Of a DNA stretch of 64,000 nucleotides, positions 1-64,000 are shown piece after piece. The translations under genes were made by a program, and so were the position numbers. The DNA is from Craspedostauros australis (taxonomy: Eukaryota; Bacillariophyta; Bacillariophyceae; Mastogloiales; Achnanthaceae). The stretch is from positions 1,178,001-1,242,000 of the forward strand of contig JAMXDE010000015.1 in NCBI GenBank assembly GCA_026770025.1, read 5' to 3'. Under the pieces are notes generated by a model that was given only the letters and a program-made list of their open reading frames with translations, was not told the DNA's origin and searched no databases. Positions within the stretch are counted from its first letter, which is position 1. Each line of letters opens with the position of its first letter.

Positions 1-3000
1 AACGGTTACCAGCTTGGTAACAACGGCATTCTGATGGACATCATCAACGGATCCGGAACGAAGATCGTGTTCGATCGAGTCTTCCCCACATCCAACGGAT
101 TCATCACGGGAGTGCAGATGCATCCCATCATGCCAACAGACGACGACAAGGCTTGCACAGCCATCGTCAAGAATCCATCCAAGGAGATCAGCGCGGTGAA
201 CTTGCACCGAATGCTCGGCCACGCGCCACTCGAGACCATGAAGCGGACGGCCGCTCAATACGGATGGAAAATCATCGGCGAGATGCCGGTGTGTCGTGAC
301 TGCGCGGTCGCGAACGCAAGAGTGAAGAATATTCCGAAGGCAACTATTCCAAGAGCTACTCGCCGCGGCGAACGGTTCTTCATTGACATTAGTTACACTA
401 AACACATAAGCTTCGGAGATAAACGCTACTGGACCCTGATCGTGGACGACTGCACGGATCACTGCTGGAGTTTCTTTCTCAAGAACAAGAGTGATCAACC
501 AGGATACATCAAACGATTCATCCAGACGATCAAGTCACAGACTGGTGACCAACAGATCATCTTCCGAGGTGACAACAGCGGAGAGAACAAATCCACGGAG
601 GATATTCTCATCGATGCAGGACTCAACGTGAAATTCGAATACACGGCATCGAACACGCCGCAACAGAACGGAAGAGTGGAACGCAAGTTCGCGTACCTCT
701 ACACCAAGATTCGCTCCATGCTCAACGGAGCACAGCTCGATGAAGAGTATAGGCATGGCCTGTGGGCAGCAGCTGCTAGCACTGCCACCGCCATCGCCAA
801 CATCACCGTAGCGAAGAACCAGAGAAAGTCACCACATCGACAATTCTTCGGCAACGATCCACCATATGCGGACGCGCTCCGCACATTTGGAGAGGTGGGT
901 GTTGTGAAGACTACCTACGGCGGGATTACCGCGAAACTCAAGAACAGAGGAGAAGAGATGGTGTTCATCGGATATGCACACCAACATGCATCAGGGGTCT
1001 ACAACATGTACAGACCATCGACCAAGTCACTCATCTGTTCACGCGACATCAAGTGGCTCAACCAATCATACGGACAGTTCCGTGGTTGGGCACCAGCACC
1101 GAACATATCCAACGAAACAGGAACAACGGACGCAGACGGCTTCACAACCATCGGACGAAAGGGAGCAACGCCAAGGACGGCAACGCGTCAAACATCGGAA
1201 GCGAAGAGAGTATCTTTCGCTGACAGCAACAGGTACTACATTCTATCAGACAGTGATGACGAGGATAATGAGGACGACGGAGTAGTGACTCAACTAATCC
1301 AGAATGACGAGGAAGATCGGAGCGAATCCAATCATGAGGATGACGAAATCCTACCCTCCGGCGACGAAGCCGATGACGAGACAGGTGTCACTCCTCCGAA
1401 CACACCAGCAAGGTCTACACATGACACACCATCTAGATCTCCACCAAGCAAACCAAACAAGCGTGACATAGCTAGAAAGGAGAGGATCCGACGTCACGAA
1501 GCACGAGGCAGGAAGGGAGAAGCTAATCCCAAGCCAACCACAGGGAAGAGTATTCCCAGAGCTCTGCGCGAGCTCGAAGACTTCAACGAACGAGGTCGAA
1601 AGGAAGAAGGCTATGAGAGCGATCCATCATCCAGTGAGGCGAGTGACGAACTCAGCGACGAGATGATCGACGATTCCAACAACGAAACTACAGATGACGA
1701 AGAAATCGAAAACGAAGATGAAGAGATCGAGATCACTCACTATAGCACAACAGGACTATACGGAATGAATGCAATCATCACCGAGAAACCAGCGATCGAC
1801 ATCGGATTGTCGATGCAAGACGAGAACAAGGAACCAGAGAAGCACATCGAACCTACAACATTCGATGGAGCCTTCAATCACCCAGATCCTATCCATCGAA
1901 AGGGATATCGAGCAGCCATCAAGAAAGAGTTCGACTCCATGGATACACGCAAGGTATACAGTAAGATCAAACGAGACGCCATTCCACGCGGCCGCAGATG
2001 CTGCAAGTGCAAATGGGTCTTCAAGCTGAAACGTGATGGCACACATCGAGCGCGGCTCGTTGCATGTGGCTATTCACAAGTCGCAGGAGTAGACTTCCAA
2101 GAGCATTACTCACCCGTCATCCATGACGTGACCTATCGGGTCATGATGGTGATCATGCTAATCAAGAAGATGGACTGCGCACTCGTCGATGTCGTAACGG
2201 CATTCCTACATGGAGACCTCGACGAGGAGATCTACATGAACTGTCCCAATGGGATGGATCATCAACCAGACGAAGCCCTGACCCTACACAAGCCAATCTA
2301 CGGACTTGTGCAGAGCGCCAGGCAATGGTTCAAGATGTTGGTATCGACCCTCAAGAATATCAACTTCGAACAGAGCGCAGCAGACCCGTGCCTGTTCTAC
2401 AGGAAGACGAACGAAGGAAGCATGATCGTGGCCATCTACGTGGACGATTGCTTCTGTTGCGGAGACTCCAAAGCACTGGAGACATTCCTGAAGGACATCC
2501 AAGGCAGCAAATTCAAGGTGACAATCGAGCGCGGACTCGGAGACTACCTCAGCTGCAACATCGAATTGAACCATGACAAGACTAGAGCGACATTGCGTCA
2601 ACCACATCTCATCCGACACCTCATCGAGGAATTCGGAGCCAAAGTTGAGAAGATGCAACGTTATGGGACACCGGGAACCCCGGGTCAAATCATCGTACGA
2701 CCATCCGAAGACAACGGACTGCAGAAGGTCGGACCGGAAGAACATGCCGAATACCGCCGAGGCGTCGGTATGCTACTCTTCCTCATCAAGCACTCGCGAC
2801 CAGATATCGCGAACCCTGTGAGGGAACTCTCCAAGGTATTGATCGGGCCCACCAAGGCTGCAATGAAGGAGATGTATCGGATCATCAAGTATGTGATCGA
2901 TACAAAGGACTATGGATTGAAGATCCATCCAGCGCGTCCAGATGACGACGGCTGGGACATGGAGCTCTTCTGCGATAGCGAATATGCAGGAGACAAGAAC

Positions 3001-3435
3001 ACAAGAATCAGCGTAGGGGGATTCATCCTATACCTGTGCAAGGTACCAATCCTTTGGCGATCCAAGGCACAGAAGGCCGTCACACTCAGCTCATCCGAAG
3101 CAGAATACGTTGCCCTTTCCGAAGCGGCAAAGGAGATCTTCTTCGTCATGCAGCTACTCGAAAGTGTGGGCGTCCCAGTGAAGACACCGATCAAGGTCCG
3201 CGTGGACAACATCGGGGCGATCTTCATCGCCAAGAACCCATCAACATCCCAACGATCGCGGCACATCGACGTGCGCCATCACTACGTGAGGAACATGGTA
3301 ATCAACAAAACCATCGAAATCATTTTTGTCAAATCCGAGCAGAACACAAGCGACGGATTCACCAAGAACATCAAGGCCGACTTGCAACGTGAACATGAGA
3401 AGTCGTACCTTGACACATCGAGAACATTCGAATGA
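1..3435 (+). mobile_element. Ty1/copia LTR retrotransposon (element 1), 3' part
   Basis: The window opens inside the pol region of a Ty1/copia element. The coding frame is open from base 1 and the order pre-integrase, integrase, reverse transcriptase, RNase H is the copia order. The gag and protease part and the 5' LTR lie outside the window. The 3' LTR should lie downstream of the pol stop, but with no 5' copy for comparison I could not delimit it. Protein divergence suggests a lineage different from element 2, which follows in the same orientation. Confidence 0.9.
1..3435 (+). CDS. pol: copia pol polyprotein, 5'-truncated
   Basis: The frame is open from base 1 and ends at TGA 3433-3435; the first ATG is at 34, so the true N-terminus is upstream. 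Domains in order: a GAG-pre-integrase zinc-binding part (LHRMLGHAPLETMK...CRDC), then an integrase core with the D-D-E triad visible as FIDIS, FRGDNSGEN and GRVERKF. An Asp/Glu-rich spacer of about 250 residues follows, then reverse transcriptase (KCKWVFKLK, RARLVACGYSQ, DVVTAFLHGDLDEEIY, active-site YVDD near 2437). The C-terminal RNase H is read from CDSEYAGD, LSSSEAEYVALSEA and SRHIDVRHHYVR. No stop interrupts the 1144 visible codons, so this copy may be young. It would make integrase, reverse transcriptase and RNase H for copy-and-paste transposition. Confidence 0.93.
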   Translation, partial: NGYQLGNNGILMDIINGSGTKIVFDRVFPTSNGFITGVQMHPIMPTDDDKACTAIVKNPSKEISAVNLHRMLGHAPLETMKRTAAQYGWKIIGEMPVCRDCAVANARVKNIPKATIPRATRRGERFFIDISYTKHISFGDKRYWTLIVDDCTDHCWSFFLKNKSDQPGYIKRFIQTIKSQTGDQQIIFRGDNSGENKSTEDILIDAGLNVKFEYTASNTPQQNGRVERKFAYLYTKIRSMLNGAQLDEEYRHGLWAAAASTATAIANITVAKNQRKSPHRQFFGNDPPYADALRTFGEVGVVKTTYGGITAKLKNRGEEMVFIGYAHQHASGVYNMYRPSTKSLICSRDIKWLNQSYGQFRGWAPAPNISNETGTTDADGFTTIGRKGATPRTATRQTSEAKRVSFADSNRYYILSDSDDEDNEDDGVVTQLIQNDEEDRSESNHEDDEILPSGDEADDETGVTPPNTPARSTHDTPSRSPPSKPNKRDIARKERIRRHEARGRKGEANPKPTTGKSIPRALRELEDFNERGRKEEGYESDPSSSEASDELSDEMIDDSNNETTDDEEIENEDEEIEITHYSTTGLYGMNAIITEKPAIDIGLSMQDENKEPEKHIEPTTFDGAFNHPDPIHRKGYRAAIKKEFDSMDTRKVYSKIKRDAIPRGRRCCKCKWVFKLKRDGTHRARLVACGYSQVAGVDFQEHYSPVIHDVTYRVMMVIMLIKKMDCALVDVVTAFLHGDLDEEIYMNCPNGMDHQPDEALTLHKPIYGLVQSARQWFKMLVSTLKNINFEQSAADPCLFYRKTNEGSMIVAIYVDDCFCCGDSKALETFLKDIQGSKFKVTIERGLGDYLSCNIELNHDKTRATLRQPHLIRHLIEEFGAKVEKMQRYGTPGTPGQIIVRPSEDNGLQKVGPEEHAEYRRGVGMLLFLIKHSRPDIANPVRELSKVLIGPTKAAMKEMYRIIKYVIDTKDYGLKIHPARPDDDGWDMELFCDSEYAGDKNTRISVGGFILYLCKVPILWRSKAQKAVTLSSSEAEYVALSEAAKEIFFVMQLLESVGVPVKTPIKVRVDNIGAIFIAKNPSTSQRSRHIDVRHHYVRNMVINKTIEIIFVKSEQNTSDGFTKNIKADLQREHEKSYLDTSRTFE

Positions 3436-5153
3436 CCGAATGCACACAGGAAGGGTGTCGAGATGTACATGTGAGTATATATCAAGATGTACGTGTATAT
3501 GTGCATCGTTCACCCGCTATTCTCTCATACGCACTTGGACGGTATAACTATACTCGTGTCGATAGTATGCTGTGATTCGTCAGAATTACAGGGGAAATGG
3601 AACACACAAAAAGGGGCAAGATTTCTGGAGGAAATTTGCAAATAACGATTTCTGGAAGAATCAGAAAATCGTCCGTCCATGCATCAATGGTACCAAGAGA
3701 ATCTCGAGGTACTTCCCAACTAAACCTCAGATGACGATATCATCTGACAGACTACTGCATCACCAATGGAACGTGACATCTGGAGAGCAGAAGGACGCCT
3801 ACTGACGTCGACAGGATGTCAACATGTCACCACGTCGACAGCTGTCTCCAAGTCAGAGCAGGAGGCGAAGATACGATGACCCATGAAGATCATGGATACT
3901 GAAGGTGAACTTCAAATGGTAAGTACTCATGGAGTAGAAGCCAGTACTGAATGAACAGAGTGTCGAATGCGGAGTACGCATCGAACACGAAGCATCGTGT
4001 AGCACGAGCACACGATGTTGAGAGAGAGAGAGAGAATACAGAGAGGAGCGAGAGAGGATCTCGCGTACCGACTCATAGTCGGAGACCGAATCTACGAAAC
4101 AGATTGAAGCGCCGAGAGCATCGGGCAAGAGAACGGGCGTACACCGAGAGCATCGGAGTAGCCAAGTAATGAAATAGCAAACAGACGACTATCAACCAAC
4201 ACCATCTTCCACGATCGTAGGTTACCGTGCGCGGAACTTGCCAACACAGGTGAATCAAAGCAGTTGCTGGCACCTGGGGGGCACCGCGCTCATTAGCGTG
4301 CAAAATCCTGTTAGCATCAGGTACATCGGGCAAGCTGCTGCCAGATCTAAAACACGTATAGCAAGCTGATCCGTGGCACTCAAGGGAGGCACGGATTGGA
4401 TCGAAGGTCCAACTGGGTGAAACCAAAGGTGCATCACATCCTGGTGAAGCACAGCTGAACAAGCGCAAGAACACAGCGTTCGGAGAGACGAAATCCGAAC
4501 GGGCAGGGCCATCCAACGCGCAATCCATCCGCGACGTTTCATCGTTTTTCAAGACCAACAACCAACAAACATTCCATCAACAACGACCATTTGCGCTCAG
4601 TCCACCTTTCTGATTGGCTGTGAATTCCTACGGTTCACACAATCACTGGTGCGTCACATCGGTTCACAACTCCTTCGCCATCCCAGTCATCCATCGGACA
4701 TCGGTCGCGCGCCAACAAGTAATACAACCGGGAAATTCACACGGACCTGAGTGACATCTTTTCACCGGTCACCCTTCGCATCGGATTAAGTGTGGGTGTC
4801 TTCGCATTTTATCAATCGGGAAATTCACACGGTCCCGTCTGGCCTTCCATCCGTCAGTCAGTCACAATTCGAGACATTGCGCACGGATTAACCGCAGTCC
4901 ACTCGTGACATCACACCACCGCTGACGCCTTCGCCATCACTGGCGCTTTGCATCCGGCACCTCTTCCATTCCCGACGGATTCCGACAAGCGCAGAAATCC
5001 ACCGTCACATCCCAGCGAACGCTTCGACATCACAGCGGACGACACAGTCATTTCCAAGTGTGACCACTTTCCTGGGAGCTGCGGGAAAATACTCGTCCGA
5101 TAATATTAGCAAATTGGACCAACGACCACATCATCGCAACGCTCAACTACACG
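3436..5153. other. Non-coding stretch between two copia pol genes
   Basis: No credible gene is present. The interval should hold the 3' LTR of element 1 and the 5' LTR or leader of element 2. It contains a short GA-dinucleotide run near 4021-4034, a G/A-rich stretch at 3589-3617 that could include a polypurine tract, and the 16-bp direct repeats listed separately. I could not find a convincing LTR pair by eye. Confidence 0.6.
4729..4832 (+). repeat. 16-bp direct repeat in the leader of copia element 2
   Basis: The 16-mer CGGGAAATTCACACGG occurs at 4729-4744 and again at 4817-4832, 88 bp apart. Less exact echoes (TTCGCATCGGATTAAG and GCGCACGGATTAAC) lie near it. The repeat sits about 320-425 bp upstream of the gag start. 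It could be part of an LTR or an untranslated packaging or leader region. Confidence 0.7.
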
Positions 5154-8100
5154 ATGTCCAACGCAATCCCAATCAACGACCCCATCCTGGCGCACGTCCT
5201 CAGCGTTCTCGGATATGACGACTCATCCAATGAATGGCTTATCTTGCACAACGAAGAGATCCAAACCATCATGGATTTCGCTTCGCTCCATCGCGAAGAC
5301 ATGCTCGATATGGACGTCACCATCCAGGTGCCTGATCCAGGATCCGACTACGTAGCCCAACTGTCTAAGGTAGCAATCCGGAAATTCATAAATGCCATTG
5401 GCTGGTTCAGTGTTCAACCTAATCCCACTGCAGAGACGTGGCGGGAACTCAACCAAGCTTCGTACATGGAGTATGTCGCCCGGACGTTCACACCCTCGCC
5501 CGCATCCTCAGCTGCCATGCCCGATGGAACCACCAGCGCATTCCCCTTCGAACCAACGAAGACCGAACCAACGGAGAAGACCGGACGCGACCTCGCCACG
5601 GAGTTCAATCGTAGCATCAAGCGTAACATTAGCGACTACCCAAAGTTGTCTGATGACAAGTACTTCGCTACGTTCCATCGTCGTCTGCGTGCCACCGCTG
5701 CTGCTCATGGCATCTCCAATGTTCTCGATACTGACTACGTCCCGTCCGATGAACAAGCCGAGCTCTTCAAAGTGCAGTCCACCTTCCTGTTCAACGTGTT
5801 TGTATCCAACCTGCAGACCACGAAGAGTAGGAAGTGTGTCACTCCATACGAATCGATCTGTGATGGACAAGCCGTCTACTGCAGGCTGGTCCGCGAGTAC
5901 ACCACCGGTGCCACCGCCGTCAACACCATCCGACGCATCCGAGACGACATCATCAAATTCAAGCTGGATAAGCAGTGGCGCAAGACTCGTGAGCAGTTTC
6001 TGGACCTGTGGCAACACAAGGTTCACGAACTTGAGGCTTTGCGTGATGATCCAATCGACGACGCAACGAAGAAGGAGTGGTTGACCAACGCCATCGAGGC
6101 AGACAAGGCTCTGTACCAGTCTATCTTCCAGACTGACTACCTGCAGACCGCCATCCTGGCCTACTCACCCGGCAAGTCCGCAACCACCATGGAGTTCGAC
6201 ACCCTCGTGGAGCTCGTTCGGTCGTACGCCGTCCAACTCGATGGCCACGACGCCAACAAGCCAAAGACGCCACGGCAAGTCAACAACACCGACCAGCGCA
6301 AGCAACGCGGGAAGGATAAGGACGACGGACCCAATCTCTGGAAGCCCAACAAGGACTACAGCAAGGAGACACGAGAACGGCTGCCGCGAGAGGAGTTCCA
6401 GAAGCTGTCGGATAAGCAACGCAGCGACTTCCTCCAAGCCCGGCGAGCCAAGTCTGGACGTGGTAAGAAGGACAAGCCTAGGCGTTCCGCCAACAACACC
6501 AACCGCAGTGGATCCACATCCAACCAGAACGACCAACAGGACACTCAGACCAACGACAATGGTAGTAACAATAACGAGTCTAGTTCTACCGCTGGAACAG
6601 CAATCAACCGTATGCTTTCCAATGCCATGTCTAGCGCGTCCGGGAGCCCGCCGGCTACCCTCGTCGTTGACGGTCGCACCTACACCCTGTCTCACACGAA
6701 CGTATCGTACAAGTTCAACAACGCGAACGTGACTGTGCAAGGCGCATTGGTGGATGGAGGTGCTAATGGCGGCCTCGTTGGCGATGACATGCTGGTGATG
6801 GAGTCCACGTCCAACCGAGCCGATTTTTCTGGAATTGGTGACGCAGAGATCAAGGATCTGGCTCTGGTCACGGCCACCGCTGTCATCCAGACCATCTCAG
6901 GACCGGTGATCGGTTGGTTCCATCAGTACGCCAACTACGGGAAAGGGCGCACCATCCATTCTGCCAACCAACTCGCGGCATTTGGATTGGATGTCAATGA
7001 GAGACCCAAGAACCTCCCTGGCGGTCGGCAGACCATCGTCACGCCAGACGGATTCATCATCCCGCTCACCGTGCGTCAAGGCCTCGCATACATGGATATG
7101 CACAAGCCAACTCAGGCAGAGCTAGACGATCTGCCACACGTGTTCTTCACCTCCGACCAAGAGTGGGACCCATCTGTCCTGGACGGGGAGGCTGATCTGG
7201 ACAACATTCCCGCAACCGGACGCAGCGAAGACGACGACGTCGACATCACCATCTCCAAGTGCGTTCAGTACGCTCAATCCGCTGCAACGATCGGGGATGG
7301 GGAGAAGGCAGTCAAGGCCGGGCCACGCAACATCGTGGGTAAAGCGCCCAACTTCCATGCGCTACGACCGTACTTCGGGTGGATTCCAGCGGACCGCGTG
7401 CGTGACACTCTTGCATGTACTACCCAGTGGTACCGCATGTCTGAGCGTTATCCCATGCGTAAACACTATAAGTCTAGATTCCCCGCAGCCAATGTCAACC
7501 GACTTCACGATGTTGTTTCCATGGACACGTTGTTCTCTGACACGCCTGCTCATCATGATGGAGTCCCCGGACACGGTGGATGTACCATGGTACAGGTGTT
7601 TGTGGGATCCAACACGCGCCTCACAGCGGCGTACCCTCTGGCAAGCGAATCCCATGTTCCCCATGTTGTGCAAGACTTCATTCGGGAGCATGGTGCCATG
7701 GACGTGTTGATGTCCGACAACGCCACAGCGCAGATCGGAGGCAAGATGAAGGACATCCTCCGGCAGTACTGCATCGCAGACCACCAGTCCGAACCACACC
7801 ACCAACACCAGAATCCTGTCGAGCAACGCATCCAGGATATCAAGCGCACCACCAACGGCATCATGGACCGAACTGGCACCCCTGCCAGGTTCTGGCTCAT
7901 CTGCACCTTGTACGTCGTGGGACTGCTCAACCATCTGTCACAGTCCACGGCCGGTCACATCACACCCATCCAAGCCGCCACTGGCCAACGTCCCGACGTG
8001 AGCAAGTATCTCAGCTTCCACTGGTGGGAGCCGGTATACTACAAGGTTGGGAATGCTGCCTTCCCAGGCACCACGCAAGAACGGCGTGGACGCTGGGCTG

Positions 8101-9596
8101 GACCGTGCGAGCACAAGGGTGACGAGATGACGTTCTGGGTACTAGATGACGCAACGCAACGGCTGTTGCCACGCTCGAGCATCCGACGTGTGTCTGATGA
8201 CGCGCGAAACCTTCGGGCAGACTACCCCCTGCCTGATTCTGGGGAGGATGGTAACGTGGGTGACGAAGCTAGAGAAACCGAAAATCCAGAAGATTTCGAC
8301 AGTGACAGCACACCTGAAGCTAGACAACCCGTTGTGCATGCACTGTCTGACCTGGTAGCCACATCACATGGAGAATCAGATTCTGGTGTAGTCAAAGTCC
8401 CCAAATTCAGTCCTGATGAGTTGCTCGGATTGACCTTCCTCCACCAACAGGATGGACTCAAGTGGAGAGCTCGAGTGATCCGCAAGATCAAGGACGGAGA
8501 CGCAGCCAACCATGACAATATCAAGATGCTCATCGCATACGGCGACGACGACACTGAAGAGCTCATCGCGTATACGGATCTAGCTGACATCATCGAACAG
8601 CAGCACGAACAGGAGATTGGCGACGGGGAGATGTGCGTTTTCAAAGCCATCACCGGTCATGAAGGTCCGTTCCACTCCAGTCACAGCAAATACAACGGCT
8701 CCTCCTACAACGTAAAGGTACAATGGGAGGATGGCAGTGTGACCATGGAACCACTGGACGTGATAGCCAAGGACGATCCTGTCTCATGCGCGAAGTATGC
8801 CGCAGACAACAACCTCCTCGGTCTGCCTGGCTGGAAAAGATTCCGTAAACTAGCAAAGAGAAAGAAGAAACTCAATCGTCTTATCAATGCTAGTAAACGC
8901 AAAGCTCGTGCACAAGGTCCTATCTTCAAGTTTGGTGTTCAAGTTCCACGGAACGGGAAGGAAGCCCGCCAGCTTGATGAGAAGAATGGCAACTCCAAGT
9001 GGGTAGATGCTGAGAGAAAAGAAATGGATCAGCTCCACGAGTATGGCACGTTCAAGGATCTTGGAAAGAACGCTCGGAAACCAGATGGATACAAGCAGAT
9101 CAAGCTCCTCTGGGTGTACGATGTGAAACACGACCTTCGGCACAAGGCAAGATGCGTAGCAGGAGGCCACTTGACGGATCCATGCAAGGATATGGCATAT
9201 GCAGGAGTAGTCAATCTCAGATCATTCAGGATTGCACTGCTTGCTGCAGAACTCAACAACCTCAAGCCCATGGTGGGTGATATTGGTAATGCCTATCTAG
9301 AAGCCTACACAAAAGAAAAGATCTGTTTCATAGCTGGTCCTGAGTTCCAAGAGTTTGCTGGTCACATGATGATCATTGTGAAAGCGCTCTACGGACTACG
9401 CACGTCTGGTGCACGATTCCACGAGTCTCTGGCCGACACACTCCGTGACATGAAGTTCTTTCAGTGCAAAGCTGACCCGGATGTGTGGATGAGGGATGCT
9501 GGTAGATGCTGGGAATACATCTGTGTGTACGTAGATGATCTGATGGCCGTCATGGAAGACCCACAGTTATTCTTCGACACGCTCATCAACAAGTAA
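5154..9596 (+). CDS. gag-pol: copia gag-pol, up to the in-frame stop
   Basis: The start is ATG 5154 (MSNAIPINDPIL). About 480 residues of gag-like sequence end in a basic, Asn/Gln-rich linker. An aspartic-protease-like site follows (ALVDGGANGGL; the usual D-S/T-G is D-G-G here). The integrase core is read from SMDTLFSD, LMSDNATAQ and NPVEQRIQD (D-D-E). Next come a chromo/Tudor-like segment (YNVKVQWEDGSV) and reverse transcriptase (KQIKLLWVYDVKHD, GDIGNAYLEA, YVDD at 9528-9539). TAA 9594-9596 ends the frame about 18 codons after YVDD, inside reverse transcriptase. The next codons in the same frame continue homologous sequence, so this is a nonsense interruption of one polyprotein, or possibly a read-through site. 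Confidence 0.88.
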   Translation: MSNAIPINDPILAHVLSVLGYDDSSNEWLILHNEEIQTIMDFASLHREDMLDMDVTIQVPDPGSDYVAQLSKVAIRKFINAIGWFSVQPNPTAETWRELNQASYMEYVARTFTPSPASSAAMPDGTTSAFPFEPTKTEPTEKTGRDLATEFNRSIKRNISDYPKLSDDKYFATFHRRLRATAAAHGISNVLDTDYVPSDEQAELFKVQSTFLFNVFVSNLQTTKSRKCVTPYESICDGQAVYCRLVREYTTGATAVNTIRRIRDDIIKFKLDKQWRKTREQFLDLWQHKVHELEALRDDPIDDATKKEWLTNAIEADKALYQSIFQTDYLQTAILAYSPGKSATTMEFDTLVELVRSYAVQLDGHDANKPKTPRQVNNTDQRKQRGKDKDDGPNLWKPNKDYSKETRERLPREEFQKLSDKQRSDFLQARRAKSGRGKKDKPRRSANNTNRSGSTSNQNDQQDTQTNDNGSNNNESSSTAGTAINRMLSNAMSSASGSPPATLVVDGRTYTLSHTNVSYKFNNANVTVQGALVDGGANGGLVGDDMLVMESTSNRADFSGIGDAEIKDLALVTATAVIQTISGPVIGWFHQYANYGKGRTIHSANQLAAFGLDVNERPKNLPGGRQTIVTPDGFIIPLTVRQGLAYMDMHKPTQAELDDLPHVFFTSDQEWDPSVLDGEADLDNIPATGRSEDDDVDITISKCVQYAQSAATIGDGEKAVKAGPRNIVGKAPNFHALRPYFGWIPADRVRDTLACTTQWYRMSERYPMRKHYKSRFPAANVNRLHDVVSMDTLFSDTPAHHDGVPGHGGCTMVQVFVGSNTRLTAAYPLASESHVPHVVQDFIREHGAMDVLMSDNATAQIGGKMKDILRQYCIADHQSEPHHQHQNPVEQRIQDIKRTTNGIMDRTGTPARFWLICTLYVVGLLNHLSQSTAGHITPIQAATGQRPDVSKYLSFHWWEPVYYKVGNAAFPGTTQERRGRWAGPCEHKGDEMTFWVLDDATQRLLPRSSIRRVSDDARNLRADYPLPDSGEDGNVGDEARETENPEDFDSDSTPEARQPVVHALSDLVATSHGESDSGVVKVPKFSPDELLGLTFLHQQDGLKWRARVIRKIKDGDAANHDNIKMLIAYGDDDTEELIAYTDLADIIEQQHEQEIGDGEMCVFKAITGHEGPFHSSHSKYNGSSYNVKVQWEDGSVTMEPLDVIAKDDPVSCAKYAADNNLLGLPGWKRFRKLAKRKKKLNRLINASKRKARAQGPIFKFGVQVPRNGKEARQLDEKNGNSKWVDAERKEMDQLHEYGTFKDLGKNARKPDGYKQIKLLWVYDVKHDLRHKARCVAGGHLTDPCKDMAYAGVVNLRSFRIALLAAELNNLKPMVGDIGNAYLEAYTKEKICFIAGPEFQEFAGHMMIIVKALYGLRTSGARFHESLADTLRDMKFFQCKADPDVWMRDAGRCWEYICVYVDDLMAVMEDPQLFFDTLINK

Positions 9597-10613
9597 AAGT
9601 ACAAGTTGAAAGGTGTAGGACCAATCAAGTATCACCTCGGCGCAGACTTCGACCGTGACAAAGACGGAACCCTGACTATGAGCCCGCAATCTTACATCAA
9701 ACGGATGCTGGCGAATTACGAACAGGTGCATGGGGAGCTTCCACGGACCTACACCAGTCCCATGGAACACAACGACGCCCCAGAGCTAGACACATCACGC
9801 GAACTAAACCCTGTAGAGACCAGACAATTCCAATCACTCATCGGCGCCCTTCAATGGTGCATCACATTGGGACGGTTTGATATTGCTGCAGCTGTGATGA
9901 CTTTGTCTAGATTCAGAGCCCAACCCAGGATTGGTCACATGGACCGCGCCAAACGTGTGTATGGATACCTCCGAAAGCGTTCTGATGCCGCCATCAGGTT
10001 CAGAACGGGAATTCCAGATCACGAGCGCTTCTTCAAGGTTCCTGACCATGAATGGATGTACTCTGTATATGGTGACGCCGGAGAGGAGACTGCAGACGAC
10101 GATCCAGCACCCAAAGGCAAGGCAGTTCGAATGACGACGTTTGTAGATGCCAACCTCATGCACTGCAAAGTGACAGGCAAATCTGCAACTGGTGTTCTCC
10201 ATCTGCTCAACCAAACACCCATCGAATGGTTCAGCAAACGCCAGACTACCGTCGAGACTGCAACCTACGGATCGGAATTCGTAGCGGCAAGACAGGCAAC
10301 AGAGCAAGTGATTGCGATGCGCCTCACTCTTCGTGCAATGGGGATTCCACTGGACGGACCTGCCTGGATGTTCGGAGACAACCAGAGCGTGATCACATCC
10401 TCCACCATCCCAAACAGTGTGTTGTCCAAACGACACAACGCATTGGCGTACCACCGCGTGCGTGCCGCAGTAGCTGCGAAGATCCTGCATTTCTGCAAGA
10501 TAGACGGAACGGAAAACGTAGCCGACGTCATGACCAAGTTCCTTCCATGGGCGAAGTACTGGCCGTTAGTGAGGCCGCTTCTGTTCTGGAAAGGAGAGAC
10601 TCTGGGTGGATGA
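9597..10613 (+). pseudogene. copia pol 3' part (reverse transcriptase end and RNase H) after an in-frame stop
   Basis: This is the same reading frame as the preceding gag-pol, resuming straight after TAA. It starts KYKLKGVGPIKYHLGADFD, the expected continuation of copia reverse transcriptase. The RNase H part shows TTFVDANLMHCK, ETATYGSEFVAARQATEQV, MFGDNQSVI and SKRHNALAYHRVRAA. It ends at TGA 10611-10613. It has no ATG of its own near the start (only a TTG at 9606), so it is not expected to be expressed alone. The rest of the frame is clean, which suggests a recent single lesion or a functional stop. Confidence 0.85.
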
Positions 10614-11211
10614 ACAAGACTCCCGACTATAGGGGAGTATCAACATCTAGATCGAAATTAGGTACCCATCTCCCATGACTGAAACGTGATTCACTATTTT
10701 TTGATTCGACTCGATTTGAGAGTATAGTCGAGTGAGTCTTGATACACGATTGATATTCGGTCACTACGGTCATCGAACATGACGTAGGCACTGACATCAT
10801 CGTATGACGTCAGAGGATCGGTCATTGTGATCCTCGGAATCGAGATTATGTTTTAGTCATGGTACACTGACCTGTCTAGCCATGCCGAGTGCATCATCGA
10901 GCACGTGGTAACAATACTTAGGATCCAGAACAACATCGTCAGAGGTGATGCATGCACCTTGTCGACGTAGACGGATCAATCCATATGTGATCAAACAGAG
11001 ATCAAGATTAGGCAAGACCAGGAGAGATGAAGAAAGACCCAAAGGCGAGAATAACACGGAGTATCGTGTAGATCAACATGCCATCTTGGGCAATGTCTTA
11101 GAAAAGACTGCGAGAGAAACCACGAGGTAATCGAGCAGCACGTTAGCAACCGTGCAATAGGCACCATCATTAGAAATAGAAGATCATCATCTCATAATCC
11201 ACACTCAATCA
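10614..11211. other. Non-coding region, putative 3' LTR of copia element 2
   Basis: No gene is seen. The stretch begins with a purine-rich tract and is less GC-rich than flanking genes, as expected for a 3' LTR, but I found no clear partner at the 5' side and no certain TG...CA ends. Confidence 0.4.
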
Positions 11212-13703
11212 TCAATTGACACACCAATAACATAGCAACCAAATACACCAAACATCTCCAACTTCACCTATTGGATTGATCACCCAGGCGGCGTCGTAAG
11301 TGCAGTGTTTGGTGCTCCCCTCTTGTCCTGTGTGTAATTGCTGATTATCAGGGAGAGACTCAATGTCTTGGACGAATTGTGTGCATGTGCCCACATCGTC
11401 GTCGCAGAGGACGACTGGTCCGGAGGTGAAGCCCGCAGCAACCTCCCCAGCCTTGTTCAAGCAAAGGGTCTGCAGGATGGTCTTGTTGATGGTCGGGTGG
11501 CTTGATGGGACAGAAGTTGGCAGATCGGACGGCTGCTCTGTTGGAATCATTGTTGGGGTATCGCTTGCCAGCGGAGTAGGGGCGAAAGTCGGGCAATCTG
11601 TTGGGAGTTGGTCTTTGTTGATGCAAAATTGATCGACCAGTTCGTCGGTTGCACCATCATCGTCTGCGGGGCAGGCGGCATCAGCATCCTAGAGAACGAA
11701 GACTTCGTCGCTGTTGCAGTTGGTTTTCGTCATGCATTTGTAGCACGCGTAGGCGTAGTCACAGCCATATTCTGGCACAATTATGTCAGTCGTCACTGAG
11801 TCATTGAATCCCAACTCTGTGCAAGCGTAGTCTGCGGTGCAGGCACTATCGCCGATGATCAAGCTGCCCTGAATCTTCGCAGGTGATGGCAACGATGTGC
11901 ATCTGCAGCGATAGTAACCGCTCGCATGTGCTGCGATGCATGCAAACTCACCAAGGCATGCGTTGGACCCAATTGTGACGTGGCTCTGGGAACGGCTGGC
12001 CCCGACTTGTGCACCGCGGAAGCCAACGCCCGCACAGGCGTAGGGTCCAACGCAGGCGCCGCTTTGTATGATGACGTCTCCGTAGGAATATCTGCCAGCG
12101 ACGGTGCAGGAAATAGGATCAGTGCAGGCCAGTTGACCAATGAAGGTGACACCGTACGTTGGGTGAGGACCATCGCAATGGGAAACATAAAGAGAGTTCA
12201 CGCGGGCGCATGCCCCTTTGCTGGTGCAGGATGAATCCAGGACCAATGGGTTTAGTCCCATGTCAAAGCAAGATTCATACCCAACACAGGCAGTGTCGGC
12301 AATGGTCATGAAACTGTAACTGTCGGCACTGGTACAGTCATAATCCTTTGCACAGCATGGAGCCCCGGCATCCTGGCATGCTTGGTAGATGTCATCACCA
12401 CCGAGAGCTGTGAACAGAGTGGTGCCAGCAGCGGACAATAGCGTCAGCTCCTCAGCAAGTATGGGGTTGGACGCATATCGATTGAATAGCTTGCGCGCAT
12501 CCCCCTCGGTCAAGAGGCCAGCGCATGCAAAGTAATTCTGCAATCCTGGTGTGCTTCGAACAGCAGTGATGGCCTCGCGGCACGATGTCTTGGATGGATT
12601 GCAGATGATGGTCTTTGGCTCGGATGCCTCCGGCGCAAAGTATCCTGGCACAACATCTGGCTTGCAAGTCACAGAGATGCTGGAATCAAATGCAAATGAG
12701 ATGGTAGTTGGTGCAGATGTAGGCCCCGAGGTTGGCATGGAAGTTGGTCTGCTTGTTGGCTGGTCGGTCGGTGACGAGGTAGGCCTCAAGGTTGGATTGC
12801 TGGTTGCCAAGGCAACTGGCCGCCCGGTTGGCCTCGAAGTTGGTGCCGATGTGGGAGAGCTGGTAGGCGAACTGGTTGATGCCACACTGGGATTGCTGGT
12901 CGGATTGTTGGAGGGTGCTCCCGTCTGTTTGTTTCCCTTGAAGTTCTTTGGGATGAGACCGCCGCCGGCCTTCAGCAGTCTGGTTGCCTGCATCGCAACA
13001 TGAAGTTTGTCAGTTGGGTCAACCAATCTACGGCCGCGAAGGATGGCATCGATCGTCTTGCATTTGGCGAGCAAGATCGCCGTGATGGTCGCTGCCTTGA
13101 ACTTGAGCATCTTCAGTTTCTGCGTGATCTTTGCTTGGTGGTGAGTTGCTGGAATGCTGTTGCTTTCCTCTCTAATTCGGATGAGTGATATGCTCTTGCT
13201 CGTATTTGCTTCGAGACTCCTTCACACTCGTGACTGGATCGGTGCTTTCGGTTGTGTTGATTTTGTCTCTTGCGCTTCAGCGTTCTTGCAGGAGGATTGT
13301 GCTGCACGGTTGCGCAGGATGCATACAGTACCACATTGATCATGTGCGCACCACAAGATAGGAGAAGAAAAATGGAAACCGCAACAGTGGCAAGAATGTG
13401 GATTGGGTGAGCCGTGCATGCATCATTCACAGGATTGGCAGCTGAGGTGATTACAATGTCGTGGTGATTGGCGAAGCACTGCACAATCGTACTCGTAGTT
13501 GAGCAGTCAGTGCCTCGCCTCTTCCGATACCGCAGCGGCAACACATTCGTGCAGTATGCAATTGTCTGTCGTTGTGCTGGCCGGATGGATGGATACCTGC
13601 GGCATGCTGCGTTCGCCGACGACGATGAGGACAACAACGGCCGAGTGGAGCGAGATGCGTCTTTCTCTTGCTGCTCCGGAGTCATCGTCATGGAACCGGC
13701 CAT
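11212..13703 (-). CDS. Membrane-anchored PTxxP/Cys-rich protein with an in-frame TAG
   Basis: The best-supported part is 13110 to 11689: a Pro/Thr/Ser linker of repeated PTxxP-like units (SPTSSPTSAPTSRPTGRP), then about 300 residues rich in Cys with recurring ACxGxxAC-like units (SACVGPYACAGVGF, NACLGEFACIAAH, SACTADYACTELGF). Upstream, an ORF from ATG 13703 encodes a polar N-terminus and one hydrophobic segment (ILATVAVSIFLLLSCG). A GT-AG intron at 13149-13225 (77 nt, phase 1) would join it in frame. Downstream of TAG 11689-11691 the same frame stays open to TGA 11212-11214 and again encodes Cys and PTxxP sequence (PTEQPSDLPTSVP). I infer a type II membrane or wall-associated extracellular protein of unknown function. 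The TAG may be a nonsense mutation, a sequencing error or read-through. Confidence 0.58.
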
Positions 13704-14676
13704 CAGGCAACCTGCTGCGCCATGTGATTTGAACTGGCCCCGAATCGTCGTACGCGGATTGGTTGCTCACCTTGGGGTACGTGCGGATGTGTGTGCGCCT
13801 GATTGGATTCTGAGGTGGACGTGTGCTGAGGCTGGTGTTTGTACACTATTCAATAATGTTGTATTTATGATTGTGTCTGCACCTGGACATGTTGTGGCGT
13901 TGATGCTGAAAATCACAACACAGTTGTGGGTGTGGCCGTGCTTGCAGTGCGTGGCATTTTGTTGCGTCTTGTCGATTGAACGCATGCACCCTTGAGCGTC
14001 CCAGATGCCACAATCACTCATGTGCGCTCAGGTGGTTCCAGTCACAAATTTGAGTTCCGTTGACAAGAGGTTGGTCCATTTATGGACCATCCTGAGCGAC
14101 ATCAACACGACAACGGTGTTCTGTTCCTCCACAGATTGGCGTTGGCCGGGTCTTTCCAAGTGAACTGTTGGGGTGACTTCTCCACACAATCATGTCATGG
14201 AGTTGAGCAACCTCGGCACACAAGGTTCCAGCGAACGGCCACAGAGGCAACACCACCACCAATCCACCTCGCCATCAGTACCACCCACCATGACACGTGA
14301 TGCGCGTGCAAGCGACTCATGGTCGTATGCGTGCTCATACGCAGCAACCCACAGGCGTACAAATGGCTGCTATTCTAGTCGGACCTTCCACCTCACTCAC
14401 TCAGCAAACTGATAGCACGAGTTGTAGAGTTTTTGGCTCTCCAGCGTGGGATTTGTCGTGTTGCGTAGCCCAGTCTAGAGCAAAATTGCAATCGGTCAGA
14501 TTCGGGAATTGGCACTAAATCTGCACAAAAATCAGAAGTTGTCACCACTGGACGACTGCATCCACACGACAACATCTGCACAAACAACACTGATGATACG
14601 CGTCACCATGTCGGAGGCAACACCCGCGGCCTCATTGACATGAACAATTGGCATCAATCCAATCCAACAATCAAGC
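13704..14676. other. Intergenic region between divergent genes
   Basis: This interval separates the minus-strand PTxxP protein from the plus-strand phospholipase-like gene and presumably carries both promoters. Short open frames exist on both strands, but none shows a domain, a sensible signal or convincing composition. Confidence 0.5.
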
Positions 14677-16251
14677 ATGGAGGGGGCTGGGAGGCAGAGA
14701 CGCTTGTCAGCAGGAACAGCAGTCCTTGTGTCTCCTCTCACACCTACAATGACGCAGAGCCACCGCCGCCACCAACCATCACTGCGACGGAAAGAAAAGA
14801 CGCCAACATTGCAGCCATCGTCACGGTGGTTCCTTTCCTTGCTGCCATTATTCGTGCTATTCATATCCATCGCACTCCATCATGTGCAAGCATATACGCG
14901 CACGCCCTGCACGAGAGCCATCCGGGGACACTTCCAATATCCAGAATGCTTCGTACCACGGTTGGATCCCAACCTCGAGCTGTCCAAGGCCAGCTTCCTC
15001 CTGAGCCACGATGCCGCGACGGGATACCTCTCCGGCTCGGTCGGTCCCATCCATTCCGCCATCAACCTGTACGCAAAGACGCAGCGCGGCACCGTCACGG
15101 AACAGCTGCAAGCCGGTGCCAGAGCGCTGGATCTGCGACCGCACTACCTGCACAACAAGACCGTCGTTTTTCACCACGGAGCCGTCGTGATCCCCGTCAC
15201 ATTCGAATCCGTCGTGCAGGAGGCCAAGGACTGGGCCAGCGCCAATCCCGACGAGCTTGTGCTGCTGTTCCATTCCCATGCCACCTTGCAATTCTCGAAC
15301 ATGTCCATGTACACGGACGGCGTGCCGACGATGGTCGGCGCATTGCAAGACATCTACAGCTCCATGGGAATCACGTACCTGGCCTGCGCCGACATCTACG
15401 GCTGGACGGTCGGCGATGCCATGGAGGCTGGTGAAATATCTGGCACTGGCGGATCGATAATCGCGCTGGATTATCAGGATAGGTACCTGAGCATGTGCGC
15501 CAAGATGAATTACGTGGAGAGTCGCATCGTCACCTGCTATCCCACGAAGGCGTCATCATCCAACGCAATATCGACATCGACATCGACATCAGATGCGGAT
15601 GGAGGTGATGACGCTGGAAACTCCAACACGAATGCCACGATGGGCATTCCACCGTGCACCAACAAAAAGAGCCCAGCGTTCGAACAGCTGCACCAGTACC
15701 TGCTGGCCAGCGCCAACAATCCAGCATCGGATGACGACTCCTCGTTGGGACCGCCCGCCTCGCTGGATCGATTTCCATTTTCCGAATTGCAGGCCCTGTG
15801 GCAGGTGGACACACATGCAGCGGCCGCCGGTGTGGCGCACATCTCATCGTTGCTCGATGACACCACCAAATCCAACCTCCATAAATCGCTGGTATCGTGG
15901 ATCCACAACGGCGACTTCAGCGACGGTGGCATCTCCCTGTTCGCCGTCGACTATGTGACGCTGCACGGCAACGCCATCTTCTCCGTCCTGCGCACGCAAT
16001 GCGGACAATCCGACGTGGGCCAGTTCTGCGGTGCCGATCTGGCAGCACCGCGCATCTTCCAAAAGCGCTTCAACACGATAAGCTGGTTCCTGTCCATCGT
16101 GGTGTACACCATGGTCATCGTATGGATCTGGGCCATGGTGCGGCACTACTTTCGCCACTACCAACACGAACGGCAGATGCAGCGTCTGTCGAAGGACATG
16201 GAGTACGCGCGCGAGGCCTTGCACTGTGGTGCGCAGGGGACGTTCACGTGA
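14677..16251 (+). CDS. PI-PLC-X-like phosphodiesterase with two membrane segments
   Basis: 524 residues from ATG 14677 (a later in-frame ATG at 14749 is possible) to TGA 16249-16251. A basic N-terminus precedes a hydrophobic segment at about 51-70, acting as signal anchor or signal peptide. The PLC-like TIM-barrel signature follows: FLLSHDAATGYL (about 107-118), EQLQAGARALDLRPHY (about 142-157) and VVFHHGAV (about 163-170). These give the His/Asp/Arg/His set seen in bacterial-type PI-PLC and related X-domain proteins. A Ser/Asp/Asn-rich insert interrupts the barrel near residues 290-320. A second membrane span (WFLSIVVYTMVIVWIWAM) lies near the C-terminus. No C2, PH or EF-hand domain is seen, so it resembles the PLC-X-only group. 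The substrate is unknown; the catalytic domain probably faces the lumen or outside. Confidence 0.82.
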   Translation: MEGAGRQRRLSAGTAVLVSPLTPTMTQSHRRHQPSLRRKEKTPTLQPSSRWFLSLLPLFVLFISIALHHVQAYTRTPCTRAIRGHFQYPECFVPRLDPNLELSKASFLLSHDAATGYLSGSVGPIHSAINLYAKTQRGTVTEQLQAGARALDLRPHYLHNKTVVFHHGAVVIPVTFESVVQEAKDWASANPDELVLLFHSHATLQFSNMSMYTDGVPTMVGALQDIYSSMGITYLACADIYGWTVGDAMEAGEISGTGGSIIALDYQDRYLSMCAKMNYVESRIVTCYPTKASSSNAISTSTSTSDADGGDDAGNSNTNATMGIPPCTNKKSPAFEQLHQYLLASANNPASDDDSSLGPPASLDRFPFSELQALWQVDTHAAAAGVAHISSLLDDTTKSNLHKSLVSWIHNGDFSDGGISLFAVDYVTLHGNAIFSVLRTQCGQSDVGQFCGADLAAPRIFQKRFNTISWFLSIVVYTMVIVWIWAMVRHYFRHYQHERQMQRLSKDMEYAREALHCGAQGTFT

Positions 16252-17906
16252 TGGTGGCGGGGGTATGAATATGGTGGAGTATCAAATAGCATCGTACGCG
16301 TTTCGAGCCGCTCTGATCTCTGCAGAATAATCTCTAATCTTGTTGTTGTACTAGAATCGATGTTATCAATCGCACGTTCCTGTGACTTGTTCGCGAATCA
16401 ATGTTCGTCGAGCGCACACGATTCATCGCGAAGTACTTCGATAGCTGCCTTGGTCACGCATTTTTGTTTGTTCCGAACAAAGAAGGGCGCTGCCTCTTTG
16501 CGTGGATGATGTCTGTTGCCGCAATGCGCAATGCTGTCGGATGCACATGAATCCACCAAGCGCGCGCAAAGAGAGATGGCCGACGACCAAGACACACAAC
16601 TGCGATTGCACCATACGAGTATCCGCATCGTCTCATTTGCAAGCAAGGAGGACGAAGACAAGAGCCTCTATTCATTCTTTCATGCATTCATCAAGCATTG
16701 TCATTGCATAAAGCATCGCCATTGCATAAAACAGAAAAAGCCAAGCGAAGGCACTGTGAAGATCCCATCATCTTGCAGCGAGTCCAAGAGCCACAGATGC
16801 CATCAAGCACCGTGGTCATTGCTCTCAGTTGACGTCCAACGCATCCACAGACCACAGCAAGGACAAGAAGATCCAGCAGCAGATCTCCGCTCATCCCATC
16901 CTCGTCGTTGAAATCGAGTGCTGCATGGCAGAGGTAAGCATCCTGCCGAACAATGAAACGTTGTGCTGTACTGTGCGCGACGCAGCGGCGACGCGTCTTT
17001 GGGTGATTTCCGCGTTCCGAGCCACCACTGTGATGTGGCAGAGCGGCAATGCACTCTGGTTGCTTCGCTCTCTATTGTGTTTTCATTCTATGATGTTCGT
17101 ATGGCATTTGCATGGTCCCGGTGCCATGTCGCGATGGGCCAGTCCATCAGCGGGGCCGCCCATGAGTGAATGGATTGGATGGATGGTGTACTCAACCAGC
17201 TGCTCACAAGAGCATGCGTGCAGACCATCCAGGTTACCCATCAAGGTTGCCCATCGGTTAATGTGATGCATCCACTCATATACATGAGTCCCAATACATT
17301 CGGCTTGCCTCCCCTGGGGCTTTCTCAACTTGCAATCCATTCGATAGGTCATTTATCTGCGTGTCCTCACACTCCTTGCTGCTCCTGCATCATTGGATCG
17401 AATCATCGGATCTCATATCGAATCAACTACTGCAACTGTACATGGTGCATCGCACATGCTCATAGCAGGCGATTCCAGCACAGCGGCAGAAGAAGACTTC
17501 GCGTCTGGTTCCTGCAAAGCGAAACGACGGCAGAAACGCCAAGGACAGCAGACGGAAGAGCTGGTTGCGAGGGATAGGCAGCAACGCACAAGGGAGGCTC
17601 GTGGATATTTCTGGCATCGTCACCAAGGCAGGTGCATCAGAAGTCAGCAGGACCCCGGAACAGGGCCAATCATTGCTACGCCAGAGCAGCAGCAACGCCA
17701 GCGAAGGCTCCGACGATATATTCTTGTCCACGCGAACGGATACAACCGCAGGCACAGAAGAGACGCCGACAAAAGATCAACCACATCAGCACCGTAGCCA
17801 GGACCACCAGCAACGGCAGCAAACCTCCTCATTCTTTGGTTCCATCTTCCAATCGCTGACAGTTAAGGCAGCTACGCGTGACGCGAGAATCAACGACCTT
17901 GGCACA
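16252..17906. other. Intergenic region and possible 5' exon of the CLC gene
   Basis: There is no clear gene from 16252 to about 17465. From 17466 the CLC frame is open without an ATG and encodes Ser/Thr/Gln-rich sequence that could belong to the CLC N-terminus if an upstream exon supplies the start. An overlapping frame from ATG 17393 or 17457 could provide such an exon, but I found no persuasive splice pair. Confidence 0.4.
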
Positions 17907-20674
17907 ATGAACACCGAATTCGATCAGAACGGCCGTCACGTGCGCGAGACTAGCCTGGAAAGCGACGAGAACGCTGTCACGTCCATGGGCGGTCCCAACA
18001 CCAACGGCCAGCAGCTCAACGGGGCATACTTCACGCGCACAGCCTTCAAGGACCATCCAGGATCCTCACGCGGTGACGGTTACGGCGGAGGTGGCTACCA
18101 ATCACTGCACAATAGATCCTCCCACAACAGCCACATACAATCGCACAACTACGAACCGGATGAAAGCGAGGTCTGGCGTGCCTACGTGGCTCAGGTGCAC
18201 TTCACCAACCGCGGGCAGTGGTGGACCACCAGCAAGAAACGCGCCCTCAAACGATGGGTCCTCACCTTCCTCATCGGGGTCATCCAGGCCCTCGTCGCCA
18301 CCATCTGCAACTTCTTCACCAAAATCCTTTCCAAGCAAAAGTTCGACCACGTCAAGGACCTCCTGGAAGACGCCTACAACAACCAGCACGTCGTGGAGGC
18401 GATGCCGGTGGTTGGTGACGATGCGCTCATCGACACGGATGCGCCGCAGACGGGTTCCGAGGACGGCGACGACGGATCGTCCAACTTCTTTGGTGGCTCC
18501 GCCTTCCTTGCATTTTGCTTCTACCAGACCCTCTTTGCAGCATGCGCCAGTGCCTTCGTCTACCTAGAACCAGTTGCGGCCGGATCCGGAATTCCAGAAA
18601 TCAAGTGCTTCCTCAACGGAATCGACCTGCCACGCATCGTGAGAGTCAAGACGCTCTTCTGCAAGGTCATCGGCGTCACCTTCTCCGTCGCAGCCGGTCT
18701 GCCCGTCGGAAAGGAAGGCCCCATGGTCCACTCCGGTTCCGTCGTCGCGGCCGGAATCTCGCAAGGCCGCACCAAATGCTGGGGCGTCGACACCAGCTTT
18801 TCCAAATTCTCGGACTTCCGCAACGACCGCGAGAAGCGCGATTTCGTCGCTTGCGGTGCTGCCGCCGGTGTGGCAGCGGCCTTCGGTGCGCCCATCGGTG
18901 GTGTCCTCTTCAGTCTCGAGGAGGGTGCCAGCTACTGGTCCACCAAGCTCACCTGGCGTGCATTTTTCTGCGCCATGACCACCGTCGCGACGCTCTTCGC
19001 CATCCGCAACGTCGATTCGTGGTGGGGACAGGCCGACGTCGATAAGCTCTTTTCCTTTGGCGAATTCAACAGCCTCACGTGAGTTGCACTTTTGGAATCC
19101 GAGTTGGTCGTCATTTTCACAATGTTCATGAATCATCCAGCTCACATCCTTTGTTTGGTTGTGTTATTCTCTCCCTTTTGCTCCTTATCCACATGCGTAC
19201 GCTTACGCACGCTTACGCACGTTTGCGCACACCAACAATTGACAGTGGCGAAGCCTCCAACTTTTCGATTTGGGAGCTCCCGATTTTCATCATCATTGGC
19301 TGTCTCGGAGGTCTCATCGGTGCCGTTTTCAACGCCGCCAACGAGCACATCACCATCTGGCGCATGAAGCGCATCAACCATTCGAGAGGCAGACGGTTCA
19401 TGGAGGTCATCGCCATCAGTTTGGTGGTTTCCATCGTCTCCTTCGCCATGCCGCTCGTCTGGAACCGTTGCACGGAGAAGCCCACCGACATGCAGGACTG
19501 GACAAATCAGGAAATCCATCTGGTGGAATCGCTGGTACCATTCCGTTGCAATCCGGAGACGGAATACAACGAAGTTGCCAGTCTCATCTTCACGGAGGCC
19601 GATGTGGCCATCAAGCAGCTCTTCCATTTCCGCGAGGGTGGCAGCGATGACAATTCCACCTTCTCCTCCGGCGCGCTCTTCCTCTTCTTCGTGCCGTACA
19701 TAATAATGGCGACGGTCGTGTACGGTATCGCGGTTCCCAGTGGGCTGTTCGTGCCATCCTTGCTTTCGGGTGCCGCCTTCGGGCGACTTTGCGGCCACCT
19801 CTTGCACAAGCTCGATCACACCAGCGGAACATTCGCAGACAGCGGAACCTACGCGTTGATGGGCGCCGCCGCAGTCTTGGGCGGAATGGCGCGCATGACG
19901 ATTTCGTTGACCGTCATCTTGTTGGAGGCCACAGGTGACATGCAGTACGTGCTGCCGCTCATGCTTGTGCTCATGTCCGCGCGTTTCACAGGTAACGTCT
20001 TCAATGAAGGTCTGTACGATATCCACATCCACCTGAAGCACATTCCGTTCATGGAGCCGGAAGTTCCACCGATCGCGGAGCGGCATGAGATTGTGGCCGG
20101 GCAGGTCATGTCGACGAAGGTGAAGTGTTTGCGACCGGTGGAACGCGCTGGCTTGGTGTACCAGCTGCTGAAGGAGAGCTCCCACGGCACTTTCCCAATC
20201 GTGGATGCCGCGAGCGGCGGCACGTTGTACGGAACGGCAAGCCGCGCCATGCTGTGCACTCTGCTGCAGCGACGTGCATTTGGTTCTCCGGATGTTCTGG
20301 AGGAAGATGATATCAACGGCAGCCTGGGGCCACGTCGCTTGAGTCCGCTGGTCCAATGGGACACCATCGAACGCGCCTACCCGCGTTACCCCACCATCGA
20401 CGACGTCGACATGCGCGAGAGCGACCAGAATTGCTGGTTGGATCTGCGACCGTACGCCAACACGGCACCATACACCGTGAACGAGACAGCGTCGATCCAG
20501 CGCACCTACCGACTGTTCCGCACACTGGGACTCCGTTTCCTGTGCGTCGTGAATCACAACAACCAGGTGGTCGGCATCATCACGCGCAAGGATCTGCTGC
20601 CGGAAGCCTTGACCAACTCGTTGCTGCGTGGTCGCAATGCCCACGTCGTGGACGATATCCGTTCCGTGTCATGA
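17907..20674 (+). CDS. CLC-family chloride/proton exchanger with two CBS domains
   Basis: Two exons, 17907-19078 and 19246-20674, are joined across a 167-nt phase-2 intron (GTGAGT...ACAG), giving 866 residues. The first in-frame ATG is 17907; the frame is open upstream, so an N-terminal extension is possible. CLC motifs are in order: GSGIPEIKCFLNG, GKEGPMVHSG with the gating Glu, GAPIGGVLFSLEEGASYW with the Glu that in exchangers supports proton transfer, and SGLFVPSLLSGAAFGR near the start of the second half. Two CBS domains follow (from about 677, and DLRPYANTAP...ITRKDLLPEA at the C-terminus). Having both glutamates, as in CLC-3 to CLC-7, argues for a 2Cl-/H+ antiporter of an internal membrane rather than a plasma-membrane channel. 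The exact compartment is not shown by sequence. Confidence 0.93.
19191..19230 (+). repeat. 10-bp tandem repeat in the CLC intron
   Basis: About four copies of a CGCTTACGCA-like unit fill a quarter of the intron just before its acceptor site. It is a short tandem repeat with no evident coding role. Confidence 0.6.
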
Positions 20675-20911
20675 TCGGGCTAGTAGAACTAATGGATGGA
20701 TAGAACTGACTGAAAATGCAAACTGATGATAGTATCATACTGGTACGAGTACGATCATAAAGATGTTGGATAGCACTACTACTTTAGTGGGCGCCCCATT
20801 CATCGTTGAGCTAATTCTCCTTGTTGTTCTACGCGCCCGTGTCAGTCTCCGTCGATCGAAAACAGTCGTCGTGTGTGCTTGCTCTACTCTCTCCAGGTAT
20901 AATGGTGCTGG

Positions 20912-22090
20912 TTACTTTTTATAGAATTCATCACAAACATCCTTGAACTCGCCACCCATGAGGTTGAGGATCTCGGTCCACAACGGAGTCGCCCGGCGCG
21001 ATCCCATGCGGTCGCGGCTCTTGAAGAGGATTTCCTTATCGACCTTGGCGGCGTACCAGTTGCCGTTGTCCACCTCACGCTGCAGCATTAGAGGATTCCA
21101 CATCGTGGCCTGGACGAAGAATTTGAAATCGAATCCCGACAGCGGACGTCCCAGCGCGTTGGTCGTGTCCTCCATGACGTCCTGGGCCTGGTTGGGGTCG
21201 CCGCCCCAGAACAGCCCGTCCTCCGTGATCTCCTTGGCGCCCTCGACCGTGGGACACTGATGCAGCATGCTCAATCCGCCCGAGACGTTGTCGACCCCGC
21301 CGAACCACAGCGGCTGGATACAGAACTTTTCCAACATGGGCGCAGCCGTGGAAGGATCGTCGTCGCCTGCGGCCTCCAGATCTCCCAAGAGGTATCCCGT
21401 CCGCCGATTGAGCAGGACGGCACGCGAGCCGCGCAGGATATCCTGCTCCACGATCATGAGAACCGGCAGCAGATCGGCACGACGATCCGGGCCCAAATCC
21501 GCGGGCGGCGGCACCGTGAGACCGAACTTGGCCAGCAGAGACGTGCTGGGCGATCCTGAGCCGAAGTCGGAGCAGAACTTTTCGGGATTGGCGATGAGGA
21601 CGACGCCCGGTTCCAGCGTTGTGGCGGGCTTGGCCCAGTTGGTCGTGGTCTCCGTTTCGCCGCCCTGCTTGCGGGCAAAGCTGATCAATTCGTCCACGGC
21701 GTCGACGTCGCTGACGCCCTGCGGCATGGGCGTGGATTGCGTGGAGGATTGCGTGGAGTCGTCCTCGCCAAAGAGGCTTCCCATCTTGGATCGGAAGGCC
21801 GCGACGTCCACGTCGGCGTATTCATCCTCCTCGTCGTCGTCTTCATCTTCCTCATCGTCGTCCTCCTCATCTTCATCATCTTTGTTGGACTTCTTCTTAT
21901 CATCCTTCTTGGACTTGTTGTCATCCTTGGAATCCATTTCGAAATCTTCGAAATCGTCAAAGAAGGACGACGCCAGCACCACGCCATCGTTGCAACGCGC
22001 GACGCGGCCATGTTGGGTGACAGGCACCATGAAGGCCGCCGACCCGACGATGGCGAACACCAGCAGTAGTATGAGTGATGTCGTTGTCAT
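20912..22090 (-). CDS. Plastid-targeted UPF0301/AlgH-like (DUF179) protein
   Basis: The start is ATG 22088-22090, because the frame further upstream has no ATG and is occupied by transposon sequence; stop TAA 20912-20914; 392 residues. The N-terminus MTTTSLILLLVFAIVGSAAF is a signal peptide with Phe after an S-A-A context, the diatom bipartite plastid signal, and the following stretch is transit-like. A highly acidic, Lys-containing linker (Asp/Glu runs, about residues 55-95) precedes the UPF0301 domain, visible as GVVLIANPEKF, LLPVLMIVEQD, RRTGYLLGDL, PLWFGGVDNVSGGLSMLH and GLFWGGD. The biochemical role of UPF0301 proteins is unsettled; plant members are also plastidic. It is convergent with the CLC gene, 237 bp away. 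A PIF/Harbinger element begins 37 bp upstream of the ATG and may have replaced the promoter. Confidence 0.85.
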   Translation of the reverse strand: MTTTSLILLLVFAIVGSAAFMVPVTQHGRVARCNDGVVLASSFFDDFEDFEMDSKDDNKSKKDDKKKSNKDDEDEEDDDEEDEDDDEEDEYADVDVAAFRSKMGSLFGEDDSTQSSTQSTPMPQGVSDVDAVDELISFARKQGGETETTTNWAKPATTLEPGVVLIANPEKFCSDFGSGSPSTSLLAKFGLTVPPPADLGPDRRADLLPVLMIVEQDILRGSRAVLLNRRTGYLLGDLEAAGDDDPSTAAPMLEKFCIQPLWFGGVDNVSGGLSMLHQCPTVEGAKEITEDGLFWGGDPNQAQDVMEDTTNALGRPLSGFDFKFFVQATMWNPLMLQREVDNGNWYAAKVDKEILFKSRDRMGSRRATPLWTEILNLMGGEFKDVCDEFYKK

Positions 22091-22127
22091 GGTCTCTCGA
22101 TCTTTTTGTGAGCAATTCATGTCAAAT

Positions 22128-22150
22128 AGAGAAGTTCTGCATTCCACTCA
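22128..22150 (+). repeat. Left terminal inverted repeat of the Harbinger element
   Basis: 23 bp beginning AGAGAAGTTCTGCATTCC, exactly complementary to 26203-26225. It lies 37 bp before the UPF0301 start codon, in its promoter or 5' UTR. Confidence 0.85.
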
Positions 22151-22200
22151 CCCAGTCACGACCAGTCCCACGAGGGAGTCATAACCTGATAGAGACACTT

Positions 22201-22300
22201 TCCCGGGGGGTGGCAAGAAATCACCCCCTCGCTGAGTGGAAATGATTTCCATTTCTGCACCAGAAATGGAAATCATTTCCACTCAGAGAGTCCCGGAAAA
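22201..22300. repeat. Nested palindrome next to the left end of the Harbinger element
   Basis: Arms of 26 bp at 22234-22259 and 22263-22288 are perfectly complementary around a 3-base loop (CAC). Each arm itself contains the small palindrome GGAAAT-N-ATTTCC. Outside lies a separate 7-bp hairpin (GGGGGTG 22208-22214, CACCCCC 22224-22230), and CCCGG-containing ends near 22203 and 22293 pair imperfectly. The arm end TTTCCACTCAGAG repeats the inner part of the terminal repeat, so this may be a subterminal transposase-binding site. Confidence 0.85.
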
Positions 22301-22664
22301 TGTATCACTTCCACATGGATAATAGACTTTGGCCAATCATGTTGTGTTATTTCGTTCTAGTTTAGTCCTTCTTGTCCTCCACATCTGTCTACATTGGCCG
22401 CCATCGTAGACTTTTGCGTTCGTTTTGGAACAACAAAGAGAAAAACATCATCCATCACATCGCCATCACATCACCATCACATCGCCATCGCTCGATTCTC
22501 TCATCTCGATTCTCTCATTCCAAGACAATCATCTGTCACAACCCACCTCATGATCACACCTCGATGCTCCACTTCGACCAACATCTTGCACGAGACATTC
22601 TGATCACTGCCACAGACCACAACACGTGTCGTTTCTGACGCATAGTCTCTTCCCTCTATTCGTC

Positions 22665-24209
22665 ATGGACGGTTCCCCTCCTCCCGCGGCTCCGCCCATT
22701 GCTCCGTCGGAGACCAGCAGCGACAGCGAGGTCACGCCGAGTGGAAGGACTGGCGCACCGGCGACCTTCGTCTTCCCACCATCAGTGTTGGGCAAGGATG
22801 AGAAACTCCCACCTGGTTTCGAACGCTGCACTTACAGGTTCACACTGGCGCAGCCTCAAGCCAACGTTGGTGCTCCCTTCGACGCGAGCAACGGCGACGA
22901 CGTCGACGCGATGGCCAAGTCTGGCAAGCCTCGCGCTTCGCCATCTGTCACCCATCAGCCTCCGGCGGAACCATTGCCACCAAGCAACAGCAACAGCAGC
23001 AGCAGGAACAACAAGAAGCGGGCGTACCGTCGCAAGAAGGCGCCTGCACCTTCCGTATCATCTGCGGTGGCGACAGCCAGTGATGGCAACATGCCAACCC
23101 CTCCCATCGTCCGCAAATCCAGACCAAGATTCTTCCCTCCCATGTACTACATTCTCAAGGGGAAGGTGGACCACTTCCCATGGCTCGTGAACCCCCAGCC
23201 ATGCGACCGAATCCTCATCGACGTCGTCAGCAGGACTCTCAAAAAGCCTTGGATACCGCCAATTGGAGTTGCATGGAGTGCGATCCGCAATGCGGTGCAT
23301 GTTGAGAATTCGACAGTCTTCCCCACTGTCCCACAAGAGAAAGGGCTGAAGGGGAGATTCGAAAATCTCATGAAGTACACAGGTCTGTACAACCACACCC
23401 ATCCTCGCAGGAGCGGCATGGCTGAGAGTGTCAAATTGTGGCTGGACGACCTCACTGCCCTGCAGCAGGAGCGTCAGGAGTACATTGATGATGCCATCGC
23501 ATCGCAAACAAGAATCGCTGGGCGCAAGAGGATCACTGCAAGGCAGCAGCATCGCATGCTAGGACTGCGCCCTCCTCAAACGCAGACACAAGCTGGAGCA
23601 GCAGCAACGGCGCGGAAACAGAATGTGGCTGTGCGCAGAGCAGCAGCAACGGCGCGGCAACAGAATGTGGTGGCGAGCAACAGCGACGACGCGACCTCGA
23701 GTTTGTCTTCTGCGGAAGTGGTGACTGCTCCGAAGCAAGCACGAAACGCCAAGCAGCAGCTCCAGTGCACAGTCAGTCTCCTGGAGAAGCTGGACGAAAC
23801 TCAGCGTCAGTTTCAAGCATGGCTCGCTACGGCCACGCCTCCGATTCGCGTGGAACGCGGAGAAAATTCTCCGATTGCATCATCGCTCGCCGCTTCTCCA
23901 ATCGCTCCAACTGTGGGGGCAGCGGCTTCCAACGATGTCAACACCACCACCACCAACAACAACAACAACCTCCTCCAGCTCGTGATGAATCAGCAGCAAC
24001 TGATACTCCACATGAACCGCCGTCTGGAGGAGGATAGGAACCGGGTGCAGCACGAGACCTCGCAGTTGCGCGAGTCACAAATGAAACTCTCGTCCGACGT
24101 CAGGTCTCTCGTCCACGTCATGTCCAAAGCTCAACACAACAACGACAACGAGAACAGCAGCAGCAGCCGCAACGGCGACGGCGACGACGACGACGACGCG
24201 GGAAAATGA
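22665..24209 (+). CDS. Harbinger accessory SANT/Myb-like DNA-binding protein
   Basis: The start is ATG 22665 (upstream frame has only a GTG); stop TGA 24207-24209; 514 residues. The N-terminal 130 residues are Pro/Ser-rich with a basic patch (NNKKRAYRRKK). Residues of about 160-275 show aromatic and basic spacing like plant and animal SANT-like domains that partner PIF/Harbinger transposases (GRFENLMKYTGLYNH, RRSGMAESVKLWLDDL), but the match is weak by eye. The second half is Gln/Asn/Ala-rich, with a likely coiled coil around LVMNQQQLILHMNRRLEE and an Asp/Gly tail. Its position inside the element, opposite the transposase, supports a role in binding the element's ends or importing transposase into the nucleus. 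Confidence 0.7.
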   Translation: MDGSPPPAAPPIAPSETSSDSEVTPSGRTGAPATFVFPPSVLGKDEKLPPGFERCTYRFTLAQPQANVGAPFDASNGDDVDAMAKSGKPRASPSVTHQPPAEPLPPSNSNSSSRNNKKRAYRRKKAPAPSVSSAVATASDGNMPTPPIVRKSRPRFFPPMYYILKGKVDHFPWLVNPQPCDRILIDVVSRTLKKPWIPPIGVAWSAIRNAVHVENSTVFPTVPQEKGLKGRFENLMKYTGLYNHTHPRRSGMAESVKLWLDDLTALQQERQEYIDDAIASQTRIAGRKRITARQQHRMLGLRPPQTQTQAGAAATARKQNVAVRRAAATARQQNVVASNSDDATSSLSSAEVVTAPKQARNAKQQLQCTVSLLEKLDETQRQFQAWLATATPPIRVERGENSPIASSLAASPIAPTVGAAASNDVNTTTTNNNNNLLQLVMNQQQLILHMNRRLEEDRNRVQHETSQLRESQMKLSSDVRSLVHVMSKAQHNNDNENSSSSRNGDGDDDDDAGK

Positions 24210-24639
24210 TACTCACCCATTCTTTCCTCTCTGCGTATTTCCACATTTCATACCTTCTTTCCCGCAATCCCTCACATTCCGTACCACATCAACCCACCCA
24301 TTTGTCGTTACATTCGTCGATCCAACTCAACGATCCATTCTTCAATGCATGCATGCATCCATTCATTCGTTCCTCTCTTCATGGCACAAGCACCCCACAG
24401 CAGCATACAGAGCAAAACCAAGTGGAGAAGCCGACGCGCTGAAGCCCTTGTGCGCACAGCCGCATGCTTCCTTCCGCGTCCACACCCATTCCATCAGAAA
24501 ACCATTCCCCAGCATTTGCTCATTGTACGCAGCACAGCACACACAACACAAGTGCCCGCGCGCCATGAGTACTACATAATAGTTAGTCCAATACGTATTA
24601 CATGTATATGTACCTCATTAATTCTAACTGTTTGCATGA
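24210..24639. other. Space between the two convergent transposon genes
   Basis: 430 bp with no credible ORF. It should hold the 3' UTRs and polyadenylation signals of both transposon genes; CATT-rich runs are present but nothing firm. Confidence 0.5.
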
Positions 24640-25962
24640 TCATGGGATCAGGTCGATGTATTCTTCGAATGTCAGCTTGTGCGATTGGTACCGTGCAGAC
24701 TGCTGATTGCCATTCATGGTGCAATGGATGTTGGCGAGGAACGCAGCAACAAAATGAATGAGTGTGAGAGGATTCTGTAGCGTTTTGTTGGCGTTGCGAA
24801 CGCTGACGAGGGGGAAATTCTTCGTGATCTCCTTGAATGCCCACTCAACACAGATGCGTCCCGACGACATGTCCTTGTTGCACTGCGCCTCAGAGGACCC
24901 TGGAACAGTGTCCTTGTATGCAGCGAATATGTATGGTGTAGTAGGATATGCTGCATCACCGTAGAGACGATATGGAGGATTGTTCTCATCCAACGGCATG
25001 AGAGCCTCCAGTCGCTGTTCGATTTTGCTTTGCTGGAACATGTACCCGTCACTGCGAGCACCTGCAATCGGCCCAAAGTAGTGAATGAGCAACCCATCTG
25101 GCGCAACGATTCCTTGATAGTGCAGCCCATGACCGCGTTTATAGCCAGAGTAGAGGTCCTCTTGATTCTCTGAGGGACGACAGGTTTCCCAAAACGTGCC
25201 GTCGACGTAAGCGAACACATCGTCCACCAAGCCGTGGGTGAGACGGTGATTGTTCTCCGCATAGTCGGGGAATCGAGTATGAAACAAACCGATGTCGCTC
25301 AGGTAGGGCATGCCAACGGCATAGAAGTAGGAGTAGAAAGTGGAGGCAATACTGGAAATGCGGTTGCTGTCCATGCTGAATCTCTGTTCCATGTCACACA
25401 GCCGTCCGCGATGTGCCAGACGGAACAACATGACAAGCAATCCCATTTCGTATGATACCGTGTATCGACTCTTCACTTGAATGCATGCAGGATCTGCCTC
25501 ACCGGACACTGCCTGAAACTTGGGCCAGAGACGGTCAGCCAGACGTTGAAGATCACGCACACGGAAACGAAAGTGACGAACACTTTCGCGTTCGTCCAGT
25601 TCCGCAATGGCAATGTTCCTGTTGGTGAACATGGGAGGAGGTCCCAATGGAGTGAGGTAGAGTTGCTGCATTTGTAGCACATGACGGCCCAATGCAACAA
25701 TGTTGCTATAGTGCTGAACCAAAATGACGACTCCTGCATAATCCAGACGTTGGACGTCGATGTCTGCAAGCTGAGCGATGGCAGCCTCGAATCGAGCGCT
25801 GGCTTCTTCCAATGCCTGCCGCTCGGGAACAGTACTCCAATTACGATTGACCATGACAACGATGGTATGTAGTGATCGAACGCGCAGAGGAGCTGTGTGT
25901 GCGAAGGTGCGATGAACACAGACGAATTGAAGGAGCAGCGAGTATAGCATGACATATAGCAT
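24640..25962 (-). CDS. PIF/Harbinger DDE transposase (HARBI1-like)
   Basis: 440 residues from ATG 25960-25962 (also ATG 25950 and a later MVNRNW start) to TGA 24640-24642. The catalytic triad of the DDE_Tnp_4-type nuclease is intact: Asp254 in AYVDGTFWE, Asp336 in LYGDAAYP and Glu373 in ICVEWAFKEI. Other family hallmarks are the helix-turn-helix-like region before the core (SMDSNRISSIASTFYSYF) and YFGPIAGARSDGYMFQQS between the first and second Asp. It cuts and rejoins DNA at the terminal repeats. No frameshift or stop is present. The gene reads outward-to-inward from the right side of the element and ends against the SANT-like gene. Confidence 0.92.
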   Translation of the reverse strand: MLYVMLYSLLLQFVCVHRTFAHTAPLRVRSLHTIVVMVNRNWSTVPERQALEEASARFEAAIAQLADIDVQRLDYAGVVILVQHYSNIVALGRHVLQMQQLYLTPLGPPPMFTNRNIAIAELDERESVRHFRFRVRDLQRLADRLWPKFQAVSGEADPACIQVKSRYTVSYEMGLLVMLFRLAHRGRLCDMEQRFSMDSNRISSIASTFYSYFYAVGMPYLSDIGLFHTRFPDYAENNHRLTHGLVDDVFAYVDGTFWETCRPSENQEDLYSGYKRGHGLHYQGIVAPDGLLIHYFGPIAGARSDGYMFQQSKIEQRLEALMPLDENNPPYRLYGDAAYPTTPYIFAAYKDTVPGSSEAQCNKDMSSGRICVEWAFKEITKNFPLVSVRNANKTLQNPLTLIHFVAAFLANIHCTMNGNQQSARYQSHKLTFEEYIDLIP

Positions 25963-26202
25963 GGAGGGAACACATCATGCAACAACAAAAAAGGAACCGA
26001 TGATGTGTTGTCACACTCTTGGCCAAAATGTGACGCTCTTCGGGAGAAGTGAAAGCGAACATGTCTAAATTAGATACCCTAGAGATGGCGCGAACGGTTA
26101 TTGACTCCACGTAATCCAAGCAGTATTCTGTCACGCACCAGTCCTGTGCAGTTTCCGTCACTCGAGAGTCAATGTCGGTGTGACACCTCGTCTGGGGGCC
26201 TC

Positions 26203-26225
26203 TGAGTGGAATGCAGAACTTCTCT
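26203..26225 (-). repeat. Right terminal inverted repeat of the Harbinger element
   Basis: Exact reverse complement of 22128-22150. It lies 380 bp upstream of the methyltransferase start codon. Confidence 0.85.
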
Positions 26226-26386
26226 AATGATGTTTGAAAAAACGTCACGCTGGCGTGGATGCGAAGAAGTGTCATGTACCGTCGAAGGACGGACCGTGGC
26301 GCATTTTTGTGTGTGGAATCGTGTCGGATGCACATTTTGCCATGGAAGATCTTTGGTTTCGTCGTGTTTGTTCACCGTGTGAAACT

Positions 26387-26418
26387 CAACCAACCAATCA
26401 ACCAACCAATCAACCAAC
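26387..26418 (+). repeat. AACCAATC-type microsatellite upstream of the methyltransferase gene
   Basis: About four copies of an 8-bp CAACCAAT unit. It lies between the transposon end and the next gene, a 380-bp stretch otherwise without recognisable features. Confidence 0.7.
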
Positions 26419-26605
26419 GAGACAATCGACGCAGGAAAGAGAAGAAGAGCATCCCTCCACTGCATCCGCATGCACAGCCACATGCACGTGCATATCCACG
26501 TATACCAATCCATCAGTTCACTCCATAGTAACGAAGAATGGCATCGACGGATCGTGATGCGCAGATAAGACCGAAAGCAGACGAACGGCGATCATCTCTT
26601 CCATA

Positions 26606-28234
26606 ATGTTGCAGCAACGACGGCTTTGTTGGATCCTCACCTTTCTCTCGTACTGCTGCTACTGCTGCTGCCTCCACTTGGCGTCTGCCATCGCAGTTCA
26701 GGAGGCATACCAGCAGGCACGATGCGTCCGCACAACGCAAGGCCATGAAGCTGCGCAACCTTTGTATCAGAAGCTGCGGACGCAACAGGATGATTCCAGT
26801 GAGCCCATGGACCGCACGGCCGCGCTGCGTATAGCGGCATCGCAAGATACGAAGCATCGGCAGGATGTCATCGAAGCAGTTGCTGACAAGCTGGACTCCG
26901 ATGTGCGGCAAGATGTTCGACAATTGCAGAATCTTCTGCTGCAGCATCGGTACACGGCCAAACAGATAGCGCACATGGTGTTGGGAAGCGAGGAGGAAGT
27001 ACGACGCAGACTGCACATTGCTGACGACAACGACAACGACAATCAGTATCCACCGCCGCTATATCTGCAACCATTGGCGGCGGGATCCCGCTGTCCACCT
27101 GTTCGCGCCATATCGAGCGGGTTGCACTGCCTCATCGAGATGTTCTGCATGGCGCTGTGCGTCCCGCAATCCATATTCCTTCGGCACTTTACCGTTGGCG
27201 AATTGCGCTGTCTGCAACGACTCGGTGTTGCATTCGTCGATGAGGACTGGATCGTGCCCTACCTGCACATCACGCCCATGCCACACGAGCGATACGTCCT
27301 GACGGATTTGCATCCGCGGTGCTTGTCGATGACGACGGTGGGCACGCAAAACCACGGTGCCGTCATGTACGTGGGTCCGGATTCGGTGGCGTTGCAACAG
27401 CATGGCGATGCCGTTCTCTCGTTCCAAACGCAACGGTACACCAACATCGTCGATATCGGCACGGGCAGTGGCGTTCAGGCATTGATGGCGGCGTGGCAGA
27501 GTGATGGTGAAACTTCCAAACAGGAACAACAGCAGCATATCACGTGCGTCGACATCAACCCGCGCGCCTTGGCATTCGCACGATGCAACTTCCAACTCAA
27601 CAACATGCCCCATCTTCCGCGATGTGTGCTAGGCGACGTGCGGAAGGATCGAGAGAAATGGGACGAACTGCTGCAGCCCAACACCGTCGATCTCCTCTTG
27701 GCAAATCCACCCTTTCTGCCGGTTCCGCAACAGGCGGACGGCGCCATCGACCAGCGGTATGGATTATTCTCGTCGGGCGGTGGATCCGGCGAAGTCGTGT
27801 TGGAGGCCATCGTCCAACTCGCTGGCCAGTGTTTGAAGCGCGATGGCGCGGTGGGGATCGTTTCGGAATTCATGAATCCTGGTCCGATTCTGCTGGACAA
27901 GCTCAAGACGTGGTGGAGCCGTCATTCCCCAACACCCTGCGGTGGAATCCTTTTCACCAACGAACACCCCATCGACGCGGATACGTACTCTCAACGGCGT
28001 GCCGATGACGCGCAGGAATTCGCAACGTGGAAAGCGCATCTGGAGCATGAAGGCATCGACGAGGTCTCACCCGGTCTCCTCTTTCTGCGTCCAATGCAGG
28101 GTGAGCTGGACCACATCCTTGTCCCAAAGACGCAGCAGGGATCCATCTGGACGCCCGCAAATCGTGAGGCCGCCAACTTCACGAAGCGAGTTGCGGCAAC
28201 CAAGTTTCGGACGGAGTTTACTGAACGAAGCTAG
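26606..28234 (+). CDS. Class I SAM-dependent methyltransferase with N-terminal signal sequence
   Basis: 542 residues, ATG 26606 to TAG 28232-28234. A Cys/Leu-rich hydrophobic N-terminus (LTFLSYCCYCCCLHLASA) looks like a signal peptide. After about 250 residues of unfamiliar sequence comes a methyltransferase-small/PrmC-RsmC-like Rossmann domain: motif I VDIGTGSGVQAL (about 281-292), acidic loop CVDINPRALAFA and the catalytic-loop signature LLANPPFLP (about 365-373). The N-P-P-F tetrad is typical of enzymes that methylate planar nitrogens in Gln residues or in adenine or guanine. The target cannot be chosen from sequence. The signal sequence suggests import into the ER or a plastid, though no clear aromatic residue follows the cleavage region. 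The Harbinger element ends 380 bp upstream. Confidence 0.82.
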   Translation: MLQQRRLCWILTFLSYCCYCCCLHLASAIAVQEAYQQARCVRTTQGHEAAQPLYQKLRTQQDDSSEPMDRTAALRIAASQDTKHRQDVIEAVADKLDSDVRQDVRQLQNLLLQHRYTAKQIAHMVLGSEEEVRRRLHIADDNDNDNQYPPPLYLQPLAAGSRCPPVRAISSGLHCLIEMFCMALCVPQSIFLRHFTVGELRCLQRLGVAFVDEDWIVPYLHITPMPHERYVLTDLHPRCLSMTTVGTQNHGAVMYVGPDSVALQQHGDAVLSFQTQRYTNIVDIGTGSGVQALMAAWQSDGETSKQEQQQHITCVDINPRALAFARCNFQLNNMPHLPRCVLGDVRKDREKWDELLQPNTVDLLLANPPFLPVPQQADGAIDQRYGLFSSGGGSGEVVLEAIVQLAGQCLKRDGAVGIVSEFMNPGPILLDKLKTWWSRHSPTPCGGILFTNEHPIDADTYSQRRADDAQEFATWKAHLEHEGIDEVSPGLLFLRPMQGELDHILVPKTQQGSIWTPANREAANFTKRVAATKFRTEFTERS

Positions 28235-28236
28235 AA

Positions 28237-28242
28237 AATAAA
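28237..28242 (+). terminator. Candidate polyadenylation signal of the methyltransferase gene
   Basis: AATAAA begins 3 bases after the stop codon. The position is very close, so the signal is only a candidate. Confidence 0.35.
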
Positions 28243-28564
28243 TTGTATCTTGGAAAGGTACTTGGATAGATGCAAACGTCATCTGTGACAAACACGAAGC
28301 GAACGATCACCCAAGTTCTTTCTCGCGCCACAAGATGCATCGCACCTGCGACCAACCGAACCACGTGTGAATTGTGAAGGAAAGGTGCCAAAGAGGTCGC
28401 TGTTGGACTGGATAAACACAAGAGAGAAAGATCCGCGCATAGTGCCGACCACGAGGAGCTCTCGTTGGTTGATTGATTGGACACAACTCTCTTCCTTTGC
28501 TCTATCAAAGTGCCACTCCGCGATCTACGCGTGCAGGTATCCCACACAACCGCAAGAGTTCACC
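28243..28564. other. Intergenic region upstream of the DRTGG-type gene
   Basis: About 320 bp in head-to-tail orientation. It presumably holds the promoter and 5' UTR of the next gene; nothing specific was recognised. Confidence 0.5.
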
Positions 28565-30302
28565 ATGATGCGATGCATGTCGAGACTGGCACGGCCTGCC
28601 AACGCCATCGTTGGCTTCAGTCGGAACGGCACCAACCTCAGCGAATGCCAACGCGCGAAGGTGCTGCTGAGATCGCTGTCGGCATCCACAGCGACAACCA
28701 CAGCGACAGCCACGGGCGACGACGGCAAGACCCCCCGCTACTGGAAGACGCTGAAGGATGAATCCACGGGCGAGAGCTTCCACCAGCACCCCATCTTCGT
28801 CGCCGCGACGCGCCAGCACGTGGGCAAGACCACGGTCTCGCTCGCCATCATGAGCGGCCTCAAGAAGCGATTCGACAAGGTCGGCTTCCTCAAGCCGGTC
28901 GGACAGCAGCACGTTCCGGTGTACTCCGAGGACCTGCAGAAGACCATCCAGGTCGACAAGGATTGCTGCCTGGTGCTCGAGCGCTTCGGACTGAAGCACG
29001 TGGACTACAAGGACATGAGCCCCGTCATCATCCCGCGCGGCTACACCAAACAGTACATCGACGGAGAGATATCGCACGACGACCAGCTCGACCGCGTCCT
29101 CGCGGCCATGGATCACGTCACCGAGGCCAGCGACATTGTGCTCTGCGAAGGCACAGGACATTGCGCCGTCGGAAGCATCGTCGGCGTCAACAACGCGCGC
29201 GTCGCCAACCTCATGGGTGCCGAAATGATCCTCATCGCCAACGGCGGCTTGGGTTCGGCCTTTGACGAGCTCGAGTTGAATCGGGTGCTGTGCGAGCACA
29301 ACAACGTCAGCATCGCAGGCGTCATCATCAACAAGGTTCTGCCGGAGAAGTACGATCAGACCAAGCATTACATGAGCAAGGCCATTGAAGATCGGTGGGG
29401 CGTCCCACTTTTGGGGTGCATTCCGGATCGGTGAGTTGCGTTATGTGCATTGCGTATTGTGTGTTGTATGCTGCATGTTGTATGCTCTTGGTATGCTCTT
29501 GGCATGTGGTGCTGATACGGCTACAACTACGCTGCTGAATGGTAGAATGAGGCTCTTGTCTATTACGCCTGGATGTGACTTACAACATCGTACGGGTAGC
29601 GATACTGCAGTGTTTGGCGTACCATGCGAGCAGAGTACGCAGAGTAAGCAGAGTATTGACACGAACCAACCAACTCACAACTCCACGTACCGAAACATTC
29701 CCATACCAACATCCCAACCAATCGGACCCTACTTACCATGCCATACACTCCTCCTTCCATTCGCATGGCACGATGCTAGCCCATTCCTTGGCTGCCCCGC
29801 ACTCGTGGATCTCGAGAAGCTCTTCGAATCGGAGCTCATCTCCGGCCATAAATTCCGATTGCGACATTACACCGCGGAAGACACGAACATCGTCACCACA
29901 TCTCTCACGCGATTCTTGGTGAACCTGCGAAAAAAGCCAAGCCGCACACTCTACATATGCCATGTCACGCGTGATGATCTCATCCTCGGCTTCCTCGGGG
30001 AATGCCAACGACGCAAGCGCAACGACAATGAGGACGATCTGGAAGCGGCGTTGCTCATTTGCGGACGGAAGGGCAAGTACCAGCTGTCCTCCGAAATGAA
30101 GAACATGATGGAGGGCATCCCGGAGGCGCCCATGATGGTCATCGAGAAGTCGACCCAGCAGGTCATGACCGCCATCAACCGATTCACGCCCAAATTGAAC
30201 ATTAATGATTCCAATCGGGTGGGGGTGGCCGTCGAACATTACGAGCCGTACATCGACTTTGATATGTTGCTGGAAAGGACGAGAACGCCGATCGAATCGT
30301 AA
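28565..30302 (+). CDS. DRTGG/phosphotransacetylase-N-like P-loop protein, probably mitochondrial
   Basis: Exons 28565-29430 and 29780-30302 are joined across a 349-nt phase-2 intron (GTGAGT...CTAG), which restores the continuous motif GCIPDR-PFLGCPALVDLE; 462 residues. The start is the first in-frame ATG. The N-terminus (MMRCMSRLARPANAIVGFSR) is an amphipathic basic presequence of mitochondrial type. A dethiobiotin-synthetase-like P-loop domain (VAATRQHVGKTT, about 79-90; VLCEGTGH; ANGGLGSAFDELELN) is followed by the DRTGG-like domain (TLYICHVTRDDLILGFLGE). This is the N-terminal module of long bacterial phosphotransacetylases, without the acyltransferase domain. It may bind nucleotide or act as a regulator; no reaction can be assigned. 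Confidence 0.83.
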
Positions 30303-30689
30303 AGAGCAAATGCGGTGATCATCTGCCTTGCAGTCCAATACGTGAACAGGCTTGACAACGATGATGGATCCATGGAAATGATGAGATTCAAGATAACTCA
30401 GCGAATACATCGGATAGATCGATCAAACAAACGAACACGACCAAATCGTGAGGCTATGCAAAGCCAATAGAAACGAAGGTGTGACAACCCTCACATTTGC
30501 AATTGCGGTAGATGTAGGTATCGCACCATAGCGTTTCGCATCTATTGTTTATGGTATTTATATGTGTTAATCGTCGCTTGGTTGTAGGTATGTGTCCTTT
30601 ATCGTATCTACCGCGCCTCTGACAGCTGCACAGCGTTGATACCATGCAGAGCTGACGTGCAGTCCACGCATGCATGGAGGCCAAACCGC
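30303..30689. other. Convergent intergenic region
   Basis: 387 bp between two 3' ends. No gene or structured element was seen. Confidence 0.5.
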
Positions 30690-33600
30690 TTACGAGGAGG
30701 GCGCCTGCTTGGATGACGACGTGAAGGAGGACAAAGACATGCCAAACACGCTGGACATGATGATCATGATCAGCGCGATGGACGTTATGATCCAGCTCAG
30801 CCACCATTGGCTGCTATCCATCGACAAGAACAAGATGGACAGGAGCCAAAGCACGACCTGCATCGGTGTTCCCACTTTCAGGAAATCAGAGTACTGTTTG
30901 TTCAATGGAATCACATGGTGTGGTTGGTAACAGTGTGAAATATGCAAATGGACGTAACCCATCAAGACGAAGGGTGAGATGATGGACAGGAGTGACCACA
31001 GGCGGCAGCAAGGAGCATACTTACTTCAAGTCAGAAGGATCGCAAACACAACAGGCATTGGCTGTAACCGCAATGATGACCTTACCTTGTATCCTCCGGG
31101 TCCATAAATCAAAAGATTCGTCGTGTATCCGAACGGTGACATGAAACTTGCGGATGCACCAAGCATCAAGCAGTAGCTCATGATCTTTCGGTCCACGCCG
31201 GTCTGTTCGGCCGCATCCATCGCGATTGGGAAGATGAGGGCGGCAGCTGCGTTGTTTGTCACGATGTTACTGATCAGGAAGGTCGCAAGGTAGACGGCTC
31301 CCAATAAACCAGCATCTATGCAACATCAACAATAACAACAACATTGGACCCATTCCACAAGCAAGGAATAAAAGAAAGATGAAGGAGATGTGAGTTGGTG
31401 AGAGGCTGAGTCGAGGAAGAACAACCATCCCAACACATTCCAACATACGCCATCGCGTACCACATATGCAAAGGTAAATGCATGTCAGTGGCAACATCCA
31501 ATTTTCATGCTTTGAGTCCAATTGTTCTCACCTCCAATTCCGACTGCTTCTCCAACATCCACCAGGAAACTGGCAATACCCCCCGCAACACCAGAGTTCA
31601 CCAATCCGGTTCCGATTCCGAACGCGCTGGCGATGGTGATGTACACTTCCCAGTTCACAGCATCTCTGGCCTCTTGCTCTGATAGAATCCCGAGCATGAT
31701 CATGAGAGTGGATGCGACAAGCGCGCAGATGAGCAGGGATGCTACGTTCGCCGTGAAGACGGCCAGCATGGTAGCCGTGATGAGCAAGGCCGGGATGAGG
31801 AATCGCAACCGAGGTGGTGCCGAGTCTTCGACTTCGGCAAGCAAGGCGAAGGATCGATCATTGTCCACGCTTCGTTTGATGAAAGTTGGGCCAGCCTCCA
31901 GCAAGAGGACGTCACCGGCTTGCAGCTTGACTCGGCCGGGATGCTCATGGACACGTCGACCATCGCGATGAACGGCAATAACGGCGGCACCGTACCGTGT
32001 TCGGAATCGCATCTCTTTAACTGTCTTGCCAACCAACGGTCCACGCCTTGCCACGACAGCTTCCACCAATCGACGATCGTACACCTTTTCGTTGATCTTT
32101 GCAACTTCTTCACTTTCATAGGACATGAGACCAGGGATTTTGCGCAGATCGCCGACAGCAGAAGCAGAACCCGCGAACCATAGCACGTCGCCTTCTTTCA
32201 GAGCAGTTTCGGGCGCGATGGTGATGAACGTCGCCTCCATGTTCGCAACGGACGCGGTTTCGTTGTCTTGACCCTCCGCGCTGGCATCGGATGGATTCGT
32301 GATCACGGTGAGCCTTGGTTTTTTCCTTTGCTGATGATGGAGGCCTGGCTGATGATGGCGCTCGGACGGGTGAGTGGGTCGATCGATGCTGACAAGGAAG
32401 ACGCCAGGAAGCTTGTCCAGGCCAATTTCTGCCACGGTGCGACCCGCGAGCTTCGAATTCTCAGCGATTTCCATGGCTGTGAGGAATTCGCGTGTGGCAC
32501 CCGCCCCTTCTCCATCGCCATCCGCTCCCGCCGGCAAGTATACTTGAATGTCCTTCCACGCAGCTTCCTCCAGGATGGTTTGATCCACACTCTCCAGTCC
32601 CGAAAGTTCCACCACCGATCGCTGGACTCCAGGAGTGGCATCATCATCATCGTCGTCGTCTTCGTCGTCGCTGATGAAGTAGCCGTCCATGTCATCGTCG
32701 CCACTTTCATGTTCCCCCGGTTTGCGGGATCGATTTGCTTCCAAGTCCTGCTCGTCGTCATCCACGTTAGAATGCCTTGGCGTACGCAGAGCCTCTGCAG
32801 CAGCAGGAGTCTTTGCCGCATCGTCTCCATCACCATGCTTGTGCTCGTCTTGATCTGCTGCTGCTGACAGTTTGGTTGGAGTGGCGTGCTTGCCATCGTT
32901 CGTCATGCGTCTCTTGCTGCTTTTGTCCAGATTGGCCCCGCTCTTGGATCGGAAGATATTGACGAAGGATGCGACTGAACCAGATCGCGAGACGCTGCCC
33001 CCGTCGCTGTTCTGGTGCGTCTTGTTGTCGCCAGCATGCCGCTTGTAAAAGTCCTCCGGCGGTGGCTTGAGCAGGGGCGAATCTTCGCTGGCCTGCAGCA
33101 CCATGACGTCACCGGGACCAAACTGGAATCCAGCAAGCGGCACGTTGCGCCCGCCCTTCTGAACCGCCACGATGGCCGCCTTGAATCGACGACGGAAGTT
33201 GATTTCGGATGCGGTCTGTCCGATCAGGGTGGATGTTTTGGTGATCGCGGCGCGAATGACACGCAGGCCACGTGTTTTGACGGCCTGGATGCCGTTCTCG
33301 CTTTCTAGGAGTGCGTTGAGGACGCTCCAAATCTCTTCGAGGTCCGGCAGTTCGGAATCCAGCAACTCGCAACGCCAGATGGAGATGGAGCGCATCCCCA
33401 CGACCGCTGCTTCCGTGTGACGCAATGTGAGGTTGAGGCTGAGGAGACCCTTGGAGATGTCGAGCAGCAGACCTGGACGGTCGATGCTGTTGACACCCAC
33501 GACGACAGAGCCTTGATCGCTGTTCACGACGATCTTTGGCGGATCCGTGGCCGCCGCTCCACCTGTTCCCTCCGCGACGCGGGGAATACGTTGGCGTCCC

Positions 33601-35276
33601 TTCTTTGTGGATGACGGTGCCGACGTCATCATGGTGAGCGCCTCTTCGGCCGGTTCGTCACGTGCCTGCCCACGGATGAGATCGATCATTCTGGTGATGG
33701 ATCTGGAACGTTCGGCTTCGTCTGCCTGGATGAGGGATTCCTTGGTGACACCGACCTCGATTGGAACTTCGCTCATGTCTTCCGTCTTGAATTCCCCCTC
33801 CTCCACGACCACCGGCAAGTCCAGGTTGGAACCGAGGAAGGGGCTTTTGCTGGGCATTTGGTGTTGGCCAAAAGGACCATCGGTGTTGGTAGCAAATGTC
33901 ACGCCTGCACCTGCTGACACCCCGTTCGCAGCTTGCTGCGGTGATGAGCCAGGCGACATGTCACCATTGGATGCATCCTCTCCTGTTGTACCCTTGGCTG
34001 GCCCTTCCTGCGTGGATGACGCGGTCGCGGTCTCGGCAGCTTTACCGGATGGAACCGATTCGTTTGTGACGACCTCCAACCCATGCTCCTCGCAGAACAG
34101 GCCGAAACCTTCGACCAATCCCGTGAAGTAGAGGATGTCGCCGACCTGCAGGACGAACTCCTGACCGACCGCACGATGCACGTTACCCGTCGCGGAACGA
34201 TGCACGCTGACGAGGTAGATTCCGCCCGTGTCACGCAACCCGGAACGCTTGACGGAACGACCGGCGGCCGGAGACCACGCGCAGAGACGCGCCCCGAGGA
34301 GGACGTCCTCCTGGCCGTTGAGCTGGATGGAACCCCGCTGGCCGTTGCTGCCTGCGCGACCACCTGGGATCAAGTAGGGGCTGGTGAGCAGGATGTAGCA
34401 GATGCCGGCCATGGCGATCGGCACACCGTACAAGCCCAAATCGAAGAGGCCGATCGTGACATCGGTGTTGGGATCGTCCTTGTACCTGTCGTCCAGCAGA
34501 CCGACGACCACGAGGTTGGTCGACGTCCCGATGAGCGTGCAGGTCCCGCCCAGGATGCTGGCGAACGAGAGCGGGATGAGGAGCTGCTGGGGGCTGATGC
34601 GTATGTTCTGCCCCCAGCGCTGCACGATGGGTATCATGACCGCCACGACGGGCGTGTTGTTGAGGAAGGCCGACACGATGGCGATGGGCAGCATGAGGCG
34701 GAGCTGCGCGCTGGCCGTGGTCTTGGGACGGCCCAGCAGCTTCTGCATGTACCAATCTAGGGCCCCCGTTCTGGAGATGCCCTCGGCCACGACGAAGAGG
34801 ATGAGGACGGTGAGCAGGCCTTCGTTGGAGAAGCCGTCCACGCCCTCCTCGATGGAGATGATGCCGGCGGCCAGGAAGGCGGTGACTGCGGACAGCATGA
34901 CGGAGTCCGCGCCGATGCGATCGGACAGCAATGCCACGGTCATGTACACCAGCACAATCACGCTGTACACCACCTCCCACGTCTCTCCGCTGGTGCTGTC
35001 ATCGCTGGTACTTTGCAGCGCGCGAACGGACCCCGCCACGCTGCCGCCAACATCATTCACACCCACGGGACACGGACACATGCCGCTGCCGAAGCCTGAT
35101 CCAAGCAGGTCATCCTGCAGCTGGATGTCCTCCATCCTGTCTTGATTCTTGTCTTGCTTCCACAATACAATATTTTTATGCAGAGCGAGAGTTGGGCACC
35201 ATGGACAGCACAGCGTCTGCATTTTGTGGGGGCGCCCTCTCTGTGCGTGTGCCTCTTGTGGTCGTGCGATTAACAT
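30690..35276 (-). CDS. SLC13/DASS-type ion transporter with RCK_C (TrkA-C) and ACT-like regulatory domains
   Basis: Three exons: 35276-31532, 31315-31086 and 30893-30690. The introns are 216 nt (phase 1, GTGAGA...ATAG) and 192 nt (phase 0, GTAAGG...ACAG). The product is 1392 residues from ATG 35274-35276; ATG 35135 (MEDIQLQDD) is a likely alternative start. The membrane part is split: N-terminal helices with FLNNTPVVAVMIP and ILGGTCTLIGTSTNLVVVG, and C-terminal helices with SNIVTNNAAAALIFPIAMD and SPFGYTTNLLIYGPGGYK. These are the two inverted hairpin signatures of sodium/sulfate-dicarboxylate transporters. Between them lie about 700 soluble residues: several RCK_C-like segments (GGIYLVSVHR, YGAAVIAVHRDGRRV), a segment VGVNSIDRPGLLLDISKGLL typical of ACT domains (about 33330-33510), and acidic runs. 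It probably transports sulfate or another anion under ligand control. It ends head-to-tail 48 bp from the separase stop. Confidence 0.88.
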
Positions 35277-35323
35277 CGTTTGGACTGCACGACTCACGGA
35301 CAGAACGAAACGTGAGGTCTAAT

Positions 35324-38300
35324 TTAGCGTGACTCGTTACTCGTGAATCGTGGTATCACTGGGATGCCGTAGCAAACTGGCGCGCAGCCAACCACGTACT
35401 GCATCTTACATGCCGTGCGTGCCTCTGCGACGCATTGGGCGAGCGACCTGCGCTGCTGGTTGTCACCGAGAAAGTCACCCAAGAGCTTGATGGTGTACCG
35501 GTCGATGTCATGATCGGTGACGTCCCACAGGTTGCCAACGACGCAGGGCGCTCCAGCGAGGAGGTAGGACAGGGCGACGCCTTCCGGATCGTAGTACAGG
35601 GGAAGCTCGTCGAACACTCGGGCGTGTCTGCGATTGATGGAGGTCAGCCGTCCGCTGCTGCAGCCCATCAGGATCACGGTGGCGTGGCATGCCCGTCCGC
35701 TGTTGGTGGTCTGCGTCGTCGCATCGTTGCCATCGCGAATCAACGCCTCGACTTGCCGCTTGGTGAAGCACGCCTCGCCACCGCCGTGTCCGATGTACAG
35801 CATCAATCCATCGTCGCGTCGCAGCCCATCTTCCACGAACTCAGGGGATGGCTTGCTGCCAATGGCGCCGCTCCAATCCCAGCTGGATCTATCGACGAGG
35901 CCGTCGATCACGGGCTCCAAGCGTCGCCGGGTGCTCAGGAGGTTGGCTTCAGGATCCAGAATGTACTTGGCGTTCAGAGGATCGATCTCGCGTGATTTGC
36001 GTTCCATCAGCGTCATCAGCGCATGCGGCAACGATGGAATGCGGCACACGGATTTGCCCAGCAGCGTCGGGGTGCCTTCGAAGGGGACGCGCTGCAGGTT
36101 CTCGTCCAGAACCAGCAGGAACACTGGCTTCATGCCATCCTTTCTGCTTCCGACAGATGAGTCAACTGCTGCGTCACCTTCCGCTTCCACCACCATGTCG
36201 ATGATCTCCTTCTTCCTCAGCCTGCGGTACTTCGATGCCGGGACATCCAATGCGGCCAATCGCTCTTTCAGCTTCGGCACGGTCAATTTCATCAGCTCGA
36301 TGCGCTTGTCTTCGCTGTCCGACAGATTCAGGGTCGTGCTGAATTGATCGGCCAAATCATCCATCGATGCATCTTCATCTGACGCCAGATCCAGCTGTTG
36401 GAACAGATACGTATCGATGTCCGACATCAACGACTGCATCTTCTCATCCAGTTCCGTACGTTCGGACCACCAGGCTCGTTTGCCCGAGTCTTGCTTCAAC
36501 CGATCGGCTGCGCTGGAAGTTGCCATTTGTTGCAGGTGCTGCTCGCTCTCGTCAATCAGCTCGTCGACCGGCCGCACGATCTTGTTGTACGAATACGCCC
36601 CGCCGCGCTCGTCCATGACAGCCTCCTTCTCTGGGAAAATGCAGTGAGACTTGCAGACCATTCGCCACCTCCCTGTTCCTGCGGATCGTTCCTTGCGAAT
36701 GCGCGTCATCAATGTTTCACCCGTCGGGCACAAGGCAATTCCGACAAACCTCCAGTTCGGTGGCACGTGCTTCGCCAGCATATCCAGGAACGCATCGAAG
36801 CGCTTGCGTCGATTCTTTGCTTCGAAGAACGAATCGTCAAAGGCGCGAAACACTTCCGCGTGGTTGTTGCTGCAGTCGTCCAATGCGGCCCTCATCTGAT
36901 CTCGAAGCAGCCGTCCGATGGAGCAAAGGATCAAGTACGAGGCCGAATCTGGATCGGAATCGGAATCGGCCATATCGCCTCTCTCTGGACCTGTGCATAG
37001 AGCCAAGCACCGGAGTATTTTGCGCGTCAAAATATCAGATGAACTCGATGCTCTCTGCAGAGCGTTGTCGAAACACGAACGGGCTCGTGCGATGCATGAC
37101 GATTGTTGTGTGAACGGGGTGCGATCTGTGTCGTTTGTGTCGTTCTTGCTCATTGCGTCTCTGCTGTGCCAGAAATGCTGCAACTGATTGCCCGATCTGG
37201 CTTCACGCAAATGGTAAAGTCCACGGTAGTACCATGCCCAGGCCACATCACCGATGGAAGCCGATGGAGCCTCGACCACCGTATCGCATAGTTCAACAAT
37301 CTGCTGGTCAGACTCAGATTTCGATTTCGCATCCGGGTTCAACGACAGATATCGAATCCTCCTCAACTGCAGGTGCATCGTGATCCTGTCCACATCGTAC
37401 TTTGCCAAGAAGTCGTGCTGCACATCCGTGTCGGAGATGGAGTTCAACAATGTATGTGCTTTGCTGTAGAATGTGCCAAACGGAGAGCTCTTGGGAGCTG
37501 ACGATTCGCCGTATAGCATATCTCCCATCTTCATCACATAGTCGCACTGCAAGACGTGATTGATCGATGCGTGTGGATCACCCGGGCTCGGGAGGCTGCA
37601 TTGCTTCTCTTCTACAGTAGCAGCGTCAGCGATCAGCCCATCGAGGTTCTTTGACGTAGATTGGATGAGCAAGATCGAATTTTCGATCGCACCCTGCTGC
37701 ACAAAAGACGCTCCTGTGTCCAATGACGCATCAGCGGCTTCATTCGGCAACGCTGACGCTGACGCTGACACTGTCGTTGCTCGCTGTTGCTCCAGTATTG
37801 CCATAACACCCTTTGCGTAGCTCTGCGACATCCGATAGTCTCCTGCAAAGCACCACAGCCCTGATACGATGTGATAGCAGACCATTTGGTGTCGCTTCAG
37901 AAGTCGGGGCAGCACCTCTGCGAAGCATTGCAGCCAGAATGGTGCTTGCGATGAGTTCGCAGAGACGGCCTGTCTCATCACTGACCTCGTGGATTGGCTA
38001 AGCCGCCTTGATTCTTCCACCAGCTGCACGGCGTGTCTGGGATTCCACCCTCGCAATGCCGCAGTGGCTCGAACGAGCAGGACTGAACTCCGTGTCCACA
38101 TGGTGAGAACAGTCATCATCGGCGATGTTGAATCTACGCTGGAGTTTGTGACATCCATCAGCGTGGAGTCAAGTGCAGAGAGAATGTGGTTGAGCTCTTG
38201 CATGTCGTGCGAAGATGCGCTGCTCCTGAGCATCCACGCAACTTGGCTCATGATTGCACCGATCGCAGGCGAAATGACGAGTGTATCTGTGTGAAAAGGG

Positions 38301-41300
38301 GACAGGGTTTGGATGAGTTCTTCGAGACAAGTCGCGTTCCCCGTGACAGATTTGGAAGGTGACAACGCGATGTCTTCATTCAAGCAAGATGTGAGGGCAA
38401 TCCACTTGTGCCAATCAGCAAGATCTGAATCATCCAGGCGGCCCGCAAATTCAACGAGCATAGATGCGGATTGCAATCGTTGCCCGAGGAAGCCGTGGTG
38501 GTCTGGAAGGATGCTGTGCAACTTCGTCAGTGTCCAAATCGATAGCTTGATGGCGGTCTCCGTGCCATCACCGTCCTCACTGTTGCCCATGGAAGTTGCG
38601 GGACCTGTCGCGGCAACAGCAGAATCAAGGACATCTCTGCACAATGCGATGATCTGGGACGCTTCCACATCTGCGATCGGGTCTTCTGTTGAAGAGTCCA
38701 TTTGTGCGTTGCTGTATCGGGCGTATGCCATGGAGGCGCACAAAAGTGATCGTTGGGTACCGCCATTCAGCTGTTGAATAGCCGCATCGACATCGTTCAT
38801 CTGGAGCCGATCCTGGAGACTTAACTTCATTTGGTTGATGCTGGTGCTGTCATGGAAACGGCCAACCCTGATCAGGACAGTGCTGGCCATTGCGTAGAGA
38901 GCCACAATGTGGGCTCTCGAAAAGCCATCACAGAATTCCCCAATCAGAAAGTGAATGCGCTCGGCTGCCATCACGACCAGCTCCAAGAAGGACGACAAGA
39001 GCGTCTCGAGGATCTTGCTGTCGTCATGCTCAATTTGATACTGCAGCATCATCGAAAGCGTCGACAGCATCTCCGTCAGCATGACTACCTGGTCGTATGC
39101 TGTGGACAAAGTGCATGTGTCTGTCATCACGATGGCACCGAAGAGTGATTCGATGGACAATGACCCGTGGGCATTCTCCGTCCACACCATCTCAAAGTCA
39201 GAGTCCTGACTCTCGTAGAGCATCTCGATGACCTTGTCGTGATCTATGGCATTGTTGTTGTTCGATGTGATGTTGGATGATATTTCGAGGCATCCTCCAA
39301 GGATGCGCTTGACCCCGAGCTTCACAAATCGCTTGCTCAGCGAGAGCTGTGTGGAAACTGTCCGGCCGTCGGCAATATCCTCGGATGGAACGAATGGCAC
39401 CGTCTTTGATAGCAACACCTTAAAAACATTGAGTGGAATCGCATCTCGCGCTTGATCAAGTTGTGCGCCATCAGCAGCTTCTTCGATGGACAGTCGCAGT
39501 GTCACCGAGAGAGACAGCATCGCTTCGTCCAGCCTCTGTGCCGACTGGTAGACGGAGCTCAGATGCGCCCATCTGTTGACGAGCTGCAAGTCCGAGGTGA
39601 CAAATCCATCCGAAGCAACCTGAATGTCATGAAATTGACGTAAGGCGATGAGATGCGCCGAGGCTGCTCCACTGAAGCTTGATCGTTCCGTCCGTTGGCG
39701 CGCGATGATCGCGATTGTCTTCGCAGCTCTTTCCAAAAGTGGACGCGACATGTCGTCGCTGAGAGACTCGACCAGATTGAGCGCCGTTTGATCCGCCATC
39801 GCTTCATAACGAGAGTCATTGAGTTTGGCTGCCAGACAGTCCAGGGCGAAAATCGATTTGGCGTAGCAATCCACCAAGATTGCATGGTGCTCCTCCTTTT
39901 GCTTCAACCTGCCATGTTCTTCGCTTTCGCGGCTGTTGCTGTTGTCGGTAGCGGTGGCGGTGGTAGTTGTGGTGGCATCCTGAACGTCGTTGTCATCGGA
40001 ATACATGGGAACGATTTGTTCCACGATGAAAGGGCAAAGGCAGTTGGTCAACAACGCAGAGGCAATCTGTAGTTCCATGGGGACCTTCAGATCGTCTGCT
40101 GGTGCAGATTGCTTCGTGAAGATTCCGACTGCGCGTGAGAGTTGGATCGAATTGAATAGCCTCATGTATTGCTCCAGTTCCTCAGCCCGCAACTCTCGCT
40201 GTGTTATTACACCTTGGAACATCTGCATCACATCGTTACAAAACTGCAGCATTGATGTATCTGACACAGGCTCATCGGATTCCAGCGCGAATCGTATGGC
40301 CAAGGCATACTTGCAAAAGGTAAGAGCTGCTCTTGACGTGTCGGTCATGTCCTCATCGTGTTCTCCGACGTCCAGCCACGACCTCGTGTGGACAGATCTG
40401 GTCACTGCGAATTCCATGTACTCGATTGGGATGGCAGCTTCGAATCGTTCCAAACAGACGAATCGCTCAGTCAGACTCTCGTAGAAGCTCCACAGTGGTG
40501 ACCCCTTCCGTGAAATCTGTGAAGGACGTGCAGCATGCTCTTGATGTTGGAGGTAAGATGCTGCTGCTTTGCGTGCATACGTGCAGATGGAAGCGATGAA
40601 CTTTGTGCCGAAGACCTCGCTCGAAGTATTGTCATCTTTACATTCAGGAAGATTCATCAGGAGTGAGCACCGCCTTATCCGCAGGAGCGTTTCTGGAGAT
40701 ACATCCGCGCGATTTTTCAGCTTCGACGACAGATCCCACAGTGTGCAGAAGGATAACTTGCTGTGTGACTTGACATCGCAGATCGCCTCACTGCTGTCCA
40801 AATTTCGGTGCTGGATAACGAACGATATCGTAGGTTCGATGGTTCTGTGGAAAATCTGAATCATGAAATCTGTACAGGAGCCAAGCTTCGATGTTGACAA
40901 GCCGAAGTCGGAGATCTCTTGAGCTGGCCATTCAGTGTTGACAATGATTGCTCGTTTCAAGCAAAGCGTCATGGCGATCGTTGACTTTATGACAAGTGTG
41001 ATTGATTGTCGAAAGTTCATGGTGGCCTGGATAGCATTCGCGTCAGCGTCCTTGTTGCTTGCCGTTATGTAGGGGATGGCTGCATCGAATGCGTCTCGTC
41101 GGAATGAAACCATCCCATCACCTCCCATGGGCACTCGGTACGACTCAAGTGCTGTGCACAAGGTGTCCCACGACACGAAGCAAATGACGAGCATCATCTC
41201 ATTGGTGCTATTTGCGTCATCCGCGCTTCGCTCGGTTTCCTTGGAGCAACCCAATTCCGACACTTTCGTTATGCAATGGTAGAGCAGCTTGATGACGGCT

Positions 41301-42133
41301 TCCGACTTGGAGGATCCTTTCGGAGTGGCACCAACCACTGCACGCAGCAAGTGTGTCACAATGTAGTAGGCGTCGATTATCGTGGCTGTTCTCGATTTCG
41401 ATTGGGATGCGTCCTTGATGATGTTTCTGCTGATGGAGATGATCTTGGAGACATTCTCACGAAGGACTGAAGGAATGCTATGGCTCATAGTTCGCGACGA
41501 TGCAGCTTGCTGGGAGCATGATATGCGGAGGATGTTATCGGTAAGCGATGGGTACTTCTTGATCAGCTTCTCGCACAACGGGCTGATCGACATTGATCGC
41601 AGGAACCGGCTCTTCACGTGTGATGGTGGCGGTGGTGGTGGTATATATCTCGATGCCTTTCCAGGAATTCCTTCTTCTTCCATCTCTTTGCTGAGGAAGC
41701 CATCGTGCTCATCATCGGCGATGCTGGATGTCCGCGAGTGCATGTTCATGAATTGCGGGTGCTTGTTCTCATCATTGTCATCTCGGTGAGCGTTCTCTTC
41801 CGCAACAACTCGTTTCCTCCGTCGTCTCGGAGGTGCTCTCAATGTCGATGTCGACATGTTGCCAATTGATGTTGTTGGCGTGTGCTTGAGACGGTTGCTT
41901 GACTGAAGCATGCGACAATGGATCGAGATCAATGGGTAGTCGTGACGGTAGCGGCGGTGGTGATGATGACGGCGGGGGGCGATGATGTGGTATGGATGCA
42001 GATGCCAAGCAGCAGATCCATCACTGTGAGTTCGAGTGGAGTACTCTGTGCTCTGCGCTCTATGCTCCACGGTTGTGGCTCTGTGGATACGATGAAAGGA
42101 AAGCACCTGTTCCATCCTTTGCTGAGATTCCAT
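35324..42133 (-). CDS. ESP1: Separase (peptidase C50)
   Basis: One uninterrupted exon of 2269 codons, ATG 42131-42133 to TAA 35324-35326; an in-frame ATG at 41857 (MSTSTLRAPPRRRRKR) may be the true start. The C-terminal protease domain is clear: DWSGAIGSKPSPEF, catalytic His in LMLYIGHGGGEACF (codon 35786-35788), catalytic Cys in VILMGCSSGRL (codon 35660-35662), then YDPEGVALSYLLAGAPCVVGNLWDVTDHDIDRY. The 1700 residues before it are helical and poorly conserved, as usual for separases. Separase cleaves cohesin at anaphase onset to release sister chromatids and is held by securin until then. The basic N-terminus may aid nuclear entry. No securin-like gene is recognisable nearby. Exact auto-cleavage sites were not identified. 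Confidence 0.95.
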   Translation of the reverse strand: MESQQRMEQVLSFHRIHRATTVEHRAQSTEYSTRTHSDGSAAWHLHPYHIIAPRRHHHHRRYRHDYPLISIHCRMLQSSNRLKHTPTTSIGNMSTSTLRAPPRRRRKRVVAEENAHRDDNDENKHPQFMNMHSRTSSIADDEHDGFLSKEMEEEGIPGKASRYIPPPPPPSHVKSRFLRSMSISPLCEKLIKKYPSLTDNILRISCSQQAASSRTMSHSIPSVLRENVSKIISISRNIIKDASQSKSRTATIIDAYYIVTHLLRAVVGATPKGSSKSEAVIKLLYHCITKVSELGCSKETERSADDANSTNEMMLVICFVSWDTLCTALESYRVPMGGDGMVSFRRDAFDAAIPYITASNKDADANAIQATMNFRQSITLVIKSTIAMTLCLKRAIIVNTEWPAQEISDFGLSTSKLGSCTDFMIQIFHRTIEPTISFVIQHRNLDSSEAICDVKSHSKLSFCTLWDLSSKLKNRADVSPETLLRIRRCSLLMNLPECKDDNTSSEVFGTKFIASICTYARKAAASYLQHQEHAARPSQISRKGSPLWSFYESLTERFVCLERFEAAIPIEYMEFAVTRSVHTRSWLDVGEHDEDMTDTSRAALTFCKYALAIRFALESDEPVSDTSMLQFCNDVMQMFQGVITQRELRAEELEQYMRLFNSIQLSRAVGIFTKQSAPADDLKVPMELQIASALLTNCLCPFIVEQIVPMYSDDNDVQDATTTTTATATDNSNSRESEEHGRLKQKEEHHAILVDCYAKSIFALDCLAAKLNDSRYEAMADQTALNLVESLSDDMSRPLLERAAKTIAIIARQRTERSSFSGAASAHLIALRQFHDIQVASDGFVTSDLQLVNRWAHLSSVYQSAQRLDEAMLSLSVTLRLSIEEAADGAQLDQARDAIPLNVFKVLLSKTVPFVPSEDIADGRTVSTQLSLSKRFVKLGVKRILGGCLEISSNITSNNNNAIDHDKVIEMLYESQDSDFEMVWTENAHGSLSIESLFGAIVMTDTCTLSTAYDQVVMLTEMLSTLSMMLQYQIEHDDSKILETLLSSFLELVVMAAERIHFLIGEFCDGFSRAHIVALYAMASTVLIRVGRFHDSTSINQMKLSLQDRLQMNDVDAAIQQLNGGTQRSLLCASMAYARYSNAQMDSSTEDPIADVEASQIIALCRDVLDSAVAATGPATSMGNSEDGDGTETAIKLSIWTLTKLHSILPDHHGFLGQRLQSASMLVEFAGRLDDSDLADWHKWIALTSCLNEDIALSPSKSVTGNATCLEELIQTLSPFHTDTLVISPAIGAIMSQVAWMLRSSASSHDMQELNHILSALDSTLMDVTNSSVDSTSPMMTVLTMWTRSSVLLVRATAALRGWNPRHAVQLVEESRRLSQSTRSVMRQAVSANSSQAPFWLQCFAEVLPRLLKRHQMVCYHIVSGLWCFAGDYRMSQSYAKGVMAILEQQRATTVSASASALPNEAADASLDTGASFVQQGAIENSILLIQSTSKNLDGLIADAATVEEKQCSLPSPGDPHASINHVLQCDYVMKMGDMLYGESSAPKSSPFGTFYSKAHTLLNSISDTDVQHDFLAKYDVDRITMHLQLRRIRYLSLNPDAKSKSESDQQIVELCDTVVEAPSASIGDVAWAWYYRGLYHLREARSGNQLQHFWHSRDAMSKNDTNDTDRTPFTQQSSCIARARSCFDNALQRASSSSDILTRKILRCLALCTGPERGDMADSDSDPDSASYLILCSIGRLLRDQMRAALDDCSNNHAEVFRAFDDSFFEAKNRRKRFDAFLDMLAKHVPPNWRFVGIALCPTGETLMTRIRKERSAGTGRWRMVCKSHCIFPEKEAVMDERGGAYSYNKIVRPVDELIDESEQHLQQMATSSAADRLKQDSGKRAWWSERTELDEKMQSLMSDIDTYLFQQLDLASDEDASMDDLADQFSTTLNLSDSEDKRIELMKLTVPKLKERLAALDVPASKYRRLRKKEIIDMVVEAEGDAAVDSSVGSRKDGMKPVFLLVLDENLQRVPFEGTPTLLGKSVCRIPSLPHALMTLMERKSREIDPLNAKYILDPEANLLSTRRRLEPVIDGLVDRSSWDWSGAIGSKPSPEFVEDGLRRDDGLMLYIGHGGGEACFTKRQVEALIRDGNDATTQTTNSGRACHATVILMGCSSGRLTSINRRHARVFDELPLYYDPEGVALSYLLAGAPCVVGNLWDVTDHDIDRYTIKLLGDFLGDNQQRRSLAQCVAEARTACKMQYVVGCAPVCYGIPVIPRFTSNESR

Positions 42134-42753
42134 GCGTACCGAAGAACCAAATTTGAATTTGTGTGATGAGGACCGCGTGGTTTGCTTGGTTTTGCATCGA
42201 ATTTGAATTTTGTCGCTGTGATGTCACTGAGGCGTCGTAGGGAACACCGCACGCCTGTCGAGATTGAATTTGTTCCAACGGGTGCGCCATGCAATTTTTT
42301 GGCCGTGCACCTCTCAGGTTTGCGACTTTGATTGCGCAGGCAGGGAGTCACACGGCCAACACCCGACGGTGATCATCACACATCGGAAGTGGAGCGGAGG
42401 AGGGTAGTGTAGAGTTGGGTAGGGTAGTGTATCGTGGCGGCGTTCCTACTCGATGATTTGTTGCCAACAGTAAGCCGCATCATGAGAGTGCGACTCAGAG
42501 CACAGAAACGATGGACCGCACAATCACACAAGTGCATACTGTGATCCCGAATACTGAAACGAAAGACCAGAACCGCAACACTCGAGCATACTTTGAGACG
42601 GACGCGAGACAAACATCAACACCGGACATCAACCCACAACACCATCGTCGGACATATTCACAACAGCAGCAGCAGCGATATCAACAGACACAGCAGAAGC
42701 AGCATCGCACTCGAACACCCACAACACTGAACAAACAAAAGAGGACGACAAGC
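42134..42753. promoter_or_regulatory. Divergent promoter region of separase and secreted protein A
   Basis: 620 bp between two start codons. The motif ATTTGAATTT occurs at 42151-42160 and 42201-42210, exactly 50 bp apart, with a partial copy (GATTGAATTTG) near 42262, all close to the separase start. The half near gene A has CAG/CAA-rich sequence. The gene A frame is open from ATG 42511, so part of this could be a Gln-rich N-terminal extension of that protein. Confidence 0.4.
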
Positions 42754-44055
42754 ATGACTTCTCACGCAACATCGACGAGACCGCTGTCAAAAATGACTCT
42801 GGTCGTGTGCATGATGCTTGCTCTCATGGTGGCGCAGACAGTCACTTCGCAGAGATTGAGAAGGGCTCGTGCTAACGCAATCAAGCCAACGCGAATGCAG
42901 AGGTTTCTGTGGAGTGATTACTCTTCGAACGATGACGAAACTTCAGGTGATAGCAACGCGAGATCAGGGTGAGTACAACTACAAGTGAAACGCGGAACGT
43001 CTCCAGCGAGTGGACGGCCGGATGGATGGATGAATAGTTGGATAGATGGATGGTTGGATGAGCAAATACATTGATGGAGCGCATGACCTCTTGTCGACTT
43101 TGGCGAACGCAAAGTGTTTCTCTGCTGTCTAGTGTAAATGCCAACTCACATGACACTGAACCGCATCTTTTGTACGGCGCTCATATTCATTGCTGGCTTC
43201 GAATGGAACAACCGCCAACATTTGCACACAAACAGGAGTTATGACAACGATGAGGATGGTGATAGTGGAGAAGTAGTGCACAAGCGATCCAAGTACTCCG
43301 GTCCATCTGGACCAAGCGGAGGAAAAGGCAAGGGCAGCAAGGCATCCAAATCTACCAAAGCGCCAACCTCATCGGATGAGTCCGGCGATGTCGATGTTCC
43401 AACGGCAGCGCCAACCATGGAAGGGAATTCAACGGAGGAGCTGCCACCGCTGGGATCCAATGTGACTATCATCGCATTCCAGCCAAACGACCCATCTGTC
43501 GTGCCACCCACTCCTGATGGCAGCGACCTTGATGCGGGCACTCTCTTCCTCTACACTAACTTCACAAGAAATGCAACCAACGTCAGCAATTTCGAGAGCA
43601 CCGCCTTCGTTGATCTCGAGGCTGCGCTCTTGGTCTGGACGCGTGTTGATGGATACTGTCAACGTCTCGAGGATGGCGAGAGTTCGGGCCTGTGCCGATT
43701 CACTTACACAGTGGCCGATCCAGAGACGGAAGCAGAGATCGGATCGTTCGTGGCATCCGGTTTCCTGAAGTTGCGACCAGGTGGTGGCGATATCATCTCC
43801 GCGCTCAACGGCGAGGACAGCGGAGACTCTTCGGAGGCAGAGAGCGCCACATTGTCGGTGAAGGGTGGAACCGATCTGTTCGAAGGCGTAACTGGGCAGG
43901 TATTCATCAACCCTGCGGATCTCGACTTGGACTTTGATCCGCCGAGAGTCGTGGAGGCAGAGGGCGACATCCTCACGGAACCCATGGGATACGTGCATGG
44001 AATTTTCCTCATTCTGGATAGCTTCTTCGGGACGGCCATGGAAGCACGCCGATGA
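42754..44055 (+). CDS. Secreted Lys/Ser-cluster protein A with dirigent/AOC-like C-terminus
   Basis: Exons 42754-42968 and 43236-44055; 267-nt phase-2 intron (GTGAGT...ACAG); 344 residues. I chose ATG 42754 because it places a signal peptide at the N-terminus (MTLVVCMMLALMVAQTVTS nearby); ATG 42511 would add 81 Gln-rich residues. After an SQRL/RRAR basic stretch and an acidic stretch comes a Gly/Lys/Ser cluster (GGKGKGSKASKSTKAP) and a PTAAPT linker. The C-terminal 200 residues share a pattern with genes B-D: ageTLFLYTNF-like strand, a Cys before (L)CRFTYT, SFVASGFL and TLSVKGGTDLFEGVTGQVF. The last motif resembles the G-G-T-x-x-F-x-G-x-x-G turn of dirigent and allene-oxide-cyclase barrels. 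It is probably exported to the wall; its function is unknown. Confidence 0.78.
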
Positions 44056-44897
44056 GTGCACGAAGCTCAAATTTGACTCGATCATTCTACCTGTACCCAT
44101 GTAACATTATCATACCCTGCCATAGAAGACGACGCAATGTAAACTAGCAATAGAGAGTCAATCTCTAGAGAGCAATCGGCACAATCTCCACAGGGCCAAT
44201 GTGTGCCGGATGATACATCTCTGATAAGCAGCGTCTTCGACCTCGTTTCTCACAGCAAAGAAGTCGTTGAATGAAGTCGTCAGGGTATGTGGAAGAACTT
44301 GTCCGTCGGTAGACAGCTGGACGAACGGCACAATCCATGGATGCCCAAGGAAGGAGCACACCATCACTCTACGGGTACTCTGCGGGTACTCCATCCATTC
44401 GACAGGACTGGCGATGGTCCCAGAGCAGGCTGAGGCCGCTCGTCGGATGCTCGATCATCATTGTCGTGGTCCAGATCCATCACGCTCGGACTCATGATGA
44501 TGACTCAGTCGACTACAACTTGCTATCTAGTCGTGGATGGGACCACGACCACTTTCGCGAGCGGGCCGCCAACATGGCGCACGGAGAGCTGCTCCTTGCG
44601 GCCCACTCACAAAATTTTCCGAATGGTGCCGTTCATCCCAATTTTTTGGCAGATGTGGTCCTCGTGGCCTTCCTTGTCGACCATCGTTACCGATCGCCGA
44701 GTGCTGTCACAACGCCGTGCGCTACGAGCATTGCGAACAGAGGGCCGAGTGGAACGGGATCAGCTGTCGACATCAGCAACATCATCATCGCTGCCGTCAT
44801 AACAAGACAAAAGCGCATCTCGTAGCAGCGGAAGCAATCCCATCCAAACACCCGAATACCAAAACGATCGACAAAAGCACAAAGCAGACAAACGACC
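44056..44897. other. Intergenic region between secreted proteins A and B
   Basis: 842 bp without a recognisable gene; only short overlapping frames are present. Confidence 0.5.
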
Positions 44898-46178
44898 ATG
44901 AAGCCATCCTTGCTATTGACTACATCGTTGGTATGCCACTTGGCATGCGTTGCCAACGCAGCGATTCTGATGAACCCAGACGAGAGAGCCGCAGATGTGG
45001 AATCCCCCGAGACGACCACGAGAAAGCTGCGAAAGCTCATCGACAACAACACCATGATCGTGAAAGGAGAGAAGAAGCAGAGGCAGCGAACACGGAAGCT
45101 ATCCAAGTCAAACAAAGAAGACAGTGAGAGCTCCACGCTGAAGGAGGGTACCAAGGATTCCACCACAGAAGCTGCTGAATCCGACCAACAAACACCATCC
45201 GCTGGATCCGATGACAGCGATGAAGACTCCGATGAAGACACAACCAGAGACAACAGGTGAGAATCGTCGAAGTGTACACACTCACACACAAGTACCTGCT
45301 GTTTCGTTGCTGCATAGAGTCGTTTCCGTTTCATTAACATCATTTGAAGAGCATAACGTCATGCCAAGACATCGTCCAGCACACGGCGCATGTTCTTGTT
45401 CTTATTCACGTGCTCACCCTTTTTGGCTCCTTCGTCACACCATGCACTGCGCACTCCATGAAACTGTTGCCGTCAATACTCGTACGACATAAACATTCAC
45501 ACAAACAGCGAGGATGAAGACATGGTGTATTCAAGAAGCACCAAGTCCCCGAAGACAAGCAAGTCCTCCAAGACATCAAAATCTGGAAGCAGTGGAAGCG
45601 GCAGCGGCGATAGCTCAGACCCGACGACGCCAGAGGTCCCAATCTTCATGATGTTCAACGGATACGTGGACACCAGCATGTTGCATTCTCCTGTTTCACC
45701 AGACCCGGAGGCGGGCGACGCCTTCCTTCCTGGCACCACATATGTGTTCGCCAACGAACGCTTGTTCAACGTCTTTGACGGCGAAGTTCTGGGACAGGAA
45801 GGCCGTCTCCAAGGACAATGCATCCGCACGGATGCCAACCCACCCAGCGACGCGGACAACTACGAAGGGCGTGGGTATTGCCAGTGGACGTTGGAATTCT
45901 ACGAAGCCATGTCGGATCCTCCGGAGATCATCGCCACGTTGTCCGCGGAAGGACCAGTCAGCAACGACGACAGCTCCAAGCTGGTGGTGACCTCTGGATC
46001 TGGCGGACTGTTTGGCGTCACGGGTGATGTGATCGTGATTCCATCCGCGGTGGACGATGGCGGTCTCAGCGACGCCGATCGCGACTTTCTCGACCTTCCC
46101 AACGATGATGGATTCGAACTTCGCATTGAGGTTGCCGTTATGCCACGATTCGATCTCGAGGGAGAGATGATGAGCTAA
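44898..46178 (+). CDS. Secreted Lys/Ser-cluster protein B with dirigent/AOC-like C-terminus
   Basis: Exons 44898-45256 and 45509-46178; 252-nt phase-2 intron (GTGAGA...ACAG); 342 residues. The signal peptide is clear: MKPSLLLTTSLVCHLACVANA. Two R-K-L tripeptides follow (TTRKLRKLIDNN, RTRKLSKSNKED), then a long acidic Ser/Asp/Glu run that crosses the intron, then a dense Lys/Ser cluster (STKSPKTSKSSKTSKSG). The C-terminal domain shows AGDAFLPGTTYVFANERLF, GQCIRT, GRGYCQWTLEFYE, IIATLSAEGPV and SGSGGLFGVTGDVIVIP. The two Cys of CIRT and YCQW recur in genes C and D. Lys/Ser clusters and R-x-L sites are reminiscent of diatom silaffin-type precursors, which is inference only. Confidence 0.82.
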
Positions 46179-47319
46179 TCATAGAGGAACAGAGAGGCAG
46201 CACGGTTGCGTCGTGTAATATCATACTACTACAACCTGTCGTATTACAACAATAAAGAAACACGCTTTATACGTCTCTTGCTTTTGGTGATTATCGTATG
46301 ACCGCCCCACATCGAATACAGCTCCTGCGCTCATCGAACCACACAACCTTAGTCCTCTCTCCAGAATCTAGCATGATATACTTGTCTGATGGGCAGTGTT
46401 GCAGGACGCACATACTACCAATCATTGGTCATACGAGCTGCCGCGCACAACCAACCAGGCCACCATGGAGCGTTCGCCTGCACCGGTTCGAAGGACGGCA
46501 GATTTGGCGCGAAAGAAGTCATCGCGGCGGTCGATCTGACTCATTCGACTCACAGTTGTCGAAATCCGTCAACCAACGTCCACGACCAACTTCCGAACAT
46601 GTTCTGGTCACAAAATCGGGCGTTGGCATCTCTTTTTCCGATGTGCGCTTTGTCGCCAACACCGATTGCATCTCCGTGGTCTGAGAGTCCGCATATCTCT
46701 GTGTGCAGTTCTGTGTGCGATACATACGGTTATTGTTTGTTGTTATTGGTCGTCACTATTCGGGTGCGCATTGTCGTCGGCAGGCTTGCGTCACGCCTTC
46801 CACGCATCCGAAGCACATGTTCCGAGCTGCGCCATGAGCCCAACGATCGCAACTTTGGCGTGGACAGCCTGCGGTAATCGGGGTGCGCGATCAAATTTTT
46901 GGTCATCAACGGCCTCACATTTTGGCAGCTGACGCTCCGACTCGTGCTCCTGCATCCGTGTCCCTGTCCCTGTCACACGAAGCAGTCATCCACCATCGCA
47001 TCGAGCAGCGACAAAATCTCTGACATCCATCTTGCAGCCAATACTCCTGCCGCGCGCAGAGTATGGACTGGCATTGACAGCAGGCGCTCCTGCTCTTCCA
47101 TTATCTCGCCATCATCAGCCAGCACACAATACGATCGGTGTTCACAGTCTCGATCGCTCTCGCACTTACAACATACACACACACGCACGCACACTCCATT
47201 GCATCCAGAATACGACACACCGAGACATTGTTTGGCCTCATCCTGTCCACACCGTCAGCCATTCCATAAAGGCAACGCATCCTGGTACATTCCTCCAAGA
47301 CAGTGAACAGCATACGACA
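46179..47319. other. Intergenic region between secreted proteins B and C
   Basis: 1.1 kb without a convincing gene. AATAAA at 46251-46256, 73 bases after the gene B stop, is a candidate polyadenylation signal. A CACACA/CGCACGCA run near 47172-47192 lies in the gene C leader. Confidence 0.5.
46251..46256 (+). terminator. Candidate polyadenylation signal of gene B
   Basis: AATAAA hexamer 73 bases past the stop codon, in an AT-richer stretch. Confidence 0.4.
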
Positions 47320-49285
47320 ATGAAGGCAGAACTGTTCCTGGCCGCGACGCTGATCGTGGCAACAGCACAGCTTGCATCATGCACACCAGACGAGCATGCT
47401 GATCTTGATCAGCTCATCCGAACAAATCCAGTCGATCGTATCTATGAGGATGCAACGATCGACTTCTTGAAGAAGACGGGCATCTTGCCAAGCACCAACG
47501 ACATCAATGCGCAACGACGACTTGCCACGCATCACCATCATCATGTCAAGTATGTGGATGAAAGAGATAGATACCCCGAACCAGATTACAAGTACAACAA
47601 CAACAACAATGGCCGCCACAATCCACAGCAGAACCAGCATCACCAACAGCAGCAGGGTGGTGGACACAACGGGAACCGTAATCATGGTGGAAACTCGAAC
47701 CGCAACCACAACAATGCCAACGTCAACAACGACGGCAACGACGGCAACTACGACAATTATGGTCGCAGTTACAATTCCAACAACAGCGACAACAGAGATA
47801 ACAACGACAAGACCTACGTCGAAGTCGGAACATACAGCCTCAACGGGGAGCAGTCGGACTACTGGGATGACGACGACACCGTGCCGGGCGACGACACCGT
47901 TGTGGAGATTATCACGGATGATACTGTCGACGACGATTCAGACAACCGAGCCGACGGATCCTCCGGTAACGATCAACCTGGCCAGATGGATGGAGCCGAG
48001 AGCGCTGTTCCAACTCCATCCCCAAGCAACGCCGACACCCTGACTCCAACAGAGACTGGAAGTGATGAAGAAAGCGACGAAGATGATGGCGAAGACGGAG
48101 ATGAGGACGGCGACGAGGATGATGAGGACGACGATGAGTAAGTCATGTTCACGTTGCCTTGTGGCCGACAGTTCTTCTATTCTGTCTTGCACACAATAGG
48201 TGCCTTTTTGCTACATGCTTCACACTGCGTTCAAATCACTAACTATGCCCACTCATCTCCACCAACATGCCTCCTCCAAATTCGCCTTCTTTCCTACTCA
48301 CTCTCGTACCCCCTCTGACATGTACATTTACAGTACTCTGCTGTCTCGTCTTGTGTTTTCGGGATTCTTCCACAAGACCATGTCTGCGACCACCGTTCTC
48401 AACGCACCCGGAAACTTGGAACAGTGTGTCGACGGATCCGGACCACGCACAGCTCCACCAAACATCACGCTCACTCCGACCGAGACGTTTCCACCATTCC
48501 CGTCCATGGTGCCAACCCAAACTCCCTCACCAACTATAATACCAGTTGTGGGAGTCACACCATCACCCACCGCACTTAGTGAAACTCCATCGACTGCGCC
48601 ATCTGCTGCGCCATCTGCTGTGCCGACTGAGGCCACCGGCGCCGACGCAACCAACGTGCCATCTGCAGCCACAACCATGGCCCCAAGCGTTGTACCCAGC
48701 GCAGCTCCAAGCGCCGTCCCATCCGAGAGTGGAGCTTCTGCTACTTCTGGCGCATCGTCCTCGTCAGGTGCGCTGACGATCGAAGAGACGGTCGACATGG
48801 GCAAAAGACGGCTCAGTGGAGAGAACAGCGAACCGGGCACGACCTTCGTCTTCCTGGACGCGCCCCTGGAGAATATTCAGATGCTCATGTTCGGTCCCTT
48901 GATGGGACTGGTGCAGGGAGCCTGCAAGAGAACTGATTGCTTCGGCAAGGCCTACTGCGAGGTTGTCGTTGAACTCCTGGACGAAGATGGTTTCGTCGCC
49001 TTGTCCTTCACCGCAGAAGGACCAGTCGAGAATGGCAAGAACGCTCTGAGCATCACGGGTGGGCAGAGTGTGCTGTTCGGAGTCACTGGACAAATCCTGG
49101 TCACTCCAGGCGACTACGGTGGCGATTCCGGCAACCCTGAGGTGGAGACCACTGAAGATACTTCCATCGATTTCCTCGAGGGCACTGACGGGTACATGAT
49201 GGACTTTGAGCTGCTGCTGGATCCAAGATATCAAATCCTCTTTTTTGGTGACGATGATGATGACGAAGCAAGCACCGAACGCTAA
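47320..49285 (+). CDS. Secreted Asn/His/Asp-rich and PTxxP protein C with dirigent/AOC-like C-terminus
   Basis: Exons 47320-48137 and 48334-49285; 196-nt phase-2 intron (GTAAGT...ACAG); 589 residues. The donor is strong; the acceptor is the one that fits phase, and a different 3' site cannot be excluded. Signal peptide MKAELFLAATLIVATAQLAS. After AQRRLATHHHHH come a long Asn/Gly/His-rich stretch and Asp/Glu runs that end exon 1. Exon 2 has a mucin-like Pro/Thr/Ser/Ala linker (PSAAPSAVPTE repeats) and then the shared C-terminus: PGTTFVFLDAPLE, GACKRTDC, KAYCEVVVELLDE, LSFTAEGPVENG and SITGGQSVLFGVTGQILVTP. It lacks the Lys/Ser cluster of A, B and D. The His5 and Asn-rich blocks suggest metal or surface binding, unproven. 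Confidence 0.78.
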
Positions 49286-50083
49286 GGCTCGGACAGTGCG
49301 CCCATCGCGGATGAGGTATTGGGGAAGCGATGCAATATGATATGATGCGATCTTGGATCAGCAAAGATCGACTCGATTGAACCCCACAGTCAACACATGT
49401 GAAAAAGGCGTTGTACATTAGAATCACAATGGTACCATACTCTCTAGAAATAGCAATAATCTCTTGAGTTTCCGCCAATGAATTGAATCGAGTGCGTATC
49501 GCTGGAGAGAAAGAAAGATTAAATCGGGTAGAATTGCAGTTGCGAGCACTCAAGACGCCATTGTCACCCTCGAGTGTAGAACTGTGGCCTACGATGGAGG
49601 AGTAAACGAATTGTCTCCGGAATGTCCACGTTGCCACTGTTGTCTCCCCAAGCGTTGGCGTCTTCCTCCTCGCAGAAGTACGGCAACCGCATGGCAGCAT
49701 TGCTGGAGACTTGAGCCATCACGCGGATGCCCATGGCGCTCGCGACCTCATGCCCCCAAGTCGGAACATGATGGTGTCACTCTGCCCATGTGTACCCGTT
49801 TCGGCGTGTCTGGAGCAAGGAAAAGTGAGCACTCAAAAATGACTCCAACGCTCGTGATAATGCAGTCGAGCGGGTCGAAATGGCGGCGACGGTTATAAAA
49901 GCGTTTTCTCTGTTGACGCAAAACGATTCGGCATTTTTTGTCGCCACAAATTGATCCGGTGAAGCGGAGTGAGAAAAATGGGTTTGGGTTGACAACAAGA
50001 GACTGCGCGATGCTGTGACGGGAGCATCTGTGTGAGCAACTGCTTCATCGCGATTCATTGAAAATGAAAACGAAAGTTCGTTG
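49286..50083. other. Intergenic region between secreted proteins C and D
   Basis: 800 bp without a recognisable gene. The right part contains the TATA-like site listed separately. Confidence 0.5.
49894..49901 (+). promoter_or_regulatory. Candidate TATA box upstream of gene D
   Basis: TATAAAAG lies about 190 bp upstream of the gene D ATG, in otherwise GC-rich sequence. The assignment rests on sequence alone. Confidence 0.3.
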
Positions 50084-51586
50084 ATGTTCAGAATGGTGCC
50101 GCAGAGCGTGATAGAAACAGTTGATGGAATGGCCACGACGATGAGACAAGCTTCGGAAACATCGAGACTGCAAACGGCGGCGATCATGACGATGAAGGCT
50201 GGCGGAAGCCGGTGTTCGAGGGCGCTCCTCCTCAGTCTGATCTGTTTGTGCATCCAATCGGGATCGACGCAGCAGAATGGAGGTGCTGTATATGCAATCC
50301 ATCCTCGGGGTGGGCGTCGGCAGGAGGTTCCTCAGATTGCTTCGATGCTGGAAACAGCTGAAGTTGAGATCGAAGCCGAGCCCTCGATGGCAAATGGAAG
50401 GACATTTCGATTTGAGCACAAGAGTATGCCTCGATCAGTTTCCAAGAAACCGTCCAAGCGGCACCGTCAGTACTATCAGCAACAGGAGCAGCGGCAGGAG
50501 TATCAGCCCGGCGATAGGCCATCGGACAACCACAAGTTCAGCAAGGTCAGACGACGATACGAAGACGAGGACGGCAAAGACTACGATAGCAGTTTTCAAG
50601 GAGAAGACATCAACGGCATTGACAACAACAAGGAAGAAAATGGTGATACCAATGATTCCAGCCATGAGAGGTACGATGATAGCGATGACTATCAGAGCGC
50701 CCAATCCCGCGGCCTTCGAGGTGAGGGAGTTCGACGTCTCACAAAGAGTTCTAAAAGCTCGAAGAGTTCCAAGAGCAGCTCTAGTCGCAGCAGCAGCCGC
50801 AGCCGCAGCAACGGAAAAGGCTTCCTCGGAAAGGGCAGCACGAAACCCCCAACAGGAAAAGGAGCCCCGGTTCACCCGCCGACACGAGCACCGACAGGAG
50901 GGGGAGGGCCTGCACCTACAGCAGCGCCAGTGGGAAAAGGCACTCCGAATCCGGGACCAGGCAGTCGGTCAAAGGTGGGATCCAGAGACAAGACGAGCAG
51001 CGACAGCGGAGATAGCGGTCCTGACATGATGGCGCCCAACCCAGAAGACTGCTTTGTGACATCGACGCTGGACTTCTTCCAATTCGCATCTCGCGCTCGC
51101 CGCTCGGACACCAACCCAGTGTACGTGAATCCCGCAATCCCCGACGATCAGGAATTCGGAACGGAGTACATTTACAACGATGGATTGCTGCGGAACCCCA
51201 CCATGGAAGAGTTCACGAACTCCTTTGCCACTGGCCATTGCACCCGCACCCAAAAGCGGACTGTGATGGCGGATGGCAACTTCGTCAGCGGAGGCGGATA
51301 CTGCGTGTTTACGTACACCTTCTTCGATGGCGTGCAAAGCAGGACGTGGAACGTTGCTGGTGAGATCTTCGACGCCTTCGGTGGGACGATGGCGGTCACC
51401 GGGGGCACCGACGACTTTCTGGGAATGACGGGGCAGATCAAGCTGATGCCGGTGACGAAGACGGGGCAGATCGACACGGGAGATATCTTCGTGGCTCCGG
51501 ATCTGTACGACATCGAGGCCACGTTGATCAAGAATGACTGCCTCACACCGTCTTCACCCACAACGTCGACGCGGCGGTTCAGATAG
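50084..51586 (+). CDS. Secreted Lys/Ser-cluster protein D with dirigent/AOC-like C-terminus (intronless)
   Basis: One exon, ATG 50084 to TAG 51584-51586, 500 residues. In-frame ATGs at 50186 and 50192 would put the hydrophobic signal (RALLLSLICLCIQSGS) nearer the N-terminus and may be preferred. The middle is Gln/Tyr/Arg-rich then acidic, then RGLRGEGVRRLTKSSKSSK followed by Ser/Arg repeats, and a Gly/Pro/Thr linker (KGAPVHPPTRAPTGGGG). The C-terminus matches B and C: FGTEYIYNDGLLRN, GHCTRTQK, GGGYCVFTYTFFD, WNVAGEIFDAF and AVTGGTDDFLGMTGQIKLMP. Unlike A-C there is no intron between the acidic and Lys/Ser parts. It is exported by inference; a wall or silica-matrix role is a hypothesis. Confidence 0.82.
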   Translation: MFRMVPQSVIETVDGMATTMRQASETSRLQTAAIMTMKAGGSRCSRALLLSLICLCIQSGSTQQNGGAVYAIHPRGGRRQEVPQIASMLETAEVEIEAEPSMANGRTFRFEHKSMPRSVSKKPSKRHRQYYQQQEQRQEYQPGDRPSDNHKFSKVRRRYEDEDGKDYDSSFQGEDINGIDNNKEENGDTNDSSHERYDDSDDYQSAQSRGLRGEGVRRLTKSSKSSKSSKSSSSRSSSRSRSNGKGFLGKGSTKPPTGKGAPVHPPTRAPTGGGGPAPTAAPVGKGTPNPGPGSRSKVGSRDKTSSDSGDSGPDMMAPNPEDCFVTSTLDFFQFASRARRSDTNPVYVNPAIPDDQEFGTEYIYNDGLLRNPTMEEFTNSFATGHCTRTQKRTVMADGNFVSGGGYCVFTYTFFDGVQSRTWNVAGEIFDAFGGTMAVTGGTDDFLGMTGQIKLMPVTKTGQIDTGDIFVAPDLYDIEATLIKNDCLTPSSPTTSTRRFR

Positions 51587-52278
51587 CGCCGCCATTTCGT
51601 GGTTGCAGGGGCGAGCGTGATGCTCAAAGTAGAATGTACAGTAGTCAAGTAGTGTATTAGTATGGCGATAGTTTATGGAATATTGCATATTGCATATAGT
51701 CATCAGAAAGAGTCACACTGTGGGAAGTGTTTTTGTATCAGCATGGGAGCTTTGATGAGAATGGAAGCAGAGTTGGAGAAAGCAACGAGAGAGAGAGAGT
51801 GAGTGATGAAAGGCGACAGATGTGATTTTTCGGGATCAGGACAAGGAGTTTTGCGGATCGGGATGGAGTTACGGTGAAATGGAATGATTTACCACATTAT
51901 GACACAAACGACAAAGCAATCGTGACGTAGAAAATCAATCCCGGAGATAGATTCCAGAGCCCAACTTCAGTCAGATGTCAACAATCAATCAAAGATACTG
52001 CGCACAGAGGCTCCTTCTCTTTCGTGTTCGCTGGTGTCGTGACGCGATGCCATCACAGACACCATTTCCTTCGAAGATTGACATCAGCAACGTTCCTGAG
52101 CGAAAAGGAGCAACAACCGGAACCAGAACCAGAGCCAGCAAACAAGTGAACAAAGAGACGCAAATCATCTTCTCAAACGCACAATCCAATCAACTCATCG
52201 CTTCCGTGCTTCATCTATCTCTCAAGCCTCTCAAGCCTCTCAAGCCTCTCAAGCCTCTCAACACCATCGACGCCCATC
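51587..52278. other. Intergenic region and 5' UTR of the chalcone-isomerase-like gene
   Basis: About 690 bp. A GA-dinucleotide run occurs near 51788-51800. The last 60 bp carry the 9-bp tandem repeat listed separately. No gene was recognised. Confidence 0.5.
52220..52260 (+). repeat. 9-bp tandem repeat in the leader of the chalcone-isomerase-like gene
   Basis: About four and a half perfect copies of TCTCAAGCC end 18 bases before the ATG. CT-rich leaders can influence translation, but no role is shown. Confidence 0.85.
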
Positions 52279-53324
52279 ATGCTCCTCTCCGTATCTCGCC
52301 AGGCGTTGAATCGATCCAATTTGCTGCGGTCACCTGCAAGACGATTGTTTTCGTCGACAACGCGAAGCGCATGCGGAACTGCCTCCGCATCCTCCCGGGC
52401 TGGGATGGCGACGATGGCGACCCTTGCAGCGTGCGGCGTTGTGTACCATGTCAGCGATTCCAAGATCACCTCATTCTGCGCGGCCCGCATCCCCACGTCC
52501 GGCGATGTGTTGACGATGGGATCTCCCACCAAGGAGAAGGCCACTGGGATTCTCTTTCCGCCGCTGTGCAATGCCATGTCCTTGGTGGGCACGGGCGTGC
52601 GCATCAAGTACGTCTTCGTCAAGGTGTACGCGGTGGGAACCTATATGGATCCCATCGCCATGATGGCTGTCAAGAAGGGCGGGCCGGATATCATCCAAAA
52701 GGCCCTGCTCGACCCCACATATCCCCGAACTATCCGCATCGTCATGAATCGAGGTCTTGCCATTGACAAGTACACGGCCGCCATCGTTGAGTCATTGGAG
52801 CCGCGGATGAAAGGACAGGATCTGGAGAAGTAAGTGCTTGTACTGCGCTGTACTGTACTGTGCCGTGCCGTGCATTCGTACATGCGGTTGTGTGTATGTC
52901 GTGTAGCTCATGTGAGATTGCCATTGTGGAGGTTTGTTTGTGGGCAACTAACTCGTATTCTGCTGACACATGAGCAGAGACGAAGCATGCGCGCCACAGG
53001 ACAGTTGAGCCTCCTCGAAAGCCACTCGAAAGTCACTCGACAAGCGCTCACAACTTGCCCGCGTCACCTTATAATATTTTCTGACTGGACTTGACCAGGT
53101 TGGAAGAGTTCAAGAAGTTGAATCCCAAAGTCGACTTGGTGGAAGGAGCAGAGATTGAGATGACGATCCGTGGCGATTCTTTGCTCTACAAAAATGCCTT
53201 GGGTGGCGTCGGCTCCATCAAATCTCGCGTATTCACAGAGGCCATGTGTGATGTCTACTATGGCAATGACTGCGCGAGCCCTTCTCACAAGGAAGACGTG
53301 ATCAAGGGCATCCCGAAGTTGTAA
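52279..53324 (+). CDS. Chalcone-isomerase-like protein with mitochondrial-type presequence
   Basis: Exons 52279-52829 and 53099-53324; 269-nt phase-2 intron (GTAAGT...CCAG); 258 residues. The N-terminus MLLSVSRQALNRSNLLRSPA, followed by RRLFSSTTRS, is a typical mitochondrial presequence with an R-x-F/S-S processing context. A hydrophobic segment (MATMATLAACGVVYHV) follows. The chalcone-isomerase fold is read from TGILFPPLCNAMSLVGTGVRIKYVFVKVYAVGTYM-type sequence (VGTGVRIKYVFVKVYAVG) and the C-terminal strands EMTIRGDSLLYKN and SRVFTEAMCDVYYGND. Non-plant members of this fold (FAP or CHI-domain proteins) bind fatty acids or have unknown roles, and diatoms lack classical flavonoid synthesis, so lipid binding in mitochondria is more likely than chalcone isomerisation. 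Confidence 0.85.
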
Positions 53325-54017
53325 CGTCACCCGTTCCTCGTCATTGGACAACACACAAGTCTGGCCGCGAGAGCATGAGCGCGGCCACGGCCATGAAGAC
53401 GACTGTTCCATCACTCTGCCTCAACAATGTGAGAAACAAAAGTATTATAATATAATATGATGTTATACAGTACAAATCGAGACTACCACATCACCATTCC
53501 TCATACTATGCTACCATGCATACGTGCTCGTACGTAGTGCGAGGATGTAAAGCAAGCCACTGTTGGATGCATTTGCACTTATTGGTCGTCAAAGATCGCC
53601 ATTAACGTCATCGAGAGCCTTGTCTCTTGTGCTCGATCAAAATCATGCTTCAAATGTGATGGCAGAGTCCCTCCCCACACCAGTAGTGCACCAGCAGCAA
53701 ATGCAACTGTTTACATGGCACACGCCACTGCCATTGTTGAGATGTATCGTCGGAGGTCTTGGTGGACATTCCCTCAATGTGCGGTTTATCAAAATCGCGT
53801 GTGCGTCAGTCTTGCACTGCTTCAAATGAATGCCGATGAAGCATGGCACAGAGCAGGCTTGTTGGGGTTTTGTTTCTCCTTCCTCTCTGTTGCTTTGGAG
53901 TGCAGAAACGTAGTGCAGAAACGCAGAGAAACAAGTTCCTCATGATGGAATCATCGAACAGACAGCATATTCCTCTTCGCGCATCTGGGGAAAACTCCAG
54001 AACCGTCGCACAACAGA
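53325..54017. other. Intergenic region
   Basis: About 690 bp. AT-rich TATAATATAATATGATG (53446-53462) follows the upstream gene and probably marks its 3' end. An ORF from ATG 53843 (+) with a hydrophobic start overlaps the opposite-strand ORF below and was not accepted. Confidence 0.4.
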
Positions 54018-54596
54018 TCATGCGCTTCGGCTGTGAGAGTCATCATGCGATGCGCCATGATGCCTATCCACGCTATGATTCGAGTTTGAATTCGATGCTG
54101 CAGGTGAAAGCTGTTGCCTTGGTTGGCTGTGCTGGCTGTTATCGGTTGCATTCCGATTTCTTCGTTTTCTGGATGACTCGTTGTGATGTGGTCTCGTGTC
54201 TTCTGTATGCTCGATCTCATCGGATCTGCGTTCCAGCATCAGCGGAGTGATGGCAAGAGCTGTTCCGCAGAACCACGCGGTGAGGTCCATAATGAACTCG
54301 TCGCCGCTTGTGAACCTCGAACTCTGTTCCTTGAGGATTCCCGTTGGATCTCTGCGGCCCAAGAAGAAATGATAGCTGCGGCGAGACTGATAACAACACG
54401 AATTCTGTACAGCGGCAGAGTTTCTCATGGTCGTCAAGGTTGTCGACATCATTGTCATTCTTTGAGGTCCTGCTGTGGCTTTGATTGCTGCTGACGCTGG
54501 GAGTGACATCGTGTAAGTTGACGCAAGTCTGGCAAGGTCAATGCCTCGGGCACGCCTGGCTGCGCTTTTCATCTGGCTGATCGTTGCCGAGCTCAT
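54018..54596 (-). CDS. Possible small mitochondrial membrane protein, unknown
   Basis: ATG 54594-54596 to stop 54018; 192 residues. I do not recognise a family. The N-terminus is rich in Ala, Arg and Ser without acids (MSSATISQMKSAARRARGID), like a mitochondrial presequence. One hydrophobic segment (DLTAWFCGTALAITPLML) follows SYHFFLGRRDPTG, and the tail is polar, Asn/Ser/His-rich. Codon choice in the first two thirds resembles that of neighbouring genes. An overlapping plus-strand ORF competes with its 3' part. Confidence 0.4.
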   Translation of the reverse strand: MSSATISQMKSAARRARGIDLARLASTYTMSLPASAAIKATAGPQRMTMMSTTLTTMRNSAAVQNSCCYQSRRSYHFFLGRRDPTGILKEQSSRFTSGDEFIMDLTAWFCGTALAITPLMLERRSDEIEHTEDTRPHHNESSRKRRNRNATDNSQHSQPRQQLSPAASNSNSNHSVDRHHGASHDDSHSRSA

Positions 54597-56097
54597 GGTG
54601 GTGCTTGCTGATGCTCTTGTTCTTTGCGAGGGTTGCGATGTTCGTGTTCGTCCTTTGTTGTGTTCGTAAATGTTGATCTCTTGTTTGTGCTCTTGTTGTT
54701 TATGTCCGTGGGAACGCTGAGCGGAGAGGCAATGCGGCCCTGGACCTCTGGCAACGCTTCGGTGCGACCAGGTTGCAAGACATCGCTGCTTTGGGCGCCC
54801 AAATCGGGCTGATTCTCATTTCGATGCCACAAAGTGTTCAAGAGAGAAGCCAACAAACACGCAAAGGAACACGTTCGCGTGAGGAAGAGAAGCCTGGATC
54901 GCGTGAAGCGTGAAGCGTCAAGACGAAGTGTCTCTCGCGCCAGTCGAAGCACGAACATCATGAAGTTCGAGAGGAATGAACAGAGACGACGACGTCGCAG
55001 CTCTGTTTGGTTGGTTGTTGCGGTCTGGTTGATGTCGTTGATGTCGTTGATGTTGTCGTGGCATCTTTGCTGGCTCTGCGTGTGCGTTCTGTTTCGGAAT
55101 AACGAGAACTCCGTGTCAAGATGGATCGATTCACGAAAAGAAGAAATGTTGCGAATGTGTGGGACCAACAAGATTTTCTGTTCGGAGAGTTCGCAAAAAT
55201 GCTCTCCGTGTCTGAAGAACACAAAACTCTCTCCACAAAGTGTGCCATGGCAGAAATGAACACGGCAGAGGGAACAACCTTCGGGGAGAGGGTGGTCGAG
55301 GTCCTCTTTTGAGTTCAAGCGGCCAGGTCGAGGTCCTCTTTTGGGCACACGGGTACGCTCTTTGTGGATTGCGTTGATGTCGTGGGCACAGAGGGAGGCG
55401 GCATCGCGAGGAGGACCGGCCCGGTGATGTTGGCATACTTCCGACACCAGACGCCGAAGAATGAAGTAGAAACAGCACAGCCCAAAGGGTTTGATTTAAG
55501 GAGATACTTTAATAAGTATTATACACAATGAAATACCCTACACACGTACCTACGCTCGTAGTTTGCGTCCTTGACGACAGCCGTGGGCGAGCACAGTAGA
55601 GTGAGGTGCCCATCTTGTAACATATCGTACAGCATGAGCAGGATCACTATTATATTGTATTTACGAGTAAATGGAGCGCAATGAACTTGGGGCCGTCATT
55701 CTCGAGTGAGAGAAGAGGCGGAACATGGAAGGGAGAGAGAGAGAGACGTGATTCGGTGCGTGGATGGAATGAGAACGACCACGACATCGGTTGTCGATGA
55801 CAGTTCCCAACTCAGACGTGTGTGATCGGAGCGTACTGATTCGAGTAGAGTAGTACAGTGCGTAACGTGGACAGAGCAGAGGACACGGCAGCGATGTCGC
55901 CGATGTCAGGAAGCACACCAACAAGGTGCGTGCCATGGTGTTGTCCCAAGATGATGATACGCAGTCTGGTGGATTCGCTCCAATGTGCAAATGAAAGTCG
56001 ACATGCATCTGCGTAGATATGTGCGTATGCGTATGCATCTTCGTGTGTGTGCGTGGAGATGTGTATTTGCGCGGATCTGCAGACCCGCAGCCTCATG
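54597..56097. other. Gene-poor region
   Basis: 1.5 kb without a supported gene. A long minus-strand frame (54593-55447) lacks a good start and has random-looking composition. A GA run lies near 55734-55746. Confidence 0.45.
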
Positions 56098-57054
56098 TCA
56101 GTGGCCGTACTTGGCACGACGAGCAGCGCGGCTGCTCGGGCTGTTGTCAGATCGGAGCGCCTTGGCGACCTTGTCGCGAGCGTCGTTGAAAGATGCCTGG
56201 TACCATTGCCCAGTCGCCTTGTCCACCTTCAGGAACCTTCCTCCTCGCGCGTAGACGCTGCATACGATGTCTTTGGAAAGTGCTGTCTTGCCGACCTTGT
56301 CGAGCTTTGCATGTTTGCGCTTGTTCTTTTCGATCACGTCGCGGTACCACGCATTGCCGCTGTGCTTGTTGGACTGTCCGCCTCGTCCGAAGATGATGTC
56401 GAGATCTGTGATGTTTTCGACGAGATCGCATGGTGGGCCGTGTTTACCTTGCGTTGTCTTGCGCTTTGTGGCCTTCTTGGATTTGGCATTGTTGGATTTG
56501 GCATTGTTGATCTTTCTTTTCGACGAGAGCGGTGGGTTGGCTAGCCCCATCTGCTCGCGAGTGGCGCCGTCGAACGGCATCGATCCGAGGTGAACCATGT
56601 TGCATTGTCGGGCCCCCTGCAAGTCGTCACACACTCCTCCAGCCTCACCGATACAAGAAACGGAGCTGGAACGACTGCGCGGAGGCGTCTCGAATGAGCT
56701 CTCACATGATGAATCATCCGAAACTTCGAAGATGGAAGAGAAGAAATTCGCCATAGTCCTTGTTGCCTCTTGTGGTTGGAGCAAGTTGTTGTCTGCATAG
56801 CATGACGGGTCGTTGGGAGGTGGCAAGGTTAGTTGCTGCGGCGATGTCTCCACTGCCACCTTCACCGCCCACTGTGGGTCTGGATCTTCCATGGGCATCG
56901 TCACATCTTGTTGTCGATGCAGCTGGCGTTGTTGCTGCTGCTGCTGCTCGCGACGCATCGAGGTCGCTTGGGTGGCAGGAGCAGTGGTTACTTTGCTGGA
57001 CTCGCTGGTGGAGGTGGCACTCTGCTGGACGTCGGCCAGATAGTAGTTGAGCAT
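56098..57054 (-). CDS. DUF6824-type putative DNA-binding protein (diatom FGRGG family)
   Basis: The first ATG in frame is 57052-57054 (a further open stretch upstream starts at TTG 57165); stop TGA 56098-56100; 318 residues. The N-terminal 200 residues are Gln/Ser/Asp-rich, with a poly-Gln run and an aromatic-acidic segment (MANFFSSIFEVSDDSS). A basic Asn/Lys/Ser linker (KRKINNAKSNNAKSKKATKR) may be a nuclear signal. The C-terminal domain is diagnostic: DLDIIFGRGGQSNKHSGNAW, YRDVIEKNK, ALSKDIV, ARGGRFLKVD, GQWYQASFNDARDKVAKALR. This domain is greatly expanded in diatoms and assumed to act in transcription, though its biochemistry is poorly known. Five 13-bp tandem repeats lie about 220 bp upstream. 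Confidence 0.86.
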   Translation of the reverse strand: MLNYYLADVQQSATSTSESSKVTTAPATQATSMRREQQQQQQRQLHRQQDVTMPMEDPDPQWAVKVAVETSPQQLTLPPPNDPSCYADNNLLQPQEATRTMANFFSSIFEVSDDSSCESSFETPPRSRSSSVSCIGEAGGVCDDLQGARQCNMVHLGSMPFDGATREQMGLANPPLSSKRKINNAKSNNAKSKKATKRKTTQGKHGPPCDLVENITDLDIIFGRGGQSNKHSGNAWYRDVIEKNKRKHAKLDKVGKTALSKDIVCSVYARGGRFLKVDKATGQWYQASFNDARDKVAKALRSDNSPSSRAARRAKYGH

Positions 57055-57271
57055 CTGCGCGAAGGTCGAATCATCGACTGTGGTGTTGGAAGTAGCAAAC
57101 ACGTTGAAAGTCGAAGATGCAAAATCAGCGGGGTCATGTTGCACGAGAATCACGTGGCGCAGCAAGCAGAATTCAAGAGGTCGTATTATGTACTCATGCT
57201 TCCCAGTCGCAGGGTATCAAACATTGCGACAACACTCATCCGAGGTCGCTGTCAACAGTCAACTGCATCAC

Positions 57272-57336
57272 ATCTCAAGCACGCATCTCAAGCACGCATC
57301 TCAAGCACACAACTCAAGCACAGATCTCAAGCACAC
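57272..57336 (+). repeat. Five tandem 13-bp repeats upstream of the DUF6824 gene
   Basis: The unit ATCTCAAGCACGC is repeated five times with changes confined mostly to the last bases. It lies 218-282 bp upstream of the chosen minus-strand start codon, in a promoter position. The core TCTCAAGC also forms the leader repeat of the gene at 52279. Confidence 0.85.
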
Positions 57337-59689
57337 ATCCATGTGGTCCACCTGACACTCACGGTCGGTTGCACCTCCCATCTCTCCGGTCTTCCCACAG
57401 CTTATCGTTATCTCATCGTTGCGTGCGTTTGTTTCGCCCATGCTTTTTCAGAAATCAAGAAACGCTCCCGAATTTTGTGAGAGCGTGACAAGATCCTCAG
57501 CTGTTCTGGAGTTGTGTTGTGACTATGATTGTGTAGGTACGGTACGGCTATGCACACAATAGAAAGACACACCGACAGTACTTGATTGTCAGTGGACGAA
57601 GTGCGCGTGGTTTGTGGACAAACAACATTGGGTCGTGTTTCATGACTCCATGGAGTCGAATGGATTTGTGTCTGGGGTTAGCAACAACTCTCATCAAGAC
57701 TCGCCATTTAACACACAACATGCGCGTCTGGAACGATCCCAACGCAGCAATCGAGAGAACAAGACATGTTAGGAATCATGGAGTTCCGCCTTAATTAACA
57801 AACAGCTATTTGACAGAAATAAGGGACGATCGTTCCACAACACGCATTCGAACGCGCTGGAATCGCAGCACCAAAACTACCGTTTTATACGATTTCGCAC
57901 AGCCTTTCGTAAGAAATAAGTCCCGATGCAGATGATGCCTCGGAACGACATTTTGTGTCTTGAATGGAGTGACAATGGCAGAACAACGAGCGTTGGGCCA
58001 ATCCGTGTTGTTGCCTGCTTCGTTCGTTGTATTTTCAGTCTGGAACGCTCACACATCATTGTTTCAAACACGACTAAAGCAGAACTTGCAAAGTGCCGGA
58101 ACCATGAGGCTCTCATTTTCAAACGGCCTGTAAATAAAGATCAAATGTAGTGCCTCTCCGTCACCTTTACAATCACTAAAATACGTCCGCACGTCCATCC
58201 GAGATATCGTCGTCAGTTGACACCAACAAATCTGCACGTCACGAAACAAACAAGGAAAGGTGGCAATGTCCACCCGCCACCCACCACCCATCACACCGAC
58301 TCTTCATGGATCTCCACAGATCCACAAGTGCGCGAGAGTTCACAAGTCTGCAAGTCCACGAATCTGCAAGGCCACAACAACAAGAACGAGGACAGCAACA
58401 AGTGTCTTATTTGGATGCGGGTCCGCGATGCGGGTTGGGCCCTGTTGCGGACATGATACGTGAAGCGGAGGAGAGCAGATGACGATGAAGATCGGCGAGT
58501 AAAAGCGCATCTGCTCTGATCGAGGTACGTATGGGGCGATCTTCATGTTCTTGGCCGAGTTGCAACGGGAAAGCGTGTTTCGTTCCTGGTGCTACTCTAT
58601 TGGTGTTTGATCACCGAGATCGATTCCCAACGGATCGCAATGATGATCATGTCCCGATCGTCAACGCCCAACGTCAGTTTAATCGGGACCTCCCAGATCA
58701 AGTGGGAATAGCTCTTTTGCACGCTGACAGCAACAATGGCATTTTAAATAAACTAGATGGGGTTGGTTTCTGCTCATGCTGCTGCTCCTCCATGAACATC
58801 CCCACTAACCCCTTCCGTTCTTTTCTGCTTTTGCTTTGCTCTTTGCGAATTGCATGATCGTGGAGTACGTATGATCGTAGAGTACGTAGGACGACTCGTT
58901 TGTCGCAGCTTCCCGATGTGGAACACTCTGTGTCGTTGTATTCGAGGCACGCATAGAACAACGCCGACAATGTTATATTCCATGAGCTTGCTCGCTTCCA
59001 CGTCGAAGGTACGTAACAATGCCTCTAATCAGTGTCGTGATCACAAGCGTGCTTTACGCCAGCACTGTCATATACCACAACATGCCATCACAAGCCATAG
59101 CCAACACACGCAAACAGTGCAACCCGGATCAGGTCCGAGACCGAGAGGTCTTCATGGACTGATTTCACAAATTCGTTTGCAACATCATTCCAACAGGTGA
59201 TGTGATGCTTTTGTATCACATCCATCTGGCCTTCTTTTCGAGATAATCTCTGCGGAACCACTGTTCCAATGTCACAGAGATAATCTTTACGTAGTTGGTG
59301 ACATCTTCGCTTTCATCATCTTTATGGTGGATGGTATGGTGGCGATCATCCTGCTCTCTTCGTTCATTTGCTCTGCTTGCTTGATCCTGTTTCAATTTCG
59401 TAAACGTCATAGGACAAATGGACGATGAACTGACAGACCCTCCGCCTTCTCTACTTCTTTCTTCACCATCTGCGACGCAGCTATCTACTTTTCAAGCATG
59501 CGTGTCCGCGTCCGTGCTCGCGAGGATTGTGGATCTTTTTCCATACATTATGTGTTGTGCTACTTCATGTTCATGTTTCCATGACGACCATACTCTCCGC
59601 GCCATCCACCTCCTCTATTAAAAAGCATGCACTGCAGTTAAGTTTATTGCACTTCTGCATGTTGTGGATACTGCGCCAACCGTCCGTGA
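57337..59689. other. Gene-poor region
   Basis: 2.35 kb with only short, overlapping open frames and no recognised domain, RNA gene or repeat array. A CLEFT-type reading of CACAAGTC/CACGAATC words near 58325-58370 is only a weak short repeat. Confidence 0.45.
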
Positions 59690-61090
59690 CTACTTGTTCT
59701 GTTTTTCCACACCCCTTGACTTGCGGCCGAAAGCACCCTTCAGAATGAACTCCATGTCCATTGCTGTGCAACGTCGTAGCTTCTCATAGAACTGGACACC
59801 CTTCGTGGACAACGCTTGTAGCTCAGTCGCAGCATTCGGCTGCAGCAGCCGTTGTATCTCAACAGACACATCTCTCCATGTCTTCCCAACAATCGCAGGT
59901 ATCGGCTCGAAGGTCGCTGTTCGGAACGGGGTGTCTTCCAGCATGGCCGGGACGGTGCCCACTGTGAGCAGTTCAAACATGCGATAGCACTCCTCGTTGT
60001 TTCCAGCAGGATGCAAGCCTATCTTTGACATGGATATGTCCTCCGTGATGTACTGCCACGTAGATTTGCCTTGGCGGAACCCATCTGTGAAATCGATGGA
60101 GCAAGGAATGAAGGATTGATCTTTGTGTTGACCTTGCACCTCTTGTTGATGTGTCCCAAATGCATCCGCCATGATCTGGCGCGCCGGCGTCGCTCGGCCT
60201 GCGAATGAGCATGGTGTCGGCCGCAAATGTATGGGCCATGGCGCTGTGGTGGAACGTGTCGATAGTATTGGTGTATCTTCATTCAGGAACATCCAGTGGA
60301 CTCCCCACTTCGGTTCGTAGGAGTTCTTCTCACTGGCAGCATCATCGTTGGATCGTAGTGGCAACGGACCGTATCGATCCTTACCACAGGAGATGTTCCC
60401 CATTGCTCGCACGGGGATGCGATTGCTCAAGAACTTTTCATGCTTATCCCTCGTGGTGAGGTAATGCCTTAGAACGTAGTCGAACCTCGGATAGTTCTTC
60501 GTCGTGTGCTGAAAGAATTCATCGCTCATGTGGAACACGCCAAAGCTTGTTGCGGGATACTGGTGTCGGCGCTTTTGCACTTCTGCCGCCAGCGGTCCCA
60601 ACGATTTCTTCCAACCGCGCGAAACGAAGAGGAAGTGGGTGTGGTTGGCGTACTGATCCATGAGTTGTCCCGCGTGCTGGGGTGTTGCGAACGAGACGTA
60701 CCGCAATGCGACCCAGGATGGCAGGTACTTGTGGAGGAAGACGCACTTGTCGGGACACGATCCCTGCTGATCAATGGCGATGACGAGGCGTCCGTCATGA
60801 TGTATCAGCGTGGCATCGAATTCTTGCGGCTGTTCGTCATGTTGGTGATGTAGATGCAGAGGTGGATGATGATTCTCAGAGGACAGCATGGATGATGCTT
60901 GCTGTTGCTGACCTATTGGGCAGCCCAAATGTCCCGAGGTGAGAGGGATCATGGATCGCAGGTTGCCGAACATCAGCATGGCGATGCAGATGGAGACAAG
61001 CAGCATCAGCCAACGAAGGCTGCTGCTGCTGTTGCTTCTGCCATGGCCAGAGCCAGAACCGGCGCCTCGCCTACCCCCACGAAGGATCAT
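59690..61090 (-). CDS. Type II membrane glycosyltransferase, exostosin/RXYLT1-like
   Basis: ATG 61088-61090 to TAG 59690-59692; 466 residues. A short basic Gly/Arg tail precedes one signal anchor (WLMLLVSICIAMLMFG, about 27-42), the layout of Golgi glycosyltransferases. The lumenal part has HFLFVSRGW, DYVLRHYLTT, PCSFAGRATPARQ and SKIGLHPAGNNEECYRMFE followed by LLTVGTVPAMLEDTPF. The last block is the nucleotide-sugar-binding region of exostosin-type (GT47) and RXYLT1-type enzymes. The sugar donor and acceptor cannot be read from sequence. It is divergent from the next gene, with about 400 bp between start codons. Confidence 0.68.
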   Translation of the reverse strand: MILRGGRRGAGSGSGHGRSNSSSSLRWLMLLVSICIAMLMFGNLRSMIPLTSGHLGCPIGQQQQASSMLSSENHHPPLHLHHQHDEQPQEFDATLIHHDGRLVIAIDQQGSCPDKCVFLHKYLPSWVALRYVSFATPQHAGQLMDQYANHTHFLFVSRGWKKSLGPLAAEVQKRRHQYPATSFGVFHMSDEFFQHTTKNYPRFDYVLRHYLTTRDKHEKFLSNRIPVRAMGNISCGKDRYGPLPLRSNDDAASEKNSYEPKWGVHWMFLNEDTPILSTRSTTAPWPIHLRPTPCSFAGRATPARQIMADAFGTHQQEVQGQHKDQSFIPCSIDFTDGFRQGKSTWQYITEDISMSKIGLHPAGNNEECYRMFELLTVGTVPAMLEDTPFRTATFEPIPAIVGKTWRDVSVEIQRLLQPNAATELQALSTKGVQFYEKLRRCTAMDMEFILKGAFGRKSRGVEKQNK

Positions 61091-61491
61091 CCTGTTGTTC
61101 TTGTACGTGCATCAGTACATCGCTGTGATCTTTCCAATGGTGGTCTGGCTGTCTTGATCTCCATTCCCTCACCGAGACGATGGTCTGTGTTGGGGAGGTG
61201 TGGAGGGGGTGTTTTGTGTGTTGCGGTCCGCGAGTAGTCGTATCCACGATTCCTCAACGCCGTTTGACTCCACAGACCACTCACCCATCCACGACAACCA
61301 CAAACTTGGACACAAACGCAACGACACAGGCCGCGGACAAGAACAGGCTCACAACTGCGTTGTCGATTTGTTCCGCAGACAAGAAATCCTCGTCACATCA
61401 ATCCACTTCCGATCACAACTCCGACAAACGCCTCCCAGCACAGCCATCCATTCACTCAATCCACCTGCTCTACTCCATTCAAGACCAACGC
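61091..61491. promoter_or_regulatory. Divergent promoter region
   Basis: About 400 bp between the glycosyltransferase ATG (-) and the next gene's likely ATG (+). The plus frame is open from ATG 61180, so part could be coding, but the Thr/Gln/Ser-rich composition looks like 5' UTR. Confidence 0.4.
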
Positions 61492-62289
61492 ATGCTGCCG
61501 CACATCTCCCGCCGCGCCGTGCTGCTGTCCACCGCATGGATCGCTGCGGATGACGCGCTTCCGCATTGGGCCGACGTCATCTGCACGAGCACACCGCTGG
61601 AGTTGCGCAGAGCCGTGCGACGTACGGGGCGGTGCTTGTATCGTGGTGGCGATGCGACGCGAGGCAATGGACCATACGTGGATCATCCCGAACCGGATTT
61701 GCTGGTGCCTGGCACATACGACGACGATGGCGCATTGCGGTACTTTGAAGGATTGCAGAAGGATTTGGAGAAGCGATGCCTGGCACTGCCGTCCACGGGG
61801 CACATCGCGACGTCGGATCGGCAGGAAGCTGGCGAATGGGGACCGATCGTGTCGGTGTGGCCGCTGGGGACGCGATGGTCGTACGTTTGGCCTCGCGACC
61901 GTGCTGTGTTTTATCCCGACGGCAGTTTCAACGATGGCGAGCAGTCTGAATTGCGATGGGGCGATGATCATCTGCGAATGGGCAGCTCGGCGTACGTGAT
62001 CGACGAGGGATTGGAAGAAGTTCTGTCACATGGCAAGGGAGGTCGAGAGATCTTGTTCACTTCGTGGTTTGATGAACAGGAAAGACGGAGACGGAATCAA
62101 TGGCGATGGTTTGAAATAGAACAGACGGCAACGATGGGCAAGAGCAACAGCGTGAAGTGGAATGATGGACTGAATGGCCGAAGAATGAGAGAAATCGATT
62201 GGGAATGGACATCCGCCTACATTTGCATCCCCGAGGAGGAGACAAAGCGGATAATGGAGATGCTTGGCGCGCGCAATTTTGGCTTTTGA
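61492..62289 (+). CDS. Unknown protein with YRG and E-rich C-terminus
   Basis: I chose ATG 61492 (MLPHISRRAVLLSTAW), 265 residues to TGA 62287-62289; ATG 61180 in the same frame would give 369. The N-terminus has a twin-Arg followed by a short hydrophobic stretch (SRRAVLLSTAWIAA), perhaps a targeting signal. Segments CLYRGGDA, PSTGHIATSDRQEAGEWGP and REILFTSWFDEQERR recall, in order, the R, S-T-S and E elements of ADP-ribosyltransferase folds. That resemblance is weak and the family is not recognised. The composition (Trp-rich: YVWPRD, WRWFEIE, DWEWTSA) is that of a real globular protein. Confidence 0.65.
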   Translation: MLPHISRRAVLLSTAWIAADDALPHWADVICTSTPLELRRAVRRTGRCLYRGGDATRGNGPYVDHPEPDLLVPGTYDDDGALRYFEGLQKDLEKRCLALPSTGHIATSDRQEAGEWGPIVSVWPLGTRWSYVWPRDRAVFYPDGSFNDGEQSELRWGDDHLRMGSSAYVIDEGLEEVLSHGKGGREILFTSWFDEQERRRRNQWRWFEIEQTATMGKSNSVKWNDGLNGRRMREIDWEWTSAYICIPEEETKRIMEMLGARNFGF

Positions 62290-63474
62290 AGGACCGATTG
62301 AATCAACTGTCGCAGCAGAGCACCACCAAATACATTGCTACATGTACTATGCATACACATCCATACACATGCACATATCATATACTACGATAGAAAGCGA
62401 GTGGAACAGAATAGAGTGCTCGGATCGCAACATTCCATCAGCGCCGCCACATGATGAGAAGATGTGCAAGATTTGGTTGTTAGTACCTCTCACATCTCTG
62501 TAGTGGGCGAGCGAGTGGACTCGATGGAATGCAAGGGAACGCTCGGAAAGAAAATCCGACCGTTAATTGATGACTCGATCGAATCTGCAATCAAACACGA
62601 AGAAGAATCGGAGTTGAAATCGCAACACAACACACGTGGATCAGGAGCAACGGTCATTCACGATGGCGCCGTTACGCGAGAAATTTGGTTTCTCCAGCTT
62701 CGCTTTGTGTGTGTTCGTGCTGTTCACCACATGACTACCATACAACATCATGGTGCCCGTCGTGCATTCGTTGAGTTCTCCGCTCCAAGACGCTCCTGTT
62801 TCTGTTTTCTTGTCTGGTGTGTTTCGTGGCTGATTCGCGGTTGCGGTTGTGATTACATCACTCGACACGGTGCGAACGCAAAAAAGACCAACCAAGAGAC
62901 ACAGAGAGACATCAAAGAGTCAGTCAGTTGACCAGTCAATCAATCAACCAACCAAAAGCAACAATCATAGAATACGATACGAGGAGGCAACGATAAGCAA
63001 TAAAAGGCAAGAGCGGTGCAGAGAGTAGCAGAGTAGACGACAATCTAGCAAGTACACGTGTTATACAATATAATAGATCGTACAAGTACAAATAGGAGGT
63101 AGACACACAAGACACCGCATCAAGTGAGAGGCGAAGGAGAGCAAGAAGCATCAGGCCGTTGAGAGGAGCGTCGGAGGGAGGTGTTCCTTCGCCTCTCTCG
63201 CCGGACATCATCCGTGCCTTCCTTGGCTTCTGTGTCTTGCAGAGAGCAGCAGCATCGACAGCAAGAAAGGCAGTCCGTCCGATTTGATCGCAACCAAGCG
63301 CAGAACTTCGCCATCTCCACAACTGCGAACACAGAAACGCAAACTCGGAAGCGGGAATCCCTTCGGAGAACGCAATCGCAGAGGTCGACGCAGACACAAC
63401 TGCCTTTACTTCCACCACCAAACACCAATCAGCCAGGAACACCAATCAGCCAACCAACTACTGCGACTGCGGAC
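62290..63474. other. Intergenic region upstream of the last gene
   Basis: 1.2 kb without a supported gene. A CAATCAATCAACCAACC run near 62936-62954 resembles the one upstream of the methyltransferase gene. The frame used by the last gene is open for some distance before its ATG. Confidence 0.45.
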
Positions 63475-64000
63475 ATGCAACGAGGCGAACATCATAACAT
63501 GAGATCGAACGGCCACACGAACGGCCACACAAACGGAACCTCCCATCGCAAAGGACCCCCCGTCTCGCAGAACAACCACGAACGCCAGGAGCAGTGGGAC
63601 AACATGTCGCAGCTATCGAACGCATCCTCCCATCGCTCCTTCGGCCAGCGCACGGGATTCGTGGGCAAGCTGGCGGAGCGCTTTGGAAATGGCAACACCA
63701 GCGGCCGAGGCAATCGCACGGCGGACTCCGCGCACAACCAAGGCCGCCATTCGCCGACTCCCGACACGATCGACGCGGCCTCCGTGGATCGGCACGACGA
63801 GCGCCACGGCTACGACAGCGCGGATCATCATCATCACGACGACGACGACGATGATGATGATGGCTACCATGGTGGATACGATGATGGCGACAGCACCAGA
63901 AGGTACGGCAAGGGCAGGAAAGGCCGCAAAGGCAAGAAGAACAAATCATCCGGCAGCAGCGTCAGTTCCGAACCTAATCCGCGATCCCCAACCAAGGCCA
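63475..64000 (+). CDS. 5' part of an unknown gene, cut by the window edge
   Basis: The frame is open from ATG 63475 (a second ATG is at 63499) to the end of the window, 175 codons without a stop. The visible N-terminus is polar and low in complexity: NGHTNGHTNG repeats, SFGQRTGFVGKLAERFGNGN, a His/Asp run (HHHHDDDDDDDD) and a Lys/Gly/Arg block (KGRKGRKGKKNK). No family can be named from this part. Codon use is GC-rich like accepted genes, which supports it being coding. Confidence 0.6.
   Translation, partial: MQRGEHHNMRSNGHTNGHTNGTSHRKGPPVSQNNHERQEQWDNMSQLSNASSHRSFGQRTGFVGKLAERFGNGNTSGRGNRTADSAHNQGRHSPTPDTIDAASVDRHDERHGYDSADHHHHDDDDDDDDGYHGGYDDGDSTRRYGKGRKGRKGKKNKSSGSSVSSEPNPRSPTKA

Follow-up and report, generated by a model that had tools for sequence, protein, structure and literature searches.

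A Cluster of Four Genes with a Common Architecture

What might four adjacent diatom genes encode when each combines a hydrophobic N-terminus and a charged, low-complexity middle with a C-terminal region that recurs in all of them? The genes, A to D, adjoin at positions 42754 to 51586 of the window (the whole stretch of 64,000 nucleotides of Craspedostauros australis DNA that was analyzed), all on the + strand, and a fifth member, E, is encoded on a different contig. Gene A (42754 to 44055, 343 amino acids) is modeled with exons at 42754 to 42968 and 43239 to 44055; an acceptor 3 bases earlier (exon 2 from 43236, 344 amino acids) is an equally good fit. Gene B (44898 to 46178, 342 amino acids) has exons at 44898 to 45256 and 45509 to 46178, gene C (47320 to 49285, 589 amino acids) has exons at 47320 to 48137 and 48334 to 49285, and gene D (50192 to 51586, 464 amino acids) is a single exon. 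The splice sites of A, B, and C are predictions from sequence, and a phase-2 intron is common to all three. These introns were absent from an earlier, sequence-only reading of the locus.

Behind a hydrophobic N-terminus, the members have a middle that differs from one to the next but always includes an acidic Ser/Asp/Glu block; a linker more or less rich in Pro and Thr then leads to the homologous C-terminal domain. The architecture that the sequence-only reading had described for A to D holds. Its putative signal peptides, judged here by hydropathy rather than by SignalP, are clear in A, D, and C (best 12-residue means at the N-terminus of 2.98, 2.54, and 2.39, respectively) but weaker in B (1.85). 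When gene E is read from its most distant start, the best such value in residues 1 to 45 is 0.44; E would have a signal peptide only with a later Met start, the hydrophobic stretch being near residue 62. No transmembrane helix was found beyond residue 45 in A to D (largest 19-residue hydropathy mean, 1.48), no hydrophobic stretch of gene C after the N-terminal one exceeds a mean of 1.27 over 19 residues, and the largest 19-residue mean in E (1.47) is located at its N-terminal hydrophobic stretch.

The C-Terminal Domain and Its Relation to AOC and Dirigent Proteins

The allene oxide cyclase (AOC)/dirigent-like domain has its core at 43537 to 44052 in A, 45729 to 46151 in B, and 48833 to 49231 in C, all on the + strand, and the domain of D (51017 to 51541, + strand) resembles that of E in having additional cysteines close to its two edges. 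Homology of the C-termini, proposed earlier from a shared order of motifs, was borne out by a jackknife in which a profile of four members recovered the omitted fifth domain in all five cases, with E values of 1.7e-10 for A, 4.2e-17 for B, 1.1e-17 for C, 2.8e-19 for D, and 6.4e-21 for E, against a best E value of 0.0067 in a background of 10,000 shuffles and 364 other reading frames of the window. The jackknife rules out chance resemblance of the C-termini. Twelve columns are invariant in A to E, including G-x-C-x-R and a second Cys, and the paralogs are 24 to 37% identical to D. The C-x-R-T motif described previously is found unchanged in B, C, and D, but A has C-x-R-L and E has C-x-R-H. The GGT/G-x-x-F-x-G-x-T-G block is present with variations. 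All of the domains are acidic, with net charges of −13 to −26.

The domain had also been likened to the AOC and dirigent barrels. When a profile of the five domains was searched against the PDB, all six matches were AOC chains (E values of 0.0035 to 1.1), and after the addition of two tail-less paralogs of the domain from the same genome, the top 6 of 10 matches were AOCs, with E values of 6.8e-4 to 2.7e-3, the others having E values of 1.3 or more; the reversed-profile control matched no AOC chain in the PDB (best E value, 0.84). Domain D alone matched Pfam Dirigent (PF03018) over residues 18 to 146 of 175 with an E value of 0.0056 and 16.9 bits (cutoff, 29.1), and a tail-less paralog matched Pfam AOC_like (PF18678) with an E value of 1.3e-4 and 22.1 bits (cutoff, 25.9). 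The tail-less pair aligns in register with the A-to-E family (hhalign probability of 50%, P value of 1.6e-4; 2.4% when reversed). The resemblance in sequence therefore stands by three profile routes, but no AOC- or dirigent-type match reached the curated Pfam cutoff. Genome searches with PF03018 and PF06351 (AOC) gave no match and were silent in the controls as well, and phmmer searches of the PDB with D or E alone found nothing. A phmmer search of the PDB with a tail-less paralog returned 38 weak rows (best E value, 0.022), mainly antibody light chains and scFv with no AOC, which were taken as noise. Beta-strand amphipathicity had P values of 0.048 in A, 0.035 in B, 0.290 in C, 0.921 in D, and 0.628 in E and thus fell below 0.05 in two of the five domains. 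Taken beyond the reversed control, the profile matches support a remote relation of the C-terminal domain to plant barrel proteins of the AOC/dirigent superfamily, and an eight-stranded barrel would be its predicted fold. The likeness to AOC, dirigent, and AOC_like families consists of the subthreshold profile matches of D, of the tail-less paralog, and of the family profile; unlike these families, the A-to-E domain has two invariant cysteines, is predicted to be secreted, and bears charged tails.

Three further candidate paralogs, on C44 (E value, 0.154), C10 (0.948), and C13 (C13:1450252; 0.844), were judged from their frames or sequences to be chance matches. The paralog searches score the best candidates only, and so more members may exist. 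Scans of genome contigs and viral contigs, in collections without eukaryote genomes and with a method that detects close relatives only, confirmed no relative.

Composition of the Tails

The Lys/Ser clusters noticed earlier in A, B, and D, and their absence from C, were recovered by the motif scan. Clusters of four Lys with Ser, Gly, Thr, Ala, or Pro spacers occur in A, B, D, and E and not in C; the pattern, which was defined after the sequences had been inspected, occurs in 3 of the 368 reading frames of the window, all three of them barrel genes, as well as in E. Pentalysine clusters (five K in 12 to 14 residues) are present in A and B and absent from C, D, and E. The cluster of A (43324 to 43359, + strand, residues 101 to 112) has a P value of 0.010, and that of B (45543 to 45581, + strand, residues 132 to 144), which lies directly 3' of the intron and of the acidic Ser/Asp/Glu block, is not above chance by composition (P = 0.25). 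Gene D has the KSSKSSKSSK cluster (50744 to 50773, + strand, residues 185 to 194; P = 0.0002), with KSSK counts of three in D, one each in A, B, and E, and zero in C. Only D repeats the strict KXXK motif (X = S or G), and the family as a whole is therefore not classed among the silaffin-like proteins (SFLPs). Over 18-residue windows, the Lys density of each of the five members was no higher than its composition would give (all P > 0.05).

An acidic block is present in all five members (P values from 0.04 to <0.0005) and precedes the Lys cluster in all members but C. This order comes from comparing the acidic blocks with the positions of the four-Lys clusters; a flag based on Lys density did not show acid before base in B, C, and D, because its Lys windows fell elsewhere (residues 56, 35, and 72). 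With the acidic block upstream of the Lys cluster, the tails of A, B, D, and E are ampholytic, and the tail of C is acidic. This corrects the earlier description of the tails as polycations or polyanions, since every gene has an acidic block. In gene C, exon 1 is Asn/His rich and strongly acidic, the linker is rich in Pro, Thr, and Ser, and there is no Lys cluster. The linkers of C, D, and E are rich in Pro and Thr, and all five members have N-glycosylation sequons. Another secreted PT-repeat protein, which lacks the A-to-E domain, is encoded in the window.

R-x-L sites were tested against composition-preserving shuffles over the region from residue 26 to the domain. Each of the five members has at least one: three in B (P = 0.0014), four in E (P = 0.040), two in D (P = 0.043), and one each in A (P = 0.19) and C (P = 0.40), so that the excess over chance is clear in B only and marginal in D and E. 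The three RKL sites of B lie at 45021 to 45101 (+ strand; residues 42, 45, and 66), and an RRL in D (50732 to 50740, + strand, residue 181) stands three residues before the KSSK cluster. The sole R-x-L after the hydrophobic N-terminus of A is RFL (42901 to 42909, + strand, residue 50). Gene C has RRL just before the His/Asn-rich stretch (47515 to 47523, + strand, residue 66) and again at the border of the barrel domain (48806 to 48814, + strand, residue 431). The R-x-L sites of A and C do not exceed chance, and the QRL listed in the earlier reading is not an R-x-L.

Comparison with Known Silica-Associated Proteins

The genome holds many silicon-transporter genes, which indicates that the host is a silicifier. 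By the criteria given in the available text of PMC5501833, the family shares with the silaffins and SFLPs of Thalassiosira pseudonana a hydrophobic N-terminus, Lys/Ser clusters (except in C), some R-x-L sites, and PT-rich stretches. A and B are of the pentalysine type, which that text records for 8 of its 10 new proteins, and D has KSSK repeats; the KSSKSSKSSK of D also resembles the Lys-enriched regions of the cingulin CinW2 as given in excerpts of PMC9650480. The suggested likeness to silaffin-type motifs accordingly agrees with the published silaffin-like and cingulin motifs, as far as those excerpts describe them. In contrast to silaffins and SFLPs, A to E add a conserved, presumably folded C-terminal domain, and C has neither KXXK repeats nor a pentalysine cluster. 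Cingulins are described in the accessible part of PMC4557024 as having alternating Trp/Tyr-rich regions, whereas the C-terminal domain of A to E is a homologous, nonrepetitive unit. The RRL after the N-terminus of Silicanin-1 (Sin1), followed by an Asn/Gln-rich region according to the portion available of PMC5525289, recalls gene C, but Sin1 has a transmembrane helix and gene C shows none by hydropathy.

The selection outlined in PMC9650480, as excerpted, used a signal peptide, no transmembrane segment, and a Lys-enriched region (or another motif), and both proteins studied there were located to the frustule. A, B, and D show the first three of these features, as judged from hydropathy and motifs. 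The same excerpts mention one half of a cingulin that apparently lacks a targeting signal despite its two Lys-enriched regions, which indicates that Lys clusters alone are insufficient for targeting. We found the combination of tail and barrel unreported in the open-access papers that were searched, although the proteome of Skeffington (2022), on silica-associated proteins of three diatoms, could list such proteins, and among the matches listed no diatom-wall paper was linked by title with dirigent or allene oxide cyclase.

Possible Roles of the Family

We moderately favor the view that A to E are secreted proteins of a matrix, most probably that of the silica shell or of its organic layers, and that their AOC-like barrel carries tails resembling silaffins, ampholytic in A, B, D, and E. 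The proteins would enter the secretory path, and at least some members may be trimmed at R-x-L. By analogy with silaffins, the Lys/Ser stretch perhaps bears methylated or polyamine-bearing Lys and phospho-Ser and, together with the acidic block, could form an ampholyte with affinity for silica, for polyamines, or for other proteins of the matrix. As the folded part, the barrel, of AOC/dirigent type by profile, might bring several tails together or bind a ligand in the wall. C, in which the Lys cluster was lost or never present, would act as a partner that is acidic and rich in Asn and His.

It is unlikely, but deserves serious weight, that these are instead secreted mucilage, adhesive, or extracellular-matrix proteins unrelated to silica, with a barrel whose ligand would be a polysaccharide or a small molecule and with charged and Pro/Thr stretches that are ordinary stalks and mucin-like linkers. 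The Pro/Thr-rich linkers of C, D, and E, the sequons in all five members, the lack of a Lys cluster in C, and the presence in the window of a secreted PT-repeat protein without the domain would all fit such proteins. However, the Lys clusters of A, B, D, and E are of a kind that directs proteins to the frustule in the excerpts of PMC9650480, and PT repeats, which the text available of PMC5501833 reports in 14 silaffin-like and KXXK proteins, do not discriminate between a silica and a nonsilica matrix. We consider it improbable that A to E are enzymes or enzyme helpers, with a barrel that acts on an oxylipin or phenolic in the secretory path as AOC or dirigent proteins do and a tail that serves just to target or anchor it. 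The closest solved relatives of the domain are AOCs, and its first invariant Cys aligns with the Cys of the AOC G-x-C stretch in the search that included the tail-less paralogs; yet the AOC match is limited to some 36 to 77 profile positions, the paralogs have diverged to the low identities with D given above, and the Cys pair, on what would be neighboring strands, suggests a structural disulfide. Very improbable is a low-complexity convergence in which unrelated secreted proteins became alike by composition. Such convergence would agree with the low complexity of the middles and with several motif counts that do not exceed chance, and the tails, taken one by one, may still fit it, but the homology of the domain goes far beyond shuffles, three of the four genes have the phase-2 intron, and the jackknife rules out convergence for the C-terminal domain.

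AOC and dirigent proteins have been reported as trimers. By analogy, if A to E are matrix proteins of the silica shell, the AOC-like barrel could oligomerize and set the number and geometry of the ampholytic tails, with paralogs that have the barrel in common but unlike tail chemistries mixing into hetero-oligomers that pattern silica, an extension that we regard as doubtful. Most of the silaffins, cingulins, and silacidins are strongly charged proteins with predicted disorder, as stated in the accessible text of PMC5525289, and this disorder leaves their spatial placement unclear. A tail joined to one putatively folded domain suggests how loose shell-building peptides might sit on a defined scaffold. 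Such a family would give an expressible, definable unit for testing placement, oligomerization, and tail chemistry, for which the tail-less paralogs of the same genome are a natural comparison.

A shared C-terminal domain in neighboring genes

The window covers positions 1178001 to 1242000 of contig C13. Gene models built from sequence alone place genes A, B, C, and D on the + strand at window positions 42754 to 51586, with a separase gene (Peptidase_C50) upstream on the opposite strand. A, B, and C are each split into two exons by one phase-2 intron, and D consists of a single exon. Exon 1 of A and B encodes a hydrophobic N terminus followed first by a variable stretch and then by an acidic block, which in A extends into exon 2; exon 2 encodes the Lys cluster, a linker, and the C-terminal domain. 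In C, exon 2 encodes the linker and domain only. An Asp/Glu-coding tandem repeat (window 48059 to 48144) lies where exon 1 of C ends, adjoining the splice donor, and the acidic run of this gene may change in length through repeat slippage.

A search of the genome assembly (74.8 Mb, 90 contigs) with D found a fifth member, gene E, on contig C52 (E value, 7.5e-21). The domains of A to E align with 12 invariant columns, two Cys among them. Profiles of any four recovered the omitted fifth at E values of 1.7e-10 to 6.4e-21, compared with 0.0067 for the best control among 10,000 shuffled sequences plus 364 further frames of the window, which upholds the claim of the sequence-only reading that A to D share a C terminus. 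Since D and E (37% identical) are intronless with extra Cys at both domain edges, whereas A, B, and C have a common intron, the family likely splits into two subfamilies. The membership count, from single-protein genome searches (E values up to 10), is a lower bound; a few further places returned by these searches were judged to be chance matches.

Charged tails

The Lys cluster was defined, after the sequences had been seen, as four Lys with one or two Ser, Gly, Thr, Ala, or Pro residues as spacers. Of the 368 window frames that are at least 80 amino acids long, 3 contain it, the same three (A, B, and D) for which dense Lys/Ser clusters had been claimed; it also occurs in E. If clusters were scattered over frames at random, the odds of all three landing among the four putative barrel frames would be about 5e-7; because the pattern was written afterwards, E is the sole independent case. 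Against the composition of each middle, the KSSK repeats of D (P = 0.0002) and the pentalysine cluster of A (P = 0.010) stand out, that of B is within chance (P = 0.25), and Lys density per se is unusual in none of the five.

All five genes encode an acidic block (P = 0.0065 in A, 0.001 in B, below 0.0005 in C, 0.04 in D, and 0.004 in E), located upstream of the Lys cluster wherever one exists. The domains are acidic (net charges of -23, -26, -25, -13, and -15 for A to E), and the middles range from -2 (A), -7 (B), and -48 (C) to +10 (D) and +13 (E). The number of R-x-L sites clearly exceeds chance in B (three sites, P = 0.0014) and marginally in D (two, P = 0.043) and E (four, P = 0.040), but not in A (one, P = 0.19) or C (one, P = 0.40).

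Probable relation to allene oxide cyclases and dirigent proteins

Searched against the PDB (E values up to 10), the five-member profile gave six matches, all to allene oxide cyclases (AOC; 0.0035 to 1.1), and the reversed-sequence control gave four unrelated matches (best, 0.84). Single-sequence PDB searches with D or E found nothing. D matched Pfam Dirigent at 0.0056 (domain alone) and 0.029 (whole protein), and reversed copies had no Pfam matches. Genome searches with PF03018 and PF06351 gave no match, with controls equally silent. The Pfam AOC_like search pointed to a gene pair on contig C4 (0.0103; pair at about 1383012 to 1384476). Its two members are short and divergent, encode AOC_like-type domains, are 31% identical to one another, and lack the Lys cluster in the frames examined. 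One matched AOC_like at 1.3e-4, below the curated cut-off, which none of the AOC/dirigent Pfam matches reached; the other had no AOC_like match in the Pfam search. Across 90 columns, the pair and family profiles aligned in register with a probability of 50% (P = 1.6e-4), compared with 2.4% for the reversed control. Adding the pair improved the AOC matches in the PDB to 6.8e-4 to 2.7e-3 and lengthened the match so that it took in the G-x-C stretch; the remaining 4 of 10 matches were at 1.3 or worse. Beta-strand periodicity gave P values below 0.05 in two of five domains. The subthreshold Pfam matches and the empty single-sequence searches weigh against a relation to the AOC/dirigent group. The domain is likely related to this group and would adopt a barrel fold. 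The tail-less pair would fit an older plain barrel that gained charged tails later, a candidate direction.

Possible functions and genomic setting

PMC5501833 describes a screen in which silaffin-like proteins were recognized by a signal peptide together with repeated KXXK. Pentalysine clusters were present in 8 of 10 new proteins, R-x-L in all, and PT repeats in 14 proteins of a wider set. Judged by this screen, D is the closest fit, A and B fit partly, E fits less well, and C does not fit. Gene C, which has no transmembrane helix, recalls Sin1, described in PMC5525289 as having RRL followed by an Asn/Gln-rich region. In PMC9650480, a candidate had to have a signal peptide, lack transmembrane segments, and contain either a Lys-enriched region or some other motif. 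The two proteins studied there localized to the frustule, one of them 593 residues long with a Lys-enriched region of 24 residues; one half of a cingulin, although it contained two such regions, apparently lacked targeting.

The anatomy of the sequences and the homology of their domains are established; as to role, we somewhat favor A to E as silica- or wall-matrix proteins carrying an AOC-like domain. Their products would enter the secretory path, may be partially trimmed at R-x-L, and may be modified on tail Lys and Ser; the ampholytic tails could then contact silica or polyamines, with the barrel keeping tails together or binding a wall ligand. A mucilage or adhesive role appears unlikely, and an enzyme-like role quite improbable. 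The open-access papers searched yielded no joint report of diatom walls and dirigent or AOC domains, the most relevant proteome study lying outside that scope; the individual parts of the matrix-protein reading are of known kinds, and their combination looks new.

Silicon transporters are strikingly numerous in the genome. Their profile PF03842 matched 90 pieces on many contigs, of which 32 span 483 or more of the 513 profile positions; 28 of these 32 have no in-frame stop. The four + strand loci that were read are 96 to 100% identical to one another. The typical copy number given in PMC10700740 is 3 to 5, with 1 to 6 in 37 Thalassiosirales genomes.

Elsewhere in the window, two long + strand frames (1 to 3435 and 5064 to 10613) resemble, by eye, copia-type retrotransposon polyproteins, and a transposase-type gene lies on the - strand at 24640 to 25971 (DDE_Tnp_4; E value, 4.5e-19). 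A - strand gene at 11689 to 13218, with no relation to A to D in the tests made, encodes a protein that begins with a hydrophobic stretch and carries PT repeats (Pfam PT; 5.1e-9) and a subthreshold DUF7640 match.
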